Shown here piece after piece: positions 1 to 64,000 of a stretch of 64,000 nt of DNA. The position numbers were made by a program, and so were the translations under genes. The stretch is from contig NZ_CP107945.1 in assembly GCF_036057275.1 (NCBI RefSeq), positions 4,774,001 through 4,838,000 of the forward strand, given 5' to 3'. Position 1 is the stretch's first letter. Each line of letters opens with the position of its first letter. Below the pieces are notes generated by a model. It worked only from the letters and a program-made list of their open reading frames with translations, had not been told where the DNA came from and ran no database searches. This DNA comes from Streptomyces sp. NBC_00390. Lineage in GTDB: Bacteria > Actinomycetota > Actinomycetes > Streptomycetales > Streptomycetaceae.

Positions 1-326
1 ACGCGGTGGGCATGGCAGGCGCGGCGGTGCTGCTCTTCGCGGGGTCGGCGGCCGCAGGCGACGACTGGCACCTCCCGGAGCGCGCCGTGACCTGGTGGGC
101 CCTGGCGTACCTGGTGCTCGCGGGCTCGGTGGCGACGTTCGTCCTCTATCTCCAGGTGATCAAGAACTGGGGCCCGTCGCGGGCGGCGTACGTCTTCGTC
201 GTGATCCCCGTGATCACGATCCTTCTCTCGGCACGGCTGGACGACGAACCCCTGACGGCAGGCCTGCTGCTGGGGACTCCGCTGATCCTGCTGGGCGTGT
301 ATCTGGGGGCGCTGCGCAAGCCGTGA
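1..326 (+). CDS. EamA/DMT-family transporter, C-terminal part
   Basis: The open frame enters from the left edge and ends at the TGA at 324-326. About 107 residues are present, with three or four hydrophobic stretches typical of the second EamA repeat. The motif order (a WWALAYLVLAG-like helix, then LQVIKNWGPSRAAYVFVVIPV) matches drug/metabolite transporters of about 300 residues, in which the final helices carry a conserved GP-A-A pattern. It would be an inner-membrane exporter of metabolites or drugs. The substrate cannot be told. The start lies outside the window. Confidence 0.8.
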   Translation, partial: AVGMAGAAVLLFAGSAAAGDDWHLPERAVTWWALAYLVLAGSVATFVLYLQVIKNWGPSRAAYVFVVIPVITILLSARLDDEPLTAGLLLGTPLILLGVYLGALRKP

Positions 327-618
327 CCGGTGGCCTTTCCGGTGGAGCGCGTTCCGGCGCGTCGGGGCCGGCCGTCTGTTGCATGGCAAAGCACGGGGAC
401 TTCGCGAGCAGCAAGCCGCAACCAGAGCACCCGCAGTTCGGCTGGGCGGCCTTTAGTGTGAGAACGGCAATGGCAAGTTCGGCCAGGTGCGGAAGCGCGA
501 GGACGGACGGATTCTCGTCATTGAGGCCAAGACGCAGCAGCAGTACGGAGCTTGGCACGCGTACTCTGCCACCTGGCTTGCAGTACCGGCGGTTCGGCAT
601 CAGCAAGGGGACTCTTCC

Positions 619-1479
619 GTGACCGTGACTGTTGCCCGCCATGTTGTGCCCGGTCCCGACGCCGAGCGGTTCGCCGAGCGGCTGAGCGCACAAGTGGCCG
701 ATCGAATCGACCGTCTCGAGAGGTCGGCGGACGCGATTGACTTCGCATTCAGCACCGCTCTTGTTGCGCTGCAAGCCCACTGTGTGGCTGACCCGCAAGC
801 GGCGAAGCTGGAGACGTGGGAAGCCACAGTCAGCGCTACGCAATTGGGCTCGGCGCTGTTCGCCGTAACCAGTGCGAGCGAGGGGGCCGTGGAGTGCCGA
901 ATAGACCGGAAAATGCGGTCTATTCCGGTGATCGGACCTCAGCCGTTCGCCGATGCGGGGAACTGGCTCTCGGCGTTCTGGCTGGCGGTCGTCTGCCGTG
1001 AGCAACAGCGCATGACGCAGCTGTGCGAGATCCCGCTGGAGCGGTTGCGTTCGCCGGAGGGAGACTACGACGAGTTCACTTATCACTGGGTGGACGTCCT
1101 GCAGACGTACTGGCTCCAGCGCCCGGGCTTGGTGGACAAGCTCATCGCGGCGATCGAGACTTCGGATCCTGCAGTAGCGCGGACGACTCCGCGCGACTTG
1201 CTGCAGGGTGTGTTCTATCCGCCGATCAACCTCTTCTACCACTTCGTGCGCAAGCACGAGGAAGGCTTCAGCCCAGCCTTGGTGGAGGCGCTGAAGCTGC
1301 ACCAGGCGTACTGGACCCTGGACGAGGAGAGGAAGACGGACATCGACGGCACGGTCGCCTTGGGCCCGCTGGCCATGGCCTGCCTGGCCTACGACGGGAA
1401 GCTCCCGATCGAGGTCGAGTCCGATTACCTGCCCAAGCACCTCCTCGAGCACGGCTGGCTAGGCGAGTTCCCCACCTGA
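619..1479 (+). CDS. Imm49-family immunity protein (copy 1)
   Basis: The protein has 286 residues if it begins at GTG 619, which follows an AAGGGGA ribosome site about 9 bases upstream. The open frame continues further upstream to about 457, but that part has no good start signal. The sequence is closely related to the next gene along its whole length: shared WE-WV/T--QLGSALFA, AGNWLSAFWLAVVCRE, YPPINLF, KLHQAYW and IEVESDYLPKHLLEHGWLGEF blocks. This all-helical pattern is that of the Imm49 group, predicted to neutralise polymorphic or contact-dependent toxins in the cytoplasm. No toxin gene accompanies it here. Family assignment is from memory of the motif pattern. Confidence 0.75.
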   Translation: MTVTVARHVVPGPDAERFAERLSAQVADRIDRLERSADAIDFAFSTALVALQAHCVADPQAAKLETWEATVSATQLGSALFAVTSASEGAVECRIDRKMRSIPVIGPQPFADAGNWLSAFWLAVVCREQQRMTQLCEIPLERLRSPEGDYDEFTYHWVDVLQTYWLQRPGLVDKLIAAIETSDPAVARTTPRDLLQGVFYPPINLFYHFVRKHEEGFSPALVEALKLHQAYWTLDEERKTDIDGTVALGPLAMACLAYDGKLPIEVESDYLPKHLLEHGWLGEFPT

Positions 1480-1491
1480 GGCATCTGCACG

Positions 1492-2355
1492 ATGACGAGA
1501 ATCCCGCGCCACGACTTCCCTGCGGACGATGCGGCAGAGGCCAGGGAGCCGGTCGTCACGGCGGCCCGGGAAGCGATCGATGAGATCGAGGCGTCCGATG
1601 ACGACCGCTATGACACGCTGACGTTCTCGCTCTTAGCGGCGAAGTGGCACTGCATCCAGGACCCCGTGGCGGGCGATTTCGAAACCTGGGAGTCGTGGGT
1701 TCTTGCCATGCAGGTGGGCTCCGCGCTCTTCGCCGCCGGCACCGCCCAGGAAGGCTCGGTGGCCTGCCGGGTCGGGACCCTGGACGAGGTGCGCAAGCTC
1801 CCCGCGACCGGCCCGCAGGACTACCTGCACGCCGGGAACTGGCTCATCTCCTTCTACCTGGCGGTGATCTGCCGTGAGAACGAACGTGCCCAGCAGCTGG
1901 CGCAGGTGCCGGTGTCGTTCCTGCGTGCCTCCGGCGCGGAGTTCGACGAGTACGTCTACGCCTGGATCGAGACCCTCCAGAACTTCTGGTTCGGCCGGTC
2001 GGAAACCTGGGACACCCTGGTCGCCGCGGTCAACGGCACAGATCCCCAGCAAGCCCGGATCGCCGGCACGGAGCTGATGCTGAAGATTCTGTACCCGCCG
2101 CTGGAGCTCTTCCAGCTCTACCTGCGCCGGGAGAGCGAGCAGTTCAACGAGTCGCTGGTCACGGCTCTCACCTGGCACAAGGAGTACTGGACCGCGAACG
2201 AGGCCCGCTCCCTCAGCGGCGACGGCCTGGTGGCCCTGGCCCCGCTCGCGGTCGCCTGCATGGCGGACGACGCGGACATGCTGATTGAGGTGGAGTCGGA
2301 GTACCTCTGCAAGCACCTGCTGCGGCGCACCTGGGTCGGCGAGTTCGCCACGTGA
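1492..2355 (+). CDS. Imm49-family immunity protein (copy 2)
   Basis: A 287-residue paralogue of the preceding gene, starting 12 bases after its stop and so almost certainly co-transcribed. It carries the same ordered blocks (MQVGSALFAAGTAQEGSVACRVG, AGNWLISFYLAVICRE, ILYPPLELFQLY, IEVESEYLCKHLL near the C-terminus), and the two copies end in almost the same residues. Tandem divergent immunity genes are a known way of stockpiling protection against related toxin tips. The ATG at 1492 is chosen because it gives the same length as copy 1, although the ribosome site is weak. It converges on the gene at 2445-3050. Confidence 0.75.
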   Translation: MTRIPRHDFPADDAAEAREPVVTAAREAIDEIEASDDDRYDTLTFSLLAAKWHCIQDPVAGDFETWESWVLAMQVGSALFAAGTAQEGSVACRVGTLDEVRKLPATGPQDYLHAGNWLISFYLAVICRENERAQQLAQVPVSFLRASGAEFDEYVYAWIETLQNFWFGRSETWDTLVAAVNGTDPQQARIAGTELMLKILYPPLELFQLYLRRESEQFNESLVTALTWHKEYWTANEARSLSGDGLVALAPLAVACMADDADMLIEVESEYLCKHLLRRTWVGEFAT

Positions 2356-2444
2356 GCCGGGCGGTGACCCGCGACCCCTTGCCCACGGGGAACGCGGAAG
2401 CTGGCCTCGCCGTGCTCCAGCCCTCCCGGGCTCGCCCCGTTCCT

Positions 2445-3050
2445 TCAGCACTGCCAGAGGAACGCCGCCTCCGAGCAGGGTGCGCAGGTGAAGGCGTAAC
2501 CGCAGCCTCCGCCGCCGAAGTTGGCGGCGGTGTTGTGGTCGCGGCCCTCTTCGAGCAGCGCCGCGAAATCCATCCTGTGTGAACAGGACGGGCAGTTCGG
2601 GGTCTCGTCGTCCTGGATCCAGTACGGCTCGCCGCCCAGCGCGCCGAGCACGGGGCTCTCGTCCTCGTGGCCGGCGGCAACCCAGGCCTGAACGGCGTCG
2701 AAGTAGTCCTGCTCCTCGACGCTCTCCGTGCGCAGTGCGGACACGGCGCCGAGCGACGTCTCTCCTTCCGGAGGCACGGCTGCCGGGGCCAGCCCGCCGT
2801 GGGGAAAGAGATACGCGCGGTTGCCGCCGTCGGCGGGGCTCCACTCCTCGCACAGACCGGGGTCGTTCTGGCACATGAACACGGACACGACCTGCTCCTC
2901 GCCGGGAAGGTGCGCGAGGAACTGCATGGCGCCCTTGCACGTCCGGCACAGCGGCCAGGAGAACCCGTCGGGGACAAGTGGCACACCACCGGTACGCCGC
3001 GCGGGCGCATCGTCCGCTATCGCGCCGTCGTAGATCAGCAGGGTCGTCAT
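2445..3050 (-). CDS. Hypothetical protein with two Cys pairs (DUF1963/YwqG-like outline)
   Basis: A 201-residue soluble protein. Visible features are an N-terminal strand (MTTLLIYDG), an LPxGFSWPLCRTCKG segment that resembles DUF1963 proteins, and two zinc-ribbon-like pairs: CRTC near residue 36 and CPSC near residue 150, with further cysteines in FTCAPC close to the end. The repeated pairs suggest metal binding. No catalytic motif is recognised. It is convergent with the Imm49 pair, so it has its own promoter in the 174-base gap before the VapC stop. Function unknown. The nearby immunity genes leave open a toxin-related role, but that is only inference. Confidence 0.6.
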   Translation of the reverse strand: MTTLLIYDGAIADDAPARRTGGVPLVPDGFSWPLCRTCKGAMQFLAHLPGEEQVVSVFMCQNDPGLCEEWSPADGGNRAYLFPHGGLAPAAVPPEGETSLGAVSALRTESVEEQDYFDAVQAWVAAGHEDESPVLGALGGEPYWIQDDETPNCPSCSHRMDFAALLEEGRDHNTAANFGGGGCGYAFTCAPCSEAAFLWQC

Positions 3051-3224
3051 GGCGTGCAGCGTAAGGGAATGCTGGCAGGGGCCGGAATGCGGCCCTCCGA
3101 CGCCCCGCCCGCCCCGCCGTGGCCTGCCGCTGATGCCGCCATCCGTTCCCGGCGGTTTTCTCGGGGCGAGGCGCTGATGAAGGAGTCACCGTCGTTGACG
3201 GTCGCGGCCCGACCCGCTCGATCC

Positions 3225-3650
3225 TCACACGGTGCGGTACGGGTCACGGATGTCGCGCTGCTCCACGTCGCTGACGACGCGGGCGACTGTCGCGAAGTCG
3301 CTGTCGCGGTGCAGTACGACGAGTCCGTGATGCACTGCCGTCGCACACAGGAGCAGATCCAAGGGACCTGCACTCCGGTGCTGGCTCTTCTGCGTCAGCT
3401 TGTACTGCGCCGTGTCGACCCACGACCAGGCACCCCTCGGCACCCCGGCGAGAGGGAACATCTCGCTGAGCCGCCCTTCCAGGTCGTCCCTGTGGGCGGG
3501 GCTGGTCGCCGAGTACAGAAACTCGGCCCTGGTCGGCTCGCAGATCCGCACGAGGCCCGATTCGACCACAGGCGTCCAGGCAAGCCGGACATCAGGCTGT
3601 CGTAGGAGTTCCCAGAGCGCGGAGGTGTCGATCAGGAAGCCCGGATTCAC
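3225..3650 (-). CDS. vapC: PIN-domain ribonuclease toxin of a VapBC system
   Basis: This 141-residue protein is the usual VapC size. The acidic metal-binding residues of a PIN nuclease are in place: Asp8 in LIDTSAL, Glu43 in TRAEFLYS, Asp98 in GPLDLLLCATA, and Asp116/Asp118 in HRDSDF. VapC toxins cleave RNA, commonly tRNA or rRNA, when freed from their antitoxin. The GTG start at 3650 overlaps the antitoxin stop in a GTGA arrangement, so translation is coupled and the toxin should be made only after the antitoxin. All catalytic positions look intact. Confidence 0.85.
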   Translation of the reverse strand: MNPGFLIDTSALWELLRQPDVRLAWTPVVESGLVRICEPTRAEFLYSATSPAHRDDLEGRLSEMFPLAGVPRGAWSWVDTAQYKLTQKSQHRSAGPLDLLLCATAVHHGLVVLHRDSDFATVARVVSDVEQRDIRDPYRTV

Positions 3651-3874
3651 TCGTCCCTCCAGGCGCGCTTCCTCGCCTTGTACGCCTCGATCGCGTCGTC
3701 GAACTCGCCGCGTTCTGCCCGCTCGGCGAGATCCTGCATGGCCTCCAAGCGCTTGAGCCGCTGGACGTACTCGTGCAGAGCGCCGTTGATGGTGTCCTTC
3801 TTGGTCTTCGTCCCCATGAGCCGCATCGCCTCGGCCAGGATTTCGTCGTCGAGATTGACGTTGGTCATGCTCAT
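3647..3874 (-). CDS. vapB: VapB-type antitoxin
   Basis: A 75-residue protein, basic and helical. The N-terminal strand MTNVNLDDEIL followed by a helix reads as a ribbon-helix-helix DNA-binding unit of the DUF2191/VapB group. The charged C-terminal helix (ERAERGEFDDAIEAYKARKRAW) would wrap the toxin. The start at 3874 is preferred over the in-frame ATG at 3886 because GGAGG sits five bases before it, inside the longer version. It would bind and inactivate the adjoining PIN toxin and repress its own promoter through the palindrome at 3896-3912. Confidence 0.8.
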   Translation of the reverse strand: MSMTNVNLDDEILAEAMRLMGTKTKKDTINGALHEYVQRLKRLEAMQDLAERAERGEFDDAIEAYKARKRAWRDE

Positions 3875-3895
3875 CGCAACCTCCATGTGGGTCGT

Positions 3896-3912
3896 GTGGA
3901 TGAATCATCCAC
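3896..3912. promoter_or_regulatory. Palindromic operator candidate for VapBC autoregulation
   Basis: GTGGATGAATCATCCAC is a perfect inverted repeat with 8-base arms around a single central base. It lies 22 bases upstream of the preferred vapB start. Ribbon-helix-helix antitoxins bind short palindromes at this position. Binding is inferred from position and symmetry only. Confidence 0.55.
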
Positions 3913-3963
3913 ATGATGTACATCCTCCCAGAGTACGGCGGGCGGCTCCCCTTGTGCAGGGGC

Positions 3964-4830
3964 TCAAGCGGCCGCGGTGGACACATCGCAGCCCCGGCAG
4001 ACCCCCGGCTCCGGCGCACGGAACGCGCGGTCGCAGCAGTCGCAGTTCTGGAGCGGGTCCGGGCGCGGCGGTGGTGGCGGGGTTGCGGGGAGTGGCGGCG
4101 GGAGCAGTTCCGTGAGGCGGTGGGCGAGCAGCGACGCCGGGTGGTGGATCGGGCCGTCAGGGAGTCCGGCGGTGAGGGTGCGGCGTACGGCGTCGGGGGT
4201 GACGTCGCGTTGCAGCCAGGCGTCGACCGCCGGTGCGAGACGACGTACGTCCCGCTCGGACAGCAGCAGCCGGGGGTCGTGCCGCCGCAGGTCGGCAAGG
4301 AGCGCCGCGGCTACGGGCAGGGGGAGTACGGGAGCGGCGAGCGCCTCCCTGCGCGGCTCGGGCTCCGCGCGGGTCGGCATCGGCTCGGATGGCTTCGGCT
4401 CGGGTGGCTTCGGAGTCTCCGGCTCCGGCGTGGGCACCGGCTCCGGTCCGTGCTCCGGTGCCGAACCCGCCGCCATCGCGGGCGGGTTGTTGTACGACAC
4501 CCGCTGGGTGATCAGCTTGCCCGACGGCAGCCGCACCTGCACGCGGGCCAGATAGCCGTGCTTCTCCAGCTCGCGCAGGGCGTCGGCGATGCGGACCTCG
4601 CCCTCCGGGAAGCGCTCGGCGAGCTTCTTGATCGAGATTCTCGTGCCCGCGCGCAGCGACTGGATGTGGACGGCCAGCCCGATCGCGGTCAGCGAGAGTT
4701 CGGGGTGTTGGGTCAGGTGGTTCCCGATCACCACGAAGCGTTCCTCGTGCCGGACGTTGATGTGCCGGAGGCCGACGAGGGGAACGGGAGGCGGGGCGCA
4801 CGGGGGCGCGTTAAGCTGCGTCTCAGCCAT
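3964..4830 (-). CDS. Winged-helix (HTH) DNA-binding protein with Pro-rich linker and C-terminal Cys cluster
   Basis: 288 residues. Residues about 20-125 form a winged-helix unit (LTAIGLAVHIQSLRAGTRIS, IADALRELEKHGYLARVQVR) like the replication-initiator/helix-turn-helix proteins common in Streptomyces. A Pro/Glu-rich linker follows, then a helical domain (DPRLLLSERDVRRLAPAVDAWL), and finally a CDCCDRAF...GVCRGC zinc-ribbon-like tail. The ATG at 4830 is chosen because the DNA-binding domain starts just after it; upstream residues look non-coding. It probably acts as a sequence-specific regulator. Its target is unknown. It is in line with, but separated from, the VapBC genes. Confidence 0.65.
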   Translation of the reverse strand: MAETQLNAPPCAPPPVPLVGLRHINVRHEERFVVIGNHLTQHPELSLTAIGLAVHIQSLRAGTRISIKKLAERFPEGEVRIADALRELEKHGYLARVQVRLPSGKLITQRVSYNNPPAMAAGSAPEHGPEPVPTPEPETPKPPEPKPSEPMPTRAEPEPRREALAAPVLPLPVAAALLADLRRHDPRLLLSERDVRRLAPAVDAWLQRDVTPDAVRRTLTAGLPDGPIHHPASLLAHRLTELLPPPLPATPPPPPRPDPLQNCDCCDRAFRAPEPGVCRGCDVSTAAA

Positions 4831-5109
4831 CAGGAAGGTCCTGCTTCCTCGAAGGTCAGGCCCTCGATCGGGATGCCAGTCCCGGCCGGGGGCCGTCGCA
4901 TGTCTGCGGTTGTCTGTGGCTGAGCTTGCACCGCGAAATGGCATATGCGCCAGCCCAGTTGGGCCGGATCACCCGTCCGAGTGAGCGACGGGGGGTTTGG
5001 GGGTGGTTGGGAAGGTTCTTGCCTCGGTCCTTTGATCTTTGGCGTCGCGGGGCACCAGGTCCTGGACTCCCGGGTCGTGGAAACCTCGATGTGGTTCAAC
5101 CGGTGCAAA

Positions 5110-6442
5110 TCAGGAAAATTGCGCGTCCGTCATGATGCGGTGACGGGCCTCCCGCGCCGCCGCCAGGAGGCGTTCGTCCGTCTCCATCTCCGCGTCCCGG
5201 GAAGGCTCGTTCTCCGGGATGCGCCTTCGCCGGTCGATCAGCTGGTCCAGGGCCGGTACGGCGGGCAGGGCATGGCGGCCCAGCTCCGCAAGACCGTTCA
5301 TGAAAGCCTCGCCGACGACCTTGCACGCCAGCTGCCGGGTCATCAGGTCGAGCAGCCTCGGAAGCGCCGGCTCGCCTGCGTGACGGAACCAGAGCGGGGC
5401 GCACCGTGCCTGCATGATGTTGGGCCACCGGAAGGTCAGGTTGTACAGCTGGGCGGCCTGGCGGAAGGGCAGGGGGCCCGCGTCCAGGAGCGGGCCGAAG
5501 AGTTCGGGGGCCGGTTCAAGCGTGCGACGCCCACGGGCTGAGCAGCCAGGTGCTCGGCGGCGCTGCGGGCGTCGTAGACCTCGGGGGTCCCGCGCCTCCC
5601 CCGGCGCGCCCGCGCGGGGGGCTCGAGACCGATGCCGGCGAGAGGCGCTGCGTGCTCCTGTGCCGCCGCGTTCGAGATCATCGCTGTGCGTATCGCTTCC
5701 GCACCCTCGGGAAGCCCCACGTGCGCCACAAGGTGCGGCAGGAGCTCCACGGGCGCGGCCCGCCAGTCCTGACAGGCCGACCGGGCCAGGGTGGCGCCGA
5801 CGCGCTGCAGCGCGACCGGGCGCTTCTCGCCGAGGAGTTGCCGACCAGCGCATACGTGTCCGCCTCACGGTCGAGCACGGACAGCGTGTCCGACCATCGT
5901 TCACCGATCCATGGCACGTGCCGGGCAGCCTCCTCGGCGTCGGCCAGGAGGGCCGCGTCGAGGCGCGCCCAGTCCTCCGGCGGCGCTTCCCGCAGGAGCG
6001 AGAGGCGGGCCAGGAAGCGAACGGCGGGGAGGCCGTCGTGGCGCAGCCGCTCAGCGGCTTCGGGGAGCACGCCCATTGCCAGAACCGTGCGCACGGCGGG
6101 GTCCGTCAGCTCGTACAGCGCGGCGAGTGCGAGATCGGGCCTGCCTGCCTGTGGCAACAGCTTGGCCGCCAGCCCTCGAACCGCCTCGTCCTCGTCCATG
6201 AGCCGGGCGTACGACGCTTGTGCCGCCGCATCCCATGTCTCGGCGCCGGCCGTCACCAGGCTGTACACCAGCTGGAGAGCATTGAGGCGTACGGACGCGG
6301 GTTCCACGGCGGTCAGTTCGAGCAGCCGGCACTCCACCGGGCCGGCGCGGTCCTCATGTACCGCGTCGAACAGCGCCTCACGGGAGGGGTGGCCCGCGGT
6401 CGCCGCCGTACCGTCCGCGACCGCCTCGTCGAGCCACCTCAA
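5110..6442 (-). pseudogene. Frameshifted helical-repeat protein gene
   Basis: One protein is spread over three frames on the minus strand. Frame one (from about 6442 to 5838) has Leu/Ala-rich helical repeats such as VRGLAAKLLPQAGRPDLALAAL and ends near TYALVG. The sense continues in a second frame (LLGEKRPVALQRVG... VELLPHLVAHVGLPEGAEAIR) to about 5530, then in a third (LEPAPELFGPLLDAGPLPF... RHRIMTDAQ) to the stop at 5110. Two single-base-type shifts, near 5835 and 5530, are therefore needed. The only in-frame start in the first part is a TTG at 6442. The repeats resemble HEAT-type scaffolds. It could be a real pseudogene or an assembly error. Confidence 0.6.
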
Positions 6443-6531
6443 CGGACCGGGCGGTGGCCGCCCTTCCGTGTGTCAGGGGTTACGTTCATCATGAGGCGAT
6501 CGTGTCAGACCGGCCTCGTACAGTCGACGTC

Positions 6532-7449
6532 ATGACAGAGCCGAAGCCGCTGATCCGGGCCAACGAGCCGGGTGGACGGTCGATCGACGATCCGTCCGAC
6601 GACGCCGTGCACGATCTGCTCGCCGACATGAACCTCAGCCATCGCGTCGTGATCGTCAGGCGGCTGGACCGGGAGCCCGTCGACGAGCACTACATGCAGG
6701 TGTATCTCAACGACGACTTCAGCTATCACGTGGAGTACCGCGAGGGCGGCGAGGACCGGCACTTCCAGGCCGAAGTGCCCTGGCAGGGCGATGTGATCGG
6801 CCCCCGGCCCGTCGCCGCGGTGATCAGCGACTGGATGCACGAACGGGAGGGCTGGCGCGAGGCGTTGCCGTGGGTGCCGTGGCCGTCGGACAGGAACAGG
6901 CCGACGGTGAGTGACCAGGTCCCTGCGGTCGGCACGGAGCTGCGGACCACCAGGCTCGTGCTCCAGCGCCCGACCGCGGCCGACATCGACGCGATCCTCG
7001 CCATCCACAGCGACCCGGCGGCCTGCCTCCACAACCCCTCCGACGCGATCGGCTGCCGCGGCGAGGCCGAGGAGCTCTACGGGCGCTGGGACGCCCAGTG
7101 GGAGAGCTGCGGGTACGGGTACTGGGCCGTACGACGCGTCGGCTCCGGCACGCTGCTGGGGTTCTGCGGGATCAAGCCCATGGAGCTGAACGGCAGGGAG
7201 ATCCTCAACCTCTTCTACCGCCTCGCGCCCTCGGCCTGGGGGCAGGGCTTCGCCGCCGAGGCCGCGACCGCCGTCGCCGCGTGGGCAACGCGGAACGTCC
7301 CGGAACTGCCGCTCATCGCAAGGGTCCGGCCCGCCAACACCGCCTCCCGGCGCGTGGCACTACGGGCCGGACTCGCACGCGCCGAGCATCTCGACGGCCC
7401 CGGGATCGACGGCCACGACCTGATCTTCGCCGCCAACCTGTCGGGCTGA
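6532..7449 (+). CDS. GNAT acetyltransferase with N-terminal Imm1-like domain
   Basis: 305 residues from ATG 6532. Residues about 135-300 form a RimJ/RimL-type GNAT domain: TTRLVLQRPTAADIDAILAIH, YRLAPSAWGQGFAAEAA (acetyl-CoA loop) and ARVRPANTASRRVALRAGL. These enzymes transfer acetyl from acetyl-CoA to an amine, often a protein N-terminus. The first about 120 residues are a separate domain (MQVYLNDDFSYHVEYREG, then VISDWMHEREGW) that resembles Imm1-type immunity proteins; this similarity is tentative. The in-frame extension upstream of 6532 is not likely to be translated. It is divergent from the broken gene at 5110-6442. Confidence 0.75.
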   Translation: MTEPKPLIRANEPGGRSIDDPSDDAVHDLLADMNLSHRVVIVRRLDREPVDEHYMQVYLNDDFSYHVEYREGGEDRHFQAEVPWQGDVIGPRPVAAVISDWMHEREGWREALPWVPWPSDRNRPTVSDQVPAVGTELRTTRLVLQRPTAADIDAILAIHSDPAACLHNPSDAIGCRGEAEELYGRWDAQWESCGYGYWAVRRVGSGTLLGFCGIKPMELNGREILNLFYRLAPSAWGQGFAAEAATAVAAWATRNVPELPLIARVRPANTASRRVALRAGLARAEHLDGPGIDGHDLIFAANLSG

Positions 7450-7504
7450 ACCGGGGCGGGGCGGCGCGTCAGCCCCGGCCCCGCCGCCGCGCCTGTGCTC
7501 CGCG

Positions 7505-9028
7505 CTACACCCCCAGGAAGATCGGGTTCGTGAACGCGGCCGGCGGCCCCGGCAGCAGGGGTACCACCGGCGCGTGCCGCACCTCGGCGCGCACGTACGA
7601 GGCGTACTGGGCCGTCGTGCGCCACTCCACCGTGCCCGTACCCGACGCCGGCAGCGCCTCCGTGTGCAGCACGCCCTGGTCGGTGACGATCCGGGCCGTG
7701 CAGCCGGGCGCGCCCGAGACCTCCAGCCGTACCGTCACCGGGTCGTCGCGGTCCACCCGCAGGCGCTCGCCGATGCCCGCGTACCGTCCGCGCCCGCCGG
7801 CCGCCGCGAAGGACACGGACACGGCCCTGGACTCGGCGACATAGCTGTGCCCGGCACGGATGCCCGCCAGGATCGCCTCACGGGTCAGATCCTCGGCGAG
7901 GACGACGGTCTGCGGTGTGCCGACCGGATCCGGGTGGCGGTGCGCGTCACTGCTGCCCATCGCCGGGATCCAGCGCTTGCCGGACCGCGCCGCGGCCGCC
8001 AGGGTGCCGTCCCAGTCCGCCAGCGAGACCTCGTCGTCGGGGGTGTAGGGACCGTTCCAGACCTCGATCGCGTCCGCTTCCCCGAAGCCGAACTTCCAGT
8101 TGCAGCCGATGCAGGTGGCGTGCGGGTGCGCGGGCACGACGAGGCCGCCCGCCCGGCGGATCTCACGGGCGTAGTGCCCGAAGCGGTTGTCGCGGGCGCG
8201 GTAGCGCCAGTCGACGAACGTCCCCGGGTCGGTGCCCAGCGCCACCACGTGCCCGTTGCGGGTGGTGACCTCCTCGCCGAGCAGGATCAGCAGGTCGTCG
8301 CCCGCATGGTCGGCCCAGTGGGCGTGCGCCGCATGGGTGTTGTGCTCGGAGGAGTTGATGAAGTCCAGCCCGGCGGCGCGGGCCAGCTCGGCGATCTCCG
8401 CGGGTGTGCGCCGGCCGTCCGAGTACCAGGAGTGCAGGTGGCAGTCCCCGCGGTACCAGGCCCGCCCCCGCCCCTTGGCCCGCTCCGGCGGGTACACGGC
8501 CCTGGGTGTCGGCTGCTGCGTGCCGTACCGCAGCGTGACGGTGACCTCGTACGCGAGCCCCTGCGGCGCGACGGTGTACGGCCCGAGGGCGATGTGCCAC
8601 AGGCCGGCGCGGATGCGGCCGGGGATGTAGCCCGGGGTCGCGTCGTCCGCCCGGATGAAGAACTCGGTGCGCGCCCCGCCCGACCAGCCGCGGAACCCGT
8701 CGCCGCCGAGCGCCGTGCCGCGCTCGTCGAAGATGCCGATGTCGAGGGCGTTGCCGGCCGTGCCCGCGGGGACGGCCGGCCGCTCGTACGTGTACGCGAC
8801 GTGGATCTCCCGCACGCCGTGAGGTACTTCGACGGGCAGGTACACGAAGTCGGGGGAGCCGGGCGGCAGGGTACCGCGAACCACCTGGCTGTCGTCGCTG
8901 TCGGAGTCGGCGCCCTCGTCGTTCGGCGCGGCGTACGCGAAGCTCACAGTGCTCAACGTAAGGGCGGTGGCGGCCCCCGTCATGAGCAGTGTGCGTCTGG
9001 CTGTCGCGTGTTCGTCGTCATTGCACAT
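7505..9028 (-). CDS. Secreted PHP-domain metallophosphoesterase (CehA/McbA-type)
   Basis: 507 residues from ATG 9028. The N-terminus (ARRTLLMTGAATALTLSTVSFAYA) is a twin-arginine-like signal peptide, so the mature protein is probably exported. Residues about 40-200 form a beta-rich domain. A PHP hydrolase domain follows, with metal ligands visible in HLHSWYSDG, SSEHN, VVPAHPH and SSDAH. The CehA/McbA group includes carbaryl and methyl-carbamate hydrolases and phosphoesterases; the true substrate cannot be read. It is divergent from the LLM oxidoreductase, with a 183-base gap that contains an inverted repeat at 9079-9118. Confidence 0.8.
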   Translation of the reverse strand: MCNDDEHATARRTLLMTGAATALTLSTVSFAYAAPNDEGADSDSDDSQVVRGTLPPGSPDFVYLPVEVPHGVREIHVAYTYERPAVPAGTAGNALDIGIFDERGTALGGDGFRGWSGGARTEFFIRADDATPGYIPGRIRAGLWHIALGPYTVAPQGLAYEVTVTLRYGTQQPTPRAVYPPERAKGRGRAWYRGDCHLHSWYSDGRRTPAEIAELARAAGLDFINSSEHNTHAAHAHWADHAGDDLLILLGEEVTTRNGHVVALGTDPGTFVDWRYRARDNRFGHYAREIRRAGGLVVPAHPHATCIGCNWKFGFGEADAIEVWNGPYTPDDEVSLADWDGTLAAAARSGKRWIPAMGSSDAHRHPDPVGTPQTVVLAEDLTREAILAGIRAGHSYVAESRAVSVSFAAAGGRGRYAGIGERLRVDRDDPVTVRLEVSGAPGCTARIVTDQGVLHTEALPASGTGTVEWRTTAQYASYVRAEVRHAPVVPLLPGPPAAFTNPIFLGV

Positions 9029-9078
9029 GCCGTCGGCTCCCCGGGGTGTCGAGAGGGACAGAATCGCTGCACTTGAAC

Positions 9079-9118
9079 ACTCCTGCCGGAGCGTTAACCG
9101 GCGGGCACGGGCAGGAGT
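9079..9118. promoter_or_regulatory. Inverted repeat in the divergent promoter region
   Basis: ACTCCTGCC at 9079-9087 is repeated in exact inverse at 9110-9118, separated by 22 bases. It lies between the PHP gene start and the LLM oxidoreductase start. It could be a regulator site or an untranslated-leader hairpin. No T-run follows, so a terminator is less likely. Confidence 0.35.
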
Positions 9119-9211
9119 TTGCGGGATGACGTGGTCATGACCGAAGACGTCTGACGACGGTACGGCATACGTTGTCCCCGCCACAGGTGCCGAACGACGG
9201 AGGAGAGCCCC

Positions 9212-10039
9212 ATGCGGATCGCGACCACGATCTTCCTCACCGACGAGACGATCACCCCGGTGCGACTGGCCCTCGAGCTGGAACAGCGCGGCTTCGCCGG
9301 TCTGTACCTCCCCGAACACACCCACATCCCCGTGGAGCGCACCACCCCGTACGCGGCGGGCGGCGACCTCCCGCCCGAGTACGGCCGCACCCTGGACCCG
9401 TTCGTCGGCCTCGCCCAGGCCGCGGCCGTGACGGACCGTCTGCTGCTCGGCACGGGCATCACCCTGGTGGCCCAGCACGACCCGATCGGTCTGGCCAAGC
9501 GCGTCGCGACCCTGGACCACGTGTCGGGCGGCCGCTTCACGCTGGGCGTCGGCTTCGGCTGGAACGTGGAGGAGGCGGCGGACCACGGAGTGGAATGGGC
9601 CACGCGGCGCGACCTCGTCCTGGACCGGATGCGGCTGATGCGGGCGCTGTGGTCGCCTGAACCGGCCGCGTACGAAGGCGAGTACGGGTCGGTGCGCGCA
9701 TCCTTCGCGTACCCGAAACCGGCCGGCGGCGCCCCCCGCACCCTGGTCGGCGGCGCGGCGGGCCCCCAGCTGTTCACCCACATCACGCAGTACGCGGACG
9801 GCTGGATGCCGATCGGCGGCCGCGGCCTGACGGAGTCGGTTCCGGTGCTGAGGGACATCTGGGAGTCGGCGGGTCGAGACCCCAAGGCGCTCCAGGTGGT
9901 CCCGTACGCGGTCCTGCCCTCACCGGGCAAGCTCGCGCACTACGCGGAACAGGGCATCGAGGAGGTGGTGCTGCAGTTGCCGCCCGGTAGCGAACTGGAG
10001 GTGCTGCGGGTCCTGGACGACTACGCCCAGTACCTCTGA
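9212..10039 (+). CDS. LLM-class (luciferase-like), probably F420-dependent oxidoreductase
   Basis: 275 residues from ATG 9212 with GGAGGAG upstream. The sequence has the TIM-barrel pattern of the LLM class: MRIATTIFLTDE, GFAGLYLPEHTHIPV, LLLGTGITLVAQHDPIGLAKRVATLDHVSGGRFTLGVGFGWN, and PRTLVGGAAGPQLF. The LPEHTHIP segment and lack of an FMN-monooxygenase signature are typical of the F420-using subgroup in actinomycetes, which reduce or oxidise organic substrates with F420. The fbiC gene for the F420 precursor lies 1.65 kb downstream. The substrate is unknown. Its 3' end overlaps the small gene at 10021-10218 on the other strand. Confidence 0.85.
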   Translation: MRIATTIFLTDETITPVRLALELEQRGFAGLYLPEHTHIPVERTTPYAAGGDLPPEYGRTLDPFVGLAQAAAVTDRLLLGTGITLVAQHDPIGLAKRVATLDHVSGGRFTLGVGFGWNVEEAADHGVEWATRRDLVLDRMRLMRALWSPEPAAYEGEYGSVRASFAYPKPAGGAPRTLVGGAAGPQLFTHITQYADGWMPIGGRGLTESVPVLRDIWESAGRDPKALQVVPYAVLPSPGKLAHYAEQGIEEVVLQLPPGSELEVLRVLDDYAQYL

Positions 10040-10218
10040 CCCTCCGGCACGACCCGGTCGGCGACTTCCCTCACCGGAAACTCGGCGGGCGATGTGACAC
10101 CGGGGGCCTGGACGGGGCTCGCCCCGAACGAAGCCTCGATCCCGGCGACGAGGAGGGCGACTCCCGGAATCCCGGCGACGGCGAGGGTGACCAGGGCGGC
10201 CGGTCGTGGCGTCTTCAT
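10021..10218 (-). CDS. Small single-pass membrane or secreted protein
   Basis: 65 residues: a basic start (MKTPRPAA), a hydrophobic segment of about 20 residues (LVTLAVAGIPGVALLVAGI) and a polar tail ending in RYWA. It overlaps the last 19 bases of the convergent LLM gene. Codon bias is consistent with coding, but there is no recognised family. It could also be a chance frame. About 220 bases between it and the next gene hold nothing recognisable. Confidence 0.4.
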   Translation of the reverse strand: MKTPRPAALVTLAVAGIPGVALLVAGIEASFGASPVQAPGVTSPAEFPVREVADRVVPEGQRYWA

Positions 10219-10441
10219 GGTCTCGACCCTGCCGACGTGCCGTGCCGGCCGTCACCGGGACACGCGGGGAGGGCGCCGACCTGATCCGGAGGGGTGACGC
10301 CGGAGGGGCCCAGGTATCGAGAGCCGGCTGTCGAGGGCCAAGGCCGTGCGGTACGGCCCGCTTGCCGGCGCACTGCGACTCGTGCCGCAGCACGCGGGCC
10401 GCCGCACAGGCGCACCAGGCGACGTGGCCACGCGCGTCGGG

Positions 10442-10822
10442 TCACAGGACGTACGGGCACAGGTCGATCACCGCCGCCGTGAACTCCACGGTCTCGCCCA
10501 GCCGGGGCAGCGGAACTCCCGCCGCGAATTCCACCATCGTGGTCGTCGGGCCGAGGCGGAGCCAGGCGATGCCGTCCTCGTCCACGTGCTCGATCGAACC
10601 GAGCACCGCGACGCCGGCGAGTGTGTCGTCGCCCTCGAGCCGGGCCTCGCCGCCGGAGGCGGACCATGCGTCGATCTCGTCCGCGATGTCGATCTCCACG
10701 TAGTAGTGGCCGGGCGCGGGCTCGGCGCTGTCCCGCCAGCGGGCCCACGCCGTGCCGAGCGGGCTTGCGAAACGGACCAGGCCACGGGGCGCGTCGAGGA
10801 TCTCCAGGATTTCGATCATCAT
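10442..10822 (-). CDS. Hypothetical protein, acidic beta-rich
   Basis: About 126 residues, acidic, opening [23 protein letters not shown] and continuing with alternating strands (GHYYVEIDIADEIDAW, GVAVLGSIEHVDEDGIAWLRLG). Its start overlaps the stop of the upstream membrane-protein gene in an ATGATGA arrangement (10819-10822), so the two are translationally coupled and probably work together. No family is recognised. Either of the two adjacent ATG codons could be the start. Confidence 0.65.
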   Translation of the reverse strand: MMIEILEILDAPRGLVRFASPLGTAWARWRDSAEPAPGHYYVEIDIADEIDAWSASGGEARLEGDDTLAGVAVLGSIEHVDEDGIAWLRLGPTTTMVEFAAGVPLPRLGETVEFTAAVIDLCPYVL

Positions 10823-11550
10823 CGCTTGGGCCCCATTTCCGGCGCGATGTCGTCCGCCGGCAGTTCGCTCCCCGCCGGCTCGTACGCGCACCCGCCGTGG
10901 CTGCCCCCGTAGAAGCGTCCGCCCTCCCGCATCCAGGTGAAGACCATCCGGTCGATGCCCGCCTCCTCAGTCGCGCCGTCGCGCTCCGCGCGCAGCTCCC
11001 ACTCGCCGTCGGAGCCCTTGAGCTCCTCGAACTCCCTGATCCGCCAGCCCTCTTCCTTCAGATGGGTCTCGAGGCGGCGCAGAGCGGGGAGCGCCTCGGT
11101 CTCCGGGATCCCGGCCAGTGTCCAGGAGTGCGAGAGGCGGTACGCGTCCGTGACCGGCGTGTCCGCGACGGATTCCAGCCCGTTGGGGTAGCAGTGATCG
11201 CCCGAAAGGGAGTTCTGGGCATCCGCCGGCACCACCTCGTCGAAGCCCAGCACCTCGTACGCGTCCTGGGAGCGGTCGGTGACGCGGCGCACCATGTCCT
11301 CGCGGGCCACGGTCGGGTAGTCCTCCGGTACCGCCCTCTCGACTCCGTACGTGACGATCAGACCGAGGACCAGCAGCACCGGTGTCGCGATCACCGCGAG
11401 GAAGACCCACCAGGCGACGTCCAGCGCACGGCGGACGGCGGTCATGGCGGGAGGCATGGGGGTGTCGAGGTCCAACTCGTCCGGCTGGTCGGGTCGGTCG
11501 CGCTGGTCAGCGTCGAGGTCGGTGTCTGCGTCCGTGTCGGCGTTGGTCAT
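10819..11550 (-). CDS. Single-pass membrane protein, unknown function
   Basis: 243 residues. A 35-residue Asp-rich cytoplasmic N-terminus ([13 protein letters not shown]) is followed by one membrane helix near residues 45-68 ([20 protein letters not shown]) and an external domain of about 170 residues. The external part holds a Cys pair (GDHCYPNG and HGGCAYEP), which may form a disulphide. It is the first gene of a two-gene unit with the coupled protein at 10442-10822. It is divergent from fbiC with a 140-base shared promoter region. Confidence 0.7.
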
Positions 11551-11690
11551 GGCCGCGACATTATTTGCCCGTCCGGGCGCGCCGCATGGGCATTACCGCT
11601 CAGTCCGCTGCGCACTCGTACTCAGCCGGATCACGGTCATATGTCCGGCCTGCGGACCGCCCTGTCTGCCCGCGCTCGTATGCTCGCTGC

Positions 11691-14297
11691 ATGACGGATC
11701 ACCAGGCCCCAGACCAGGCCGGAGACCAGCCCGGGCGCCCCACCGCGAACGCCATGCGCCGCGCGCTCAAGCGCGCGAGGGACGGGGTCGCCCTCGATGT
11801 CGCCGAGGCCGCCGTGCTGTTGCAGGCACGCGGCGCCGACCTCGACGACCTCGCCGCGTCCGCCGGGCGGGTGCGGGACGCCGGGCTCGAGGCGGCCGGG
11901 CGGCCGGGGGCGATCACGTACTCGAAGAGCGTCTTCATCCCGCTCACCCGGCTGTGCCGCGACAAGTGCCACTACTGCACCTTCGTCACCGTCCCGGGCA
12001 AGCTGCGCCGCGCCGGGCACGGGATGTTCATGTCTCCCGAGGAGGTCCTGGACATCGCCCGCCGCGGGGCCGCGGCGGGCTGCAAGGAAGCGCTGATCAC
12101 GCTGGGGGACAAGCCCGAGGACCGCTGGCCCGAGGCGCGTGAGTGGCTCGACGCGCACGGCTACGACGACACCATCGCGTATGTACGGGCCACGGCGATC
12201 CGCATCCTGGAGGAGACCGGACTTCTCCCCCACCTCAATCCCGGTGTCATGTCCTGGACGGACTTCCAGCGCCTCAAGCCGGTCGCCCCGTCGATGGGCA
12301 TGATGCTCGAGACCACGGCCGAGCGTCTGTGGTCCGAGCCCGGAGGGCCGCACTACGGGTCGCCGGACAAGGAGCCGGCCGTACGGCTGCGCGTGCTGGA
12401 GGACGCGGGCCGCTCGTCCGTCCCCTTCACCAGTGGGCTGCTCATCGGGATCGGCGAGACGTACGAGGAGCGGGCCGAGGCGCTGTTCGCGCTGCGCCGC
12501 GTCTCCCGTGCGTACCACGGCATCCAGGAACTGATCATGCAGAACTTCCGCGCCAAGCCGGACACGGCCATGCGCGGTATGCCGGACGCCGAACTGGACG
12601 AGCTGGTCGCCACCGTCGCCGTCGCCCGCCACATCATGGGGCCCTCCGCCTGTCTGCAGGCCCCGCCGAACCTCGTGGACGACGAGTACGTACGGCTCAT
12701 CGGCGCCGGGATCGACGACTGGGGCGGCGTCTCACCGCTCACGCCCGACCACGTCAACCCCGAGCGTCCCTGGCCGCAGATCGACGAGCTCGCGGCCCGG
12801 TCGCTGTCCGCCGGATTCCGGCTGGAGGAACGGCTCTGCGTGTACCCGGAGTTCGTCCGGCGAGGCGAACCCTGGCTCGACCCCCGCCTGCTCCCGCACG
12901 TGCGGGCGCTCGCCGACCCGCAGACCGGTCTGGCACGCCCGGACGTCACACCCGCCGGGCTGCCCTGGCAGGAGCCCGACGAGGCGTTCACCGCCACCGG
13001 GCGCACCGATCTGCACCGGAGCATCGACACCGAGGGCCGGACGCACGACCGCCGCGACGACTTCGACGAGGTGTACGGGGACTGGGAGGCGCTGCGCGAG
13101 GCCGCCGTACCCGGCATGGTCCCGCAGCGCGTCGACACGGACGTCCGCGCGGCCCTCGCCACGGCCGCCGACGATCCCACCAAGCTCACCGACGACGAGG
13201 CCCTCGCGCTGCTGCACGCCGACGGGCCCGCGCTCGACACGCTCACCCGGATCGCCGACGAACTGCGCAGATCGGTCGTCGGCGACGACGTCACCTACAT
13301 CGTCACGCGCAACATCAACTTCACCAATGTCTGTTACACCGGCTGCCGCTTCTGTGCCTTCGCCCAGCGGCGCACGGACGCCGACGCCTACACGCTCTCC
13401 CTCTCCCAGGTCGCGGACCGCGCCGAACAGGCGTGGGACGTCGGAGCGGTCGAGGTGTGCATGCAGGGCGGCATCCATCCCGACCTCCCCGGCACGGCGT
13501 ACTTCGACATCGCGCGCGCGGTCAAGGAACGCGTACCCGGCATGCATGTGCACGCCTTCTCGCCGATGGAGGTCGTCAACGGCGCGACCCGGACCGGGCT
13601 GTCGATCCGCGAGTGGCTGACGGCGGCGAAGGAGGCGGGCCTCGACTCCATCCCGGGGACCGCCGCGGAGATCCTCGACGACGAGGTCCGCTGGGTCCTC
13701 ACCAAGGGGAAGCTGCCCACCGCCACCTGGATCGAGGTGGTCAAGACCGCCCACGAGCTGGGCATCCGCTCCAGCTCCACCATGATGTACGGCCATGTCG
13801 ACCAGCCCCGCCACTGGCTCGGCCACTTCCGTACGCTCGCCCGCATCCAGCAGGAGACCGGTGGTTTCACCGAGTTCGTGACGCTGCCCTTCATCCACAC
13901 CAACGCGCCCGTGTATCTGGCGGGAATCGCCCGGCCCGGCCCGACGATCCGGGACAACCGGGCCGTCACCGCCATGGCCCGCCTCCTCCTCCACCCCCAC
14001 ATCACCAACATCCAGACCAGCTGGGTGAAGCTGGGGGCGGAAGGCGCGGCGCAGATGCTCCGGTCCGGGGCGAACGACCTCGGCGGCACGCTGATGGAGG
14101 AGACCATCTCCCGGATGGCGGGTTCCAGCTACGGCTCGTACCGATCCGTGCGCGACCTCACCGCCATCGCGGAGGCGGCCGGACGGTCGGCCAGGCCGCG
14201 GACGACCCTGTACGGGGAGGTACCGGCCGAGCGGCAACAGGCCGCCCTCGCTTCCGACGGACATCTGCCCGAGCTGCTGCCGCTGCTGCCGGACTGA
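11691..14297 (+). CDS. fbiC: 7,8-didemethyl-8-hydroxy-5-deazariboflavin (FO) synthase, bifunctional CofG-CofH
   Basis: 868 residues from ATG 11691. It contains two radical-SAM modules, each with a CxxxCxxC iron-sulphur motif: CRDKCHYC (Cys89, Cys93, Cys96) in the CofG-like N-terminal half and CYTGCRFC (Cys548, Cys552, Cys555) in the CofH-like C-terminal half. Together they join tyrosine with the pyrimidine intermediate to make FO, the chromophore of coenzyme F420. The length and fused order are as in actinobacterial FbiC. All cluster cysteines are present, so it should be active. The neighbouring LLM oxidoreductase is a plausible F420 user. Confidence 0.95.
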
Positions 14298-14357
14298 TCC
14301 CACGGGTGCCGGTGCGGCGTGCGCGCCCCTGACCGGCGGCACAGGAACCGGCGAACA

Positions 14358-14388
14358 GCCCCAGGCGCGCCGTGTCCGGGCCTGGGGG
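14358..14388 (+). terminator. Hairpin terminator after fbiC
   Basis: GCCCCAGGC at 14358-14366 pairs with GCCTGGGG(G) starting at 14380 around a 13-base loop, 60 bases after the fbiC stop. There is no T-run, which is common for Streptomyces terminators. The hairpin is not within any gene. Confidence 0.5.
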
Positions 14389-14604
14389 GCGGGCGAAGCA
14401 CATGGCGGACGGACCCCGGGGCGCCGGTCGGCTTCGACCGGGCGCCGGCTCTGAACGCCTCCCGCAGGTGGCCGTGGCCCACCGCGAGAAGCCGGCGGCG
14501 TCCGATTCGCGCCCTGAGGCACATCAGGCCGGAGGAGCCTTCCAGCTCGTTCGATTACAGTGCTGCGCCGGGCAGTGTTCGTTCGACATCGGGGAAGGGG
14601 CACG

Positions 14605-15735
14605 GTGAGCGCAGCAACCACGGCCGTGTGGGGCCGTGCCGAGCAGCAGGACTTCCGCGCCCGGGTGCGCGGGGCCCTGCTCGGCGGCGCCGTCGGCGAT
14701 GCGCTCGGTGCCGGCGTCGCGGCGCTCACCCTGGACGGGATCCGGGCCGCGCACGGGCCGGAAGGCGCCACCGACTTCGTGCCCGTGCACGGCCGCCGCG
14801 GCGCCGTGACCGCCGCCACACAGCTGACCCTGTTCACCGTGGACGGGCTGATCCGCGCCCAGGTGCGCCGCGACACCGGCGCCTGGCATCCGCCCACCGA
14901 CCTGCACCGGGCGTATCTGCGCTGGGCCGCCACCCAGAGCGACTGGGGTCCCGACGAGCGGCGCAAGGACAACGGCTGGCTCGCCCGCGAGGAGTGGCTC
15001 TACAGCCGCCGCGACCCCTCCCGGGCCTCGGTGACCGGGCTCGCCGACGAGAACATGGGCACCCTCGCGGCGCCCAAGAACCCGACCGCCCGGGACGCGG
15101 GCGCGGCGGTGCGGTCCGCGCCGTTCGGACTGCTGGTGGGCTGGGAACCGCAGCTGGTGTGCCAGCTGGCCGTCGAGTGCGCCGCGCAGACGCACGGCCA
15201 CCCGACCGCGTACCTCGCCGCCGGTGCGTTCGCCGTGATCGTTCACGGGCTCGCCCGCGGCGAGACGGTCGACGCCTCGGTGCAGCGGGCGCTCGCCCTG
15301 CTGGCGGCCCGCCCCGGGCACCAGCCCGTCACGGACGGCCTCAAGGAGGCGCTCGGAGCCGTACGGCAGGGCATCCCGGGCCCGACAAGAGTCGCGGCGC
15401 TCGGTGAGGGCCACAACGCCGAGGACGCGCTGGCGATCGCTGTCTACTGCGTTCTCGTGGGCGAGGACATCCGCCACGGCCTGCGCCTCGCGGTCAACCA
15501 CGACGGGCCTTCGCAGACCACGGGCGCGCTGACCGGCGCGCTGCTGGGTGCGCTGCACGGCGAGACGGCGCTGCCGCCGGCCTGGCTGTGCGAACTGGAG
15601 GGCCGTTCCACGCTGCTGGAGATCGCGGACGACTTCGCGATGGAGATGACCCAGGGCCCGGCCCTGCACAGCCCGACGGCAACGGCCCCGGGGTGGCTCC
15701 AGCGCTACCCGCGGGGCGCGGCGGAACTGACGTAG
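14605..15735 (+). CDS. ADP-ribosylglycohydrolase family protein
   Basis: 376 residues from GTG 14605 with a GGGGAAGGGG ribosome site; in-frame codons further upstream lack one. The opening GALLGGAVGDALGAG is the signature of ADP-ribosylglycohydrolases (DraG/ARH3 type). Further on come LADENMGT, a GHNAEDALAIAVYCVL helix and a VNHDGPSQTTGALTGALLGAL motif with the Asp that binds the metal pair. Such enzymes remove ADP-ribose from proteins, or act on related substrates. The partner ADP-ribosyltransferase is not in the window. A strong hairpin follows at 15751-15783. Confidence 0.85.
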   Translation: MSAATTAVWGRAEQQDFRARVRGALLGGAVGDALGAGVAALTLDGIRAAHGPEGATDFVPVHGRRGAVTAATQLTLFTVDGLIRAQVRRDTGAWHPPTDLHRAYLRWAATQSDWGPDERRKDNGWLAREEWLYSRRDPSRASVTGLADENMGTLAAPKNPTARDAGAAVRSAPFGLLVGWEPQLVCQLAVECAAQTHGHPTAYLAAGAFAVIVHGLARGETVDASVQRALALLAARPGHQPVTDGLKEALGAVRQGIPGPTRVAALGEGHNAEDALAIAVYCVLVGEDIRHGLRLAVNHDGPSQTTGALTGALLGALHGETALPPAWLCELEGRSTLLEIADDFAMEMTQGPALHSPTATAPGWLQRYPRGAAELT

Positions 15736-15750
15736 GGCGCGGACACGGGC

Positions 15751-15783
15751 GGGGCCCGGCCCCCTCCTCGGCAGCCGGGCCCC
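15751..15783 (+). terminator. Hairpin terminator after the ADP-ribosylglycohydrolase gene
   Basis: GGGGCCCGG at 15751-15759 pairs exactly with CCGGGCCCC at 15775-15783 around a 15-base loop, starting 16 bases after the stop codon. There is no T-run. The position and strength support transcription termination. Confidence 0.65.
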
Positions 15784-15997
15784 TCATCACGCCGAAGTAA
15801 CCGATGAGCACGGCCCAGTCGAGACTGTTCATGCCCCTCCAAGGGGTCCGTCTTGTGATCGCCGTTCATGGTGTGACCATTTGAGAGGCCACGACTACGC
15901 GTCGAAGAGTCAAGAGCACGTAAAACTGTTCGAGTTGTTGACCTGGGTTCACATGCGTGACCGACAGAAGGGTGAAAAGAGGGCCGCACGGAGTGCC

Positions 15998-16085
15998 GGC
16001 CCTGCGGCCCTGCGGCCCTGCGGCCCTGCGGCCCTGCGGCCCTGCGGCCCTGCGGCCCTGCGGCCCTGCGGCCCTGCGGCCCTGC
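15998..16085. repeat. Tandem repeat, eleven perfect copies of an 8-bp unit
   Basis: GGCCCTGC is repeated eleven times without a mismatch (88 bases). It lies in the 368-base gap between the ADP-ribosylglycohydrolase gene and the 3' end of the SDR gene; apart from the repeat and the hairpin at 15751-15783 the gap shows no gene. The 8-base period is not a multiple of three, and the apparent protein repeats across it (PCGPAALR) are artefacts. The array is expected to change copy number by slippage, so it may differ between strains. The unit contains GGCC and could have methylation or structural effects. Confidence 0.9.
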
Positions 16086-16103
16086 GGGAGAGCGGAGGAG
16101 CGT

Positions 16104-16886
16104 TTACCGCATCAGCTCACCCGCGTTGACGAGCAGCGACTGTCCGGTGATCGCCCGCGCCCGGTCGGACGCGAGGAAGGTGACGGCCTCCGCCACGTCC
16201 CCGTCCGTGGCCAGTTCAGGCAGGGCCATCCGCTCGGTGAGCCGGCCCAGCACCTCGCTCTCCGGTACTCCCTCCGTGTGCGCGGTGAACTGCACATACG
16301 CCTGGACCGGCGGCCCCCACATCCAGCCGGGCAGCACCGTGTTCACTCGGATCCGATACGGGCCCAGCTCCCGCGCGAGCGAGTACATCGCCGAGGTCAG
16401 CGCCCCCTTGGAGGCCGCGTACGCCGCCTGCCGCACCTGCGAGGGCGCGGCCACCGCCGACTGCGTACCGATGACGACCACCGAACCTCCCCGCTCCTTC
16501 AGCGCGGGCAGGCAGGCGCGGGTCATGCGCAGCGTGCCCAGCAGGTTCACGTCCACGACCGACTGCCAGGTCGTGAAGTCGGCGTCCTCGAGGCCGCCGA
16601 AGTAGCTGTCCCAGGCCGCGACATGGACGACGGCGTCGATCCGGCCGAAGCGCTCCAGCGCCAGTGCCGCCAGCGCGTCGCACTGCGTCTCGTCCGTGAT
16701 GTCGGTGGCGCGGTACGCGGTGTGCCCGCCGCCGGGGTCGATCTCGGCGGCGAACTTCACGAGGTTCGCCTCCGTGCGGGCACCCAGGACCGCGTTGCCC
16801 CCCTCTCGTACGGCGGTCGCCGCGATCTGGTGCCCGAGACCGGCGCCGACACCGGACACGATGACGGTCTTCCCCTGCAGCAGCAT
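16104..16886 (-). CDS. Short-chain dehydrogenase/reductase (SDR)
   Basis: 260 residues from ATG 16886. It has the classical SDR layout: a cofactor loop near the N-terminus (VSGVGAGLG, a variant of TGxxxGxG), an Asp62 region for the adenine, a VHVAA stretch in the NNAG position, and the catalytic triad Ser143, Tyr156 and Lys160 (YAASK). It should oxidise or reduce a hydroxyl/carbonyl group with NAD(P)(H). The unusual first glycine motif (VSGVGAG) is like SDRs in steroid- or terpenoid-type catabolic genes. It is divergent from the gene at 16968 across a palindrome, so the two may be co-regulated. Confidence 0.85.
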   Translation of the reverse strand: MLLQGKTVIVSGVGAGLGHQIAATAVREGGNAVLGARTEANLVKFAAEIDPGGGHTAYRATDITDETQCDALAALALERFGRIDAVVHVAAWDSYFGGLEDADFTTWQSVVDVNLLGTLRMTRACLPALKERGGSVVVIGTQSAVAAPSQVRQAAYAASKGALTSAMYSLARELGPYRIRVNTVLPGWMWGPPVQAYVQFTAHTEGVPESEVLGRLTERMALPELATDGDVAEAVTFLASDRARAITGQSLLVNAGELMR

Positions 16887-16914
16887 CCCGGTGTCTCCCG
16901 CCTCTGGCCAATCA

Positions 16915-16931
16915 TCTGACGGCCCGTCAGA
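16915..16931. promoter_or_regulatory. 17-bp palindromic operator candidate between divergent genes
   Basis: TCTGACGGCCCGTCAGA is a perfect inverted repeat with 8-base arms around one central base. It sits 29 bases upstream of the SDR start and 37 bases upstream of the divergent gene. The symmetric GACGG/CCGTC core is of the kind bound by TetR-family repressors. No TetR gene is present beside it, so the regulator would be encoded elsewhere. Confidence 0.6.
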
Positions 16932-16967
16932 GTAGGGGCGTCCGGCGGAGGAAGGAAGGGAGTCGGC

Positions 16968-17816
16968 ATGACCGAAGACGACACGCGCAGCGAGGTGTAC
17001 GCGGAGCTGGCCGGCGTCGGCCCGTACGGGGTGCGGCCCGGCCACGCCCTGATCACCATGGTCGAACCGCATCCCGGCCAGGAGTACGCCTACAACCGCT
17101 GGTACGAGGACGACCACTTCTACGCGGGCGCGATGGCGATGCCCTGGATCTTCGCCGGGCGGCGCTGGGTTGCCACCAGGGACCTTCAACTGCTGCGCTA
17201 CCCGGAGAAGTCGGCGGTCGCGCAGCCGGTCACCGCGGGCTGCTACATCTCGACGTACTGGATCACCGACGGCCGCTACGCCGACCACATGAAGTGGACC
17301 GTGGGCATCAACAAGCGGCTCAACCGGGACGGGCGGGTGCATCAGCAGCGCACACACGTCTTCACGGCCTTCCAGGACCATGAGGCGACCGTCTACCGGG
17401 ACGGAGCGGCCGGTCCGCGCGACCACCACGCGCTCGACCACCCGTACGCCGGCCTGGTGGTCCAGGTCATCGACACCGATGGCCCCGGGCAACGCGCGGA
17501 ACTGCTCGAGTGGCTGCGGGCGAAGCATCTGCCGAGGCGGCTCGCCGGCCCGGGCTCCGCGGCGGCGATGGTGACCGTCTTCCGGCCGACGCCGCTCCCC
17601 GGTGACCGGATGACCTATGTGAAGCAGGTGGAGGGGGTCGACACCCGGCTGACGCTGCTGTGGTTCCTCGAGGAGGACCCGAGGGAACACTGGGACACTG
17701 CGTTCGCCGGTCTCGACGCCGCGGTCGGGGCTTCGGGGCTCGGACGGGTCGAGCTGGTGGCTCCGTTCATCCCGACCGTCCCGGGTACCGATCGCTACGT
17801 CGACCAACTGCGCTGA
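16968..17816 (+). CDS. Hypothetical protein, possible alpha/beta-barrel oxidoreductase partner
   Basis: 282 residues from ATG 16968. The protein seems to consist of two ferredoxin-like halves: an N-terminal block with GHALITMVEPHPGQEYAYNRWYEDDHFYAG and a second block with AGLVVQVIDTDGPGQRAELLEWLRAKHLP. The NRWYEDDH motif is reminiscent of dimeric alpha/beta-barrel proteins (EthD-like) used in catabolic pathways. Sharing a divergent promoter with the SDR gene suggests a common pathway. No enzyme activity can be assigned. It faces the DUF397 gene tail to tail. Confidence 0.65.
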   Translation: MTEDDTRSEVYAELAGVGPYGVRPGHALITMVEPHPGQEYAYNRWYEDDHFYAGAMAMPWIFAGRRWVATRDLQLLRYPEKSAVAQPVTAGCYISTYWITDGRYADHMKWTVGINKRLNRDGRVHQQRTHVFTAFQDHEATVYRDGAAGPRDHHALDHPYAGLVVQVIDTDGPGQRAELLEWLRAKHLPRRLAGPGSAAAMVTVFRPTPLPGDRMTYVKQVEGVDTRLTLLWFLEEDPREHWDTAFAGLDAAVGASGLGRVELVAPFIPTVPGTDRYVDQLR

Positions 17817-17961
17817 GCCGGAAGCGGGGTGGGGGACTTCGATGTCGGCAGCCCAGGCATGGCCGAGCCCCCTCGGCCGGGACGGCGGACCAGTCGAGAG
17901 GGCTCCAGTCGTATCTGCGCTGCACTTCTTGTCGGGGCTTTGCCGGTCGCGTTGCAGCGGC

Positions 17962-18171
17962 TCAGTCGAGGCCGTGCGTGCCGTGACCCACTTCGTTGAC
18001 GAACGCTGTCCACGACTCGGGGACGAAGGTGATGGTCGGGCCGGCCGGGACCTTGGAATCCCGAACGGAAATGGTCTGCACAACAGGGGACTTGACCTCT
18101 ACGCACGCCCCGTTTCCCGTGGAGTACGAGGACTTGGTCCAGGCCTGGGTGCCGCCTTGGGTGATTGCCAT
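17962..18171 (-). CDS. DUF397 domain protein
   Basis: 69 residues from ATG 18171, preceded by a GCGGAGCG ribosome site. The sequence has the standard DUF397 markers: WTKSSYSTGNGACVEV near the start, VRDSK in the middle, and FVPESWTAFVN near the end. In Streptomyces such small proteins are encoded next to XRE regulators with a DUF5753 domain and are thought to act as their antagonists or partners in developmental control. Here the XRE gene lies 216 bases upstream on the same strand. The protein is complete. Confidence 0.85.
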   Translation of the reverse strand: MAITQGGTQAWTKSSYSTGNGACVEVKSPVVQTISVRDSKVPAGPTITFVPESWTAFVNEVGHGTHGLD

Positions 18172-18387
18172 GTTCGCTCCGCTTCGGCAAGTGGTGTGAT
18201 GTGCGCCAACGTTCATGCTGGCGTGATCGACGCTACTCGCCGCCCTGGATGCGTGAGACAGTCGTTCACTCGACCGGATGGCATATTCCATTCGACTCTT
18301 ACGCCGCGAGGTGGCCGTGGTGTATTTTGCGTCCCGCCTCGCGGCGTCCGCCCTCTGAAGAGCGTGCGAAGCGATACCCCGGGCCGG

Positions 18388-19254
18388 TCAGAGACCGCCG
18401 TTCGCGTACTTCTTGGCGATGCCCGCGATGAACTGCCGGGTCTGTTCCACGTTCAGAGCCTGGGCGCGCAGATGCTCGTACATGACGCTGTACTTCTGCA
18501 CATCGTTGGCCTTCTCCAGGTACAGGTCGCTGGTCACGCCCTCGATGTAGACGACGCTGGAGTCCGACGCGTCGGGGAACTCGAGGATCGCGTACTGGCC
18601 GTTGATGCCCGGATGTGCGCCCATATCGAAAGGCAGCACCTGGACGGTGACATGCGGCTGCTGCGACATTTCGACCAGATGCTCCAGCTGCTCGCGCATC
18701 AGCTGCCTGTCGCCGACCACGCGGCGCAGCGCGGACTCGTCGATCACCACCCACAGCCGCAGCGGATGCTCGTCGTCCCGGATCCGCTCCTGACGGCGCA
18801 GCCGGACTCCGACGCGCTTCTCGATGTCGGTGGCCCCGCTCTCCGGCAGCGCGCCGGCGATCAGTGCCTCGGCGTACTGCCGCGTCTGCAGCAGGCCGGG
18901 AACGACCTGGGGTTCGTAGACGCGCAGACTCGCCGCGTCCGTCTCCAGGCCGATGTAGACGCTGTACGGGATGTCGCCGAAGGCGTGCCACCAGCCCTGC
19001 TGGCGCGAATCCTTGGCCATCTGCATCAGCGAGTCCACGATACGGTGGTCCTCGACCTCGTACACGCCGCAGAGGTCGCGGACATCGCGCTGGCTGATGG
19101 AGCGGCGGCCGTTCTCGAGTCGGCTGATCTTCGACTGGGAGACGAGCAGGCGCTCCGCCACCTCCTCGGCCGTCATGCCTTTGAGTTCGCGGAGCCGGCG
19201 CAGCTCCTGACCCAATCGGCGTCTCCTGACGGTGGGATTGACGTTGGACGCCAC
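18388..19254 (-). CDS. XRE-family regulator with DUF5753 domain
   Basis: 288 residues from ATG 19254. Residues about 12-70 form the helix-turn-helix (LRRLRELKGMTAEEVAERLLVSQSKISRLENGRR). Residues about 90-280 match the DUF5753 region: WWHAFGDIPYSVYIGLETDAASLRVYEPQVVPGLLQT, LWVVIDESALRR, VTVQVLPFDMGAHPG. It belongs to the WhiJ-like regulators that pair with a DUF397 protein, which is encoded directly downstream. DNA targets are not known. Upstream lie about 260 bases without a gene, probably including its promoter. Confidence 0.85.
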   Translation of the reverse strand: MASNVNPTVRRRRLGQELRRLRELKGMTAEEVAERLLVSQSKISRLENGRRSISQRDVRDLCGVYEVEDHRIVDSLMQMAKDSRQQGWWHAFGDIPYSVYIGLETDAASLRVYEPQVVPGLLQTRQYAEALIAGALPESGATDIEKRVGVRLRRQERIRDDEHPLRLWVVIDESALRRVVGDRQLMREQLEHLVEMSQQPHVTVQVLPFDMGAHPGINGQYAILEFPDASDSSVVYIEGVTSDLYLEKANDVQKYSVMYEHLRAQALNVEQTRQFIAGIAKKYANGGL

Positions 19255-19513
19255 AGGGACTGCACCTCCGACTGCGTAGCTGTGCGTATCTACTGTTCAG
19301 CAGATTGCCACCAATGGTCGCCGCTGCGCTGCCAAATGGCCACACGCGCGAAGGCGTTCACTGCGCATGCGAACGCGCGGGGCAGCTTTCAGGCTGTCCC
19401 GCGCGTTCTGTGCGGCTCCCGAACCGGGTCATGGGGACGTCGGTGCGGCGGTAACTTGTGCAGTTGTCCTGCCTTTCCTGACCGTCCTGCCTGTCCTGTC
19501 CTTCCCGCCGTGC

Positions 19514-20239
19514 TCAGTGCGCGGCGACGCGGGCCATGCTCCCGCGGCGCGGTTGCATCGGCACAGGACCCGGCTGGCGTCCACCGCCGGGGGCAGGGCT
19601 GCGGCGCGGCTGTGCGGCCGCACCGTTCTGGACGTCCATCACGGCGTGAGCCACGAGGCCGCCCATCGGGTCGTGCCTGATGAGGTCCCGCAGGCGGGAT
19701 CTCGAGGAACGCCCTTCGTTGCCGGGGTACAGGTGCTTGCCGAGACCGACCGCGTGGGCCAGCGCGGCGAGCGCCGCGGTCCGCGGGTCCGGCGGTACGC
19801 CGGTGCGGATCGCACTGTCCAGCCGGGCCCTGATGTCCCGGCTGATCGCCGTCTCCGTCGCCTGGTAGCGAGTCGTCGGCAGCACTCCGCACATCTGGCC
19901 CTCCACGGCATGCACCATGCCGCACCGCTCCAGATGCGAGAGGTAAATCTGACGGAGCCCCAGCCGGGGTCCGCCGATCCAGTGGACCGCCCGAACCGGA
20001 CTGCCACGCCTGCGCAGCAGTTCCAGTGCGGAGTCCAAAGTCGGATCTCCTGTCGGCCGTGGCATCACCACGGCGATACGATCCCCGTCCGGGGCTATCC
20101 GACCTGCCAGAGCCAGCTCCACTAGCTGTGCACCGGCCAGGCCGAGGTCGAGCGACTGCGGCTGCGCTGTGGTACCCGTCGTCGGGTCCAGAGCGAGCAG
20201 CAGAAGCTCTTCCGGAAGTGTTCTGCGGCTCTTGCCCAT
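19514..20239 (-). CDS. GPP34 (Golgi phosphoprotein 3-like) family protein
   Basis: 241 residues from ATG 20239. The N-terminal half shows the GPP34 pattern: TLPEELLLLALDPTTG, LGLAGAQLVELALAGRI, LDSALELLRRRGSPVRAVHWI. Later comes TRYQATETAISRDIRARLDSAI, and the tail ends with a Pro/Arg-rich stretch. In eukaryotes the family binds phosphoinositides at the Golgi. In actinomycetes it often lies beside conserved regulatory genes and its job is unknown. It shares direction with the XRE gene but is about 260 bases away. Confidence 0.8.
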   Translation of the reverse strand: MGKSRRTLPEELLLLALDPTTGTTAQPQSLDLGLAGAQLVELALAGRIAPDGDRIAVVMPRPTGDPTLDSALELLRRRGSPVRAVHWIGGPRLGLRQIYLSHLERCGMVHAVEGQMCGVLPTTRYQATETAISRDIRARLDSAIRTGVPPDPRTAALAALAHAVGLGKHLYPGNEGRSSRSRLRDLIRHDPMGGLVAHAVMDVQNGAAAQPRRSPAPGGGRQPGPVPMQPRRGSMARVAAH

Positions 20240-20442
20240 CCATGCCTCCCCGCGTGGATGAATGACAGGGTGACCCCTCTCACATTGGTCTGTCGAGAGT
20301 GCCCGGGTGCTTTGTCAGGGAACCGGAGGTATGTCGTTCTCGTCTAGCACGGGAGTCAAGCACTCAGACAGGACACTGGTAGAGGCTTCGGACACCACGG
20401 GTCGTCGGCTGACGGCGCTCGTAACGACATGGAGGAGGCACG

Positions 20443-23085
20443 GTGGCGGGCGAGTCCCCCGACAGGTCGGAACAGGGGAAGTCGTCGGGGGAGACGACTC
20501 AGGGCGAACGCGACCCGCGACTCGCCGTGTTCCGTCAGGCGACCCCGAGGACCGAACCGGTGGACCAGCCGACGGCGGTCTTCACGACGCGCCCGCGCGA
20601 CGCGGAGCCCGACTCCTCTGCTGCCTCCGCCGATCCGGCCGACGAACCGGCTCCGTCCGGGAACGACGCACGGCTGCGCGCGGCGGTTGCGGCCTGGGTG
20701 GCCACGGCGGACGAGAACGAGGAGACTTCGGCGCCGGCCGAGGAAGCGTCGGCCGCCGATGAGGCTGCCGGGACGCCGGAGGGGTCCGCCACGGACGCCG
20801 GGGCGCCCGGGGCGGCTCCGGTTGCCGGCGAGCGCGATTCCGGCACGGGGGCGCAGACGGAGCCGGAGTCGGCCTCGGACGGCGACGCGGTGACCTCCGG
20901 CGACGTCACAGCCGGCACCACCGCCGATGACAACACCGCCGACGAGGCGTCCGCGGAGACGGAAGGTCCGGCCGGGCCGGCTCCTCGCAAGAGCGCCTCT
21001 GCCGCGGACGAGGACGCTTCGGAGGCGGCCACCTCGGCGCCGGACGAGCCGCCCGCCGACGAGATGACCTCCGCAGAACCCGAAGCGGAAGCCCCCGAAG
21101 CCTCTGAAGCGGCGCGTGAGCCCCTCACGGAGGCCGAGGGCCCCGCTGAGCCGGTGGAGCCCGAGGAGGCGCCTGCGGACGCCGACGAGGCCGCTCGTGC
21201 CACGGTCCCGGCCGACGCCGGCGCGGACGCGGAGGCAGATGCGGAAGCCGAAGCGGAAGCCGAGCCCGGGCCCGGCTCAGCGTCGTCGAGCGACCGCGGC
21301 GACGCGTCCGACGCGGCCGATGACGCCGACCGGACCGGCTCCCAGGACGCCGCCGACGGCTCCGACGACGAACGTCCCCGGCCTTCCTGGGCCCAGAAGA
21401 AAGCTTCCTCGGATTCCGGCGAGGGTGGCGAGGGCGACGAAGAATCTGCGAACGCAAAGCCCGCACGCGGTCCCGTCGATCAGCCCACGGCCGTCTTCAA
21501 GTCGCTGCGGCGGCCCGCCGTCGACCAGCCCACCACCGCGCTCAAGGTGCCTCCGGTACCCAAGCCGGCACAGTCCGACAAGCCCGCGCGGCCGACGCCC
21601 GAGCCCGCCGAGGGCGGGTCGAAGGCCCGTCGCGACAGTACGTTCGTGCCGCTGCGACGCGACGACGCGCAGGCATCCGCCCCTGCGGCCCCCAGACCCG
21701 CGACCGCGGAGCCCGCGGCCCCCAAGCCCGCCGCCGAGCCGGCCGCGCCCGTCTCGCTCGCCGAGTCCGAGCGCACCAAGCAGCAGCCCATGCCGCCGCT
21801 GCCCCCGCTCGACCTGCTCGCCGAGCTCACCAACACCCCGCCGCCGCCCCAGACCCCCGTCCGCACGCTGGTGCGACGCGTCAAGATCTGGACTCCGCTG
21901 GCCGTCCTGGTGCTGATCATCTTTGCTGTCGTGCAGCTTGTGCGTCCGCTGCCCGAACCCCAGTTGGGGCTCTCGGCCCAGGAGACGTTCACCTTCGAGG
22001 GCGGACAGCTCAGCCTTCCCTGGCCCAGTGAGGGCCAGGGAGCGGCAGAGGTCGTGGGTGTCGGCAGCCTCGGGACGTACGGCGCCCAGAAGCCCGCCCC
22101 CATCGCCAGCGTCGCCAAGACGATGACGGCGTGGGTGATCCTCCGCGACCACCCCATCACGGGCAAGGAGGTCGGCCCGAAGATCACCGTCGACAAGCAG
22201 GCCGAGGACGAGTCGAAGATCGACGACGAGTCCACGGCGGCGATCTCGCAGGGACAGCAGTTCACCGAGAAGCAGATGCTCCAGATGCTGATGATCCCGT
22301 CCGGGAACAACGCGGCGCGTCTGCTGGCCCGCTGGGACGCCGGCTCCGAGGCCAAGTTCGTCGAGAAGATGAACGACGCCGCCAAGGACCTCGGTATGAC
22401 GGGCAGCACCTACACCGACCCGAGCGGTCTGAAGGCCAGCACCGTCTCCACTCCGCAGGACCAGCTCAAGCTGGCCAAGAAGGTCATGGAGAACGACATC
22501 TTCCGGGAGATCGTCAACACGACCCAGACCACGGTCGACGGCCTCGCCAAGCCGATCCGCAACAACAACGACCGCGCCCTGCTGCTGGACGGTGTGGGCG
22601 GCATCAAGACCGGTTCCTCCACCCCGGCCGGCGGCAATCTGCTCTGGGCGGCGAACGCCCTGGTCGACGGCAAGCCCCGCCGCATCGTCGGGATAGTGAT
22701 GGGTGCGCAGAACGCCGACCAGCTCTGGAAGAAGCTCGAGCTGGCGATCGACTACAGCATCGAGGTCATCCAGGCGGCCCAGCAGGGCGTCACCTCCACC
22801 ACGGTCGTCAAGAAGGGCGATGTCGTCGGCCATGTCGACGACGGTCTCGGCGGCCGTACCCCGGTCGTCGCCACCAAGGACCTCAAGGCGGTCGGCTGGG
22901 CGGGTCTGAAGGTCCAGATCAAGATCTCTGGCGGGAACGCCAAGATCCCGCACACGGCCAGGGCGGGCACGGAGGTCGGCGAGGTCACGGTCGGCTCGGG
23001 GCCGGGCAAGGTCTCCGCGCCGGTCGAGCTCCAGCGGGACCTGGCGGAGCCCGGTCTCGGCGCCAAGCTGACCCGGGTCGGATAG
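20443..23085 (+). CDS. D-alanyl-D-alanine carboxypeptidase (peptidase S11) with long acidic N-terminal region
   Basis: 880 residues from GTG 20443 (GGAGG nine bases before). Residues 1-480 are low-complexity and acidic (Ala/Glu/Asp/Pro), with a VDQPTAVF-type motif at about residue 45 and again near residue 345, plus a VDQPTTAL variant nearby. One membrane helix lies near 485-503 (LAVLVLIIFAVVQLV). The extracellular catalytic domain carries Ser556-Val-Ala-Lys559, Ser620-Gly-Asn622 and Lys722-Thr-Gly724, the penicillin-binding active-site set. It trims the terminal D-Ala from peptidoglycan stem peptides. The long cytoplasmic part is unusual and may bind partners or be phosphorylated at the repeated Thr. 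Confidence 0.9.
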   Translation: MAGESPDRSEQGKSSGETTQGERDPRLAVFRQATPRTEPVDQPTAVFTTRPRDAEPDSSAASADPADEPAPSGNDARLRAAVAAWVATADENEETSAPAEEASAADEAAGTPEGSATDAGAPGAAPVAGERDSGTGAQTEPESASDGDAVTSGDVTAGTTADDNTADEASAETEGPAGPAPRKSASAADEDASEAATSAPDEPPADEMTSAEPEAEAPEASEAAREPLTEAEGPAEPVEPEEAPADADEAARATVPADAGADAEADAEAEAEAEPGPGSASSSDRGDASDAADDADRTGSQDAADGSDDERPRPSWAQKKASSDSGEGGEGDEESANAKPARGPVDQPTAVFKSLRRPAVDQPTTALKVPPVPKPAQSDKPARPTPEPAEGGSKARRDSTFVPLRRDDAQASAPAAPRPATAEPAAPKPAAEPAAPVSLAESERTKQQPMPPLPPLDLLAELTNTPPPPQTPVRTLVRRVKIWTPLAVLVLIIFAVVQLVRPLPEPQLGLSAQETFTFEGGQLSLPWPSEGQGAAEVVGVGSLGTYGAQKPAPIASVAKTMTAWVILRDHPITGKEVGPKITVDKQAEDESKIDDESTAAISQGQQFTEKQMLQMLMIPSGNNAARLLARWDAGSEAKFVEKMNDAAKDLGMTGSTYTDPSGLKASTVSTPQDQLKLAKKVMENDIFREIVNTTQTTVDGLAKPIRNNNDRALLLDGVGGIKTGSSTPAGGNLLWAANALVDGKPRRIVGIVMGAQNADQLWKKLELAIDYSIEVIQAAQQGVTSTTVVKKGDVVGHVDDGLGGRTPVVATKDLKAVGWAGLKVQIKISGGNAKIPHTARAGTEVGEVTVGSGPGKVSAPVELQRDLAEPGLGAKLTRVG

Positions 23086-23371
23086 GCCGTGTCCGGCCCA
23101 TAGCGCCGTCCGCTCCCAGGGCGGGGTGTGCGGCGTCCGGTGCGTGCCGGGCGTCGCGCACCGGCCGGGACGTCTCCGACACGGCCGGGCCGGAAGGCCC
23201 CTGGCACACTCCGCGGGCGTCCCGGGCGACCGGGACGCCCGCGTGTTAGCGTCCCGACGCAACCTCACCGCTATGAATCACGTCTTCAAAGCGATGAAAC
23301 GCGTCCTGAACGCCGGGCGCCAGTGCGGAGGACGACAGCACGGGAAGACGGGAAGACGGGGAGAGCCGCAG

Positions 23372-25219
23372 GTGACCACCGCCGAGCCGACGCACAGGAG
23401 CGGCACCAGCGCCGGGCCGCGAATACGAGTTCCCGCGCAGCCGCAGTCCGGTGGCCCGAGGGAACCCGTGGCTCCCACGGGGCCCGCCGCCCCCGGGTTC
23501 GCGCGCGGCCTGCGCGACCGGCCGACGCGTCACCCCGTCGCCTTCACGACGGCCGTCGCCGCGCTCGCGCATCTGCTGTGGTTCTTCCTCGGCGCGAACA
23601 GCGGCGGCGACCTCGCGGCCCAGGACGCCTGGGCCGAGTTCGTCGGCCGCCATCCCGACTCGGCGTACAACCTCGCCTGGTACGGCGGGATGCACCCGGT
23701 CTCGTACAGCGTGGTGTCCCCGTATGTGATGTGGGCGCTCGGTGTGCGTACGACGATGATCGTCGCGGGCACGGTCTCGGCCGCCCTGACGGCGCTGATC
23801 CTGGTGCGGGTGCGGGCCGTCCGCAATCCCGTCGCCTGCTCGCTCGCCGGCGTGTTCGCGTTCCTGTGCAACGCGCTCTCCGGCCGGGTGACGTTCGGCC
23901 TCGGCATGATGTTCGCGCTCGGCTCGGTCGCGGCCGTGTTCTGCTGGCCGTACCGCTGGCGTACGCGGCGCTGGGCGAAGGCCGCCGTCGCCGTCCCGTT
24001 CGCCGGACTCGCCACCGCGGCGAGCCCGGTCGCGGGCCTGTTCCTCGGGGTCGTCGCCGCCGCGCTGTTCCTGAACGGCCGTCGCCCGGGCGCGTACGCC
24101 GTCGGCCTGGCCCCCGTCCTCGTCGTGGCGTTGTCGGCCTGGCTGTTCCCCTTCTCCGGTACGCAGCCGATGTCGATCGCGACGCTGTCGCTGCCGTTCC
24201 TGTACGGGGTGCTCGTTCTCGTCCTCGTACCGAAGCCCTGGCGCACCGTGCGCACGGCTGCCGCGGTGTACGCCGTCGGCACGCTGCTGACGTGGGTGTT
24301 CGACTCCCAGATCGGGTCGAACGTGTCGCGGCTCGCCATGCTCTTCGCCGGTGTGGTGCTGCTCGCCGCCCTCCCGTACGCGGTCCCGCGCTCCCGCAAG
24401 TGGTACGCGCTCGTGGTCGCGGTCGCGGGGCTCAACTTCTGGATCGGCTTCAAGGGCGTCGACGACATCGTGCGCACCGCCCCGACGGCCTCCTGGCACC
24501 GTGAGCTCGCGCCGCTGGTCGACCGCCTCCAGGAGGCGCACGCCGAACGCGGCCGGGTGGAGGTCGTCCCGGCGTCCAGCCACCGCGAGGCGTCCGCGCT
24601 CGCCCCGTACGTCAACCTGGCCCGCGGCTGGAACCGCCAGGCGGACATGAAGCGCAACCCACTCTTCTACGACGAGGAGAACGTCCTCACCGCGGAGAGC
24701 TACCGCGCCTGGCTGGACCGGTGGGCCGTGCACTACGTGGTGCTGCCCGAGGGGGCGCCCGACTCCAGCGGCGCGGTGCGCGAGGCGGAGCTGGTGCGCG
24801 AGGGGCAGCCGTATCTGAAGCGGATCTGGGGTGACTCCAACTGGCAGCTGTTCGCCGTCAAGGACCCCGTGCCGCTGGCCACCCCGTCGGCCACGGTGGA
24901 GGACGCGGGCCCGGACGGGATGACGATCCGGGTGGAGTCGGCGGGCCGGGTGCTGATCCGGGTGCCGTACTCGCCGTGGCTGAGCATCGTCGACGAGGAC
25001 GGCAAGAGCGTGGCGGCCCCGCAGGAGACGCTGGCGTCGCAGCAACGCGAGGACGGACCGAGGGACTTCGTCAATCTGCACGGGTGTCTGCTGCAGGCGG
25101 ACCAGGACGCGGAGGGCGACGAGTGGACCGAACTGCTCGCGCCCCGGCCGGGGGTGTACAGACTGGCCGCTCCGTACCAGCTGCTGCGCGGAACGCCCTG
25201 CCCCGATGAACTGCGGTAG
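23372..25219 (+). CDS. Polytopic membrane protein, GT-C glycosyltransferase-like
   Basis: 615 residues if started at GTG 23372 (GGGGAGAG upstream); a longer frame reaches back to before 23280 but lacks a ribosome site. About ten hydrophobic helices fill residues 60-370, followed by a C-terminal external part of about 240 residues with Trp/Tyr-rich strands (SYRAWLDRWAVHYVVLPEGAP). The loop GRHPDSAYNLAWYGGMHPVSYSVVSP resembles GT-C enzymes that transfer sugars from lipid carriers; many such genes are loosely annotated as MFS transporters. It follows the carboxypeptidase gene, which fits an envelope role. Substrate unknown. Confidence 0.65.
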   Translation: MTTAEPTHRSGTSAGPRIRVPAQPQSGGPREPVAPTGPAAPGFARGLRDRPTRHPVAFTTAVAALAHLLWFFLGANSGGDLAAQDAWAEFVGRHPDSAYNLAWYGGMHPVSYSVVSPYVMWALGVRTTMIVAGTVSAALTALILVRVRAVRNPVACSLAGVFAFLCNALSGRVTFGLGMMFALGSVAAVFCWPYRWRTRRWAKAAVAVPFAGLATAASPVAGLFLGVVAAALFLNGRRPGAYAVGLAPVLVVALSAWLFPFSGTQPMSIATLSLPFLYGVLVLVLVPKPWRTVRTAAAVYAVGTLLTWVFDSQIGSNVSRLAMLFAGVVLLAALPYAVPRSRKWYALVVAVAGLNFWIGFKGVDDIVRTAPTASWHRELAPLVDRLQEAHAERGRVEVVPASSHREASALAPYVNLARGWNRQADMKRNPLFYDEENVLTAESYRAWLDRWAVHYVVLPEGAPDSSGAVREAELVREGQPYLKRIWGDSNWQLFAVKDPVPLATPSATVEDAGPDGMTIRVESAGRVLIRVPYSPWLSIVDEDGKSVAAPQETLASQQREDGPRDFVNLHGCLLQADQDAEGDEWTELLAPRPGVYRLAAPYQLLRGTPCPDELR

Positions 25220-25330
25220 CCCTTACCCGCGTTAACACCTACCTGGACCCTGGACCCTGTTGCATAGTGGGACCGCCCGGCCTGTGATGCAGGCATACCG
25301 GGCAGTCGGTCTACTGGTGTCAGGTGCGAC

Positions 25331-26284
25331 ATGGCATGCGAACGATGCGGCGGGGACAGTGCACTGCTGTTGCCCGGAATGACCTGCCGCTGCGGAAAGA
25401 CGGCCGCTGCGAGCGACCCCACGGCGGCGTGGCACGGCCCGGCCGCGAGGCCGACCCTGCTGATGCGGGTCGCCCGGCTGTCCAGGACGGGAAGAGTCCT
25501 GCTGGCCGCGGGAGTCGGGCTGACGGTGCTGGCGCTCGCGGCCACAGCGGTGGGGCTGTCCGGGGGTGAGCGGGAACCGGCCGCCGAGGCGTCCGAGGGC
25601 CGCGACGGCGTACCGGGCGGCGCCAGCGACCTGGGCGACATCGGCGGTCTGGGCGGAGCACCCCAACGTATCCAGCCCACCACACCCCCTTCGGTCGATC
25701 CCTCCGAATCGCCGTCGCCGACCGCGTCCCCGCCGAAGCGCCCGGGCGGCGGGGCGGAGCGCTCGCGCAGGGTTTTGTACTCGGCCTGGGCCGGGCCCGG
25801 TTGCAGCGGAGGCGGACGGTACACCGAGAACGGCCGTTTCCGCGACGGCTTCGACGGCTGGTACACCGTCAACACGGGCGGTCACAGTGGCAACGGCTGT
25901 GACGGCCGCTTCACCGCCGTCCCGATGTCGGGCAGCCGCACCAAGGACAAGGACGGCAGCGCCACCTGGTCCTGGTACGTGGGCAGCGGATACGAGACGT
26001 GCTCGGTCTCCGTGATCATCCCCAAGGCCCCGCGCCCCGAGGACGTGGCCGGCGCACCGACGACGTACAACGTGCTGGCGGACCCGGACGACGCGGACAG
26101 CACCATCAAGTCCTTCGAGATCGACCAGGTGGAGCTGCGGGGCAGGGGCGCGATCGTGGAGAAGATTCCGGTACGGGACCAGCAGCTCACGATCCAGTTG
26201 GTCGACCGCGGGCAGAACCGGGGCCAAGGCCGCGAATCCCAGCATCATGCGGCCGCTCAGATGCGGGCGGACTGCCGGGTCTGA
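25331..26284 (+). CDS. Membrane-anchored protein with N-terminal zinc ribbon
   Basis: 317 residues from ATG 25331. The first 25 residues carry CERCGG...MTCRCGK, a short zinc-ribbon-like pair. One membrane helix follows near residues 55-78 (RVLLAAGVGLTVLALAATAVGL), then a Pro/Ser-rich linker, and a C-terminal external domain of about 170 residues starting RRVLYSAWAGPGCSGGGRYTENG. The external part holds four or more cysteines and carbohydrate-binding-like Trp/Gly spacing (DGFDGWYTVN). It is probably a surface protein. No family name can be given. It follows the polytopic membrane gene with a 111-base gap. Confidence 0.65.
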   Translation: MACERCGGDSALLLPGMTCRCGKTAAASDPTAAWHGPAARPTLLMRVARLSRTGRVLLAAGVGLTVLALAATAVGLSGGEREPAAEASEGRDGVPGGASDLGDIGGLGGAPQRIQPTTPPSVDPSESPSPTASPPKRPGGGAERSRRVLYSAWAGPGCSGGGRYTENGRFRDGFDGWYTVNTGGHSGNGCDGRFTAVPMSGSRTKDKDGSATWSWYVGSGYETCSVSVIIPKAPRPEDVAGAPTTYNVLADPDDADSTIKSFEIDQVELRGRGAIVEKIPVRDQQLTIQLVDRGQNRGQGRESQHHAAAQMRADCRV

Positions 26285-26462
26285 CGGGCGAGTTCGGGGT
26301 CACGGAGGCCGAACCCGGGGTAACTTTCCGTGATTCGTTCCTGGTCATGTGTGATGCCTCCCGGTCGGTACGACCTTCCTGCATAGTGTCCGCCAACGGT
26401 TTGTGAGGGATGCGGGTGTGCACTACGGCACACCCGCAAGAACTGTTTCAAAGAGGTGCGTT

Positions 26463-27050
26463 GTGGATGCCGTGCGGGTGCGAGGCAGGCACCGCCCGAG
26501 TGATCGGGGCTGGACGATCGCGGGGCGCCTGGCCCTGCCGCCCCGGGTGGGGAAGCCCGTGCTGGGCACGGGGGCCGCGCTTGCGGTCGGCGCGCTGGTG
26601 ACCAGCCTCGTCCTGGTGGCGGGCGGCGCCGGCACCGGCAGTGCCGCGGTCGAGCCGACGGCCCCGCCGGTGGACATGGAACTCGGAGGCCGCCCGAACC
26701 TGATCGTCCCGGCGGCACCCTCGGGCGACACGCCGTCCGCGAGCCCTGTCGCCGGCCCTTCCGCGCGCGAGCGCACCTCGAAGCCCGTACCACCGGCTCC
26801 CCGCGCGGAGCAGCTCCCGACGCGGACCCCCTCGTCGGCCAGGGGCAATGCGCCGGCCCCGTCCCGCTCGCTCCCGCCGGCCGGGACCGTCGTGCCGACG
26901 CTCCCGCAGCCGGACGCGGACTGCTACGGCGACTTCGGTGGCGACGGCGGTGGCGGTGGGGGCCGTGGAGGGCACGGCGACCGCGACTACGACCACGACT
27001 ACGACTACGACTACGGCGATCGCGACCCCGACGACCCCGACTGCTGGTGA
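26463..27050 (+). CDS. Single-pass membrane protein with Pro/Ser-rich region and Asp/Tyr tail
   Basis: 195 residues from GTG 26463, chosen because AGAGG lies seven bases upstream. A basic N-terminus is followed by one hydrophobic segment near residues 40-60 (GTGAALAVGALVTSLVLVAGG), a Pro/Ser/Ala-rich linker of about 90 residues and a striking tail: a Gly run, then alternating Asp and Tyr residues (DYDHDYDYDYGD) and a final DPDCW. Such tails may bind metal ions. It lies in line with its neighbours and may be an envelope protein. No family is recognised. Confidence 0.55.
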   Translation: MDAVRVRGRHRPSDRGWTIAGRLALPPRVGKPVLGTGAALAVGALVTSLVLVAGGAGTGSAAVEPTAPPVDMELGGRPNLIVPAAPSGDTPSASPVAGPSARERTSKPVPPAPRAEQLPTRTPSSARGNAPAPSRSLPPAGTVVPTLPQPDADCYGDFGGDGGGGGGRGGHGDRDYDHDYDYDYGDRDPDDPDCW

Positions 27051-27172
27051 CCGAGGGCCGGGCTGCAGGGAAATCGTTACGCATGGGGGTGCGCAGTAGC
27101 GGAAGGCCGCACCCCACCCCGGCGGCTCATCACCTGTTGCGCCGCCTCCGACTGCCCGGTGTGGTGGGATGC

Positions 27173-27610
27173 ATGCAGTCAGAATCAGTCAAATCGGACG
27201 CCTCGGCCGTGCCACCGCTCGAGCGATCGCACTGGGTGGCGTTCGCCGGGATCCTTCTGATGCTGAGCGGCCTGTTCGACATCATCAATGGTTTCGTCGC
27301 CCTGCTGGACCACGGCTACTACGAGACGACCGCCGATCACGGCAACCGGCTGCTCCTCTTCAACTACGCCGCCTGGGGCTGGGTGTGGACCATCGTCGGT
27401 ATCGCGCAGATCCTGGCCGCCCTGGGAGTGTTCGTGGGCTCGAGGGCCGCGCGGATCACCGGCATCGCGCTGGCCGCCGCCTGCATGGTCGGCCAGCTGA
27501 TCTTCCTCTCCGCGTTCCCCCTGTGGTCGGTGATCACCATGGCCCTGTCCGTGCTCGTCATCTACGGACTTGTCTCCGTGCCACGGCACCTTCCCGGTGA
27601 GCGGGTCTGA
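27173..27610 (+). CDS. Four-helix integral membrane protein (DUF7144-like)
   Basis: 145 residues from ATG 27173. Four hydrophobic helices are visible: WVAFAGILLMLSGLFDIING, AWGWVWTIVGIAQILAALGV, ITGIALAAACMVGQLIFLSA and WSVITMALSVLVIYGLVS. The FAGILLMLSGLFDIINGFVAL start and the WGW motif before helix two are typical of small actinobacterial membrane proteins grouped as DUF7144. The role is unknown. About 150 bases separate it from the convergent AlkZ-like gene. Confidence 0.75.
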   Translation: MQSESVKSDASAVPPLERSHWVAFAGILLMLSGLFDIINGFVALLDHGYYETTADHGNRLLLFNYAAWGWVWTIVGIAQILAALGVFVGSRAARITGIALAAACMVGQLIFLSAFPLWSVITMALSVLVIYGLVSVPRHLPGERV

Positions 27611-27761
27611 CCAGGAGCGAACCCGCGGTGAGGCATCGACCCGGACACCCTCGGGCCGTCCTTGCGCCAGGAACCTGGGAGGATGCGCATGCGCATCGCA
27701 CCCGCATCGACAAGATCCTGAGCGAGAACGGCTTCGAGGGCTCGAGCGACGAAGCCGCTGG

Positions 27762-28895
27762 TCACAGCATTCGTACCTCGGCCTCGGGGAGCTTTGCCCA
27801 CCAGTGGTGGTAACGGCTGTAGACCGCCGCCTCGCGGTCGCTGAGGAGGGCCGTCAGGGATTGGGCCTCCGCGGCGAGTCCGTCCCAGACGGCGGGTGGC
27901 AGGGGGTGGAAGGCCGTGGCCTCGATGCCGCCGTCCGCCGGGCGCCACACCCCGGCGACATGGCCGTCCACCAGCAGGGTGGGCAGTACGTCGCCGTTGC
28001 GCCGGATCACCCAAGGGCGGTAGGCCGGGGATATCACCCGGCTGCGGTCCGCATAGGCCAGCAGAATGCTGTCCCACATGGCCATGAGCCGGGGCGGGGC
28101 GGGGGTTTCGGCGGCTGGCCGGGAGGCGCCCGGGAGGTCGAACAGCGGGCCGCCGTCCGGCCCCTGGAGCTGCTCGACGGCCCCGTCCAGAGCGCGGAGC
28201 GCCGCGCGGACGGGTGCCCGCGGCACCATGGCGAACTGCGCCACGTCCGCGACCGACGCGGGCCCGAAGCCCGCCAGATAGCGCAGGATCAGGGTCCGCA
28301 GCGCCAAAGGCTCCACCGTCCGGCCCGCGGGCACGGGACCGGTTCCGGCCGCGACGAAGGACGGCCGGAGGCCGAATGACCACGGCGCGTCCGTCGGGGC
28401 GTGGTGCAGCGGCGCGTACGCCTTCAGCCCCCACCACGCCGCGTCCTTCTTCTCGGCACCGAGCCGCTCCTCGGCCCACGCCTGCATCTCTGCCGAGGTC
28501 CGGGGCCGACGGGCGAAGGCCAGGAGCTCCGGCACCAGCTCGTCGGCGTCCGCGGGGGTCAGCCCCGCGACGGCGAAGCGGGGGCCGAGCCGGGAGGCGT
28601 ACAGCGTGGGCTGCATCGCCGCACGGAAGGCCGGGTAGTCCTCAGCGTGCACGGCGTGCAGGGTGATCCGCATCAGGGTCGCCTTGACCACCGACCGCCC
28701 GGTGAAGGCGGCGTCGAGCTCGGCCGGGGCGAAACCGGTGAGCCGGTTCCACAGGGCGAGGTACGGCGAGGCCGGGTGCTGCGCCTGGAGCGCGACCACG
28801 CGCCGCACTCCGTCGGGCACGGTCAGCGGTTCACGTTCCAGCAGCAGCTGGCGGCTGAGGGTCGCCCGGTTGAGTGCGCGCGCGCTGATCGTCAC
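27762..28895 (-). CDS. Winged-helix protein of the AlkZ/YcaQ DNA-glycosylase family
   Basis: 377 residues from ATG 28895. The pattern is that of HTH_42 proteins: an N-terminal helical part (RALNRATLSRQLLLE, RRVVALQAQHPASPYLALWNRL), VVKATLMRITLHAVHAEDY, then LRYLAGFGPASVADVAQFA and a C-terminal DSILLAYADRSRV-I motif. The QxQ-type segment (ALQAQHP) corresponds to the catalytic QΦQ region of AlkZ, which unhooks interstrand crosslinks or alkylated bases. AlkX/AlkZ relatives often guard producers from their own DNA-alkylating products; none is seen here. Activity is inferred from the family. Confidence 0.8.
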   Translation of the reverse strand: MTISARALNRATLSRQLLLEREPLTVPDGVRRVVALQAQHPASPYLALWNRLTGFAPAELDAAFTGRSVVKATLMRITLHAVHAEDYPAFRAAMQPTLYASRLGPRFAVAGLTPADADELVPELLAFARRPRTSAEMQAWAEERLGAEKKDAAWWGLKAYAPLHHAPTDAPWSFGLRPSFVAAGTGPVPAGRTVEPLALRTLILRYLAGFGPASVADVAQFAMVPRAPVRAALRALDGAVEQLQGPDGGPLFDLPGASRPAAETPAPPRLMAMWDSILLAYADRSRVISPAYRPWVIRRNGDVLPTLLVDGHVAGVWRPADGGIEATAFHPLPPAVWDGLAAEAQSLTALLSDREAAVYSRYHHWWAKLPEAEVRML

Positions 28896-29032
28896 AGCCC
28901 AGGATTCTGCCCTGCCCGGCGTCCGTCAGTGCCTCGTGCTCCGAGTTCGGTGACACGGCTCGGCGGCGCCGTGTTCACGGTTCGCTGTCATCGGACCCCC
29001 CGCTGCGGTGCACCGGAACAGGTCCTCGAGCA

Positions 29033-29038
29033 TATACT
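29033..29038 (+). promoter_or_regulatory. Possible -10 element giving a leaderless transcript
   Basis: TATACT lies seven bases before the GTG at 29046, so transcription would start at or next to the start codon. No clear Shine-Dalgarno sequence precedes that codon, as in leaderless Streptomyces genes. The -35 region is weak. Confidence 0.35.
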
Positions 29039-29045
29039 CGAACAT

Positions 29046-29375
29046 GTGTCCGAGTTGCCGCCTGACCTGCCACGTCTCCGCACCGTGGAGACCTTTCTGC
29101 GGCTGCAGCTGGCCGCGGTGCAGCGGGCCATCGTGCGGCAGGAGCAGCAGGCCGCGATCCACCGCCGCAGTCCGCTCCCGGACGTCGTACCGGACTGGAT
29201 GCTGGAGCGCGGCATCGGCCAGGGCGCGCCCCCCGTCGCGGTACACATCGGTGGCTGCCACATGGCCGGGAAGCGGACCGAAACACTGGAGCGGGACCAG
29301 GCGGTACGGGCGCTGACCGACGGAGTCGAAGCCTGCAGCCACTGCCGGCCGGACACGGCACTCGGACTGCTGTGA
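29046..29375 (+). CDS. DUF6233 domain protein
   Basis: 109 residues from GTG 29046. The sequence follows the DUF6233 outline common in Streptomyces: LPPDLPRLRTVETFLRLQLAAVQRAI, then PDWMLERGIGQGAPPVAVHIGGCHMAGKR, and ALTDGVEACSHCRPDTALGLL at the end. The Cys in GGCHMAG and the CxxC in CSHC suggest metal binding. The function of the family is not established; members are often found near mobile DNA or small regulators. Its stop overlaps the next start in a GTGA. Confidence 0.8.
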   Translation: MSELPPDLPRLRTVETFLRLQLAAVQRAIVRQEQQAAIHRRSPLPDVVPDWMLERGIGQGAPPVAVHIGGCHMAGKRTETLERDQAVRALTDGVEACSHCRPDTALGLL

Positions 29376-29572
29376 GTGGCCCTGTGACGGAGGGCTCCGG
29401 CGCCCGGCGCGCGCCGGCCGGTGACATGGCCGACTCGCCCGTGATCACGGGCCTGCGCGTCATGGGCGGCCGGCTCTGCCTGGAGGGCACAGCGGCCGGC
29501 GCAAAGACCGACGTCGAATTCTTCGCAGGTCCCGAGTCCGGCCCGTTCAAGCCTGGAGGGCGGAAGCGGTGA
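29372..29572 (+). CDS. Small hypothetical protein coupled to the DUF6233 gene
   Basis: 66 residues, starting at GTG 29372 which overlaps the preceding stop by four bases. It has a disordered first third, then a short strand-rich core (VITGLRVMGGRLCLEGTAAG) and a basic end (KPGGRKR). The coupling supports real translation. No family is recognised. The other possibility is a chance frame behind the DUF6233 gene. Confidence 0.45.
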   Translation: MSGPVTEGSGARRAPAGDMADSPVITGLRVMGGRLCLEGTAAGAKTDVEFFAGPESGPFKPGGRKR

Positions 29573-29654
29573 CCACCGCGCGGCAGGTGCGCCGACGCTT
29601 CCCCCTTCAGGGCCCTGGCGCCGACGGGGGCCGGGAACCAAAGGTGCCACGATG

Positions 29655-30404
29655 TCAGCGCGAGCCCTCCAGCCGCATGAGGACGGAGTACGCCGACTCG
29701 GCCCGGCGAGCCGGTGTGGCTTCCGGGTGTGCGTGGTCGAGGAAGCTCTGGGTCCCGCCGTGGTGGCGGACCCGGCCGCCGTCCATGAGAGTGACGGTGT
29801 CGGCTTCGTCGGCCAGGTCGGCGACGTCATGTGTCGACATGAGCACCGGGGTCTTCGCCGCGACCTCCCGCAGCACGTCACGGAAGACCGTGCGCTGGTG
29901 TGGGTCGAGCCCGGCCGTCGGCTCGTCCAGCAGGATGACGCGCGCGTCGTGGGCAAGGGCGCAGGCGATACCGACACGGCGGAGTTGGCCCCCGGAGAGC
30001 CTGGCCGTCTTCCGCCCGGCCTGCTCGGCGAGGCCGACCTGGTCGAGGGCGGCTCCGGCGCGCTCCCAAGCCTGCGAGCGGCTCTCGCCCTTCAGCCAGG
30101 CGACGTATGCCACGTACTCGCGGGCGGTCAACTGCCGTGAGGTGGGCACCCGCTGGGGCAGCCAGGCCACGTGGCGGCGGTATTCACGGCTGGCGGAGGT
30201 GAGGTCCGAGCCGCTGAACAGGACTCTGCCCGCCTTCGGCTCGACCGTGCCGGCGAGAAGAGCCATCGTGGTGGACTTGCCCGCCCCGTTGGGGCCGAGC
30301 AGGATCGTCAGCCCTTGACCGGGGACCTCGTAGGTGAAGCGATTCAGGACAGGGCGAATCCAGCGGTGATAGCTGAAGGTGACACGGTCGAGCAGCAGAG
30401 TCAT
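29655..30404 (-). CDS. ABC transporter ATP-binding protein
   Basis: 249 residues from ATG 30404. It has a complete nucleotide-binding domain: Walker A GPNGAGKST near residues 38-46, Q-loop LPQR, signature LSGGQ, Walker B ILLDEPTAGLD and the switch His in MSTHD. The short form with an N-terminal LLLDRVTFSYHRW is like the export ATPases of drug or lantibiotic systems. It overlaps the upstream permease gene by four bases (ATGA) and is the last gene of a three-gene operon. Confidence 0.9.
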   Translation of the reverse strand: MTLLLDRVTFSYHRWIRPVLNRFTYEVPGQGLTILLGPNGAGKSTTMALLAGTVEPKAGRVLFSGSDLTSASREYRRHVAWLPQRVPTSRQLTAREYVAYVAWLKGESRSQAWERAGAALDQVGLAEQAGRKTARLSGGQLRRVGIACALAHDARVILLDEPTAGLDPHQRTVFRDVLREVAAKTPVLMSTHDVADLADEADTVTLMDGGRVRHHGGTQSFLDHAHPEATPARRAESAYSVLMRLEGSR

Positions 30405-30994
30405 CGGTCGGTCCTTGGTGCGAAGCAGATGAGGGAGAGAATCCCGGCCAGAAAGACAACGGCGGCGCCTACGCCGGCATGCGCGACATGGGCCTCCTCT
30501 GTGACGATCACCCACGGGTAGGGGTCATTGCGGCTGCGGCCCCCGAGGAACATGGAGTGAATCATCCAGAAGACAGGGAGCAGGGTTGCGCGGTGTCCGA
30601 GCAACGGCCAGGCGCCCAGGGCGAGTCCGCAGAACAGCAGGTTGTTGCGCGCTGCTGTCCACATGACGTCCGGGCCGAGGGGAGACATCGCCATGGCCAC
30701 CACCGTCACCAGAAGCGCGAAGCCGGCGACCAGCGTGATGTCGCTCGCGTCGAGTCGGCGGACGGCAGATCGTTCCACGGAGGGCATCCGCCTTTCGAGG
30801 CAGACGACCAGGGCGACGCAGGGGATGAGGCAGAGGAAGTTGCTGAGCTCCGTCGGTATCGAGTAGTTCCCCAGGAATGCGGGGAAGACGAGCACCACAT
30901 CCACGGTGAGCCCGACGCCCAGGACGAAGGCGAGCAATGCACCGGGCAGCAGACCCAGGGCTCCTCGCTGGCGCAGCCACCAGATCATGTTCAC
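30401..30994 (-). CDS. ABC transporter-associated membrane protein (first permease-like subunit)
   Basis: 197 residues from GTG 30994, overlapping the upstream stop in GTGA. Six hydrophobic helices fit a small permease: LGLLPGALLAFVLGVGL, VVLVFPAFLG, FLCLIPCVALVVCL, ITLVAGFALLVTVVAMA, LLFCGLALGAWPLLG and AGVGAAVVFLAGILSLICF. It is translationally coupled on both sides, and so very likely forms one complex with the ATPase and the larger membrane protein. No family name can be given. Export substrate is unknown. Confidence 0.7.
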   Translation of the reverse strand: MNMIWWLRQRGALGLLPGALLAFVLGVGLTVDVVLVFPAFLGNYSIPTELSNFLCLIPCVALVVCLERRMPSVERSAVRRLDASDITLVAGFALLVTVVAMAMSPLGPDVMWTAARNNLLFCGLALGAWPLLGHRATLLPVFWMIHSMFLGGRSRNDPYPWVIVTEEAHVAHAGVGAAVVFLAGILSLICFAPRTDR

Positions 30995-32274
30995 CCACCT
31001 GCCCGGCAGGCATGCCGAAGCCGCTCGGCGTACCAGGTCTTCTGCTCCTGCGGTGGAAGCCTGTTCACCCTGGCCATCTCGGCGAGGAGCTGTTCCCTGC
31101 TCTTCCCTTGACTGAACCCCTGGGTCTCACGGGACAGCCAGGCAAGGTACTCACTCTCCACACCCATCGTCCGGGCGGCCCAGAGGGTGTTGTGGTGCAG
31201 AGTGTCCCAGTCCGGTTTCTCGCAGGGCATCCCGACGACGGCAATGGCGATGTTCTCCCGAAGGGCCTTGTCCGCATTGCCGGGCACGAGGTCGAGTGTC
31301 CAGTGCTCTCCCCTGGTGTCGAGCTGCTGGACATCGGCCACGGTGAGGTCGGTGATGCGGGTGGGCTTCTCGGCAATGATGCCCTTGGCCTGCAATTTGC
31401 CTGTCATCTCGGCCAGTTCGGCCTGAATCTCCCCGATGTGCCGGGAGCCGGCTGACGGCAGACAGACCTCAGGCGTGCCCCCCTCACAGGTGAGCGGGGC
31501 CAGGCCCCTGGCGGCTGGAGCGATCGAATGCCAGTCCTTGGTGATGCCGTATGCACCGAGCAGGCCACCCACTGCGATCGCAAGGGACGTGGCGACAGAG
31601 GTGACGTGGATACGCCGGGGCCCTGCCAGTACGACGCAGGCAAGTGCCAGACAAACCGTCGGCAGAACCGCTGCTGCCGTCATGGACAGCGAATACGCCT
31701 CACCGAACCCCACCCAGCCGATGGACCCGGTGACATGGTGCGCCCAGTAGCTGTCCGTCCCCAGCGGGAAACTGATCCCGACGAAGATCACCACGGCTAC
31801 GAGCGGCGCAGCGTACAGCGCATGGAGTCGGCGCCCGATCACGAATCCGATGACCGCATGCGCGGTGAGCAGGACGACGACGATCCCCATCAGCTGCAGC
31901 ACATACAGGTCGGGAAGGACGCCGACCACCCACAGCCCACCTGCCGTGACGCCGGCTGTCAGGACCGACAGGGACAGTACGGCGATGAGGACGGGCTGGA
32001 CCGCGATGCGCCAAGTGGCGCGTGCGGCACCCAACTCCCAGGTACCGAGGGCGCGAAGTCGTGTCGCCTCCACAGCGGCAAGGCCCGCCACGGCCGCGGC
32101 GGCCATCGGGACCGGGGCGTGCATGGCGTACGACGCGGCCTGTGCGGGCCAAGGCACCGCAATGAGCTGCTCGATGTTCCGGGTGCTCGTGAGGAAGACA
32201 TAGGTGAAGAAAAGGCCGATCACGGGGAAAGCCGGCACGGCTGGATGCGTGCGAAGTGCGGAGAAAAGGCGCAT
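30991..32274 (-). CDS. ABC transporter-associated polytopic membrane protein with external domain
   Basis: 427 residues from ATG 32274; the longer frame upstream is judged non-coding. Residues 1-270 contain about eight membrane helices (VIGLFFTYVFLTSTRNIEQL, MAAAAVAGLAAVEATRL, LIAVLSLSVLTAGVTAGG, LQLMGIVVVLLTAHAVIGFVIG and others). The last 150 residues form a soluble, probably external domain with one CEGGTPEVC pair. It is the first gene of the operon with the smaller permease and the ATPase, each overlapping the next by four bases. The arrangement suggests an exporter in which this subunit is the large permease. Confidence 0.7.
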   Translation of the reverse strand: MRLFSALRTHPAVPAFPVIGLFFTYVFLTSTRNIEQLIAVPWPAQAASYAMHAPVPMAAAAVAGLAAVEATRLRALGTWELGAARATWRIAVQPVLIAVLSLSVLTAGVTAGGLWVVGVLPDLYVLQLMGIVVVLLTAHAVIGFVIGRRLHALYAAPLVAVVIFVGISFPLGTDSYWAHHVTGSIGWVGFGEAYSLSMTAAAVLPTVCLALACVVLAGPRRIHVTSVATSLAIAVGGLLGAYGITKDWHSIAPAARGLAPLTCEGGTPEVCLPSAGSRHIGEIQAELAEMTGKLQAKGIIAEKPTRITDLTVADVQQLDTRGEHWTLDLVPGNADKALRENIAIAVVGMPCEKPDWDTLHHNTLWAARTMGVESEYLAWLSRETQGFSQGKSREQLLAEMARVNRLPPQEQKTWYAERLRHACRAGG

Positions 32275-32431
32275 GAAGCCTCGCAGGGAGAACAAAGCCG
32301 GACCGCCGCACGCCGTGCGGCGGCCAGGCAGGATGAGTCGGCCATGGTCGGGGCCACGTTGACCTCGCCGACAACGATCATGCAAGCCCCGCACCCCGAA
32401 CCGGTCCCCGGCCCCGGCTCCTGAAAGGCTG

Positions 32432-32465
32432 CGGCCCCGCGTCCCGTAGTGACGGGACGGGGCCG
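32432..32465 (-). terminator. Strong GC hairpin between minus-strand genes
   Basis: CGGCCCCG and CGTCCCGT on the left pair with ACGGGACGGGGCCG on the right around a four-base loop, with a two-base bulge. It lies 26 bases beyond the end of the LAXTG remnant (32491) and upstream of the ABC operon, so it would stop transcription from the remnant before the operon. Confidence 0.65.
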
Positions 32466-32490
32466 GAGCCGTTCGAGCGCTTTGTCAGCG

Positions 32491-32868
32491 CTACTCCCGC
32501 GTGCCGGCGTGGCGGCGCTTCCACCACACCAGGCCGCCGCCGACGGCCGCGAGCGCCGTGGCGAGAGAGGCGATCAGGCCGACGGGGGTGTCGGAGCCGG
32601 TGTCGGCGAGGTCACCGTCCGGGTCCTTCCCACCCTCGTTGCCGCCGGTGACCCGCCCGGGTCCGGTTGGTGAGGCGGGGTCGGGTCGGGCCTGCCCGGG
32701 TCGGTCGGCTTGTCCGACGGCTTGCCCGGGTCGGTCGGCGTCGGGTCCGGCTTGCCGCCGCCGTCGCCACCCCGCCCGGACCCTTCGGAGCAAGCCTTGT
32801 CCCTCATCGGTGGGGGCTGATGGGACCGGGGTGGGGCGGCGTGAGTCCCCGTGACATGTCACCGCCAA
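32491..32868 (-). pseudogene. Remnant of a sortase-anchored surface protein
   Basis: The last 45 residues read LADTGSDTPVG, a hydrophobic helix and WWKRRHAGTRE, which is a complete class E sortase (LAXTG) cell-wall sorting signal. Upstream there is a Pro/Asp/Lys repeat region (KPTDPGRPDPTPP), but it lies in another frame, changing near 32650. There is no signal peptide and no folded domain. What is left is the wall-spanning linker and anchor of a protein whose front part was lost. The frame change could alternatively be an assembly indel, but the missing N-terminus would remain. Confidence 0.6.
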
Positions 32869-32964
32869 AGAGCACCCTAGAGGCTCAACTCCTCGTCAGA
32901 TCAAGTCATTTGACGGAGTGTCGTCTCAGCCGTGTCGGACGAGTGCCTGCCCTACCATCGCCCC

Positions 32965-33669
32965 ATGACCCCGAACCGCCCCCTCGCCTGGCGCCACGGC
33001 CTCACTCAGATCCTGCGCATACATCCCCCCGTCCCAGCCGCCTACGACCAGCACACCATCCGAAAGGCCCCGCCCCACGACACGCAGCGCGCCCGCCGGA
33101 CAGTCCTGGAACTGCCCACCGTCGCTGGTATCGCCGAAGAACATCCCCCCATGCTCCGCCGCAGAATCGGCTACCCCTCGACCGCTGACGATCTCGACTT
33201 CGTCACCGTCGGCTGCTGGGGCAGCGCCGTCCACATCACCGACCCCGCCTTCGGCGACAACGGCGTGGACACCTTCAACCTCGACGACGCCTTCGACGCC
33301 CAGACCAAGGCCCACCCCGAGGCACGGATCATCGCCGCCGTCGAGATGGGCTCCTCCGCCGTCTACGGCAAATACCTCGCCCACGTCCCCGGCGCCCCCC
33401 GCCTCAGCGCGGACGGCTGGGACGAGACATACGTCAGCGGCGACCCCGTCCACATCCTCGGCGTCTGCGGCATCGACCCAGGCGGCCCCGGCACCGAGAC
33501 CCTCGACTTCGACAACCCCGAGTTGCTCGTGTGGAGCGACTACCTGAACCTCATCACCTGCGGCCTGTACGCCACCTACATCACTGAGAGGCTTCAGGTG
33601 TCGGTCTTCCGTGTCACCCGGACCGAAGACACCAGGGAGAGCATCGAAGAGGTCTGGCACTCCGAATGA
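32965..33669 (+). CDS. Hypothetical protein, soluble alpha/beta
   Basis: 234 residues from ATG 32965. It opens with MTPNRPLAWRHGLTQIL, and contains DDLDFVTVGCWGSAVHITDPAF, NLDDAFDAQTKAHPEARIIAAVEMGSSA and DFDNPELLVWSDYLNLITCGLYATYI. The sequence is acidic and has good codon bias. It does not match any family I recognise. It is convergent with the broken gene at 33720-34171, in a zone rich in orphan and immunity-like genes. Confidence 0.6.
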   Translation: MTPNRPLAWRHGLTQILRIHPPVPAAYDQHTIRKAPPHDTQRARRTVLELPTVAGIAEEHPPMLRRRIGYPSTADDLDFVTVGCWGSAVHITDPAFGDNGVDTFNLDDAFDAQTKAHPEARIIAAVEMGSSAVYGKYLAHVPGAPRLSADGWDETYVSGDPVHILGVCGIDPGGPGTETLDFDNPELLVWSDYLNLITCGLYATYITERLQVSVFRVTRTEDTRESIEEVWHSE

Positions 33670-33719
33670 CCGCCCGCATCGCCGTCGACCTCGCCCTTGC
33701 TGCGTAAGCGGTAGCTGCT

Positions 33720-34171
33720 CCCTCCTGTGGGACCGGGATCCTGCGCACGTCGGAGTTTCGTAATAGCCGGTCCACCGCATCTGACACTCGCCGAGCAGGC
33801 TCCGCTCGTGTTCCTCGTGGCCGGCCTCACTGGCAGCAGCAACGAGCTCCTCGTACTGCTCGACCGATGGACGGTCTGTGTCGAAGTGGTGCACCACGCG
33901 ACTGAGTGCCAGAGGGCGCAGGGTGCCGTAGTCAGCGATACCGGACGGCGTCGGCGGGGCATCTGTGACAACAACCCTGTCGATGTCGAGGATCGTATGG
34001 GTGCTTGCCTTCTGTCCCCATGAACTCCTCGTCCTCGTACAGGTTCTCCAGGCTTCGGTAGCGGGCACCGTCGCCGTACTCCTCCTGAAACACCCTGGCC
34101 TGCAAAGTTGCCAAGGCCGCCTCGACATTGCCGTCGTACCTGGTGACGTAGTCCCATCCGCTGGCACCCAT
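33720..34171 (-). pseudogene. Frameshifted hypothetical gene (Streptomyces conserved type)
   Basis: The start at 34171 (MGASGWDYVTRYDGNVEAAL) leads into LQARVFQEEYGDGARYRSLENLYEDEEFMGTEG, after which the frame changes near 34010. The sense then continues as THTILDIDRVVVTDAPPTPSGIADYGTLRPLALSRVVHHFDTDRPS. Four extra bases (AAGC) at the junction would explain the shift. The usual C-terminus is also missing, since after MRWTGYY the frame runs into unrelated sequence. The intact form resembles a conserved Streptomyces protein of unknown role of about 160 residues. Confidence 0.55.
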
Positions 34172-34313
34172 CGAGCCACCCTCCCTGAAGATCGTCAACG
34201 GCCGAACGGTAGCGGCGGGGACTGACAACACCCCGGCTCGGCGCCGGGCTCAGGCCGGCTTCCCGGATCGAGGTGTCCAGAGGATGGCCGACCGCAGGAC
34301 GCAGACAGGCCCT

Positions 34314-34694
34314 CTAGCCGGCTGCTGGGTCTGCGGCCTTGTTCAGGCGGGCGATTTCGGCAGTGAGCTCGCTCGTCATGATGCTGCTCCTGCCGCTGGT
34401 GAGGAGTACCGCTCCCGCGACAGACACGGGCACCGACAGTCCGAGGATGCCGAGCAGTTCGGGCCAGTCCCGCTGAGCAGCGCACGGCTGGCGGAAGCTC
34501 GATCCCGAGTTGGCTGTGGGGCCGTCTGTGAACAGCCGCGACTCGCACATGCCACGGTCGGAGTCGTACGGCAGGAGCAGCAGTACAGCGAACCACAGCC
34601 ATAGTGCGACAGCGGCAGCGAGCAGTAGAAAGCCCCATGCCTCGGCCCGCTTCGCGCGTGCCCGAAAACGTATGTCGTACGCGAGCGAATTCAT
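34314..34694 (-). CDS. Small membrane protein with two helices
   Basis: 126 residues from ATG 34694. Two hydrophobic segments are visible, near residues 20-40 (AWGFLLLAAAVALWLWFAVLLLL) and 82-103 (LLGILGLSVPVSVAGAVLLT). An external loop between them has two cysteines (RGMCESRLF and RQPCAAQ) that could form a disulphide. The C-terminus is helical (TSELTAEIARLNKAADPAAG). No family is recognised. It is in line with the kinase gene but about 340 bases away, and that gap contains an inverted repeat at 34872-34899. Confidence 0.6.
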   Translation of the reverse strand: MNSLAYDIRFRARAKRAEAWGFLLLAAAVALWLWFAVLLLLPYDSDRGMCESRLFTDGPTANSGSSFRQPCAAQRDWPELLGILGLSVPVSVAGAVLLTSGRSSIMTSELTAEIARLNKAADPAAG

Positions 34695-34871
34695 GGCGCA
34701 TGAAACTACCAGGCCACATCGGCCGGGGTGTTCGTTCCCGGGTGGGGCTCGCGACCGTCTCGCACGGGGCCGGTCTGCCGTGGGGGCCACCGTCGACCAC
34801 GCGCCATCCACAGCCCACATCAGCAGCCCGTTGCAGACGCCCCGTCAGCTCATTTGCCGGCCGGCCGGTCC

Positions 34872-34899
34872 CGGTCCATTTCCTCCATCGAGGAAATGG
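34872..34899. promoter_or_regulatory. Perfect 12-bp inverted repeat in an intergenic region
   Basis: GTCCATTTCCTC (34872-34883) is followed after four bases by its exact inverse GAGGAAATGGAC (34888-34899). It lies 136 bases past the kinase stop and 178 bases upstream of the small membrane protein start. The arms are AT-rich for this genome. It could be a terminator for the kinase gene or an operator. The rest of the 340-base gap (34695-35034) holds nothing recognisable. Confidence 0.55.
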
Positions 34900-35034
34900 A
34901 CTCCGTGTTCAACGCGTGAGTGCCCTTGCGCCGGGCGAAGTCCCACGGCACCCACGGCGAAGTCATCGGCCATCGTGCGGTCCGCGACCAGCCATTGACG
35001 CCGGGATCACCAGCTCCGGTTGAACCACGCGCGT

Positions 35035-36684
35035 CTATCCGTGCTTTGTCCGTGTGGGGGAGAAACTCTCACGAGCCGCATCGAAGTGTCTTCGGATGTC
35101 GGGGACTGCGCTGTCGGGTCCGGTGGCCCAGAAGTCGTAAGTCCGCCCGTTCTTGGTGTACCGCAGATCGATCGAGCGACGGCGAACGCCTGAGGCGGTG
35201 TCGTACCAAGTGAACTCCCAGATGGCGGCAGGTGCACCGTTGTGCTCGAGCCGCTCCAGGCGGACTCGCCGGTATTTCGGATAGTCGCCGGCCGTCGAGG
35301 TGCCGGTGCCGTCGTTGTCCTGTGCCGAGAGTTCGGCATACGGGTCCCCCTTTCCGTCAGGCGGATTCAGATGGACGCCGAGCCCATAGGCTTTGTCTGC
35401 CGAGTAGTAGAAGATGCGGCGCTTGTCCGCATACGGTCCGGTCCAGTCTTTGCCGATCTCCACGGTGAATCCGGCCGGATCGCTGATCGCGCGGAACCCC
35501 GGGCGGGCGGCTGTCGGTGAAACCGACGGTGTGGCTTGGCTGCTGGGGGGAGTCTGGAACCGTTCGGCCAGCAGGGGAGGCACGGCATAGACACCTGCGG
35601 CGGCGAAGGCGATGACCGTCGAGCCTATGAGTGCACGGGTGATCCAGCGGCGGGAGGAGCGACCGGGAACCTGTGCCAGGTCCGTGCCTTCGGGCCGGAC
35701 GGGTCTTTGCCGGTCGGCCGCAGGAGCGGTGGGCCGGCGTTCCTCGGAGGCCATACCGGTTCCGAACTCGGATCGCCGCCGATTGCCGGGGACACGAGCG
35801 GATGCGGCTCTAGGGGTCGGCGCCTTGGTGCGGAGTGTGAGTCCGTGTGGCGGCGGCGTGTCGGGGCGCGCGGCGGCAATCAGCAGGGACCGGGCCGCTG
35901 ATGCCGTGATCCGCTGCGCCGGGTCCTTGGTGAGCAGGCCGTCGATGACCTCGCTGAGGGGACCGGCATTGCGGGGCGGGTCGTACGTGCCGTCGAGCAC
36001 GGCCTGGAGGGTTGCGAACTCGTTGTTGCGGCGGAACGGAGAGCGTCCCTCGACCATTTCGTAGAGGGTTGCTCCCAGGGACCACAGATCACACGCCGGT
36101 ACCGCCCTCAGTCCCTGGACGCGTTCCGGCGACAGGTACTCGAGTGTGCCGATCATCGCGCCGGGCACGGTCAGGGTGTCGGCGCCGGCCACGGAGGCGA
36201 TGCCGAAGTCGGTGAGAACGGTGCGGCCGTCCGGCCGGGCCAGCAGAAGATTGGACGGCTTCACATCGCGGTGCACCACACCGGTCGCGTGGGCCGCGAT
36301 CAGCCCGTCCAGCGCCTCGCGGGCGATGCGAGCCGCATCGCCGACCGCCACACGGCCGTCGGCCATTTCCTCCGAGAGGGAACGTCCCGCCACGAGCTCC
36401 ATGATGATCCACGGCCGGTCGTCGTCCATGACGACGTCGTGAATCTCGACCACGTTCCGGTGCTGGACCAGTGCCGCAGCCCTGGCCTCCCGCAGCGCCC
36501 GCTCCGTCCGTCGACGCCATTCTTCGGGGTCGAGATCGACGCGCGCCCGGATCTCCTTGACCGCGACCGCACGCCCCAGCTTCACGTCCTGGGCCGCCCA
36601 TACCGCGCCCATGGCTCCGCGTCCGATCAGCTCGTTCAGCTGATAGCGGCCCGCGGCCAAGCCCCGAACTTCCGGTTCGGCCAT
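35035..36684 (-). CDS. Ser/Thr protein kinase with external sensor domain
   Basis: 549 residues from ATG 36684 (GGGGACGGGGA upstream); an in-frame ATG at 36720 would add 12 residues. The kinase domain covers about 14-275: GRGAMGAVW, catalytic Lys43 in VAVKEIRA, HRDVKPSNLLL, DFGIAS and SPERVQG. A disordered Pro/Arg segment leads to one membrane helix near 370-392 (ALIGSTVIAFAAAGVYAVPPLL). The external domain of about 150 residues (GFTVEIGKDWTGPY, WEFTWYDTASG) is not PASTA. It is a membrane kinase of the Streptomyces Hanks type; the signal is unknown. Confidence 0.88.
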   Translation of the reverse strand: MAEPEVRGLAAGRYQLNELIGRGAMGAVWAAQDVKLGRAVAVKEIRARVDLDPEEWRRRTERALREARAAALVQHRNVVEIHDVVMDDDRPWIIMELVAGRSLSEEMADGRVAVGDAARIAREALDGLIAAHATGVVHRDVKPSNLLLARPDGRTVLTDFGIASVAGADTLTVPGAMIGTLEYLSPERVQGLRAVPACDLWSLGATLYEMVEGRSPFRRNNEFATLQAVLDGTYDPPRNAGPLSEVIDGLLTKDPAQRITASAARSLLIAAARPDTPPPHGLTLRTKAPTPRAASARVPGNRRRSEFGTGMASEERRPTAPAADRQRPVRPEGTDLAQVPGRSSRRWITRALIGSTVIAFAAAGVYAVPPLLAERFQTPPSSQATPSVSPTAARPGFRAISDPAGFTVEIGKDWTGPYADKRRIFYYSADKAYGLGVHLNPPDGKGDPYAELSAQDNDGTGTSTAGDYPKYRRVRLERLEHNGAPAAIWEFTWYDTASGVRRRSIDLRYTKNGRTYDFWATGPDSAVPDIRRHFDAARESFSPTRTKHG

Positions 36685-36960
36685 TCCCCGTCCCCCACGC
36701 CCGCTGTGCTCCGTGGCCATGCCGGGACTGTTACCTGCCGTCAGGCCTTCGATCTCCCGAGATTCTGCCTCAATACACCGAACCAGTGTGCCCGGGGTTG
36801 TACACAGGACCGGCTCAGCGACAGCACCCGGCGAATCCAGGAGCGGTTTGGCTCCCCACCGATTGCCGGTCTCCACTGTTGGGTTCGGGTTCAGCGCGGC
36901 CACCGGAGTCTGATCGGCACCCGTCATGCCCGGCAGCAGGTTTTTCCTGGCCAGACACTG

Positions 36961-37001
36961 TGCCCCGGCAGGATTCGAACCTGCGACACCCGCTTCAGGA
37001 G
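36961..37001 (-). pseudogene. 3' half of a tRNA-Arg(CCT) gene (attachment-site remnant)
   Basis: Read on the minus strand, the sequence starts at an anticodon loop CTCCTGA (anticodon CCT), then has an AGCGG stem strand, a GTGTC variable loop, a T-arm (GCAGG-TTCGAAT-CCTGC) and an acceptor strand CGGGGCA. The five bases before the loop do not pair with AGCGG, so the 5' half is absent. This is the expected trace of tRNA 3'-end integration by a mobile element. Confidence 0.75.
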
Positions 37002-37432
37002 TTCAACCATTTGAGCAGTTCGCCCTGGGACCCAGGCTCATGGCGGGGGTTGTGCGTGCTCGGCAAGTGCTATCGCGCTGCCCTCCCCGGGCGACGGCGC
37101 TCGGAGAATAACCTGAGGCACGTAGATATGACGGGAGTCATTTCCGCGGCAAGCCCGGGCAACCAACCCCCAGCGCCGTGCGCGGGCGGCCCGAGACCCC
37201 CAGACCAAAGATGCGCAGACCACGCGGGCCGCAGCAGGGAAACTGAACAGGCGCAATCCGCACGCTCGGCGCGCCCCCCTTGCAGGTGATGAGCGGTTGC
37301 CGTTACGTCCCCGGCGAAGGGGGTGAGACCGGGAGCGCCTGTGCGGCCAAGCGCGTGTTGGAAGCACGCGTAGCGGTCCGGGCCCAGGCGCGATCGAGTG
37401 CACCTCGAGGAGATCGGGAACCCCTTATCCGG

Positions 37433-37684
37433 GTGGACGCGGCCCCACCCCGCAATCTGGCCCCCTGGGAAACGATCGCCCAGGAGCTCACCGAAGCCAT
37501 CAAGGACGGCACCCTGCTTCCCGGCGAGGAAGTCCCCACGATCGGCGACATCGCCCAGGCCCACGGAGCCTCCGTCGGCACCGCCCACCGCGCCTTCGCC
37601 CAGCTCAAGCAAGCCGGCCTGATCGAGGTGGGCCGAGGCCGCCGAGCCGTCGTACGCAGCCACCACGAGAAGAGGCTGGAGTGA
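37433..37684 (+). CDS. GntR-type winged-helix regulator, probably a fragment
   Basis: 83 residues from GTG 37433; the frame is open back to about 37280 but the extra residues look unstructured. The core is a GntR DNA-binding domain: PWETIAQELTEAIKDGTLLPGEEVPTIGDIAQAHGASVGTAHRAFAQLKQAGLIEVGRGRRAVV. There is no effector-binding domain. Similar short GntR units occur in KorSA-type regulators or recombinase tails of Streptomyces integrative elements. It sits 430 bases from the tRNA-Arg remnant, which supports an origin in such an element. No strong ribosome site is seen. The 295 bases after it (37685-37979) hold no gene. Confidence 0.5.
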   Translation: MDAAPPRNLAPWETIAQELTEAIKDGTLLPGEEVPTIGDIAQAHGASVGTAHRAFAQLKQAGLIEVGRGRRAVVRSHHEKRLE

Positions 37685-37979
37685 GTAGCTGGGACGGGCG
37701 ACGCTGGCACTCCTACCGTTTCGGCACCTGACGGGACGCAGGGGAGATGCCCCGGCCGACGGGTGTTCTGCCACTGCCTGAGCGTTGAGAAGGGCGCTTG
37801 GCATCTGCGGGTGGCACCCCTGGCGTGAGCTGGTACGTAGTCCTGCTACTGCTGCTGATTCCGCACTTCGACATCCATTCGACTGCGGCGGCCAGCGTGC
37901 ATCCCCGCCATTGAGTCCACGTCACCGGGCCTGACCCAGACCCAGGGGACGCGCAGGCCTCTGCCTCCGGCACCGTCGT

Positions 37980-39890
37980 TCAGTCGGCGATGTCGACCCC
38001 GTATCCGCGTACCAGGACATCGAGGCCGTGGTCGTAGCCCTGGCCCACGGCGCGTAGGCGCCAGACCGGACCCCTGCGGTAGATCTCCGCGAGCAGCATG
38101 GTGCGCTCGGTGGTGGCTGCATCCAGGGTGGCCCGGGCAAGAGGGGCCCCGCTGCTGCCAGGGGCCGCACCGATCTGGATCGCACCGACCGTGCCGAAGG
38201 TGGCGGCGCCGTCGATGGCCGCAGCGACGACGACCTTGTGCGTCGCGGGCGGCAGGGACGCGAGGTCGAGGGCGATGGTCTGTTCGGCCGGGCCGCCGGT
38301 CAGCAGCCGCACAGTTCCGGCCGGGCTCTCCGGAGCTCCGTAGAAGATGAAGTCCCCGTCGAAGGTGACCTGTTCGTCCTCGTCGAGGAGGAAGGCGACG
38401 ACGTCGATCTCGTAGCCGGACTGCGGGGCCCAGCCGGCGGTGACGTACCACTCCGGCGCGGGTCTGCCGTGGGGCATGGGCAGGTCGATGACCCCGCCTC
38501 TCGGCATCACGTGCGGCTCCTGAAGCCGTGGAGCCGCCTCGGACGGGGAAGCGGCGGTCGGAGCGGTGAGCCAGTGGAGGTCGTGCACGGGGAGCCCGAG
38601 GGCGGTGATGCGGCTCATGCGCCGGTCGCCCTCCCCTCCCGGCAGGAGCACGACGTCGGTGACGCTGGCGGACAGGTTGACCGCCGCGGACCCGCCCAGC
38701 CCGACGATTCGGGTACGAGTCGCCGCGGCATCGGCATGGGCACCACCGAGCACCAGCACGCGACGCCCGGCCAGAGGCTTGTCCAAGGTGCCGACGGAGG
38801 GCTCCGGTCGACGCGGAGCGGGTACTGACACATCGGGGGCGGCCGTAGGGAAGGCTGCTGCCTCCGGAACGGGTGCGGCAGAAGTCGTGGTCGGCACCGG
38901 CTCCACGGGTCCGACGACTGGTTCTGCTTCCGGCTCAGCCACCGGGACGACAGCGACGGCCGCCGCCTCATGCGCTGTCCCCGGCCGTACGTCGGCCAAC
39001 AGCCGTAGGAAGGTGTGCTCGTCGATGACCGGCACGCCTTCGGCGAGCGCGCGTCGGGCCTTCGCTGAATCGGACGCCGGTTCATTGGTGACCAGCACGC
39101 TGGTGTGCCGGCTTACGGAGGTCATCATGTTCAGCCCAGAGGCAACCGCCCGCCCGACCAGCTCCGCTCGGGCATGGGCGGTCTCACCGGTGATCGCGAC
39201 CTTCATCCCCTGCTGGAGAGGCCCGCCGGGTGCCGGCCGTCCCGGATTGCGGTACGCGCAGGGAGTCTTCGGCGGCCTCGGCGTGAACGGGGACTCTGCC
39301 CGGGGCGGGCAGGTCACCAGCGGTAGGGGCAGATCGAGCCGCGCTGCCTCGCGCAGGGACGCCCGCAGGATCCCGGCCAGCACACGGGTGTCGTGCAGCG
39401 CATCGTGAGCACGCTGCTGGGGGACGCCGTAATGGGCGGCGAGGGTGCCGAGCTTCATGTCGTCCGTCGGCGGATCCACCTGGCGATTCAGAGCCAGGGT
39501 GCACAGCCGCTGCGACACCGGCAGCCACATCCGCGCACGGGCGAACTCGTAGGCCAGGAAGTCGTAGTCGAACTGGGCGTTGTGGGCGACCAGGACCCGG
39601 TCCTGGAGCATCGCTCCGATCCGCCCGGCGACCTGGTCGAAGGTCGGCGCCCCATGCAGTCGCTCGACGGTCAGCCCGTGCACCTCCACCGGCCCCGGAT
39701 CGCAGCCCGGATCGAGCAGCGTCGAGAACTCCCCGGTCTGCTCGCCGTCCGGACCGATCGTGATCACCGCTACGGACACTACGCGGTCTCGCCGAGCTAT
39801 GAGCCCCGAGGTCTCCACATCGATCAGGGCCCAGTCGTAGGCGTAGTCGCCCATGGAGGGCACGTCCAAGGAGGTGGAGACGAGACTCAT
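37980..39890 (-). CDS. DEDDh exonuclease - BRCT - BRCT - TerD fusion protein
   Basis: 636 residues from ATG 39890. Residues about 18-190 form a DnaQ-type 3'-5' exonuclease with all DEDDh residues: Asp24 and Glu26 in LIDVETSG, Asp in HNAQFDYDFL, and His/Asp in HDALHDTRVL. A first BRCT domain (MKVAITGETAHARAEL... VLVTNEPASDSAKARRALAEGVPVIDE) covers about 228-305. After a Pro/Glu/Val linker, a second BRCT-like unit (AGRRVLVLGGAHADAAATR) covers about 370-440. Residues 460-636 are a TerD domain with the calcium-binding type EIDVVAFLLDEDEQV...DGDFIFYG motif. It links DNA repair with the Ter stress system. Confidence 0.85.
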   Translation of the reverse strand: MSLVSTSLDVPSMGDYAYDWALIDVETSGLIARRDRVVSVAVITIGPDGEQTGEFSTLLDPGCDPGPVEVHGLTVERLHGAPTFDQVAGRIGAMLQDRVLVAHNAQFDYDFLAYEFARARMWLPVSQRLCTLALNRQVDPPTDDMKLGTLAAHYGVPQQRAHDALHDTRVLAGILRASLREAARLDLPLPLVTCPPRAESPFTPRPPKTPCAYRNPGRPAPGGPLQQGMKVAITGETAHARAELVGRAVASGLNMMTSVSRHTSVLVTNEPASDSAKARRALAEGVPVIDEHTFLRLLADVRPGTAHEAAAVAVVPVAEPEAEPVVGPVEPVPTTTSAAPVPEAAAFPTAAPDVSVPAPRRPEPSVGTLDKPLAGRRVLVLGGAHADAAATRTRIVGLGGSAAVNLSASVTDVVLLPGGEGDRRMSRITALGLPVHDLHWLTAPTAASPSEAAPRLQEPHVMPRGGVIDLPMPHGRPAPEWYVTAGWAPQSGYEIDVVAFLLDEDEQVTFDGDFIFYGAPESPAGTVRLLTGGPAEQTIALDLASLPPATHKVVVAAAIDGAATFGTVGAIQIGAAPGSSGAPLARATLDAATTERTMLLAEIYRRGPVWRLRAVGQGYDHGLDVLVRGYGVDIAD

Positions 39891-40146
39891 GGTGGCAAGG
39901 ATGATGCGATATGCAGCCCTCCTTCAACCTGCATGACGATTTGCCCTCATCTGGACGGTCGTGGCGAGGTGGTCGTCTCGCGCCGACCGCAGAGAGACCG
40001 CACCGGAATTTCGGGAAGTTCTCGGGAAGAACACCGCCAAGGACCGGACAAAATCGTCTCCAGCAGGACTCCCGCCGACTTCACCAGGGGGTCCTCCGCC
40101 CCCGTGCAACCACTCCGCCGGACTCGAAGAACTGGCCCTGACCAGC

Positions 40147-40172
40147 AAAAACGCCCTCACAAAGGGAGGGCG
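40147..40172 (-). terminator. Intrinsic terminator with T-run next to the tRNA-Arg(TCT) remnant
   Basis: On the minus strand CGCCCTC pairs with GAGGGCG around a seven-base loop and is followed by TTTTT (40147-40151). It comes directly after the tRNA remnant at 40181-40223 in the tRNA's reading direction, so it is probably the terminator of the original tRNA gene, moved together with it. Confidence 0.75.
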
Positions 40173-40180
40173 GAGAGAGG

Positions 40181-40223
40181 GCGCCCCCGGTAGGACTCGA
40201 ACCTACGGTCAAGCGCTTAGAAG
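40181..40223 (-). pseudogene. 3' half of a tRNA-Arg(TCT) gene (attachment-site remnant)
   Basis: On the minus strand the sequence begins with the loop CTTCTAA (anticodon TCT) and continues with stem strand GCGCT, variable loop TGACC, T-arm (GTAGG-TTCGAGT-CCTAC) and acceptor CGGGGGC followed by GC. The bases before the loop do not complete the anticodon stem, so the 5' half is missing. A T-run terminator follows at 40147-40172. The whole 704-base region 39891-40594 has no gene. Confidence 0.75.
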
Positions 40224-40311
40224 AGACTGATCGCGTTCAGGGTGGTCACGGCTCTGACCTGCTGCTTAGGGTCGCAAGCGGCGTTCGCCGCAGCCATCGC
40301 TACCGCTCATC

Positions 40312-40340
40312 CACCGGAGGGCAAGATTCCGCCCCTCCGG
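40312..40340. terminator. Hairpin in the intergenic region before the SMI1-like gene
   Basis: ACCGGAGGG (40312-40320) pairs with CCCTCCGGT (40332-40340) around an 11-base loop. There is no T-run. It lies in gene-free sequence beside the tRNA-Arg(TCT) remnant and may be a terminator or part of an old element end. Confidence 0.35.
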
Positions 40341-40594
40341 TTGACTGCCGCGGGAGTGCGGGAGGGAGCGGGGACCTCCGGTGCCGGTCCTCAACACGCT
40401 TTCCAACTGTTGGTGCCTCGCTGAGCTGCGTGCGGGGACGCTGACCGGCGTTCCTGGGCAACTGGCCGACTGGCTGACGTCTGGCTTGCGTCCGATCTGA
40501 ACGGGGCTGAACGTAGCTGAATGAGGCGGAAACTGAGACTGAGCCCGTGCCCAACTCGGGTGACGGCGGGGCCCGGTGGCGTTAGCGTGAAGCG

Positions 40595-41197
40595 ATGATC
40601 AGCAATGAGGGGGTACGCCTTGGTGCGGAGGCCGCACGGTGCCTGGCACAGACAGGTCTCTATCAGTTCGAGCCTGGGCTGACCGATGCCGAGTTCGCGC
40701 GCATCGAGGGCGAGTACGGCTTCGAGTTCGCGGTCGATCACCGTGCATTTCTTGCGGCAGGTCTTCCGGTCAATGTTCCTCCCGAGGCGGGGCAGGCTTG
40801 GTCCAAGCCTTGGCCTGAGTGGCGCAGCGGGGATCAGGACAGGTTGCGCGATCAGCTCGGCTGGCCGGTCGAGGGTGTTCTGCTCGACGTTGAGCACAAC
40901 GGGTTCTGGTACGTGGCCTGGGGTGAGCGTCCGGTCGATGATGCGGCTGCACTGGCCACGGCACGGCGCCATCTTGCAGATGCGCCGGTGTTGGTTCCTG
41001 TGTACGCCCACCGGTACCTTCCCGCCGGCCAGGGGAGTTTTGGGCATCCGGTGCTCTCGATGTGGCAGACCGACATCATCTACTACGGGCTGGACTTGGT
41101 CGACTACATACACCAGGAGTTCGACGAGGCACGGGGTGACGTGGACGAGAGCTGGAACCCGAGAGCAACCGTCCCCTTCTGGCGGGACCTACTCTGA
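40595..41197 (+). CDS. SMI1/KNR4-like protein (immunity-type)
   Basis: 200 residues from ATG 40595. The first half has the SMI1/KNR4 outline: LTDAEFARIEGEYGFEFAVDHRAFLAAGLPVN, then WPEWRSGDQDRLRDQLGWPVEGVLLDVEHNGFWYVAWGERP. The second half has LVPVYAHRYLPAGQGSFGHPVLSMWQTDIIYYGLDLVDYI. In bacteria this superfamily is mainly made of immunity proteins of polymorphic toxin systems, alongside regulatory relatives. It stands alone in the accretion zone, without a toxin gene, as orphan immunity genes often do. The protein looks complete. Confidence 0.8.
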   Translation: MISNEGVRLGAEAARCLAQTGLYQFEPGLTDAEFARIEGEYGFEFAVDHRAFLAAGLPVNVPPEAGQAWSKPWPEWRSGDQDRLRDQLGWPVEGVLLDVEHNGFWYVAWGERPVDDAAALATARRHLADAPVLVPVYAHRYLPAGQGSFGHPVLSMWQTDIIYYGLDLVDYIHQEFDEARGDVDESWNPRATVPFWRDLL

Positions 41198-41611
41198 CTC
41201 CTTGGGGGCGGACGGAGCAGCGCGCTCTGAGCTTGGGAATCACCTGGCTGAATCGGGAGACTGCAGCCGTGACCTGGGGAAGCAGCCGTCAGCTGACTAC
41301 GAGAGACGCGAACGGCTGACCGCTGTTGACCGGTGTGCCTCGGTCGTTCTGGCATGCATCTGGCACGGCCCAATGGGATGCACCCCATCGTGATCCTGTC
41401 TCGTCGGCACTTCTCGGGTGCCATCAATGCCTCCTACGACCGACTCGCTCACCGATCTCAAAGATTTCCTGGACTCCCGTACAACCTGTGGGGTCCCATG
41501 AGGGTCGCTTGTGCAGGAACTACGGGATCGCCGACGGCTACCCCGCCGGCACCACGGTCAACTACGCCCCCCGCGTCGGCTCACTCCTACCTGTCCCAAG
41601 TCAGAAGGCAC
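41198..41611 (+). other. Gene-free region with no recognised feature
   Basis: This 414-base stretch separates the SMI1-like gene from the FG-GAP gene. A short frame near 41515-41600 reads NYGIADGYPAGTTVNYAP in coding style and may be a scrap of an older gene. An AGAAGG ribosome site at its end belongs to the next gene. Otherwise nothing is seen. Confidence 0.3.
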
Positions 41612-43063
41612 ATGAACATCAGACACCCGCTCGGCATTACCCTCGCCACCGCGACAGCGGTGGCCCTCGCCGGCGGTCTCCTCACCTTGGTTGCGACTCC
41701 CGCGGCGGCGGTCACAGCGAAGTACGCGGACGACTTCAACGGCGACGGGTACCAGGACCTCGCCACCGCTGCCCTCGGTACCACTGTGGACGGCGCGAAA
41801 TACGCGGGAGCCGTGGTCGTCAACTACGGCTCGGCATCGGGCATCAGTGCATCCAACCGCAAGGTGATCACCCAGAACACGACCGGGATTCCCGGCTCTG
41901 CCGAAGACAATGACTACTTCGGTGCCGCCCTCGCCTCCGGCGACCTCAACAACGACGGCTACGCCGATCTCGTCGTCGGCGCCCTGGGTGAAGACGTGGG
42001 GGACGACACCAACGGCGGAACGGCCGTCGTGATCTGGGGAAGCACATCGGGCCTCTTCGGTGCCCGAACCATCGCTGACCCCAACGCGTCCGGGCACGAC
42101 TGGTTCGGGAAAGCGCTGGCCATCGGTGACTTCAGCGGTGACGGCAAGGCTGACCTCGCCGTCGGCAGCTCGGGCAAGGACATATGGATCCACAAGGGCG
42201 GCTTCACCAAGTCGTCCGGCGCCGCCTCCCGGTACAAGCTCACCACGCCCCTTCAGAGCGGTTCCCATCACGGTGCCGAGTCGCTCCTCTCAGGCGACGT
42301 GAACTGTGACGGCTCCGACGATCTGGTGGTCAACGGCACGTACAACCCCGACACGTCGCACATGCACTACGCGACCCTGGTGTACCTGGGCTCAGCGTCG
42401 GGCCTGGCTTTCCAGGACGTGCTCGAAAGCGACAGACAGGCGGCCCTCGGCGACATCAACGGGGATGGCTACGACGACGTGGTCACCAGCGCCTGGTCGG
42501 GCGGCGCCGGCGGAGACAACCTCGGCGGCTCCATCACCACCTATTTCGGCGGGGTTGAGGGCATCCGCACCGACGCGGTGCAGACCATCGAGCAGGACAC
42601 CCCGGGCGTGCCCGGGGCCGACGAGTGGGACGACGACTTCGGCCACGCCCTTTCGCTCGGCGACATCGACGGAGACGGCCTCGATGACGCGGCCGTCTCC
42701 GCGTTCAAGGAGAGCATCGGCTCCGCCACCCTCACCGGCAGCGTCACGGTGTTCCGCGGCACGCCGGCCGGGCTGTCCGCCTCCGATGCCAGGATGTTCC
42801 ACCAGGACACTGCCGGGGTCCCCGGTGCCAACGAGGACAACGACCGTTTCGGTTCCTCTGTACGGCTCTCCGACCTCAACAGGGACAGCTACGCGGATCT
42901 GTCCGTCGGCGCCGAGGGAGAGAACGGCGCCGACGGAGCCCTGTGGAGTCTGCGTGGTTCGTCATCAGGCCTGACCACCAGGAACGCCATCAGCTTTGGA
43001 GCCTCCTCCGTGGGCCTTCCGACCTCCGGCTACCCAGAGCTCGGACGCGGAATGCTTCGCTGA
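41612..43063 (+). CDS. Secreted FG-GAP/VCBS repeat protein
   Basis: 483 residues from ATG 41612 (AGAAGG six bases before). The N-terminus (MNIRHPLGITLATATAVALAGGLL... ATPAAA) is a signal peptide. The rest is a series of about seven integrin-like FG-GAP repeats, each with a calcium-binding Asp loop: DFNGDGYQDL, DLNNDGYADL, DFSGDGKADL, DVNCDGSDDL, DINGDGYDDV, DIDGDGLDDA, DLNRDSYADL. They form a seven-bladed propeller, probably an extracellular binding module. No catalytic domain is attached. A strong hairpin terminator follows at 43101-43142. Confidence 0.88.
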   Translation: MNIRHPLGITLATATAVALAGGLLTLVATPAAAVTAKYADDFNGDGYQDLATAALGTTVDGAKYAGAVVVNYGSASGISASNRKVITQNTTGIPGSAEDNDYFGAALASGDLNNDGYADLVVGALGEDVGDDTNGGTAVVIWGSTSGLFGARTIADPNASGHDWFGKALAIGDFSGDGKADLAVGSSGKDIWIHKGGFTKSSGAASRYKLTTPLQSGSHHGAESLLSGDVNCDGSDDLVVNGTYNPDTSHMHYATLVYLGSASGLAFQDVLESDRQAALGDINGDGYDDVVTSAWSGGAGGDNLGGSITTYFGGVEGIRTDAVQTIEQDTPGVPGADEWDDDFGHALSLGDIDGDGLDDAAVSAFKESIGSATLTGSVTVFRGTPAGLSASDARMFHQDTAGVPGANEDNDRFGSSVRLSDLNRDSYADLSVGAEGENGADGALWSLRGSSSGLTTRNAISFGASSVGLPTSGYPELGRGMLR

Positions 43064-43100
43064 CGCTGAAAGCTGGTCACCCCTGCGTCGATCATCGGTG

Positions 43101-43142
43101 AGCGCCCTCCCACGGCCCCTGAACGGCCCCCGGGAGGGCGCT
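43101..43142 (+). terminator. Terminator after the FG-GAP gene
   Basis: AGCGCCCTCCC at 43101-43111 pairs perfectly with GGGAGGGCGCT at 43132-43142 around a 20-base loop, 37 bases after the stop codon. A short T-containing tail follows. Confidence 0.7.
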
Positions 43143-43155
43143 TCGTTGTGCGGGT

Positions 43156-43176
43156 GACACCCGCTTTAAGGAGTTC
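43156..43176 (-). pseudogene. Short tRNA-Arg(CCT)-like fragment
   Basis: On the minus strand this reads GAACTCCTTAAAGCGGGTGTC, which matches the anticodon loop, stem strand and variable loop of the fragment at 36961-37001 except for one extra A and a T for G. The T-arm and acceptor are absent. It may be the other end of an element that used the same tRNA, 6.2 kb from the longer fragment. The region 43064-43417 otherwise holds only the terminator. Confidence 0.5.
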
Positions 43177-43417
43177 GATCAGCGCTGGACTCTGCCGTGG
43201 AGTCGTGTGGTGGCGCCAGCCGGGACAGCCCATGCAGGCATGCTGCCGTCCGGCCCTGTTGATGTCAGCCTGGGCTTAGCGCTTGCTCCACCGTCGCTGT
43301 CAGCTGACCGGGTCCGCACCCGTCCCAGGGCGGCCAGCGTCAGCCCCGCCTCAGCCGGTAAAGTGGCGACCTTCGGCCGGCGGAAGCCGTACGGAGTCCT
43401 CGAAGGCCGGGCACATC

Positions 43418-44185
43418 ATGCACCTCGCCGACCGTCCCGCACGCCGCCGTCTCAGCGCCGCCCTGGACAACCTTGCCGTCACCTTCCGCGGCATGACGGC
43501 GCGTCCGGACGAGCACAACTGCGAGTGTCACTGGGGCAGTCCAGAGGAGCTCTCCCTTCTGAAGACGCCGGACGTGGAGCTGGAGCCGGATCTCCTGCGC
43601 CGGACCTGGCAGGCCATCGACTGGACCGATCACGCGGCTGTGCTGCGCCGCGTCCTGCCGCAGTTTGCCGCGGTCCTGGTCGCCGGTCGCGCGGAACCCC
43701 TGTTCGGACTGGAAGAGGCCGGGTACTCCTTCGCCCGCGGCCGCTGGCAGCAGTGGCCTGAGGACCACGCCGGTCCGGTACGCGAGTTTCTGCATGCCTG
43801 GTGGGCGCACAGCCTCACCGAGCCGGATCCGGTCGTCCCGGCGCACCAGGTCTTCGTGATGTGTGCAGAGGCATCCGGAACGGTCCGCCCCTGGCTCGCC
43901 GAATGGGAGAAGCAGACCGGGTACCTCAGCGAACGGCGCCTCGCCGAGGCGGCGGCGGAATGGGAGTACGAGCTCCTGGGAGACAGCCTGCCGTGGAGCG
44001 TCGGCTGGTACGAGCACGACGCGGAGGAGATGCGCGCCGAATTGGTCGCCTGGCTCCTCGACCACGCTGCAGTGCGGCTCCGCGCGTCGGGCGCATCGTC
44101 GGATCTGCAGCACCGGATACGGCTGCTCGGACTCACCGGCGAGGACCGCTGGACGGATGCGCACTGGCCCGGCCACCGCTACTGA
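43418..44185 (+). CDS. Hypothetical protein, Trp-rich, helical
   Basis: 255 residues from ATG 43418. It opens with MHLADRPARRRLSAALDNLAVTFRG and carries CECHWGSPEELSLLKTPDVELEPDLLRRTWQAIDW, then helical stretches with many Trp residues (HAWWAHSL, PWLAEWEKQTGYLSERRLAEAAAEWEYEL). The CECHWG motif suggests a small metal site. I know no family name; similar proteins occur singly in Streptomyces genomes. It has good codon bias and is complete. It may have its own promoter after the terminator at 43101-43142. Confidence 0.6.
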   Translation: MHLADRPARRRLSAALDNLAVTFRGMTARPDEHNCECHWGSPEELSLLKTPDVELEPDLLRRTWQAIDWTDHAAVLRRVLPQFAAVLVAGRAEPLFGLEEAGYSFARGRWQQWPEDHAGPVREFLHAWWAHSLTEPDPVVPAHQVFVMCAEASGTVRPWLAEWEKQTGYLSERRLAEAAAEWEYELLGDSLPWSVGWYEHDAEEMRAELVAWLLDHAAVRLRASGASSDLQHRIRLLGLTGEDRWTDAHWPGHRY

Positions 44186-44324
44186 CGACCAGCGGGCGCG
44201 ACCTCGGTACCGTACCGCGTAGCCAGCGGCGTGTGTCGATGCGCTACTTGGCTGCGAAGAGGCCGGGCGTAGGGACTAAATCAGTAGCCGAAGAAGTGTC
44301 CAGCGGTCGTGTCCGGGCGGCTCC

Positions 44325-44543
44325 ATGTGGCCACCCGACTCCAACATCATCGGGACGAAGGTCGGCGGCTGGCCCGCCTGGAGGCAGCCTGCCGACTGGC
44401 CGAACTGCAAGAGCTGACACCGCATGGAGCACCTTCTGACCATCACCGGCGACATACAGTTGGGCGACTGCGGCGGCGTCTACTTCTTCCATTGCCGCCA
44501 GTGCCCCGCCTTCCCGTGGGACTGGCGCTTCGACTGCCACTGA
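44325..44543 (+). pseudogene. C-terminal remnant of a DUF1963/YwqG-like protein
   Basis: The frame from 44325 reads MWPPDSNIIGTKVGGWPAWRQPADWPNC, then meets a TGA at 44415, and goes on in the same frame as MEHLLTITGDIQLGDCGGVYFFHCRQCPAFPWDWRFDCH to the stop at 44541. The G-KVGGWPxW and LGDxGxVYFFxCxxC parts are the last two signatures of DUF1963-type proteins. The N-terminal two thirds are gone, and about 10-20 residues around the stop are missing. It is a decayed gene, not expressed as a whole. Confidence 0.6.
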
Positions 44544-44592
44544 CAGCTGAGGTCGGTGGATTCTCAATGGGGCGAGTCAACCCCTCAACGAT

Positions 44593-44648
44593 CTTGAAAA
44601 CCGTCGTGACAGCGATGTTACCGCGGGTTCAAATCCCACACCCACCGC
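44593..44648 (+). pseudogene. 3' half of a tRNA-Ser(TGA) gene (attachment-site remnant)
   Basis: The sequence starts at the anticodon loop CTTGAAA (anticodon TGA), followed by the stem strand ACCGT, the long class II variable arm (ACAGCGATGTTACCG) and a T-arm with TTCAAAT, ending in CCCACCGC. The T-stem has one mismatch (GCGGG opposite CCCAC), so it has drifted from a functional tRNA. The 5' half is absent. A hairpin follows at 44655-44689. Confidence 0.75.
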
Positions 44649-44654
44649 ACGTGA

Positions 44655-44689
44655 ACGGCCCCTGACCAGCCATCTCAGTCGGGGGCCGT
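44655..44689 (+). terminator. Hairpin after the tRNA-Ser remnant
   Basis: ACGGCCCCTGAC (44655-44666) pairs with GTCGGGGGCCGT (44678-44689), eleven Watson-Crick pairs and one G-T, around an 11-base loop. Its position seven bases after the tRNA remnant suggests it is the old tRNA terminator. Confidence 0.55.
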
Positions 44690-44809
44690 CGGCGTCCGCC
44701 CACCGTGATCGCCCGGTGTTACCCGTGATTTCCCGCTCGTTCGGGCACGGGAGGGGCATGCTTCCCATCACCTGAGCCCGGCAGTCTCCTGGGCTGCGAA
44801 ACTCTCCGA

Positions 44810-45175
44810 GTGAGCTATCCCGCGACAGACGAGCTGTCCTCCCCCGAGCGCGCCTTCATGATCAATGCGACCGAGATCGACATCCTTCCCGGTGTCTGGG
44901 CCGACCTCGATGAGCCGCTGGCGTCCGGGCGTGCCGCGGACCTTGTCCCGATCCTCCTGTCTCTTGTCGACAGGGGATGGATCGAGGTGTCCCGGGTCAT
45001 CCCCTGGACGGCACCCGATGAGGCTGCGGGATTCCAGCCCGGTCCCACCATCCCGAAGCGGGCCCTTCCTACTCTTCTGTCGGACGCCGAGAACTGGGAG
45101 TACCTGCAATCTGGCGAGTGGTTGGGATGCCTGACATTGACCCTCACCGAGGCAGGACAACAGATCCCTCGATGA
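44810..45175 (+). CDS. Hypothetical conserved small protein
   Basis: 121 residues from GTG 44810. It reads SYPATDELSSPERAFMINATEIDILPGVWADLDEPL, then LVPILLSLVDRGWIEVSRVIPWTAPDEAAGF and WEYLQSGEWLGCLTLTLTEAG. The LILLxLVDRGWIEV part looks like a small winged-helix. It seems a genuine conserved Streptomyces protein, but I do not recognise its function. It may be an immunity or regulatory protein given the surroundings. The gene lies between the Ser and Ile tRNA remnants. Confidence 0.6.
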   Translation: MSYPATDELSSPERAFMINATEIDILPGVWADLDEPLASGRAADLVPILLSLVDRGWIEVSRVIPWTAPDEAAGFQPGPTIPKRALPTLLSDAENWEYLQSGEWLGCLTLTLTEAGQQIPR

Positions 45176-45241
45176 CTCGTGGTCAGCGACACGGTCGGCG
45201 GAGTTCTTGATGGCTGAAGCCCGATGGTTGGCTCGCCCGTG

Positions 45242-45273
45242 GGATTTGAACCTGTGGCCTCATCCTTATCAGG
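45242..45273 (-). pseudogene. Fragment of a tRNA-Ile(GAT) gene (attachment-site remnant)
   Basis: On the minus strand it begins at the loop CTGATAA (anticodon GAT), then has stem strand GGATG, variable loop AGGCC and T-arm start ACAGG-TTCAAAT-CC. After this it diverges from a functional tRNA, so the last T-stem bases and the acceptor are replaced. The preceding bases do not pair with GGATG. It is the fourth different tRNA represented by a 3' piece in this region. Confidence 0.7.
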
Positions 45274-45392
45274 TCGGTCCCACATCCCCGCTACGCCAGG
45301 GGATGCAGCCGGTTCACCGGCCGCGGTGGTCGTTGGTCATCGGCCGTAACCGCCGGTGTTTGCCGCTGTTGGTGTCAAGCGCTGATGTCAGC

Positions 45393-45775
45393 TCAGCTTG
45401 GACGGCAGGCAGCGATCAATGTGGCCAGCATGCCTACGGGGTCGTGCAAAGAGCGTGCGCCGTCAGTGACCACGCGGCGGGTGCCCGGGTCGATCGGGTC
45501 GGTGTCGGCCCAGGAAGGGGAGCCGATTCCGAATTCCACCTCCAGCCCGGAGGGGGTTGCGAAACGGCCCTCCAGGAGCACGCCCCATCGCTGCGTCCTG
45601 ATGGGCGTCGGCATGCCGAGGTCTCGCGCCCAGTCCTCGCCGTCGTAGAGGCCGGGCTCGGTGGTGAGCAGAGTCAGGTCGACGTCCGAGTCGGGTCGGG
45701 CAGCGCCACGGGCACAGGAGCCGACCAACAACAGGCCGGTGATGTCCTCGCGGGCGGCGGCCGATCCGCGACCCG
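45393..45775 (-). pseudogene. Nucleotidyltransferase-domain protein, N-terminally truncated
   Basis: The frame ending at 45393 encodes ITGLLLVGSCARGAARPDSDVDLTLLTTEPG, a minimal nucleotidyltransferase core with the GSxxxG and DxD metal motifs intact, then WARDLGMPTPIRTQRWGVLLEGRFATPSGLEVEFGIGSPSW. The usual N-terminal helix and start are absent; an in-frame codon at 45731 exists without a ribosome site. Upstream the sequence runs into a transposase fragment in another frame. Related proteins act in MNT-type toxin-antitoxin pairs or modify antibiotics. It might still be made from an internal start. Confidence 0.55.
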
Positions 45776-45824
45776 CTTGCGGCCCCCGCCCGGACGCCGC
45801 ACCCGACCCAGAGGCCCCTCACCC

Positions 45825-46020
45825 GCCTCAAGTTCGAACACGCCTTGCGGACCGTCGTCTCGCTGACCGCAGCGGCCTGTGCCACCGCCCGGACACCGCC
45901 GTGCCCCAGGCCCCGGGCCTCTGCAGCCATCAACAACCGCCGCTGCCGCTCGTCCAGATGCGGGAGCAACACCGCGAACTTCACGGCGAGTTGGTCACGA
46001 GTCTCATCCGGGATGCGCAT
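45825..46020 (-). pseudogene. N-terminal fragment of an ISAzo13-type transposase
   Basis: From 46020 the frame reads MRIPDETRDQLAVKFAVLLPHLDERQRRLLMAAEARGLGHGGVRAVAQAAAVSETTVRKACSNL, which is the helix-turn-helix N-terminus of ISAzo13-family transposases. After about 65 residues it breaks off into the nucleotidyltransferase remnant. No DDE domain is left. The 621 bases beyond (46021-46641) hold no recognisable gene or inverted end. Confidence 0.65.
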
Positions 46021-46641
46021 ACCACACCAGCGAGCCTCAGGGCGGGAAGCAACACCTTGATTCCCTGCAAGCCCTTAGCTTGCCCTTGCTCTGTTCGGAA
46101 CCGGAACTGCTGCGCCTGGGTCGCCTCCCGGCGCCTCCAACTGCCGTACGGCGAGTGCCAGCAGCGCATGGTCGGAACCGGTGGTCGCGCAGAGGCGTGC
46201 TGTGCTACCTGCGAAGTTCATCCGACGCTGCTGGAGCCGGGTGCTCGCCGGCTGCTGGGGGCGAGTGGGTATGTCGCGAAGCAGAAAGATCACGGTCATG
46301 GTGGTTGTGCTCGCGTTGACGGTGTAGACGCTGTTCTTCTGCCTCTAACCTAGGAGGTCGTTTTCATCCGCGAAGTCTGTTTGGTCCACACTCGTTCCAG
46401 TGTCGAGGCGCGACTCCCGAGGCGTCGATGCACCAACGCGGCTGGCGAGAGTCTGCGGGAGCCCGCATCGTCAGTCTCATCCCGTGAAGCCTGTCTCGCT
46501 CCCAGATGTATCTATAGCTGCGACTACTCTCGCTGCACCGCGCACGAACCCGATACGCGTGAGGTGCGAGTGCAGCACCGAGGCGCGTGAAGCGGTGCAA
46601 ACTGGATGAAAACGACCTCTCGGCGCGGCCGTCTGTGTCCC

Positions 46642-47835
46642 TCAGTCCTTCCTACCCTTCCCTCCGCCCTTCTTCGGAGGCTCTTCCTTCTCTTCTTCGT
46701 CCTTGTCGTCGTCAAACGAGGATGACGACAGGCCGGGAGAAGGCGTGGCCGACGTGGTGTCCGAGAGCCGAGCCTCACTGGGGGGCGTAGAGGTGGAGGG
46801 CACTGCGCTGCCCGGAGAAGGAGAGGAGGGGTCGCCCTCGCCGGAAGTCACAGAAGCGCCGATGACGGCTGCCATAGCGAACGCGACGGCTCCGGCGACA
46901 CCGATCACGGCTTTGGACGGCGTCCCGGTGGGCCGGGAACGCGACGGTCGAAGCGGGTGCGCCGGGGCTGGGGGGATGGGAGGGAAGGCCTGGGGCGCCG
47001 TGCTGGTCGTCGGCGCCTGGTCCGAGTGCGCTTCCACGGCGGCGAGCCAGCCCGCTGCCTGCTCGGCGGTCGGGCGTTGCACGGGGTCCTTGGCAAGCAG
47101 GAGCAGGAGGTGGTCAGCCAGTGATCGCGGTATCTCGGGGCGCAGATGGTCGGGCGGGACGGGGGCGGCGCTGACGTGCTGCTGGACGACGGCCGGTGTG
47201 TTCTCACCGAGGAACGGGGGGCGGCCGGTGAGCAGTTCGTACAGCACGCAGCCCAGTGCGTAGACGTCCGAGGCGGGCAGGGCGGGGCGTCCCACGGCGC
47301 GTTCGGGTGCCAGGTAGGAGCCGGTGCCCAGGATCTTGCCGGTTGCGGTGGGGGTGTGGGAAGCGTCGTCGGCGAAGCGCGCGATCCCGAAGTCGGTGAT
47401 CTTCACGATTCGGTTGGTGGTGAGCATGATGTTGCCGGGCTTGATGTCGCGGTGGATCACGCCTTGAAGGTGCGCCGCGGACAGGCCTGCCGCCATCTGA
47501 GCGCCGATCGCGCCGGCCTCCTGGGGATCCAGGAGCCCGTGCACGGCCAGTTCCTGGGCCAGGCTCCAGCCATCGACCAGCTCCATCACCAGGTAGAACC
47601 GGCCGTCGTGGCAGCCGGAGTCGTACATGCTGACCAAGTGGGGGTGGTTGAGGCGGGCCGCAGTCTGCGCCTCCATCCGGAAACGCTCGGCAGCCGCGTC
47701 GTCATCGTCCGCGCGGAGCAGCTTCACCGCCACCGGCCGGTCCAGCGCCTGGTCGGTGGCGCGCCAGACCTCGCCCATGGCACCGCGCCCCAGCGGCTCG
47801 TCCAGCCGATACCGCTCCGCAACCAGCACACCCAC
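46642..47835 (-). CDS. Ser/Thr protein kinase with single membrane helix and charged tail
   Basis: 397 residues from GTG 47835 (GGAAGGCGA six bases before). The kinase domain spans about 9-265: GRGAMGEVW, catalytic Lys38 in VAVKLLRA, HRDIKPGNIML, DFGIARF and LAPERAVGR, all as in active Hanks-type kinases. A Pro-rich linker leads to one membrane helix (AVIGVAGAVAFAMAAVIGASV), and the outside is only a Ser/Pro-rich stretch ending in an acidic then basic tail (FDDDKDEEEKEEPPKKGGGKGRKD). There is no PASTA sensor. The divergent gene encodes a peptidoglycan transpeptidase, a likely functional partner or target. Confidence 0.88.
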   Translation of the reverse strand: MGVLVAERYRLDEPLGRGAMGEVWRATDQALDRPVAVKLLRADDDDAAAERFRMEAQTAARLNHPHLVSMYDSGCHDGRFYLVMELVDGWSLAQELAVHGLLDPQEAGAIGAQMAAGLSAAHLQGVIHRDIKPGNIMLTTNRIVKITDFGIARFADDASHTPTATGKILGTGSYLAPERAVGRPALPASDVYALGCVLYELLTGRPPFLGENTPAVVQQHVSAAPVPPDHLRPEIPRSLADHLLLLLAKDPVQRPTAEQAAGWLAAVEAHSDQAPTTSTAPQAFPPIPPAPAHPLRPSRSRPTGTPSKAVIGVAGAVAFAMAAVIGASVTSGEGDPSSPSPGSAVPSTSTPPSEARLSDTTSATPSPGLSSSSFDDDKDEEEKEEPPKKGGGKGRKD

Positions 47836-48241
47836 ACTCGCCTTCCGACCGCGGCGACGCCGGCAGGCGCAGCCAGCCAATGTGACATGGGAGCTTCCGG
47901 CGGCGCAGCGGGCGCCGCACTCCTGCCACACCGCGTAGAAGAGCAAGGGGCAGGCAGGCGACGGGGGGACGCCCGGCCTGCCCCTTGCGTGGATGCCCGC
48001 ACGGGGGGAACGGGCACCACACCCGACCTTGCGCAGTCGGGCTCCTTTCATAACTGCGCGGGGAGCGCCGTTAACGTCACACCCTCCGCGCCGACGGGGC
48101 AGATGATGGTGCGGCCTGCCAGCGCGAAGCCGACCTGGTGGCCGTGCTGCGGGCGCGGGCTGAGTGGTTGACCCTGGCCGCGCCGCCCCTATGGTGGGGC
48201 CTCGGTGAGGAGTCTGGGGAGCGGGGATCAGCGGAGGACTT

Positions 48242-49927
48242 GTGGGCAAGAGAAGGCGCGCCGCGCGCAGCAGAACGAACCCCGCCGTGATCGGCGGGGT
48301 GGTCGCGGTGATCGTGGGCGGTGCGGGGTTCGCCGCGTACAGCATGTACAGCGGCGACGCGCCAGGCGAGGAAAGCTCGGCCGACGGCACTGCGAAGACA
48401 CTCACAGCACGCCCAGTGACGGCCGCGGAGGTCCGGGCCACGGCCGACGGGTTCCTCACCGCCTGGCAGCGGGGCGACGCCGCGAGCGCCGCCGCGTACA
48501 CGGACCGGACAGCGGCAGCACGGGCCGCGCTGTCCGGGTACCGCAAGGACGCGCACATCGACGAGGTGACGCTGACCCGCGGCAAGACGTCCGGGCCGAA
48601 GGTGACGTTCAGGGTCTCGGCCACGGTCTCGTACAAGGGGAAGAGTAAGCCCCTCACCTACGACTCCGAGCTCAGAGTCGTCCGGGCCGAGGACGGCAAG
48701 CCACTGGTCGGCTGGCAGTCGTCCGTCGTGCACCCGGACCTGAAGGAGGACGACAGGCTGGTCACGGGCGAGGCCGGGGACCCGCCGGTCAAGGCAGTGG
48801 ACCGGAACGGCGCGGAGCTCACCACGGCGAAGTACCCCTCGCTCGGCACCGTCCTGGACGGCCTGCGGGAGAAGTACGGCAGAAAGGCCGGGGGTACGGC
48901 GGGGGTCGAGCTGCGGGTGGTCAGCGGGGACAGCGCGAAGAAGAGGGAGAAGGGCGCGCAGGAGAGGGAGGGCACGCCCCCCGGCAAGACGCTGCTGACG
49001 GTGTCCAAGGGCATACCCGGAACGCTGCGGACCACGCTCAGCGCGACCGCGCAGGCGGCTGCCGAGCACGAAGTGGGCGAACGCGAGCGGGCGTCTGTTG
49101 TTGTCATGAGGCCGTCGACGGGCGAGATCCTCGCGGCGGCCAATTCGAGCCATGGCTTCAACACGGCGCTCCAGGGGTCCCTGGCGCCCGGCTCCACCAT
49201 GAAGATCGTGACTGCGTCGATGCTGCTGGAGAAGGACCTCACATCGATCGACAAGCAGCATCCGTGCCCAAAGTACGCGTCGTACGGCGGATGGAAGTTC
49301 CAGAACGTGGAGAAATTCGAGATCAAGAACGGTACGTTCCGTTCGAGCTTTGCTGCCTCCTGTAACACCGCCTTCATCACGCAGGCCGAGAAGCTCGACG
49401 ACTACGATCTGACCAAGCAGGCCCAGCAGGTCTTCGGGCTGGGCCTGAACAACTGGTCGACAGGGGTGTCCAGCTTCGACGGAGCGGTGCCGGTGCAGAG
49501 CAATGCGCAGATGGCGGCATCGCTCATCGGGCAGGGCGGGGTACGGATGAACCCGCTCAATGTCGCGTCCATCATCTCCACGGCCAAGACCGGCATCTTC
49601 CGGCAGCCGTATCTGGTCTCGCCCGACGTCGACGACCGCACGCTCGCGACGGCCCAGCGCAAGCTGGACGCGTCCGCGCAGACTCAGCTGCACGCACTGC
49701 TGAGCTACACCGCGACGTCGGGCTCCGCCGCCGAGGCCATGGCCGGCCTGGGCTCGGACATCGGAGGCAAGACGGGCTCGGCCGAGGTCGACGGCCAGAA
49801 GAAACCCAACGGCTGGTTCACCGCGTGGCGCGGCGACCTGGCCGCGGCGGCGGTGGTGCAACAGGGTGGGCGCGGAGGCGAGTCAGCGGGGCCGCTGGTG
49901 GCAGCGGTACTCCGGGCCGGTGGCTGA
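48242..49927 (+). CDS. Penicillin-binding protein (transpeptidase) with NTF2-like N-terminal domain
   Basis: 561 residues from GTG 48242. One membrane helix lies near residues 15-34, followed by an NTF2-like MecA_N-type domain (VRATADGFLTAWQRGDAASAAAYT) up to about residue 140 and a short dimerisation part. The transpeptidase domain has Ser318-Thr-Met-Lys321, Ser373-Cys-Asn375 and Lys510-Thr-Gly512, so it should cross-link peptidoglycan and bind beta-lactams. Many actinomycete PBPs of this size lie near Ser/Thr kinases; the kinase at 46642-47835 is divergent, with about 400 bases of shared upstream sequence. Confidence 0.9.
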   Translation: MGKRRRAARSRTNPAVIGGVVAVIVGGAGFAAYSMYSGDAPGEESSADGTAKTLTARPVTAAEVRATADGFLTAWQRGDAASAAAYTDRTAAARAALSGYRKDAHIDEVTLTRGKTSGPKVTFRVSATVSYKGKSKPLTYDSELRVVRAEDGKPLVGWQSSVVHPDLKEDDRLVTGEAGDPPVKAVDRNGAELTTAKYPSLGTVLDGLREKYGRKAGGTAGVELRVVSGDSAKKREKGAQEREGTPPGKTLLTVSKGIPGTLRTTLSATAQAAAEHEVGERERASVVVMRPSTGEILAAANSSHGFNTALQGSLAPGSTMKIVTASMLLEKDLTSIDKQHPCPKYASYGGWKFQNVEKFEIKNGTFRSSFAASCNTAFITQAEKLDDYDLTKQAQQVFGLGLNNWSTGVSSFDGAVPVQSNAQMAASLIGQGGVRMNPLNVASIISTAKTGIFRQPYLVSPDVDDRTLATAQRKLDASAQTQLHALLSYTATSGSAAEAMAGLGSDIGGKTGSAEVDGQKKPNGWFTAWRGDLAAAAVVQQGGRGGESAGPLVAAVLRAGG

Positions 49928-50307
49928 CGCCCGCGGCGCCGGTGCAGGCGGCGCTGGCCTGCGGCCTGTCCGAGGCGGAGCTTGAGGCTGCGCGGGCGGG
50001 GCATGCGAGTCTGCCGGATGTGGTCTGGGGCAGTTGGGCCGGGCCCGCGAATCGCGCACATACCGGGCCGGGGGCCGTGATGGCAGCCCGAGCAACCTCC
50101 TCCAATTCATCCGGAAAAGTGCCCTGGCGCGCGAACATTTGGGTAAGTGCCTGAATAGGCAGCCATATTTGGGTCATCGCGGATGGTGGTGTAACACGGA
50201 AGCGCATGCGGAACGCAGAAGCAGGCGTAAGCGGGGCGACGACTCAGGCTGAATTTCGACACCTGGAGCGAGCGCGCCGACATGGCACTACGTCGATCGG
50301 ATTTCCT
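49928..50307 (+). other. Gene-free region, nothing recognised
   Basis: The 380 bases between the penicillin-binding protein and the next small membrane protein contain no good coding frame. No clear terminator, repeat or RNA gene was found by eye. Confidence 0.3.
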
Positions 50308-50661
50308 GTGAGCAACATCGACCCGGGTCCCGGATACCAGACGTACAACCAGCCCTCGGGCCCGGACCGCTCCGCGCGCAACCAGGCCGCCGCACGGCGC
50401 ACGGCCCTCACCGTCTGCACGATCGCCGACATCGCGGCAGGTCTGCTTGGCCTGTGGATCCTGTTGTTCCTGCTCGACGCGAACGAAGCGAATGTGTTCG
50501 TCGGGTTTGTGCGGGGAACGGCGGACTGGCTGGCCTGGTGGTCGCAGGACATTTTCACGATGGACACAGAGGGTCTACGAGTTGTCCTTAATTATGGTCT
50601 CCCGGCTGTCATGTATTTGCTGATCGGCCATGGGATCGCCGCCCGGCTCAACCGAGCCTGA
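50308..50661 (+). CDS. Small membrane protein, two helices
   Basis: 117 residues from GTG 50308; the frame extends upstream to 50206 but those residues look non-coding. A 30-residue Gly/Asn/Pro/Tyr-rich N-terminus (GYQTYNQPSGPDRS) precedes two hydrophobic helices (ICTIADIAAGLLGLWILLFLL-like and LRVVLNYGLPAVMYLLIGHGIAARL). Between them a Trp-rich loop (GTADWLAWWSQDIF) may face outside. Family unknown. Such proteins often take part in envelope or division functions, but this is not shown. Confidence 0.6.
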   Translation: MSNIDPGPGYQTYNQPSGPDRSARNQAAARRTALTVCTIADIAAGLLGLWILLFLLDANEANVFVGFVRGTADWLAWWSQDIFTMDTEGLRVVLNYGLPAVMYLLIGHGIAARLNRA

Positions 50662-50759
50662 CAGCGGACCGGCCTTTATCGATCGCCACAAACCGCTGCC
50701 GCCAGTTCCTTCCTCGCCGAGGACCCTGCAGGGAAGTGACGGCAGCCGAAGGACCGACT

Positions 50760-51002
50760 GTGGCACGCACCCCCACTCAAAATGATCACCTGCCGATCTA
50801 TGAGGACCTGGTACGCGAACGCGGTGACGCCGTTGCCGAAGCTCAACTGGCGGCCGAGCACACGCAGCATCAGGCAGCGGAACTACTGACCGACGGGATG
50901 CGGCCCAGCAAGCCCATCGCCGGGACGACCACACCCGAGCTGCTGCGGGTGGTCAGCCGGAGTGGCGCGGGTCGCTGCCGTAGGCGAACTCGGCGCGGAT
51001 AG
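50760..51002 (+). CDS. Small hypothetical protein, helical
   Basis: About 80 residues from GTG 50760. It opens VARTPTQNDHLPIYEDLVRERGDAVAEAQLAAEHTQHQAAELL, a strongly helical, amphipathic stretch, and ends in a basic tail. No clear ribosome site or family. It lies just upstream of the SCO2400-like gene in the same direction. Confidence 0.45.
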   Translation: MARTPTQNDHLPIYEDLVRERGDAVAEAQLAAEHTQHQAAELLTDGMRPSKPIAGTTTPELLRVVSRSGAGRCRRRTRRG

Positions 51003-51182
51003 GTCCGTCTGTCCCGTCCTCACCCAAGGAATCCACGCATGAGCATCACACTGGCTGCACGAAGGCTTTCGAAAGCCTCGTTAGCGTGGCTGACCGCTCG
51101 ATCCCCTGTGCGGGAACGTGACCAGGCCGTGGCCCAGGCGGGCCGACGGCGCAGTCGACCCAGGAAGACCGGAAGACCGCAG

Positions 51183-52043
51183 ATGGATTACTGCTCCTCA
51201 TGTCGTCGGCATCTCAACGGCGCGCTGGTGTGTCCCGGGTGCGGCGCCTTCGCCCCGGACATCGCCCCGCACGCCACCGGCGGCCGCATCGGTTCGGCCC
51301 TGGCGATGACGGGCGCCCCACCGGCCACAACGGCCCACCGGGAATCCACGGCTTCCGGCACGTGGCACGACAGACCCCTGGACAACGAGGCAGAGTTCAG
51401 TGCTGACATGGACGTGGCCCCGTACGCCCCCGCCGCCGAGGCCGAGGACCTGCCGCCCGCGCAGCAGGGGCGGGCGGCACGCCGTCGCCAGCTGGCCCGC
51501 TGGAAGAAGAACAGGCGCCGGGCAGCGGTCGCGAGCGCCGTCGCACTCGTCGGAGGCGGCCTGACCATCGCCACGATGGACCGGCACTCCACGGACCGGG
51601 CACAGGCGGCCACAGTGCCGGACGACCGGAGCATGGGCGCCGCGCAAGAGCAGACGCCTGAGCAGAACCGTCCGGCGTCCACACCAGCCACCGCTCAGCG
51701 CACTCACCCGTCGTCACACACCCCTTCCCAGCCGCAGCCGCAGCCGACGGCGACCAACACCCCGCGACAGCGGTCCCTCGCGGCCCCGCCCCCCACGCCC
51801 CCGCAGATCGCCCGGCCGGATGCCGCCGCGCCTCCCCGTCCGGCTGCGATGTCGACCCCGCAGCCGCAGAGCACCGCCCCGTCCGCCGGCGACACGGCCC
51901 CCGACCGCTCTGACACGACGGCGGAGCAGCCGTCGGCGCCCGCGACCGCCGACAGCACGGACTCGGGCGCGTCCCAGACCGGCCCCGCACTGGTATCGAT
52001 GTCGCCGACGGAGGTCTGCCTGCTCGTGGTGTGCCTCGGCTGA
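51183..52043 (+). CDS. SCO2400-family protein (zinc-ribbon, single membrane helix)
   Basis: 286 residues from ATG 51183; the longer frame from 51039 lacks support. The first 25 residues, MDYCSSCRRHLNGALVCPGCGAFAPDIAP, hold a CxxC...CxxC zinc ribbon and are diagnostic for this Streptomyces family. A charged region, an Arg-rich stretch (ARRRQLARWKKNRRRAA) and a membrane helix near residues 110-132 follow. The remaining 150 residues are Pro/Thr/Ser/Gln-rich and would lie outside, ending in a short hydrophobic CLLVVCLG. The role is unknown; the ribbon points to a cytoplasmic sensor or partner binding. Confidence 0.8.
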   Translation: MDYCSSCRRHLNGALVCPGCGAFAPDIAPHATGGRIGSALAMTGAPPATTAHRESTASGTWHDRPLDNEAEFSADMDVAPYAPAAEAEDLPPAQQGRAARRRQLARWKKNRRRAAVASAVALVGGGLTIATMDRHSTDRAQAATVPDDRSMGAAQEQTPEQNRPASTPATAQRTHPSSHTPSQPQPQPTATNTPRQRSLAAPPPTPPQIARPDAAAPPRPAAMSTPQPQSTAPSAGDTAPDRSDTTAEQPSAPATADSTDSGASQTGPALVSMSPTEVCLLVVCLG

Positions 52044-52095
52044 CCATGCCGACACCCGGCTGTTCCCGGTTGGACGAGCAGGAGGTGTGGCGCAC

Positions 52096-52290
52096 ATGAC
52101 GAGTGGCCGCCGGGAGGGGATCGCGCCACTCTTCGACGTCGAACCTCGGGGCGCGCAGGACTCGCGCCTACGGTCCTATGTCCTGGTCTGCTCACCGACG
52201 CCGACCGACCCGGCCGCGCGCCCCGCTCCCGCCGCCGTATGGCGTGCGGCCGAAGCGGACGGAGTTCGCCAGCCGTGTGTCAGCCCGTGA
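52096..52290 (+). CDS. Small hypothetical protein
   Basis: 64 residues from ATG 52096, with AGGAGG about ten bases upstream. It reads MTSGRREGIAPLFDVEPRGAQDSRLRSYVLVCSP, then a Pro/Ala-rich second half. The ribosome site is its main support. No homologue is recognised. Confidence 0.4.
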   Translation: MTSGRREGIAPLFDVEPRGAQDSRLRSYVLVCSPTPTDPAARPAPAAVWRAAEADGVRQPCVSP

Positions 52291-52332
52291 GCAACGGCCC
52301 CAGCCGATGGAAAGGATGAGGAGGCAGCGCCC

Positions 52333-52497
52333 GTGAGTCCCCGCTACGAAGTCCAAGTCCTGCTGCACCGCATCGGCCGGTGGTGGGCCGTCGACGTCCC
52401 CCGCCTCGACCTGCACACCCAGTGCCGCACCCTGGAGGGTGCGGAGGATCTGGCGCGCGGCCTCGTCGCCGAAGCCGTTGGTGGCAAAGGCCGTTGA
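52333..52497 (+). CDS. HicB-like antitoxin-type small protein
   Basis: 54 residues from GTG 52333. The sequence SPRYEVQVLLHRIGRWWAVDVPRLDLHTQCRTLEGAEDLARGLVAEAVG follows the HicB fold: a strand with the WWAVDVP motif and a helix starting at T-EGAEDLA. HicB proteins neutralise HicA ribonucleases, but no HicA is next to it, so it is an orphan or has a different job. GAGGAGG about 14 bases upstream may serve as ribosome site. The downstream frame overlaps its end. Confidence 0.55.
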   Translation: MSPRYEVQVLLHRIGRWWAVDVPRLDLHTQCRTLEGAEDLARGLVAEAVGGKGR

Positions 52498-52816
52498 GGC
52501 ACACTGTCGCGCCTACGAGAAGGTCAAGGACCGTGGCCACGCCCTGAACGCCACGGCATGGCGGCGTCTCGTCCGTGCCGCAGGCGGCGAACAACAAGTC
52601 GCGGCGTACTGCGCCCAGTTGACGGGATCGGCGGACGAGCGCCACCCCGGCGCCGACGAAGACGAGCAAGACCGGGAAGACCGGGAAGGTCAACAAGCCG
52701 AGCGCCGAGGCCAAGCCGTCAAAGGGGCCCTCCAACCGGCCCTAGGCAGCGCCCGTTCCGAGGCGGACCTGCGCATCACCGACGGGCCGGACCTGCCCTG
52801 CGCCGTACGTCCCTGA
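52481..52816 (+). CDS. Hypothetical protein overlapping the HicB-like gene
   Basis: About 111 residues from GTG 52481, overlapping the previous gene by 17 bases in a different frame. The first half (VEAHCRAYEKVKDRGHALNATAWRRLVRAAGGEQQVAAYCAQLTG) is helical; the second is highly charged (DEDEQDREDREGQQAERRG). It may have been joined to the HicB-like frame before a shift. No family is recognised. Confidence 0.4.
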   Translation: MAKAVEAHCRAYEKVKDRGHALNATAWRRLVRAAGGEQQVAAYCAQLTGSADERHPGADEDEQDREDREGQQAERRGQAVKGALQPALGSARSEADLRITDGPDLPCAVRP

Positions 52817-52831
52817 TCCAAGGGTGGTTGG

Positions 52832-53060
52832 GGTTACTTGATATAGACGAGGCCGTCGGTGGGGATGGTGGGACGGCCGTTGTTGGTGGCTCTTCTGGCT
52901 CGCTCCGGCGTTGAGCTGCACGGTGTCGGCCGGGTCGGCGCCGTACTGGCGAGCTTCCCGGCTGCCACGCGGGCGACGGAGGCCAGCGGAGCGTTGGAGG
53001 TGTTGGTGGAGGTGTGCTCGCCGAGCACCGCGATGCCGTTGGACTCCCGCCACTTCAGCT
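52832..53060 (-). pseudogene. Coding-like fragment, unknown
   Basis: The minus frame ending at 52834 reads LKWRESNGIAVLGEHTSTNTSNAPLASVARVAAGKL and so on to DGLVYIK. The middle has protein-like composition but no start and no family can be given. It may be the tail of a gene truncated during the rearrangements that brought in the neighbouring IS. Confidence 0.3.
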
Positions 53061-53195
53061 GACTTTGCGCATCTCAGTGCGTTGTGGCAAAGGGAGTCCC
53101 TGTTCGATGAGCAGGGGCTTCGTCGTGTGCGGGGCATGATCGCGGAGGGGTAGGGGCAGGCAGCGGACGGCTTGTTGTGGATCGAGGAGGGTGCG

Positions 53196-53762
53196 ATGCC
53201 GTCGGTGCTGGGGTTGATGGAACAGCGTGAGGCGCGGGCGAGGCAGGATCTGGAGTCCTGGACGGAGGTCCTGGAGCAGGCTCAGGCGGAGGTGGATGCC
53301 GCGCGGGAGCGGGTCGAGCGGGCCCGGGTGGGGCGTGAGGAGCTCGTGTCGGTGCTGGCCGGGGAGGGCGCGGTGAATACGCCGGTTTCCGTGCTGTCCG
53401 GTGGTGGGATGGCTGCTGCCGTGGGATCGGGCGGCCCCGGCGCGGGGCATGGCGAGCGGCCGCCGGTGTGGCGGTCGGGCATGGGCGAGGAGGTGCTCAG
53501 CGGCCTGTACCGGGAGGTGTTCGCCGCGGTGGTGGCTGCTTCGGGGCCGGTGAACGGGGTGGAGCTGACGCGGGCGGTGGGCCGGGAGGCGGAGATCAAG
53601 AACGAGGTGGAGAGGATCCGGCACCGTGCCTACGTGCTGGAGAAGCGGGGCTGGCTGGTGCGGGCGAAGGACGGACGGTTCATGCCCGTGCCCGCAGCAG
53701 TCGGGCGGGGCGTTTCTCCGGCCAGCGCGGAGCGTCTGCGGCCAGGCGCCGGGACAGCCTGA
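53196..53762 (+). CDS. Coiled-coil plus winged-helix protein, 3' end overrun by an IS
   Basis: 188 residues from ATG 53196 (AGGAGG upstream). Residues about 5-60 are a coiled coil (MEQREARARQDLESWTEVLEQAQAEVDAARERVERARVGREEL). Residues about 105-165 form a winged helix (YREVFAAVVAASGPVNGVELTRAVGREAEIKNEVERIRHRAYVLEKRGWLVRAKDGRFMPV). Similar proteins accompany transposons and plasmids in Streptomyces and probably bind DNA. The last 25 residues overlap the 3' end of the IS5-type transposase on the other strand, so the natural C-terminus may have been replaced. Confidence 0.65.
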   Translation: MPSVLGLMEQREARARQDLESWTEVLEQAQAEVDAARERVERARVGREELVSVLAGEGAVNTPVSVLSGGGMAAAVGSGGPGAGHGERPPVWRSGMGEEVLSGLYREVFAAVVAASGPVNGVELTRAVGREAEIKNEVERIRHRAYVLEKRGWLVRAKDGRFMPVPAAVGRGVSPASAERLRPGAGTA

Positions 53763-54681
53763 TCACGGCGGCCCACCACACCATCTGGGCGTGGTGGTCG
53801 GGGCGGCGTTCGTGGTCGCGGTTGAGGCGGCGTGAGCGGGCCAGCCAGCTCAGCGTGCGCTCCACGACCCACCTGCGGGCCAGGACGACAAATCCGCGTT
53901 GTCCGTCGGAGCGGCGCACGACCTCGGTCCGGACTCCGTGGCGGGCGAACGCCTTCGCCAGCGCCGGACCCTGGTAGGCACTGTCGACCCACACCAGTTT
54001 CAGCAGCCGGCCCGGCTGGTCCATGAACGTCTCCAGCAGTGCGGGGGCGGCCTTGGAGTCGTGCACATCGGCCGTGGTCACGGTGACCTCCAGGAGCAGG
54101 CCCTCGGTGTCGGTCAGGATGTGACGCTTGCGGCCGTCACGTGACTTGCCGCCGTCGTATCCGCGGCTGTCCTCGCCGACGGTCTCGGAGGCGTCCACCG
54201 ACTGACTGTCGATGACTCCCGCACTGGGCTCGGCGTTGCGGCCCGAGCGTTCCCTCGCCGAACGTCGCAGGCGTTCGTGCAGTTCACGCACATAGCCGTA
54301 GGACCGCCAGCGGCGGAAGAAGTCGTAGACCGCCCGCCAGTACGGGAAGTCGACCGGCATGGCCGTCCACTTCACGCCGTTGTCGACCAGGTAGCGCACC
54401 GCGTCGAGTATCTCGCGGTGGCAGTACGCCTCCGGACGCCCGCCCCGCTTCAGCAGCCAGGCCGGAACCGGCATCGCCGAGCGGACCTCGGCCCACTCCG
54501 CATCCGTCATGTCACTGGGATAGCAGCCTGCCCGCAGCCCCGGAGCGATCGAACCGAACCGGTGCACGTAGCAGTCACACGCAGGGGTGACCGCGGTGGA
54601 CGCAGGCACAGTGGTACTGCTCAACTGATCGGGCAACGGGCTTCCTTGGTCGTGCTGGTGTCGTAACCGCGTCACTACCAA
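53680..54681 (-). CDS. IS5-family transposase
   Basis: Up to 333 residues (TTG 54681); internal starts, for example the ATG before TDAEWAEVRSAMPVPAWL, are also possible. It has the IS5 layout: MTDAEWAEVRSAMP, VKWTAMPVDFPYWRAVYDFFRRW, then the DDE triad with Asp in VIDSQSV, Asp in LVWVDSAYQGP and Glu in RRWVVERTLSW. All catalytic residues are present, so the enzyme may be active. Terminal inverted repeats were not found by eye. The element splits the region between the winged-helix protein and the broken phosphodiesterase gene. Confidence 0.85.
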   Translation of the reverse strand: MVVTRLRHQHDQGSPLPDQLSSTTVPASTAVTPACDCYVHRFGSIAPGLRAGCYPSDMTDAEWAEVRSAMPVPAWLLKRGGRPEAYCHREILDAVRYLVDNGVKWTAMPVDFPYWRAVYDFFRRWRSYGYVRELHERLRRSARERSGRNAEPSAGVIDSQSVDASETVGEDSRGYDGGKSRDGRKRHILTDTEGLLLEVTVTTADVHDSKAAPALLETFMDQPGRLLKLVWVDSAYQGPALAKAFARHGVRTEVVRRSDGQRGFVVLARRWVVERTLSWLARSRRLNRDHERRPDHHAQMVWWAAVIRLSRRLAADAPRWPEKRPARLLRARA

Positions 54682-54869
54682 GGGGCCCGTTCTTTCATGC
54701 CCGCGACCGCACCCGTACCTCTGTCCAGATGATCACCCGCGCCGCACGCCTCGAACGAAATCCGGTTAGCCACAACGCACTCAGACAGACTGGCCGCTGG
54801 ATGCGTCCTGCCTGCGCCTTGCCCTTCCGCGGTTGGCAGGGCAAGGCGGACGGAGTGACAGGCCAGGTG

Positions 54870-55180
54870 TCAGGGGGTGAGCCGGACGACCTGGGGGTCG
54901 TGGTCGCTGGCCTGGTCGGCGAACTCGGCGTTGGTGTGGACGATGTCGTAGTCGTACGACGTCAGGGCGGGGCTGATCAGTATGTGGTCGGGTGGCCTGC
55001 TGGCCGCGCCTGGTCTCCGAGGAGCGGGTGGGCGGCTGGTAGCGGGCGTGCAGGGGCTGGTCGCCGCCCTTGGATCTGAAGTGGTTGGCGATGACGAAGA
55101 CCGTCTTGCCCTGGAAGGTGAACTCGCCGACCCGTGGGTACCGGTGGAGGCCATGCGCCCCGTAGAGGTGCGGTAACTGC
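54870..55180 (-). pseudogene. Remnant of an endonuclease/exonuclease/phosphatase-family gene
   Basis: One frame reads YPRVGEFTFQGKTVFVIANHFRSKGGDQPLHARYQPPTRSSETRR, with the NHFRSKGGDxPL motif of the family. A second frame (change near 55010) continues as DHILISPALTSYDYDIVHTNAEFADQASDHDPQVVRL to the stop at 54870, with the terminal catalytic SDHDP motif. Intact relatives are 600-residue secreted or cell-bound nucleases. Only the last about 90 residues are left here, so the gene is dead. Confidence 0.7.
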
Positions 55181-55187
55181 GATCGGG

Positions 55188-56657
55188 TCAGTCGCCTTGA
55201 TAGAGGCGAACTGGATCGATCAGCTGGATGGTGGGGTCGTTCTCGGCGAGGTGGCGTAGTTCGTTTGTGAAGCCGGTGCCGCTGTAGAACTGCAGCCGGG
55301 TGACGTCGGTGGCGGTGCCGCGCGCGGTGAGGAGAGCACGGATGTGGCGGAGCCGTTCGAGGTGGCCCTTTCCCATGACGTCGTTCCATTTGGCTTCGCC
55401 GATGGCGAGCAGTGCTTCGCGGCCGCTGTCGGTCTCGCCATGGACCGCGACGTCGACTTCGTGGCTGGTCTTCGCGGCAGGATCGTTGACGGTGCCGCTG
55501 CCCACCTTTGTGACGTGCCCGCCGTGGGTTGCGGGGGACGCGTGCCAGCGGGCCCATTCGCGGCCGACCTGTTCGAAGTGCGGGCCGACAACCTTGCTGC
55601 GGAAGGTGGACTGGGCGCGGCGCCAGACGGCGGGGGCGCGTCCGGGGCGTTCCAGATCGCCCCAGGCGGGGCGCATGACCGCGTGGTAGAAGGCGATGAG
55701 AGGTTCGGCGATGCGGTAGGCGGAGCGGTTGCGGCGGAACGCGTCGGCCTCGTGCGTGATCATGCCGACGTCCTGGAGGACGCTGAGCGGGTGGGCGAGG
55801 TCGGTGGACTTGCGGCCGAGGTAGTCGGCGATGCCGCCGCGTGCGGCGTTTCCGGCGGCGATGGCGGCCAGGACGGAGTGGTAGAGCGCGGTGTCGTGGA
55901 GTTCGGGTTCCTCTGCGAGCAGGTAGCGGGCCTCGCGGAAGAGCGGACGGGCGGGATTGAGGACGGCGCGGGTGACCCAGGCGTCGAAGTCGTGGGGCCC
56001 GGCGGGGGCGTCGCCCTGGGTGAACTCGCGGCGGTAGGCGGGGGTGCCGCCGACGATGGCGTGGGTGAGCAGTGCGGTACGCGGGTCGGTGATCTCCCAG
56101 AACTCGGCGGCGAGGCGGAAGTCCAGGGTGGGGACGACGAGTTCCAGGCCGGCGCGGCCGCGCAGCGGGGCGTTGCCGGCGAGGAGTCCGCCCATGAAGG
56201 ACAGGGCGGAGCCGCACAGCAGGAGCCGTACGGGGGTGTTGGTGTGCTGGGCGGCGGGGTCGAGGGCGCGCTGGATGATCGAGGGGAGGGCGGGGGAGGC
56301 CTTGGCGAGGAAGGGGAACTCGTCGATGACCGCGATGGTGGGGCCGCCCCTGTCGGCGATGCGCATGAGCTCGGTGACGGCCTCGTCCCAGTGGGTGAAG
56401 CGGAACGGGGTGGGCTGGTCGCGGTGGCGGGCGAGGGCTTCGCCGAACTGGCGCAGGGCGTCGGTTTCGGTGGTCTCGGTGGCGGTGAACATGAAGCCGC
56501 CTCTTGCCCGCGTGACGGCGTCCAGGAGGAAGGTCTTGCCCTGGCGGCGGCGGCCGGAGACCACGCCGAGGGTGGCGCGCGGGCCGGGCAGGGCGGCGAA
56601 GCGGGTCAGCTCGGCCCACTCGAAGTCGCGGTCGAACATCTCGGCAGGTTTGTCCAC
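55188..56657 (-). CDS. AAA+ ATPase with nuclease-like C-terminal domain (DUF234 type)
   Basis: 489 residues from GTG 56657. The ATPase part (1-230) has Walker A GRRRQGKTF near residue 35, Walker B IAVIDEFPFL and a sensor-like LLLCGSALSFM. Residues about 250-345 contain a winged helix (LGRKSTDLAHPLSVLQDVGMITHE). The C-terminal 130 residues hold HEVDVAVHG and AIGEAKW, the D...ExK set of a PD-(D/E)xK nuclease, as in archaeal-type DUF234 ATPases. The cellular role is unknown and may involve defence or DNA handling. It lies between two insertion sequences, and a TATAAT box is upstream. Confidence 0.85.
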   Translation of the reverse strand: MDKPAEMFDRDFEWAELTRFAALPGPRATLGVVSGRRRQGKTFLLDAVTRARGGFMFTATETTETDALRQFGEALARHRDQPTPFRFTHWDEAVTELMRIADRGGPTIAVIDEFPFLAKASPALPSIIQRALDPAAQHTNTPVRLLLCGSALSFMGGLLAGNAPLRGRAGLELVVPTLDFRLAAEFWEITDPRTALLTHAIVGGTPAYRREFTQGDAPAGPHDFDAWVTRAVLNPARPLFREARYLLAEEPELHDTALYHSVLAAIAAGNAARGGIADYLGRKSTDLAHPLSVLQDVGMITHEADAFRRNRSAYRIAEPLIAFYHAVMRPAWGDLERPGRAPAVWRRAQSTFRSKVVGPHFEQVGREWARWHASPATHGGHVTKVGSGTVNDPAAKTSHEVDVAVHGETDSGREALLAIGEAKWNDVMGKGHLERLRHIRALLTARGTATDVTRLQFYSGTGFTNELRHLAENDPTIQLIDPVRLYQGD

Positions 56658-56686
56658 GGCACACCTCTACATGGATAGGTGCGCTT

Positions 56687-56692
56687 ATTATA
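56687..56692 (-). promoter_or_regulatory. Consensus -10 box for the AAA+ ATPase gene
   Basis: TATAAT on the minus strand lies 30 bases before the GTG at 56657, inside a short AT-rich island (56683-56708) that stands out in this GC-rich sequence. No matching -35 hexamer is evident at 17 bases. Confidence 0.5.
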
Positions 56693-56911
56693 TCTGGACT
56701 TATTCAAGAGTCCTTTCATTCGTGCGTCCGGGCCCGGCGTTGGCCCCGGACGGTGGCGAGGGCAGGGATCGGGGCGGGGCTGGTGGGCGGTGGTCACCGC
56801 GATCGCGGATCACCGTGGAGGCCGCCTTGCACCTTTGAAGTGCCAACCCGCCAGCGTTCGAACCGGCATCGCTGTCTCGCTGGTCGCGAACGTCGCAGCC
56901 GTTTCCTGCAG

Positions 56912-57100
56912 TCAGCTCACGGCGGACAGGTGACGCGCCCCGGCCGCCCGCCGCCCACCCCGCGGAAAGGGATCGCCGCAGTCGCAGCCGCCGAACCCGG
57001 ACGCGGCGTCGAAGGCCCGTTCCTGCTCCGCCCGGGCACGTTGCCGCGTATCGCGCTGCTTCTTCTTCGCACGCCGTCGTTCCTGGTTGCGTTTGCCCAC
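56912..57100 (-). CDS. Small basic protein, perhaps the N-terminus of a truncated gene
   Basis: 62 residues from GTG 57100: GKRNQERRRAKKKQRDTRQRARAEQERAFDAASGFGG, then a CDCGDPF motif. The basic coiled start is typical of DUF2786-type Streptomyces proteins, which are much longer, so this may be a truncated remnant. It is divergent from the SWIM gene. Confidence 0.4.
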   Translation of the reverse strand: MGKRNQERRRAKKKQRDTRQRARAEQERAFDAASGFGGCDCGDPFPRGGRRAAGARHLSAVS

Positions 57101-57203
57101 TGCGGTAGCTCGTGCTCGCGGAGGTGTTGCCGTCTCCGCACCGAGCGTAGTGGCCAGGGCCGCCCGCTCGCCCACTCTCCCGGGGGTGCGCTTGAATGAC
57201 CGC

Positions 57204-58025
57204 ATGGCTGTGGTCATGGACGAGGGGACGGTGTACGCGTTCGCCGACGACACCGAGGTCACCGAGGGGCGGACCCTGCTCGCCGACGGTGCGGTGATCG
57301 AGGCGGAGAGCGAGCCCCGCGGCATCGGCGGCCTGGTGCGGGACGGCTCGGGCGCCGCTCGCGGTGTATGGGTGCAGGTCGTAGGCCGGGAACTGACGGC
57401 GAAATGCGACGGCCCGTGCGCCCTGGCGTCAGGACGCTTGTGCCGGCATGCCGTGGCACTCGCCCTGCACGCCGTCGAACGGCGCCTGCCCTGGCACGCC
57501 GCACCCGTCGACGACACCCCCTGTGCCCCCGGCGAAGCCCTGGACGCACTCACCGCCGTGGAGAAGGCCGCGGTGCTGGACCGGCTGCTGGATGCTCGGC
57601 CCGAACTGCGCGCAGAAGCAGACCAGTTGGCCGTCCACTTGCTCGCCCCGCGTGCCCGCGTCGAACTGACCGCCCTTCAGGAGGGGACGGCGGCCGAGGT
57701 CGAGCAGGCCCTGCGCACCCTGGACAGCGACCATCTGAGCACCGGCTATCGCCCGGGCTTCGGGTACACCGACGTATACGAGGCCGCGAGCCGTCTGATC
57801 GAGCCGATCATCGAGCAGTACGAGGCCGATGTCCGTCGCCGTCTGGCGCTGGGCATGCCTGACGCGGCCGAGGCCGTGGCCCTCGGCGTACTGGACGGCC
57901 TGGACGCCTGCGAAGGCGACTACGACGGCGACGAGGTGCTGTGCTACGCCGGGGAAAGTCTCGCCGAGACCTACGGGTACAAGATCCGTGAACTGATGCG
58001 CACCGCAGGCCGAGCCGTGGAGTAG
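57204..58025 (+). CDS. SWIM zinc-finger-like protein
   Basis: 273 residues from ATG 57204. Near residues 67-88 the pattern AKCDGPCALASGRLCRHAVALALHAV gives the Cys...Cys...Cys-x-His ligands of a SWIM-type zinc finger, in an N-terminal domain with VVMDEGTVYAFADDTEVTEG. The rest is helical (LTAVEKAAVLDRLLDARPELRAEADQL, YEAASRLIEPIIEQYEADVRRRLALGM). SWIM domains bind DNA or proteins and accompany some helicases. This protein stands alone before an ISL3 element. The function is unknown. Confidence 0.65.
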   Translation: MAVVMDEGTVYAFADDTEVTEGRTLLADGAVIEAESEPRGIGGLVRDGSGAARGVWVQVVGRELTAKCDGPCALASGRLCRHAVALALHAVERRLPWHAAPVDDTPCAPGEALDALTAVEKAAVLDRLLDARPELRAEADQLAVHLLAPRARVELTALQEGTAAEVEQALRTLDSDHLSTGYRPGFGYTDVYEAASRLIEPIIEQYEADVRRRLALGMPDAAEAVALGVLDGLDACEGDYDGDEVLCYAGESLAETYGYKIRELMRTAGRAVE

Positions 58026-58098
58026 ACCCGCCCTTTCGACGGCCGGCTGTCCGCCGCCCGCCGCTGAACACTAACAACTCCAGAAACACCGTTCACTG

Positions 58099-59727
58099 GG
58101 CCCTGTCTCACTTTCGGTGGTGACGGAGCGTCGTGATGGGTCGTTGACATTCGCGTGAAGGATGTCAACGAGCTCGTGCAGACGGTCTTTTCGGGTCTGT
58201 CCCCGCTGGTCATCGCGGATGTGGTCGACGAAGGTGAGCGGATCGTGGTGCGGGCACGGACTCCGCGGGACACTGCGGTCTGCCCGGTGTGCGGGGCCCC
58301 GTCGGAACGCGTGCACGGCTATCACTGGCGGACAGTCGCGGACCTGCCGGTCGATGAACGACGGGTGGTGGTCCGTGTGCGGGTGCGGCGTCTGGTGTGT
58401 CCCACGCGCGGCTGCCGTCACACCTTCCGCGAACAGGTGCCCGGCGTCCTGGACCGGTACCAGCGACGCACCGCTCGTCTGACCAGGCAGATCAAGGCCG
58501 TGGTCAAGGAGTTAGCGGGCCGGGCCGGGGCACGTCTGCTGGCGATATTGGCGGTGAGCCTGTCGCGTCACACGGCCCTGCGCACCCTGCTGCGGATCTC
58601 GTTGCCCACCGGGCGGGTGCCCCGTGTGATCGGCGTCGACGACTTCGCCCTGCGCCGGCGGCACCGCTATGCCACCGTGATCATCGATGCCGAGACCCAT
58701 GAGCGGATCGACGTGCTGCCCGACCGCACGGCCGACACCTTGGAGGCGTGGCTGCGCGACCATCCTGGCATCGAGATCGTGTGCCGCGACGGCTCAGCCA
58801 CCTACGCCGAGGCGATCCGGCGCGCCCTGCCTGACGCGGTGCAGGTCGCGGACCGGTGGCATGTGTGGCACAACCTGTGCGAAGCCGCCTTGAGCGAGGT
58901 CAAGGCACACAGCACCTGCTGGGCCGCCGTGCTGGACGCGCCCATCTACGACGGGCCCCGTGCCCAGACCACCCTGGAACGCTGGCACCAGGTCCACGGC
59001 ATGCTCGAGAAGGGTGTGGGCCTGCTCGAATGCGCCCGCCGTCTGCAGCTGGCCCTGAACACCGTCAAACGCTACGCGCGAGCCGAGAAGCCCGAGCGCA
59101 TGCTCCGCGTCCCCAAATACCGCGCCAGCCTCGTCGACCCCTACCGCGAGCACCTGCGCAAACGCCGAGCCGAAGACCCCAGCGTCCCCGTCAAGCACCT
59201 CTTCGAAGAGATCAAAGCCCTCGGCTTCGCCGGCTGCCTCAACCTCCTGCATAAGTACATCAACCAAGGCCGCGCGGACGCCGACCGCAGCCACATCTCC
59301 CCACGCAGGCTCGCCCGGATGCTGCTGACCAGGCCCGACAACCTCAAGGCCGAGCAACACGAGCTCCTGGCCAAGCTCACCGCCGCCTGCCCCGAGATGA
59401 CCCAACTGGCTGCAGATATCAGGGACTTCGCCCCACTCCTTGCGCCTCACACCGACAATGCCGATGCGCTCACGCGCTGGATCGCCCAAGTCCGAGCAGC
59501 CGACCTGCCCCATCTACATGCCTTCACCCGAGGCCTGGACCGGGACATCGACGCCGTGATCGCCGGGCTCACGCTTCCGTACAGCAACGGCCCCACCGAG
59601 GGCGTCAACACCAAGACCAAATGGATCGCACGCCAGATGCACGGACGAGCAGGCTTCACCTTGCTTCGGCACCGCATCCTCCTCGGATAGCAGCACGCTC
59701 CGTCACCACCGAATGTGAGACAGGGCC
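58099..59727 (+). mobile_element. Complete ISL3-family insertion sequence
   Basis: The element is 1629 bases long with 33-base terminal inverted repeats (58099-58131 and 59695-59727) that differ at one position; both start GGCCCTGTCTCAC from the outside. It is bordered on both sides by the 8-base direct repeat GTTCACTG (58091-58098 and 59728-59735), a target-site duplication of the length known for ISL3 elements. The only gene is the transposase at 58155-59690. The intact ends and enzyme suggest recent, possibly still active insertion. Confidence 0.93.
58155..59690 (+). CDS. ISL3-family transposase
   Basis: 511 residues. The N-terminus has a zinc-binding region (VCPVCGAPSERVHGY... LVCPTRGCRHTF). 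The catalytic part shows Asp in GVDDFALRRRHRYATVIID, Asp in VCRDGSATYAEAIRRALPDAVQVADRWHV and Glu in SNGPTEGVNTKTKWIARQMHGRAGF, the DDE set of the family. It is not interrupted. It lies within inverted repeats that are 23 bases before the start and 4 bases after the stop. Confidence 0.93.
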   Translation: MKDVNELVQTVFSGLSPLVIADVVDEGERIVVRARTPRDTAVCPVCGAPSERVHGYHWRTVADLPVDERRVVVRVRVRRLVCPTRGCRHTFREQVPGVLDRYQRRTARLTRQIKAVVKELAGRAGARLLAILAVSLSRHTALRTLLRISLPTGRVPRVIGVDDFALRRRHRYATVIIDAETHERIDVLPDRTADTLEAWLRDHPGIEIVCRDGSATYAEAIRRALPDAVQVADRWHVWHNLCEAALSEVKAHSTCWAAVLDAPIYDGPRAQTTLERWHQVHGMLEKGVGLLECARRLQLALNTVKRYARAEKPERMLRVPKYRASLVDPYREHLRKRRAEDPSVPVKHLFEEIKALGFAGCLNLLHKYINQGRADADRSHISPRRLARMLLTRPDNLKAEQHELLAKLTAACPEMTQLAADIRDFAPLLAPHTDNADALTRWIAQVRAADLPHLHAFTRGLDRDIDAVIAGLTLPYSNGPTEGVNTKTKWIARQMHGRAGFTLLRHRILLG

Positions 59728-59941
59728 GTTCACTGGACAGACCCGCCCAAGCGCAAAAGCCCTTCGAGGCCGCGGGATGCACGGATCCGCCGACCGGTCT
59801 CCGATGCGCCGTGGGCGCTGTTGTCTGCTGTCACACACGCCACACGCCACAGGCCGCTGCCGGGCCTGTAATGCTCAGGAAATGCCGTAGACATCGGGAC
59901 GACGAGACGGCGGCATAGCCTCTGACTCGGGGTGGTTGTCG

Positions 59942-60394
59942 ATGGGAGATGTCATCGCGGTACAGCCCGGCCGTATACCGGCCGTTGGACTCGGCCCGAT
60001 GCTGAACGCGGCCAGGCTCCGGCGCGGTTGGCGGTTACGCGAAGCCGCACGGCCGCTCGGCCTGTCCGCTTGCTACCTGCTCGACGTGGAAGCCGGACTG
60101 TGCCGGCCGTCGCGCGCGGTCGCCGGACTGCTCGCCGACGGACTGCAGCTCAACGACGCCGCGCGTGCCCACCTGTTCGCCGGCGGCGATGCCGCGGACC
60201 TCGGCCACCCCGCGGGGCGCGCAGCCCGACTCAGAGGACCAGGAGCCGCGCCGAGGTGCTGGGTTGTGACCCCGTTCGTTGCGGCGTCTTCGACTGGAGC
60301 CCCCACGCACGGGCCTCGCACTGTGCTGGTTCGTGGGCGGTGGTCGGCACGTGATCTCGGCGGGGTGAGAGGCGACAGTGAGCGGACACGATGA
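59942..60394 (+). CDS. XRE-type helix-turn-helix protein
   Basis: 150 residues from ATG 59942. The helix-turn-helix is in residues about 18-75: LGPMLNAARLRRGWRLREAARPLGLSACYLLDVEAGLCRPSRAVAGLLADGLQL. The conserved part ends near residue 100; the remaining residues look less protein-like and overlap the sigma factor start by 17 bases. The true end might be lost. It may regulate, or be translated together with, the sigma factor. It follows 200 bases after the ISL3 element. Confidence 0.6.
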   Translation: MGDVIAVQPGRIPAVGLGPMLNAARLRRGWRLREAARPLGLSACYLLDVEAGLCRPSRAVAGLLADGLQLNDAARAHLFAGGDAADLGHPAGRAARLRGPGAAPRCWVVTPFVAASSTGAPTHGPRTVLVRGRWSARDLGGVRGDSERTR

Positions 60395-61451
60395 GCCTGC
60401 GGAGCAAGGTTCGGTGGACGGGCATCCCCCCGATCGCTGGCAGCGGGTGCTGAGCCACCGTGAGTCCTTGCTGAAGGTGGCGCGACGGCGGTCTATGAAT
60501 GTGGATGACGCCGAGGACGCGGTACACGAAGCCATGGTCCGTGCGGCGGAAAACGCCAACGTGGATGACGCCCGGCTGGGCGCGTGGCTGACATCGGTGA
60601 CGATACGGCTGTGCGTCGACCGGTACCGGCAGATCAACCGCGAGGCCGAGGTTCACGCCCGTTCGGCGCGCGCCGCGGCCGGACCCGCCACGGTGGAGGA
60701 GGCGGTGTGCGACCAGGCGGAGGCGAAGTGGCTTGCCGGCCACAGCGCGGACCTTCCGCTACGCCAGGCGGAGGTGCTGAGCCTGAGGGCGCAGGGCTTT
60801 GACCTCGCACAGATTTCGCAGCGCACGGGACTCAGCTACCAGGCGGTTCGGTCGCTTCTGGCCAGGGCCCGCAGGGCGCTCCGCGCCGTACTGGCGGCGA
60901 CACTGGTTCTCGCCGTCTGGGTGTGGCGCGGGCGGCCGCGAGTGGTGAAGGAAGCCGCGCAGACAGCCGCGCTGGCGTCCGTGGCGGTGACCCTGACGGT
61001 GGCGGGACTGGCCCTGACCGCACCTTCCGAAGCGGAGACCGAGGAGGCTCCGCTTTCGCGGCGTCCGTACGTAACGCATCTCCCCGCCGGTGCGGGGCCC
61101 TCAGCGGGGCGCAGAGAATCGATTCCGTCCGAGACGGCCTTGTCCGGTCTTCCCGTCGGGCTCGGGGACGGTCCGGTGTCGCCGACGGCCGTGGGCCCCC
61201 TGCCGCCGGCGTCCGCGGCACCGTCGAACCTGCAGGGCACTGTTCTGCCCGCCCTGCCAACCCTGCCCGCCCTGCCAACCCTGCCCGCCCTGCCGGCCCT
61301 GCCGGAAGGGCCCGAACTGGCTCTGCCGACGGCGCCGGACGTGTCCGCCGTAGTCCCGTCCCGGCTGCCGGTTCCGCCGCTCGACCCATCGGGTCCGGTC
61401 GGCTCGATCGAGCCGGGCCGTGCGCTTGCCACGCTGCTGCCGGACCGCTGA
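60378..61451 (+). CDS. Sigma-70-family RNA polymerase sigma factor with C-terminal membrane segment
   Basis: 357 residues from GTG 60378. Region 2 is in about 25-90 (RRRSMNVDDAEDAVHEAMVRAAE, LGAWLTSVTIRLCVDRYRQ). Region 4 is in about 120-170 (LPLRQAEVLSLRAQGFDLAQISQRTGLSYQAVRSLLARARRALR). After it come one or two hydrophobic stretches near 172-215 (AVLAATLVLAVWVW and ALASVAVTLTVAGLALTA) and a Pro/Leu/Ala-rich tail with PALPTLP repeats. An ECF-like sigma joined to a membrane anchor may be held at the membrane until released. No anti-sigma gene is adjacent. Confidence 0.75.
   Translation: MSGHDEPAEQGSVDGHPPDRWQRVLSHRESLLKVARRRSMNVDDAEDAVHEAMVRAAENANVDDARLGAWLTSVTIRLCVDRYRQINREAEVHARSARAAAGPATVEEAVCDQAEAKWLAGHSADLPLRQAEVLSLRAQGFDLAQISQRTGLSYQAVRSLLARARRALRAVLAATLVLAVWVWRGRPRVVKEAAQTAALASVAVTLTVAGLALTAPSEAETEEAPLSRRPYVTHLPAGAGPSAGRRESIPSETALSGLPVGLGDGPVSPTAVGPLPPASAAPSNLQGTVLPALPTLPALPTLPALPALPEGPELALPTAPDVSAVVPSRLPVPPLDPSGPVGSIEPGRALATLLPDR
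61245..61305 (+). repeat. Tandem repeat encoding PALPTLP in the sigma factor tail
   Basis: An 18-base unit (CCCGCCCTGCCAACCCTG) occurs about three times with slight change, coding for alternating PALP and TLP. It stays in frame, so length changes would not break the protein. Confidence 0.65.
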
Positions 61452-61615
61452 CGACGGGAACTCGGCTGCCGCCTCTGCGCCGAGGTCACAGCGTCCGCGC
61501 ACTCTCTCGAAAAATTTCTCCTCTCGTGCGACTCACGCGCCGCTCGCCCCCGTAGAGCAGGTGACGTATCCACGCCGCTGCCGCCAAGGCGGCTCCGTGA
61601 GGAGGCGAGTTACGC

Positions 61616-62596
61616 GTGACTCGATGCAGGATCCGAACCGGCAGCCGCGACCACACGCTCTCCTCCGACCAGGCACGCGAGGCCGCGCAGGGCTTCGTCC
61701 AGGACAGCGTCTCCGGTTTCTCCGCCGACCGGCAGCTCGTTGGCCAGGAGGCCGTCAGCCACCTGGACGGTGACGCGCTGCGGCCGCTCCGCCGACGAGA
61801 CGTCGAAGCGGGCGAGGCCGGTGCCCGTGCAGTCTCCGCGGAGGTGGACCGCCGCACCGGTGCCGTCGTCCACCTGTCCGCCGCTCGGGGAACAGCCGAT
61901 GCGGCGTCCTTCCCCGTCGGCACCGAAGACGCGATCGCCGCAGCACGGGCGGCCGTGGGAGAGGAACACCGTCCCACGGCCGTCGCCGGTGACACCTGGC
62001 ATGCCGGCCGATGGACCGTCACGATCGACCGCGGCCTGAGCGGACGCGCCGAAGCTCTGTTCCGTGACATCGAACGCCTTGAGACCGATGCCCGCACCCG
62101 CGCTGTGCCCGGACGGCGGGGCGCGTACGGGATCGACGCCGATCGCAGCCTTCCCGTGGCCGAGGGCGTACCGCGCACCGTGACCCGGTACCGCTACGGG
62201 GGCGAGGTGGCCATCGCCAACGTCGAGGAAGCGCCGAGCGGCGCCGCACCAGGCGGCACTCCGCCCGCCGGCATCCGCACGTCGACCATGTCCCGCACCA
62301 CGCACGAGGCCTCCATTCCGGACCCGTACATTGACGCCCCCGGCGATGGAATCGGGCGTGAAAGCGGCAACTGCTCCGAATACCGGTTTTCACGGCGACG
62401 ACCTGGGGATGGTGTAGGAGACGGGAAATTGCCGGGCCGAGTCCGCGACACATCGCGACCAGCCGAATCCCTGCACGTTCACACCGAAGGGTATCAGTCC
62501 GACCACACGCCACAAGAAGATCAGTGGCAGTTCCTATGTACGACTCCGACGCACCACAACTGGAGCGGATTTCTCCGTCCGGTCGCTGCGGAATGA
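61616..62596 (+). CDS. Hypothetical protein, C-terminal part doubtful
   Basis: Up to 326 residues from GTG 61616 (GGAGG 11 bases before). Residues 1-255 have protein-like composition (VQDSVSGFSADRQLVGQEAVSHLDGDALRPLRRRD, VGTEDAIAAARAAVGEEH, TWHAGRWTVTIDRGLSGRAEALFRDIERLETDARTRA). After NCSEYRF the frame becomes irregular, while a one-base shift gives HGDDLGMV and a stop at 62418. The natural protein is therefore probably about 265 residues. No signal peptide or family is recognised. Confidence 0.5.
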   Translation: MTRCRIRTGSRDHTLSSDQAREAAQGFVQDSVSGFSADRQLVGQEAVSHLDGDALRPLRRRDVEAGEAGARAVSAEVDRRTGAVVHLSAARGTADAASFPVGTEDAIAAARAAVGEEHRPTAVAGDTWHAGRWTVTIDRGLSGRAEALFRDIERLETDARTRAVPGRRGAYGIDADRSLPVAEGVPRTVTRYRYGGEVAIANVEEAPSGAAPGGTPPAGIRTSTMSRTTHEASIPDPYIDAPGDGIGRESGNCSEYRFSRRRPGDGVGDGKLPGRVRDTSRPAESLHVHTEGYQSDHTPQEDQWQFLCTTPTHHNWSGFLRPVAAE

Positions 62597-62826
62597 CGGG
62601 AGCCACGCCCGCGCGGTGATCGACCGCAACGTTGTCAGCCCGTACAGCAATCCGGTTTCCGATATCGACCACGCCAATCAGCGCGACATCTACCAGAACG
62701 GTTCGCACTGGATCCACCGCGACCACGACAAGATTCCCGACAAGCAGCTTCCATCCCTACGGCCAGTATCCCGGCGGGACGTACGTGCTCGACCTGATCT
62801 TCGGAAATCACCCGGTGGCGCCATAA
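62419..62826 (+). pseudogene. Frameshifted small secreted-protein gene without start
   Basis: From about 62419 a frame reads ETGNCRAESATHRDQPNPCTFTPKGISPTTRHKKISGSSYVRLRR, goes on through SVRSLRNDGSHARAVIDRNVVSPYSNPVSDIDHANQRDIYQNGSHWIHRDHD, and then changes frame near 62748 to end as FHPYGQYPGGTYVLDLIFGNHPVAP at 62826. No start codon or signal peptide is present in the first frame. The composition resembles a small mature secreted protein. It may be decayed, or suffer from sequencing indels. Confidence 0.5.
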
Positions 62827-63075
62827 GTGCCCTGCCCCGGTTGTGTGCCGAGCCTGATCGGCGGTGCCACACACCCGGGCTGCTTACTCATGTCGGAGAA
62901 CTCCTTGGTCGAAGCGCCGACTTCCGTTCGCATAATAAGCTGGACTCTCGGTGTCGTTTTCCTTCTCCCTTTCTCCTTGTCTTCCTGTGTTTTGGCGGCC
63001 GGGTGCCGTCCTGACGGTCCAGCTCCGGGGCGTCGGCGGGTGTCGGAGAGTGGGGCGCCCGGCATCTGCTCACCG

Positions 63076-63531
63076 TCACCCGCCAGGCTGCACGACACTT
63101 GAGCAGGACACATCGGTGAACTGGCCCTTGGCGGTCTGCCTGTCGACGATCCGGCCGTCGATGCGAATGGAGCAGGATACCGACCCTGCCTTCCCGCCCG
63201 TCGCCATCACCTGCGCCACAGCCGCCCCGGGTCCGGCCGTGATGGCGATCTGCTTCTTCCACGGGAGCTTGGCGTTGTCCACGCTCTTGTCGTTGTTGAC
63301 GCCGTCCGCCCGGTAGGTGATCAGCGCTGACGTCGAGCCGGGGCTCGTGACCTGGTAGGTGACCGTGTGCCGCGCGGGCTGGAGAGCCTGCCGCGCGCGC
63401 TCCTCAGGGCTTGGGTCTTCTGGGCCGCCGACGGCCGCGATGACGGCGGCACCGCCGGCAGTGGCGAGCAGCAGGGCGCCGAGCGACCAGAGGAACCACC
63501 TGGTGCGGTGAGCGTCTCGTGCGGGAGCCAT
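63076..63531 (-). CDS. MmpS-family membrane-anchored protein
   Basis: 151 residues from ATG 63531. A basic start (MAPARDAHRTRW) precedes one membrane helix near residues 14-36 (LWSLGALLLATAGGAAVIAAVGG-like). The external domain has the MmpS pattern: RHTVTYQVTSPGSTSALITYRADGVNNDKSVDNAKLPWKKQIAITAGPGAAVAQV, then SVSCSIRIDGRIVDRQTAKGQFTDVSCSS with two Cys residues. In mycobacteria MmpS proteins assist MmpL transporters; in Streptomyces they are usually alone, as here. The role is not known. The frame upstream of 63531 is not coding. Confidence 0.75.
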   Translation of the reverse strand: MAPARDAHRTRWFLWSLGALLLATAGGAAVIAAVGGPEDPSPEERARQALQPARHTVTYQVTSPGSTSALITYRADGVNNDKSVDNAKLPWKKQIAITAGPGAAVAQVMATGGKAGSVSCSIRIDGRIVDRQTAKGQFTDVSCSSVVQPGG

Positions 63532-64000
63532 AAGAATTCTCACTTTCTGTCCTGCGCTGCCGGTTGGGCGCGGCCGAGTCCGGTGAATCGCAGAGGGCGT
63601 GTTCGACCCTGGTGTGCCGGCGGCCTCTGCGTTCACGCCGTCATGGTGACATTCGGCCGGACCCCTTGACCAGGGTTCACGGAATTGATTGCGGTCAAGG
63701 CTGACGGCTCTGTGTTTGATCCCTTTGGTAACCGGTTCTGTCGGGGCCGGCGTGGCCCTTCCATGCTTCCCGGTGAACGTGATCGGGATGCCACCGGCCT
63801 GGAAGGCAAATACCTGACACTTTCGCGCGACCATTGCGCTCACCCGGACCTGTTGGAGTGCCCTGCTTTCATCATTCGATCACTCTCCGAGGTGTCTGTA
63901 TTTTGGTTTCGCTGATGTTGTAATTACGCCTCAATGTTCGTCTTCACGTACCCCATAGATCTGAGTGAACCTCTATTAATCCTCGATTAACAGTGCCGAG
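63532..64000. other. Gene-free region at the right edge
   Basis: No convincing coding frame was found in these 469 bases. GC content falls toward the right end (63890-64000, with ATTAATCCTCGATTAA), so it may contain promoters for the MmpS gene and for a gene beyond the edge. Confidence 0.3.

What the first reader, a model, noticed from the sequence alone, without database searches (positions are those of the whole stretch)
36961..45273. Graveyard of 3' halves from four different tRNA genes
Within 8.3 kb there are 3' pieces of tRNA-Arg(CCT), tRNA-Arg(TCT), tRNA-Ser(TGA) and tRNA-Ile(GAT). Each begins at the anticodon loop and none has its 5' half. tRNA 3' ends are the usual attachment sites of actinomycete integrative elements, and integrases commonly cross over at the anticodon loop. 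Four different tRNAs in one place, with no intact tRNA or integrase in 64 kb, suggests serial insertions followed by loss, or one element that collected attachment sites. It could also be a hub that supplies alternative landing sites.
Basis: partly seen in the sequence, partly recalled or inferred. Interest (0 to 1): 0.75.

Follow-up and report, generated by a model that had tools for sequence, protein, structure and literature searches.

The report
Composite tRNA-Arg island with fossil attachment sites
The tRNA 3' pieces are real: one is an internal boundary of an ~80-kb stack of mobile elements inserted in a tRNA-Arg gene just outside the window, and the others are old attachment ends of elements that belong in other tRNA genes, so they record where pieces of the stack came from.

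Summary
Observation confirmed. Four 3' halves of this genome's own tRNAs (Arg-CCT, Arg-TCT, Ser-TGA, Ile-GAT) lie where stated, start at the anticodon loop, and score 50-80 bits (best of 8 shuffles 34.7). A weak fifth, Gly-CCC, lies at w41221. The window hides the explanation. Intact tRNA-Arg(CCT) and a complete pSAM2-like AICE (RepSA, FtsK-type Tra, Xis, Int) lie 41 kb past its right edge. Six Arg(CCT) cores in one orientation run from there back to w36963, and relatives with an empty tRNA-Arg(CCT) place the chromosome at about w25.2 kb: an ~80-kb tandem (accretion) island. The other fragments are displaced ends of elements that target other tRNAs. w44587-45175 is 81% identical to the tRNA-proximal end of a complete AICE in intact tRNA-Ser(TGA) in another species; w37917-40223 is 85-90% identical to DNA attached to tRNA-Arg(TCT) in several. 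Cargo blocks between the fragments occur separately beside Gly, Val and Arg tRNA sites elsewhere. Likely mechanism: accretion plus recombination and integrase switching among AICEs, leaving relic att cores. Accretion and integrase switching in Streptomyces AICEs are known; relic foreign-tRNA cores I did not find described. The landing-site 'hub' idea is untested.

The parts
23468..25219 (+). chromosomal gene that is the native downstream neighbour of tRNA-Arg(CCT); marks the left edge of the island
   Evidence: homolog (69%) sits about 0.5 kb downstream of unoccupied tRNA-Arg(CCT) in G226 and G071
25220..64000 (.). distal part of the ~80-kb composite island; it continues to intact tRNA-Arg(CCT) at C1:4879211-4879284
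   Evidence: Arg(CCT) cores at C1:4810963, 4847916, 4851206, 4853857, 4868368, 4879211, all (-); complete AICE at 4868411-4879254
36963..37001 (-). Arg(CCT) 3' core, most distal of six; 1 substitution, and one G of the acceptor strand missing just beyond it
   Evidence: flank resembles the tRNA-Arg(CCT) element end of G025 (L117)
37917..40223 (-). Arg(TCT)-element end: DEDDh exonuclease-BRCT-TerD gene (37980-39890) plus Arg(TCT) core
   Evidence: 85-90% nt identity, left edge at w37917 (37917-37975) in all 6 genomes compared; linked to tRNA-Arg(TCT) or its core; Pfam
40181..40223 (-). Arg(TCT) 3' core; terminator similarity runs on to 40133
40388..41239 (+). cargo block A (gene 40595-41197, 200 aa, no Pfam)
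   Evidence: found separately in more than 12 genomes, near Gly(CCC), Arg(CCT), Arg(ACG) and Val(TAC) sites
41221..41239 (-). probable fifth core, Gly(CCC) anticodon-loop piece, at the edge of block A
   Evidence: 19/19; homologs of block A end near here in AGCTTGGGAAGCT or a close variant in 8 genomes
41612..43063 (+). FG-GAP repeat protein, cargo
   Evidence: Pfam
43324..44202 (+). cargo block C (gene 43418-44185, 255 aa, no Pfam)
   Evidence: 81-91% nt identity in 13+ genomes; beside Arg(TCT) core and int remnant in G061, Arg(CCT) in G167, Gly(CCC) in G216 and G049
44314..44561 (+). cargo block D, ~247 nt with a 39-codon ORF
   Evidence: 92-96% identical in at least 7 other species; within 3-5 kb of tRNA-Arg(CCT) in G190 and G188
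44593..44648 (+). Ser(TGA) 3' core (3 substitutions)
44587..45175 (+). Ser(TGA)-AICE end: core, terminator, arm-like repeats, gene E (44810-45175)
   Evidence: 81% over 595 nt to the tRNA-proximal end of a complete AICE in intact tRNA-Ser(TGA), G076 L264
45242..45272 (-). Ile(GAT) 3' core, ends in the T loop
   Evidence: 21-nt core shared with G024 L148 and L154; orientation as in Ile(GAT) AICEs

Best explanation
The finding is the distal part of an ~80-kb composite island at tRNA-Arg(CCT). AICE-type elements inserted one after another at the tRNA 3' end, each leaving a 43-nt Arg(CCT) core; only the tRNA-proximal one is still a complete AICE. The Ser(TGA), Arg(TCT), Ile(GAT) and probably Gly(CCC) cores are relic attachment ends. 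Each is the core plus the adjoining end of an element family that targets that other tRNA, now carried inside elements with Arg(CCT) ends. Shown: the array, the empty sites in relatives, the homology of the Ser and Arg(TCT) end modules to elements at their proper tRNAs, and integrase exchange within this AICE's own backbone. Inferred: that recombination between AICE backbones and exchange of the xis-int-attP module changed the target and left the old core behind near the int-distal end, so a stack of foreign cores records earlier targets.
For: Six co-oriented Arg(CCT) cores up to intact tRNA-Arg(CCT), with the integrase ORF ending ~80 bp from it; RepSA, FtsK, GntR-NUDIX, HTH and Phage_integrase Pfam hits. 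Relatives with unoccupied tRNA-Arg(CCT) have a different native 3' half and the w23.5-25.2 gene next door; most cores of the array are followed by end types seen singly at tRNA-Arg(CCT) elsewhere. Ser module: 178 nt shared with attL of Ser(TGA) elements in many species, and window Ser end + gene E = end of an AICE in tRNA-Ser(TGA) in G076. Foreign Ser(TGA) cores also occur in elements at Arg(CCT), Ser(GGA), Gly(TCC), Tyr, Val(TAC), Thr(TGT) and beside a Pro(CGG) core; in 11 of 11 they point the same way as int or rep, as in true Ser(TGA) AICEs. The Arg(TCT), Gly(CCC) and Ile(GAT) cores have the orientation of native elements too. Integrase exchange: own AICE backbone is ~85% nt identical to G030 C41 and 70-82% to G034 C6, but similarity stops at 4877779-4877785, just before the rep stop; the other elements carry different integrases, G034's at tRNA-Arg(CCG).
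Against: Foreign cores are a minority: 2 of 14 RepSA AICEs with both ends visible carry one. Displaced Ser cores lack the int-side arm of the true Ser(TGA) AICEs examined; similarity starts at the core's 5' edge. That fits a junction made at the crossover (tandem junction or integrase-made hybrid) as well as a retained attP. No intermediate with old and new integrase side by side was found. The element at the C1:4847916 core has no detected integrase, so its direction is inferred. The chromosomal-edge Arg(CCT) core is missing.
Confidence: 0.8

Rival explanations
1. Strict target-switch stratigraphy: one element lineage changed its integrase several times, and the order of cores outward from Arg(CCT) (Arg-TCT, Gly, Ser, Ile) is the reverse order of its former targets.
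For: All four foreign cores have the orientation predicted from native elements; integrase exchange at the rep end is visible in this AICE backbone.
Against: Divergence of the cores is not ordered; cargo blocks between them occur separately in other genomes, so several sources are likely; no intermediate seen.
Confidence: 0.3
2. Working hub: foreign cores are spare attachment sites that let integrases of other resident elements dock or move the island.
For: The Ser core in the own AICE is 56/56 identical to tRNA-Ser(TGA) and keeps terminator and arm-like repeats; an intact integrase at tRNA-Ser(TGA) is present; tRNA remnants have been reported as usable sites (PMC3218068).
Against: Only 2 of 14 surveyed AICEs carry such a core; no element found inserted in one; the Ile, Arg(CCT) and Gly copies in the window are truncated or damaged.
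Confidence: 0.12
3. One reading: four independent insertions into four tRNA genes at this spot, followed by loss.
For: Serial insertion at one tRNA did happen.
Against: No 5' halves here; intact Ser(TGA), Arg(TCT) and Ile(GAT) genes lie 0.5-0.7 Mb away; the fragments bring element ends and cargo known from other species.
Confidence: 0.03
4. Chance similarity or decayed duplicated tRNA genes without any role of mobile elements.
For: None beyond the weak Gly piece.
Against: 50-80 bits against a best of 34.7 in shuffles; every fragment starts at the anticodon loop; homologous modules at the matching tRNAs in relatives.
Confidence: 0.01

Closest known systems
pSAM2-type actinomycete integrative and conjugative elements (AICEs)
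   Same: Own element at tRNA-Arg(CCT) has the tra-rep-xis-int order with RepSA (PF20199), FtsK/SpoIIIE and tyrosine integrase, and a duplicated tRNA 3' end
   Different: It carries a second, foreign att module (Ser-TGA core, terminator, arm) 0.67 kb from its distal end
Accretion of AICEs and defective AICEs at one tRNA-Arg in Streptomyces (PMC9513070; S. avermitilis Sav3708/Sav3728, PMC3218068)
   Same: Tandem elements with different integrases in the same tRNA-Arg, bounded by direct repeats, with old remnants at the distal side
   Different: The passages read do not mention cores of other tRNAs inside the array
Integrase switching between AICEs (AICE03 in tRNA-Val versus rlmN, PMC9513070)
   Same: Same backbone with different xis and int and a different target; seen here between own AICE, G030 C41 and G034 C6
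   Different: Here a core of another target is also carried in cis
CIME-type cis-mobilizable remnants and site-specific accretion (ICESt1 family; Pavlovic et al. 2004, cited in PMC3218068)
   Same: Integrase-less segments between direct att cores (C1:4847958-4851206)
   Different: Segments in the window are bounded by cores of different tRNAs, so one integrase could not excise them singly

Membership tests
AICE (pSAM2 type), element at C1:4868411-4879254 | tyrosine integrase beside a tRNA 3' end, with attL and attR direct repeats | tested here: met
AICE (pSAM2 type), element at C1:4868411-4879254 | RepSA-type replication initiator and FtsK-like TraB | tested here: met
   PF20199 E=1.5e-155, PF01580 E=1.4e-34
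AICE (pSAM2 type), element at C1:4868411-4879254 | excision and mycelial transfer | not testable with these tools
   needs cells
Tandem accretion island | two or more elements or remnants in one attB separated by co-oriented direct repeats | tested here: met
   six Arg(CCT) cores, all (-); most end types seen singly at the same tRNA in relatives
Tandem accretion island | empty attB in relatives | tested here: met
   G226 and G071
Relic att end of a Ser(TGA)-targeting AICE (w44587-45175) | core plus flank homologous to the end of an element in intact tRNA-Ser(TGA) | tested here: met
   81% over 595 nt to G076 L264
Intact attP of a Ser(TGA)-targeting AICE (considered for w44587-45175) | both arms of the attP present | tested here: not met
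   left, int-side arm of the true Ser(TGA) AICEs examined is absent; hence filed as 'relic end', not 'intact attP'
Relic att end of an Arg(TCT)-targeting element (w37917-40223) | core plus flank found attached to tRNA-Arg(TCT) with a matching integrase | tested here: met
   G007, G011, G222 intact; G001, G156, G303 cores; integrase or remnant just outside in at least four; named species such as S. jeddahensis and S. regalis
Relic att end of an Ile(GAT)-targeting AICE | core and flank as in AICEs at tRNA-Ile(GAT) | tested here: inconclusive
   orientation and short 5' motif agree; homology is short and the 3' part diverges
Integron-like cassette array (considered) | one IntI-type integrase and repeated attC sites of one kind | tested here: not met
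   no integrase in the window; sites are different tRNA cores

The most novel reading that the evidence does not exclude
AICEs keep extra att cores of other tRNAs as usable tickets: integrases of other resident elements act on them in trans, so cargo blocks and whole elements shuttle between the tRNA islands of a genome and between species, which would explain the same cargo beside Gly, Arg, Val and Ser cores.
Probability: 0.13. Interest if true: 0.7.

Novelty: new variant of a known kind. Interest (0 to 1): 0.42.

Why it matters
Integrase switching in AICEs has been inferred by comparing elements. If foreign tRNA cores are its by-product, a single island keeps a readable record of where its parts used to integrate, and the record can be searched for in thousands of Streptomyces genomes. 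It also shows that tRNA islands of different tRNAs draw on one shared pool of cargo. Practically, a lone tRNA 3' fragment need not mean that an element once sat in that tRNA at that place.

Tried and rejected
Chance: rejected by Markov shuffles. Simple pair of attL/attR at 36963: revised when four more Arg(CCT) cores and the empty-site gene at w23.5-25.2 were found; the w36963 core is internal. Joined-flank query for an exact empty site with the w36.5-36.96 flank found no relative matching that flank, so that flank is not the native neighbour. Intact fossil attP with both arms: not met, left arm absent. Foreign core as an obligatory part of AICEs: rejected, 2 of 14. Integron-like array: rejected. 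Apparent short 'int4853' hits in many AICEs lie in a non-integrase stop-to-stop extension and were not used as integrases.
Full report
Where the window lies. The window is C1:4774001-4838000 of an 8.69-Mb actinomycete genome. Relatives found by one cargo protein are mostly Streptomyces, so I take the genus to be Streptomyces; the genome itself is unnamed. w = window coordinate.

Checking the observation. All 3' halves of the genome's tRNAs were compared with the window and 100 kb of flank. The four fragments are real: Arg(CCT) w36963-37001 (-), Arg(TCT) w40181-40223 (-), Ser(TGA) w44593-44648 (+), Ile(GAT) w45242-45272 (-). Each begins at the anticodon loop. Their scores (50-80 bits) exceed anything in shuffled sequence (at most 34.7 bits). 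A 19-nt Gly(CCC) piece at w41221-41239 is weak alone, but it is the edge of a block that in eight other genomes ends near the same point in the Gly(CCC) anticodon-loop palindrome or a close variant.

What lies outside the window. Intact tRNA-Arg(CCT) is at C1:4879211-4879284 (-), 68 kb to the right of the Arg(CCT) fragment and on the same strand. An integrase ORF ends about 80 bp from it, and the 10.8 kb beyond it form a complete pSAM2-like AICE: RepSA, FtsK/SpoIIIE, GntR-NUDIX, HTH and Phage_integrase domains. Arg(CCT) cores, all (-), occur at 4868368, 4853857, 4851206, 4847916 and 4810963. In relatives the DNA that follows most of these cores is found singly behind tRNA-Arg(CCT), so they are ends of different element families. 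In two relatives tRNA-Arg(CCT) is unoccupied; its native 3' half differs, and its neighbour is the homolog of w23468-25219. The island therefore spans about w25.2 kb to C1:4879.2 kb, close to 80 kb, and w36963 is an internal boundary. This is tandem accretion, already described at tRNA-Arg in Streptomyces (PMC9513070, PMC3218068).

The Ser(TGA) piece. Core, terminator and about 110 nt of arm-like repeats are shared with two other places in this genome, neither in tRNA-Ser(TGA): the AICE in tRNA-Arg(CCT) (4869078) and an element in tRNA-Ser(GGA) (4368309, about 20 bp from its attR). Most genomes searched in the genus have a match to the 178-nt module, in part only to the tRNA itself; in many it is attL of an element in intact tRNA-Ser(TGA) with its second core 10-19 kb away. 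The sharpest match is G076: a complete AICE in intact tRNA-Ser(TGA) whose tRNA-proximal end, including gene E, is 81% identical to w44587-45175 over 595 nt. Displaced Ser modules also lie in elements at Tyr, Val, Thr, Gly(TCC) and Arg(CCT) tRNAs and beside a Pro core in other species. In all eleven cases counted the core points the same way as int or rep, as it does in true Ser(TGA) AICEs.

The Arg(TCT) piece. w37917-40223, an exonuclease-BRCT-TerD gene plus the core, is 85-90% identical, with the same sharp left edge, to DNA attached to tRNA-Arg(TCT) or its core in six genomes; in at least four an integrase or its remnant lies just outside that edge. In a named collection the gene lies near Arg(TCT) sites in about fifteen species and near Arg(CCT), Arg(ACG) or Gly(CCC) sites in a few.

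The Ile(GAT) piece. About 21 nt with a short 5' motif recur in two G024 elements. In G151 and G080, tRNA-Ile(GAT) and a second core bracket an AICE with rep pointing to the tRNA, the orientation expected from the window copy. The homology is short, so this assignment is weaker.

Cargo between the cores. w40224-45300 breaks into blocks (A, C, D, E and an FG-GAP gene) that occur separately in other genomes, several beside Gly(CCC), Arg(CCT), Arg(TCT), Arg(ACG) or Val(TAC) cores or tRNAs. Islands of different tRNAs thus share cargo.

How it most likely arose. Shown: accretion at tRNA-Arg(CCT); homology of the Ser and Arg(TCT) pieces to element ends at their proper tRNAs; integrase exchange in this AICE lineage, where similarity to two sister elements stops just before the rep stop codon and different integrases follow, one of them at another tRNA. 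Inferred: exchange of the xis-int-attP segment, or recombination between AICE backbones, produced chimeric elements with Arg(CCT) ends that kept an older core near the int-distal end, and later elements stacked in front. A caution: the displaced Ser cores lack the int-side arm of the Ser(TGA) AICEs examined, and similarity starts at the 5' edge of the core. That points to a junction formed at the crossover, as in a tandem array or an integrase-made hybrid site, and not to an untouched attP. Strict reading of the order of cores as a history of targets is possible but unproven (0.3).

Is it required or functional? In 14 RepSA AICEs chosen without regard to foreign cores and with both ends visible, 2 carry one. 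So a foreign core is an occasional passenger.

Limits. Genome-wide fragment counts are incomplete. Gene calls are from a simple composition-based caller. Handles G001 and onward are unnamed species. The literature check covers only open full text, so the statement that relic foreign cores are undescribed means that I did not find them.

Noticed in passing
C1:4291328-4306683, 4368254-4373109, 5879895-5898090, 4323978-4326920, 3530036-3534766, 3829792-3840070 (L062, L063, L066-L069): At least six other tRNA genes of this genome (Ser-TGA, Ser-GGA, Val-TAC, Arg-ACG, Tyr, Thr-CGT) have a duplicated 3' half 2.9-18 kb away, i.e. integrated elements or remnants.
   Followed up: partly
L063 (C1:4368254-4368371): Ser(GGA) attR core and a Ser(TGA) core lie about 20 bp apart in opposite orientation at the distal end of the element in tRNA-Ser(GGA).
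   Followed up: partly
L083, L086, L090, L091, L096, L103, L135, L147: A GntR-family gene, 91-94% identical in protein, sits right behind tRNA-Ser(TGA) at the end of elements in many species; in L147 the integrase is at the other end.
   Followed up: no
L141 (G065:C1:4574301-4578095): Three co-oriented Gly(CCC) cores 1.0 and 2.7 kb apart: very small units flanked by att cores.
   Followed up: no
L204-L223, own AICE C1:4869780-4869878: A short conserved stretch (reads ...RGSPHGGCxKPxSRP) recurs upstream of the kor/tra genes of many AICEs; possibly a cis-acting locus rather than a gene.
   Followed up: no
w44314-44561: A 247-nt block with a 39-codon ORF is 92-96% identical in at least seven other species, above most of its surroundings, so it may have spread recently.
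   Followed up: partly
C1:4879211-4879284: tRNA-Arg(CCT) now has extra G-U pairs in its acceptor stem because the element-borne 3' half (CGGGGGC) replaced the native CGAGGGC.
   Followed up: partly
L199 (G067:C1:6145694-6150243): Two intact tRNA-Arg(TCT) genes 4.5 kb apart flank an integrase remnant; a full-length tRNA copy at an attR position is unusual.
   Followed up: no

Follow-up and report, generated by a model that had tools for sequence, protein, structure and literature searches.

Among the described TerD proteins, the closest to the one analyzed here are KP-TerD (2kxt/2kxv), SCO TerD (3ibz), SCO6318 (2qz7), and SAV2460 (2qng), which share with it the TerD fold and a C-terminal GQGY...GV motif and differ from it in that our protein lacks the GDNxTGxGxGDDE calcium loop, is fused to a nuclease, and has no ter operon neighbours. 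For KP-TerD, a published summary of the structure gives residues 40, 41, 42, 78, 79, and 89 as the ligands of the Ca1 site (PMC8779313). It has been proposed that specialised nucleotide derivatives are what TerD recognises (PMC7159879; PMC7824862). The Ter stress-response and anti-phage systems (Anantharaman et al. 2012, as cited in PMC7824862) have in common with our protein the TerD domain and the theme of TerD in DNA processing; no TerB, TerC, TerF, TelA, or nucleoside-synthesis genes recur beside the fusion. For the nuclease half, the closest paralogue is a non-mobile exonuclease-BRCT protein of the PRK06063 type in the same genome (G000:C1:6563514-6564581, 355 aa; 47% identity over residues 16-304), with the same catalytic residues and the BRCT pocket R and K (Ser for Thr), which stops after BRCT1 and a short tail and has neither BRCT2 nor TerD. 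The single-gene PADLOC candidate PDC-S48 has the same layout of exonuclease plus C-terminal BRCT; it is an unvalidated candidate and its profile contains no TerD.

The window, that is, the whole stretch of 64,000 nucleotides that was analyzed (G000:C1:4774001-4838000 of an 8.69-Mb genome), carries at 37980-39890 (-) an intact ORF coding for a protein of 636 aa (P0001), exactly the position and length given in a preliminary description of this DNA. The architecture proposed there, a DEDDh exonuclease followed by two BRCT modules and a TerD domain, was borne out by Pfam for the exonuclease, BRCT1, and TerD and by structure search and a profile match for BRCT2; the model of the whole protein was of modest confidence (mean pLDDT 68). 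Every part belongs to a known family, and the four-part protein with a TerD without calcium loop and with tRNA-Arg mobility was not found in the open literature searched, which did not include the 2012 Ter survey, where the exact architecture might be mentioned. The exonuclease domain occupies residues 19-185 (39336-39836, -), with Pfam RNase_T at residues 23-174 (E 2.8e-21) and fold matches to DinG, PolC, and epsilon. Residues D24, E26, D108, H162, and D167 were invariant in 32 aligned relatives and then in a more diverse set, giving the D-E-D-H-D set in an RNase H-type fold that defines the DEDDh (DnaQ-like) class. Since these five residues are all present and invariant among relatives, the catalytic site is complete, as had been claimed for it, and the protein is predicted to be a metal-dependent 3'-5' exonuclease. 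Adjoining the catalytic set, without being a member of it, the window protein has H166 where almost all relatives carry D.

BRCT1 (residues 224-300; 38991-39221, -) was recognized by Pfam at residues 227-296 with an E value of 6.6e-4, one bit under the curated cut-off, and the best matches of its profile among solved structures were the BRCTs of DNA ligase and RFC1. By sequence and fold it is a BRCT of that type, and T234-G235, R241, and K277, to which the pocket role is assigned by analogy, are kept in every fused relative. It differs from the BRCTs of NAD+ DNA ligase and RFC1 in being borne by an exonuclease and in the company of a second BRCT without the pocket Ser/Thr. Considering that the isolated RFC1 BRCT favours 5'-phosphate ends and that recognition of the 5'-phosphate at gaps and nicks has been proposed (PMC9293009), the conserved residues of BRCT1 may bind 5'-phosphate ends as in RFC1.

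The second BRCT (residues 372-443; 38562-38777, -) is divergent. Sequence-only tests, namely, Pfam, a profile search of PDB sequences, and hhalign against BRCT1, gave nothing significant, so proof of that kind was dropped and the fold decided. The best of five AlphaFold models of the 372-443 fragment had a mean pLDDT of 87, with 92-96 in the core; the other four averaged 56-62, so that the assignment depends on this one model. When it was used for a PDB fold search, all 50 matches listed were BRCT domains or BRCT-containing chains, including TopBP1, Rad4, XRCC1, and REV1 (best E 8e-4, TM up to 0.72), and the fragment also matched the BRCT segment of the PADLOC profile PDLC05028 (PDC-S48) with an E value of 5.7e-5. 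On this model and the profile match the region was identified as a BRCT fold, in agreement with the two modules that had been proposed together with structure prediction as the check. Residue 381, the place of the usual phosphate-binding Ser/Thr, is Leu (Val in one relative) and the usual pocket Lys is replaced by R424, and the Ser/Thr plus Lys pair was absent from the fused relatives aligned; because of these substitutions, BRCT2 may not bind phosphate in the mode that is usual for the fold.

The TerD domain covers residues 477-634 (37989-38462, -). Pfam TerD (PF02342) was found at residues 477-630 with an E value of 5.9e-29 and 101 bits against a gathering score of 25.3, and the TerD fold is present; in the place of the GDNxTGxGxGDDE loop there is a GPxEQ-type motif. 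The preliminary description had considered the domain calcium-binding and had proposed a structural check of its metal sites. In an alignment with the solved chain of KP-TerD, our protein has no counterpart of D78 and N79, which fall in a deletion; Q537 takes the place of E89 (with H in a single relative) and E494 that of D40 (D in two relatives), and D42 is retained as D496. The loss of Ca1 ligands is common to all fused relatives; the canonical metal site is thus gone family-wide and the claim of a calcium-binding TerD was rejected. The domain might still bind calcium at another site. Among the TerD paralogues that stand alone in this genome, L007 and L008 contain the GDN...GDDE loop, and L003, L006, and the first domain of L004 and L005 lack it; as the paralogues are split in this way, the fused TerD groups with the loop-less kind. 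L006 appears, by eye, to be fused to a C-terminal AIM24-like region.

Some 60 loci of actinobacteria (Streptomyces, related Streptomycetaceae, Actinomadura, and Nocardia) have the full architecture, with identities down to 45%, and it therefore represents a family and not a one-off event. In the bacterial genome scan, the 60 loci were mostly from Streptomyces, with several from Actinomadura and one from Actinacidiphila, and the close relatives found were Streptomyces; plasmid records added a linear plasmid from Streptomyces and a replicon from Nocardia farcinica, and other Streptomycetaceae genera had full-length versions with 45-48% identity. The presence is patchy, in 8 of 61 same-genus relatives and, at the level of the family, in 9 of 81 (E 1e-100), the two samples on which the prevalence depends, and several copies are broken. 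Carriage by phages was rejected: among the matches listed, phages had the exonuclease-BRCT half only, and no contig carrying the fusion was found among the viral contigs searched. In the survey of architecture and neighbours that had been suggested, no coding neighbour family recurred across loci, apart from tRNA-site flanks and unrelated genes, so conserved operon partners were rejected, and no terB/C/F/Z, telA, or nucleoside genes formed a Ter operon around the gene. Selection was measured as the median dN/dS of each domain. The exonuclease was under the strongest constraint (0.13), followed by BRCT1 (0.20), BRCT2 (0.23), and TerD (0.245, somewhat faster than the exonuclease), against 0.54 in the Ala/Pro-rich linker. 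Each of the four folded parts is thus being maintained; the ORF is real and each of its domains is under purifying selection.

The locus itself is bounded by tRNA remnants, both of them real and on the (-) strand. At 290 bp upstream of the fusion gene lies an att-like remnant formed by the 43-nt 3' half of tRNA-Arg(UCU) (40181-40223, -), whose intact copy is at G000:C1:5538066-5538139; the tRNA terminator, a stem-loop plus T run (40152-40172, -) that is conserved behind the intact tRNA in relatives, was carried along with it. The remnant on the other side comes from a different tRNA: it is the 39-nt 3' half of tRNA-Arg(CCU) (36963-37001, -; genome position 4810963), the farthest repeat found in an island that was built by tandem accretion, is about 68 kb long (G000:C1:4810963-4879284; from window position 36963 past the window end at 64000), and contains no fewer than five 3'-half repeats. 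Further CCU copies of 43-50 nt are located at genome coordinates 4868368, 4853857, 4851206, and 4847916, and the intact tRNA is at G000:C1:4879211-4879284. The element adjoining it, with an integrase, a pSAM2-type RepSA, and an HTH protein, is a pSAM2-like actinomycete integrative element, and the fusion gene is the last gene at the far end of the island. No intact tRNA or Rfam RNA was detected close to the fusion gene. Between it and the CCU repeat there is a short GntR-type regulator of 134 aa (37280-37684, +), which is not conserved beside the gene. A clean empty site at the left flank was discarded, the flank being itself accessory and the relatives having only generic kinase similarity there; serine/threonine protein kinases flank the gene at 35035-36927 (-) and 46642-48657 (-) and are not conserved as neighbours in relatives. 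An AAA ATPase (55188-56657, -) matches the PADLOC phage-defence candidate PDC-S27 with 65 bits, and two transposases, of IS4/5 type and ISL3 type (53680-54681, -, and 58155-59690, +), lie inside the island.

In relatives, a tRNA-Arg 3' end was found upstream of the gene on the same strand at 20 of 58 loci (loci sharing a site not being independent), most within 2.5 kb, at UCU, CCU, and ACG genes; a simple density estimate gives about 0.03 expected ends for a span of 2.5 kb. The other 38 loci had no recognisable tRNA-Arg end. In three loci (L010, L019, and L039), an intact tyrosine integrase, 97-99% identical, directly follows the gene in convergent orientation, and what is left of it after decay can be recognised in L011, L015, L032, L043, L046, and L060. 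The L010 element lies between two copies of the tRNA-Arg(UCU) 3' half that match exactly over 52 bp and measures 29,653 bp (29.65 kb), and the L010/L133 element cargo includes an OLD/AriA-like ATPase-TOPRIM, an RmrA-like HTH-peptidase protein, and PDC-M54A-like and CoiA-like proteins. At the other extreme of size, L017 has a unit of 3.0 kb, bounded by tRNA-Arg(CCU) and a repeat of 31 nt, that is essentially the fusion gene alone. With att-type half-repeats in the window and integrase plus direct repeats of tRNA 3' ends in relatives, the transfer that had been suggested from the remnants was supported, and the gene is cargo of tRNA-associated integrative elements; a compact nuclease is thereby added to the tRNA-Arg element cargo, alongside recognised defence-like genes. 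The L010 element also has, with tRNA-Arg(UCU) on one side and the fusion gene on the other, a 634-aa ORF (L010:3979-5883, +) in which a HEPN-like RNSLAH (RNxxxH) motif was read by eye; it gave a weak PADLOC hint and has decayed copies in L018 and L032.

Taking these data into account, we propose, with a probability of about one half, that the gene codes for a mobile, single-gene nuclease for DNA-end processing, with TerD as sensor or adaptor, that travels as cargo of tRNA-Arg elements. BRCT1 would dock on nicks, gaps, or ends with a 5'-phosphate and hand the 3' strand over to the DEDDh domain for digestion, and BRCT2 would supply a further protein or DNA contact. TerD, having lost the known calcium site, could serve as a ligand sensor or adaptor coupling the nuclease to a signal of stress or infection. 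The gene would spread as attL-proximal cargo of integrative elements inserting into tRNA-Arg genes, and the benefit would lie in protecting against phages or foreign DNA of other origin. This defence role is plausible, considering the one element with defence-like genes and the match to PDC-S48. The patchy distribution, the position as element cargo, and the defence-like company favour it over repair or a service to the element, only mildly, because defence genes were looked for in a single complete element and the PDC-S48 match is not specific: the fusion scored 233 bits, a strong match, and the non-mobile paralogue 251, and for this reason the match was rejected as proof of defence. A narrower version, in which the family is a single-protein actinobacterial immune effector spread by tRNA-Arg elements, whose calcium-site-less TerD perceives a small molecule of infection or stress and licenses the BRCT-targeted exonuclease on exposed ends of linear phage or incoming element DNA, is a tentative one, and we consider it rather doubtful.

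The paralogue bears on what is proper to the fusion. Since its catalytic and DNA-end features are the same, those features do not explain the fusion. The preliminary description had held that fusion delivers TerD to DNA ends or nicks; delivery is plausible, because BRCT1 is of the LigA/RFC1 type with conserved T/G/R/K, but end binding would belong to the exonuclease-BRCT half, as the stand-alone paralogue shares it, and is not specific to the fusion. The same comparison sustains the best of the alternatives, an unlikely one in our view, in which the protein would be a repair accessory, a horizontally spread and elaborated copy of exonuclease-BRCT that trims damaged ends in stress, with TerD as a general stress adaptor and no antiviral role. 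It agrees with the closest paralogue being a non-mobile exonuclease-BRCT that scores higher on the same profiles, and with a match of the fusion to the NCBIfam equivalog PRK06063 of 378 bits, just under the cut-off of 389. Against this, a repair gene would not usually be so patchy, mobile, and often decayed in its distribution, and the paralogue already supplies the repair activity.

The order tRNA-Arg end, gene, and convergent integrase in the three integrase-bearing elements could also be expected if the gene, as a standard module lying between attL and the integrase, processed or protected the DNA ends of the excised or transferred element or disabled host nucleases or rival elements. An upstream leader points in the same direction: the pattern GGTTGAAG-N17-TCATCCTTG (39896-39929, -; alignment of 20 loci) is private to the gene, ends just before the start codon across unrelated contexts, and moves with the gene as one block. 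Such a service to the element is nevertheless improbable, given that many loci, including the window, have no integrase and keep the gene intact under selection and that most Actinomadura and Nocardia copies and many from Streptomyces lack a recognisable element. A reading in which the TerD tail adds nothing and its fusion is neutral, an annotation-level coincidence on just another DnaQ-like exonuclease, would fit the lost calcium ligands and a dN/dS higher than that of the exonuclease, but is very improbable for a domain whose dN/dS is held at about 0.25, which is present in full-length copies from several genera at identities as low as 45%, and in which residues specific to the family are invariant. 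The family shows that TerD can stay under selection without the described calcium site. How TerD acts is an old open question; in the fusion, TerD is covalently tied to an enzyme whose assay is predictable, which makes TerD function testable through the nuclease.

The exact leader pattern was matched in 4 of 37 genomes, once in each and only at the fusion gene, and no regulon with a common leader motif was found among the 37 genomes. Upstream of the gene there was no good promoter match to an SOS (LexA-like) box, whose window-wide count was near chance expectation. The leader includes an AAGGA...TCCTT inverted repeat, for which an operator or the promoter of a leaderless transcript are candidate roles.
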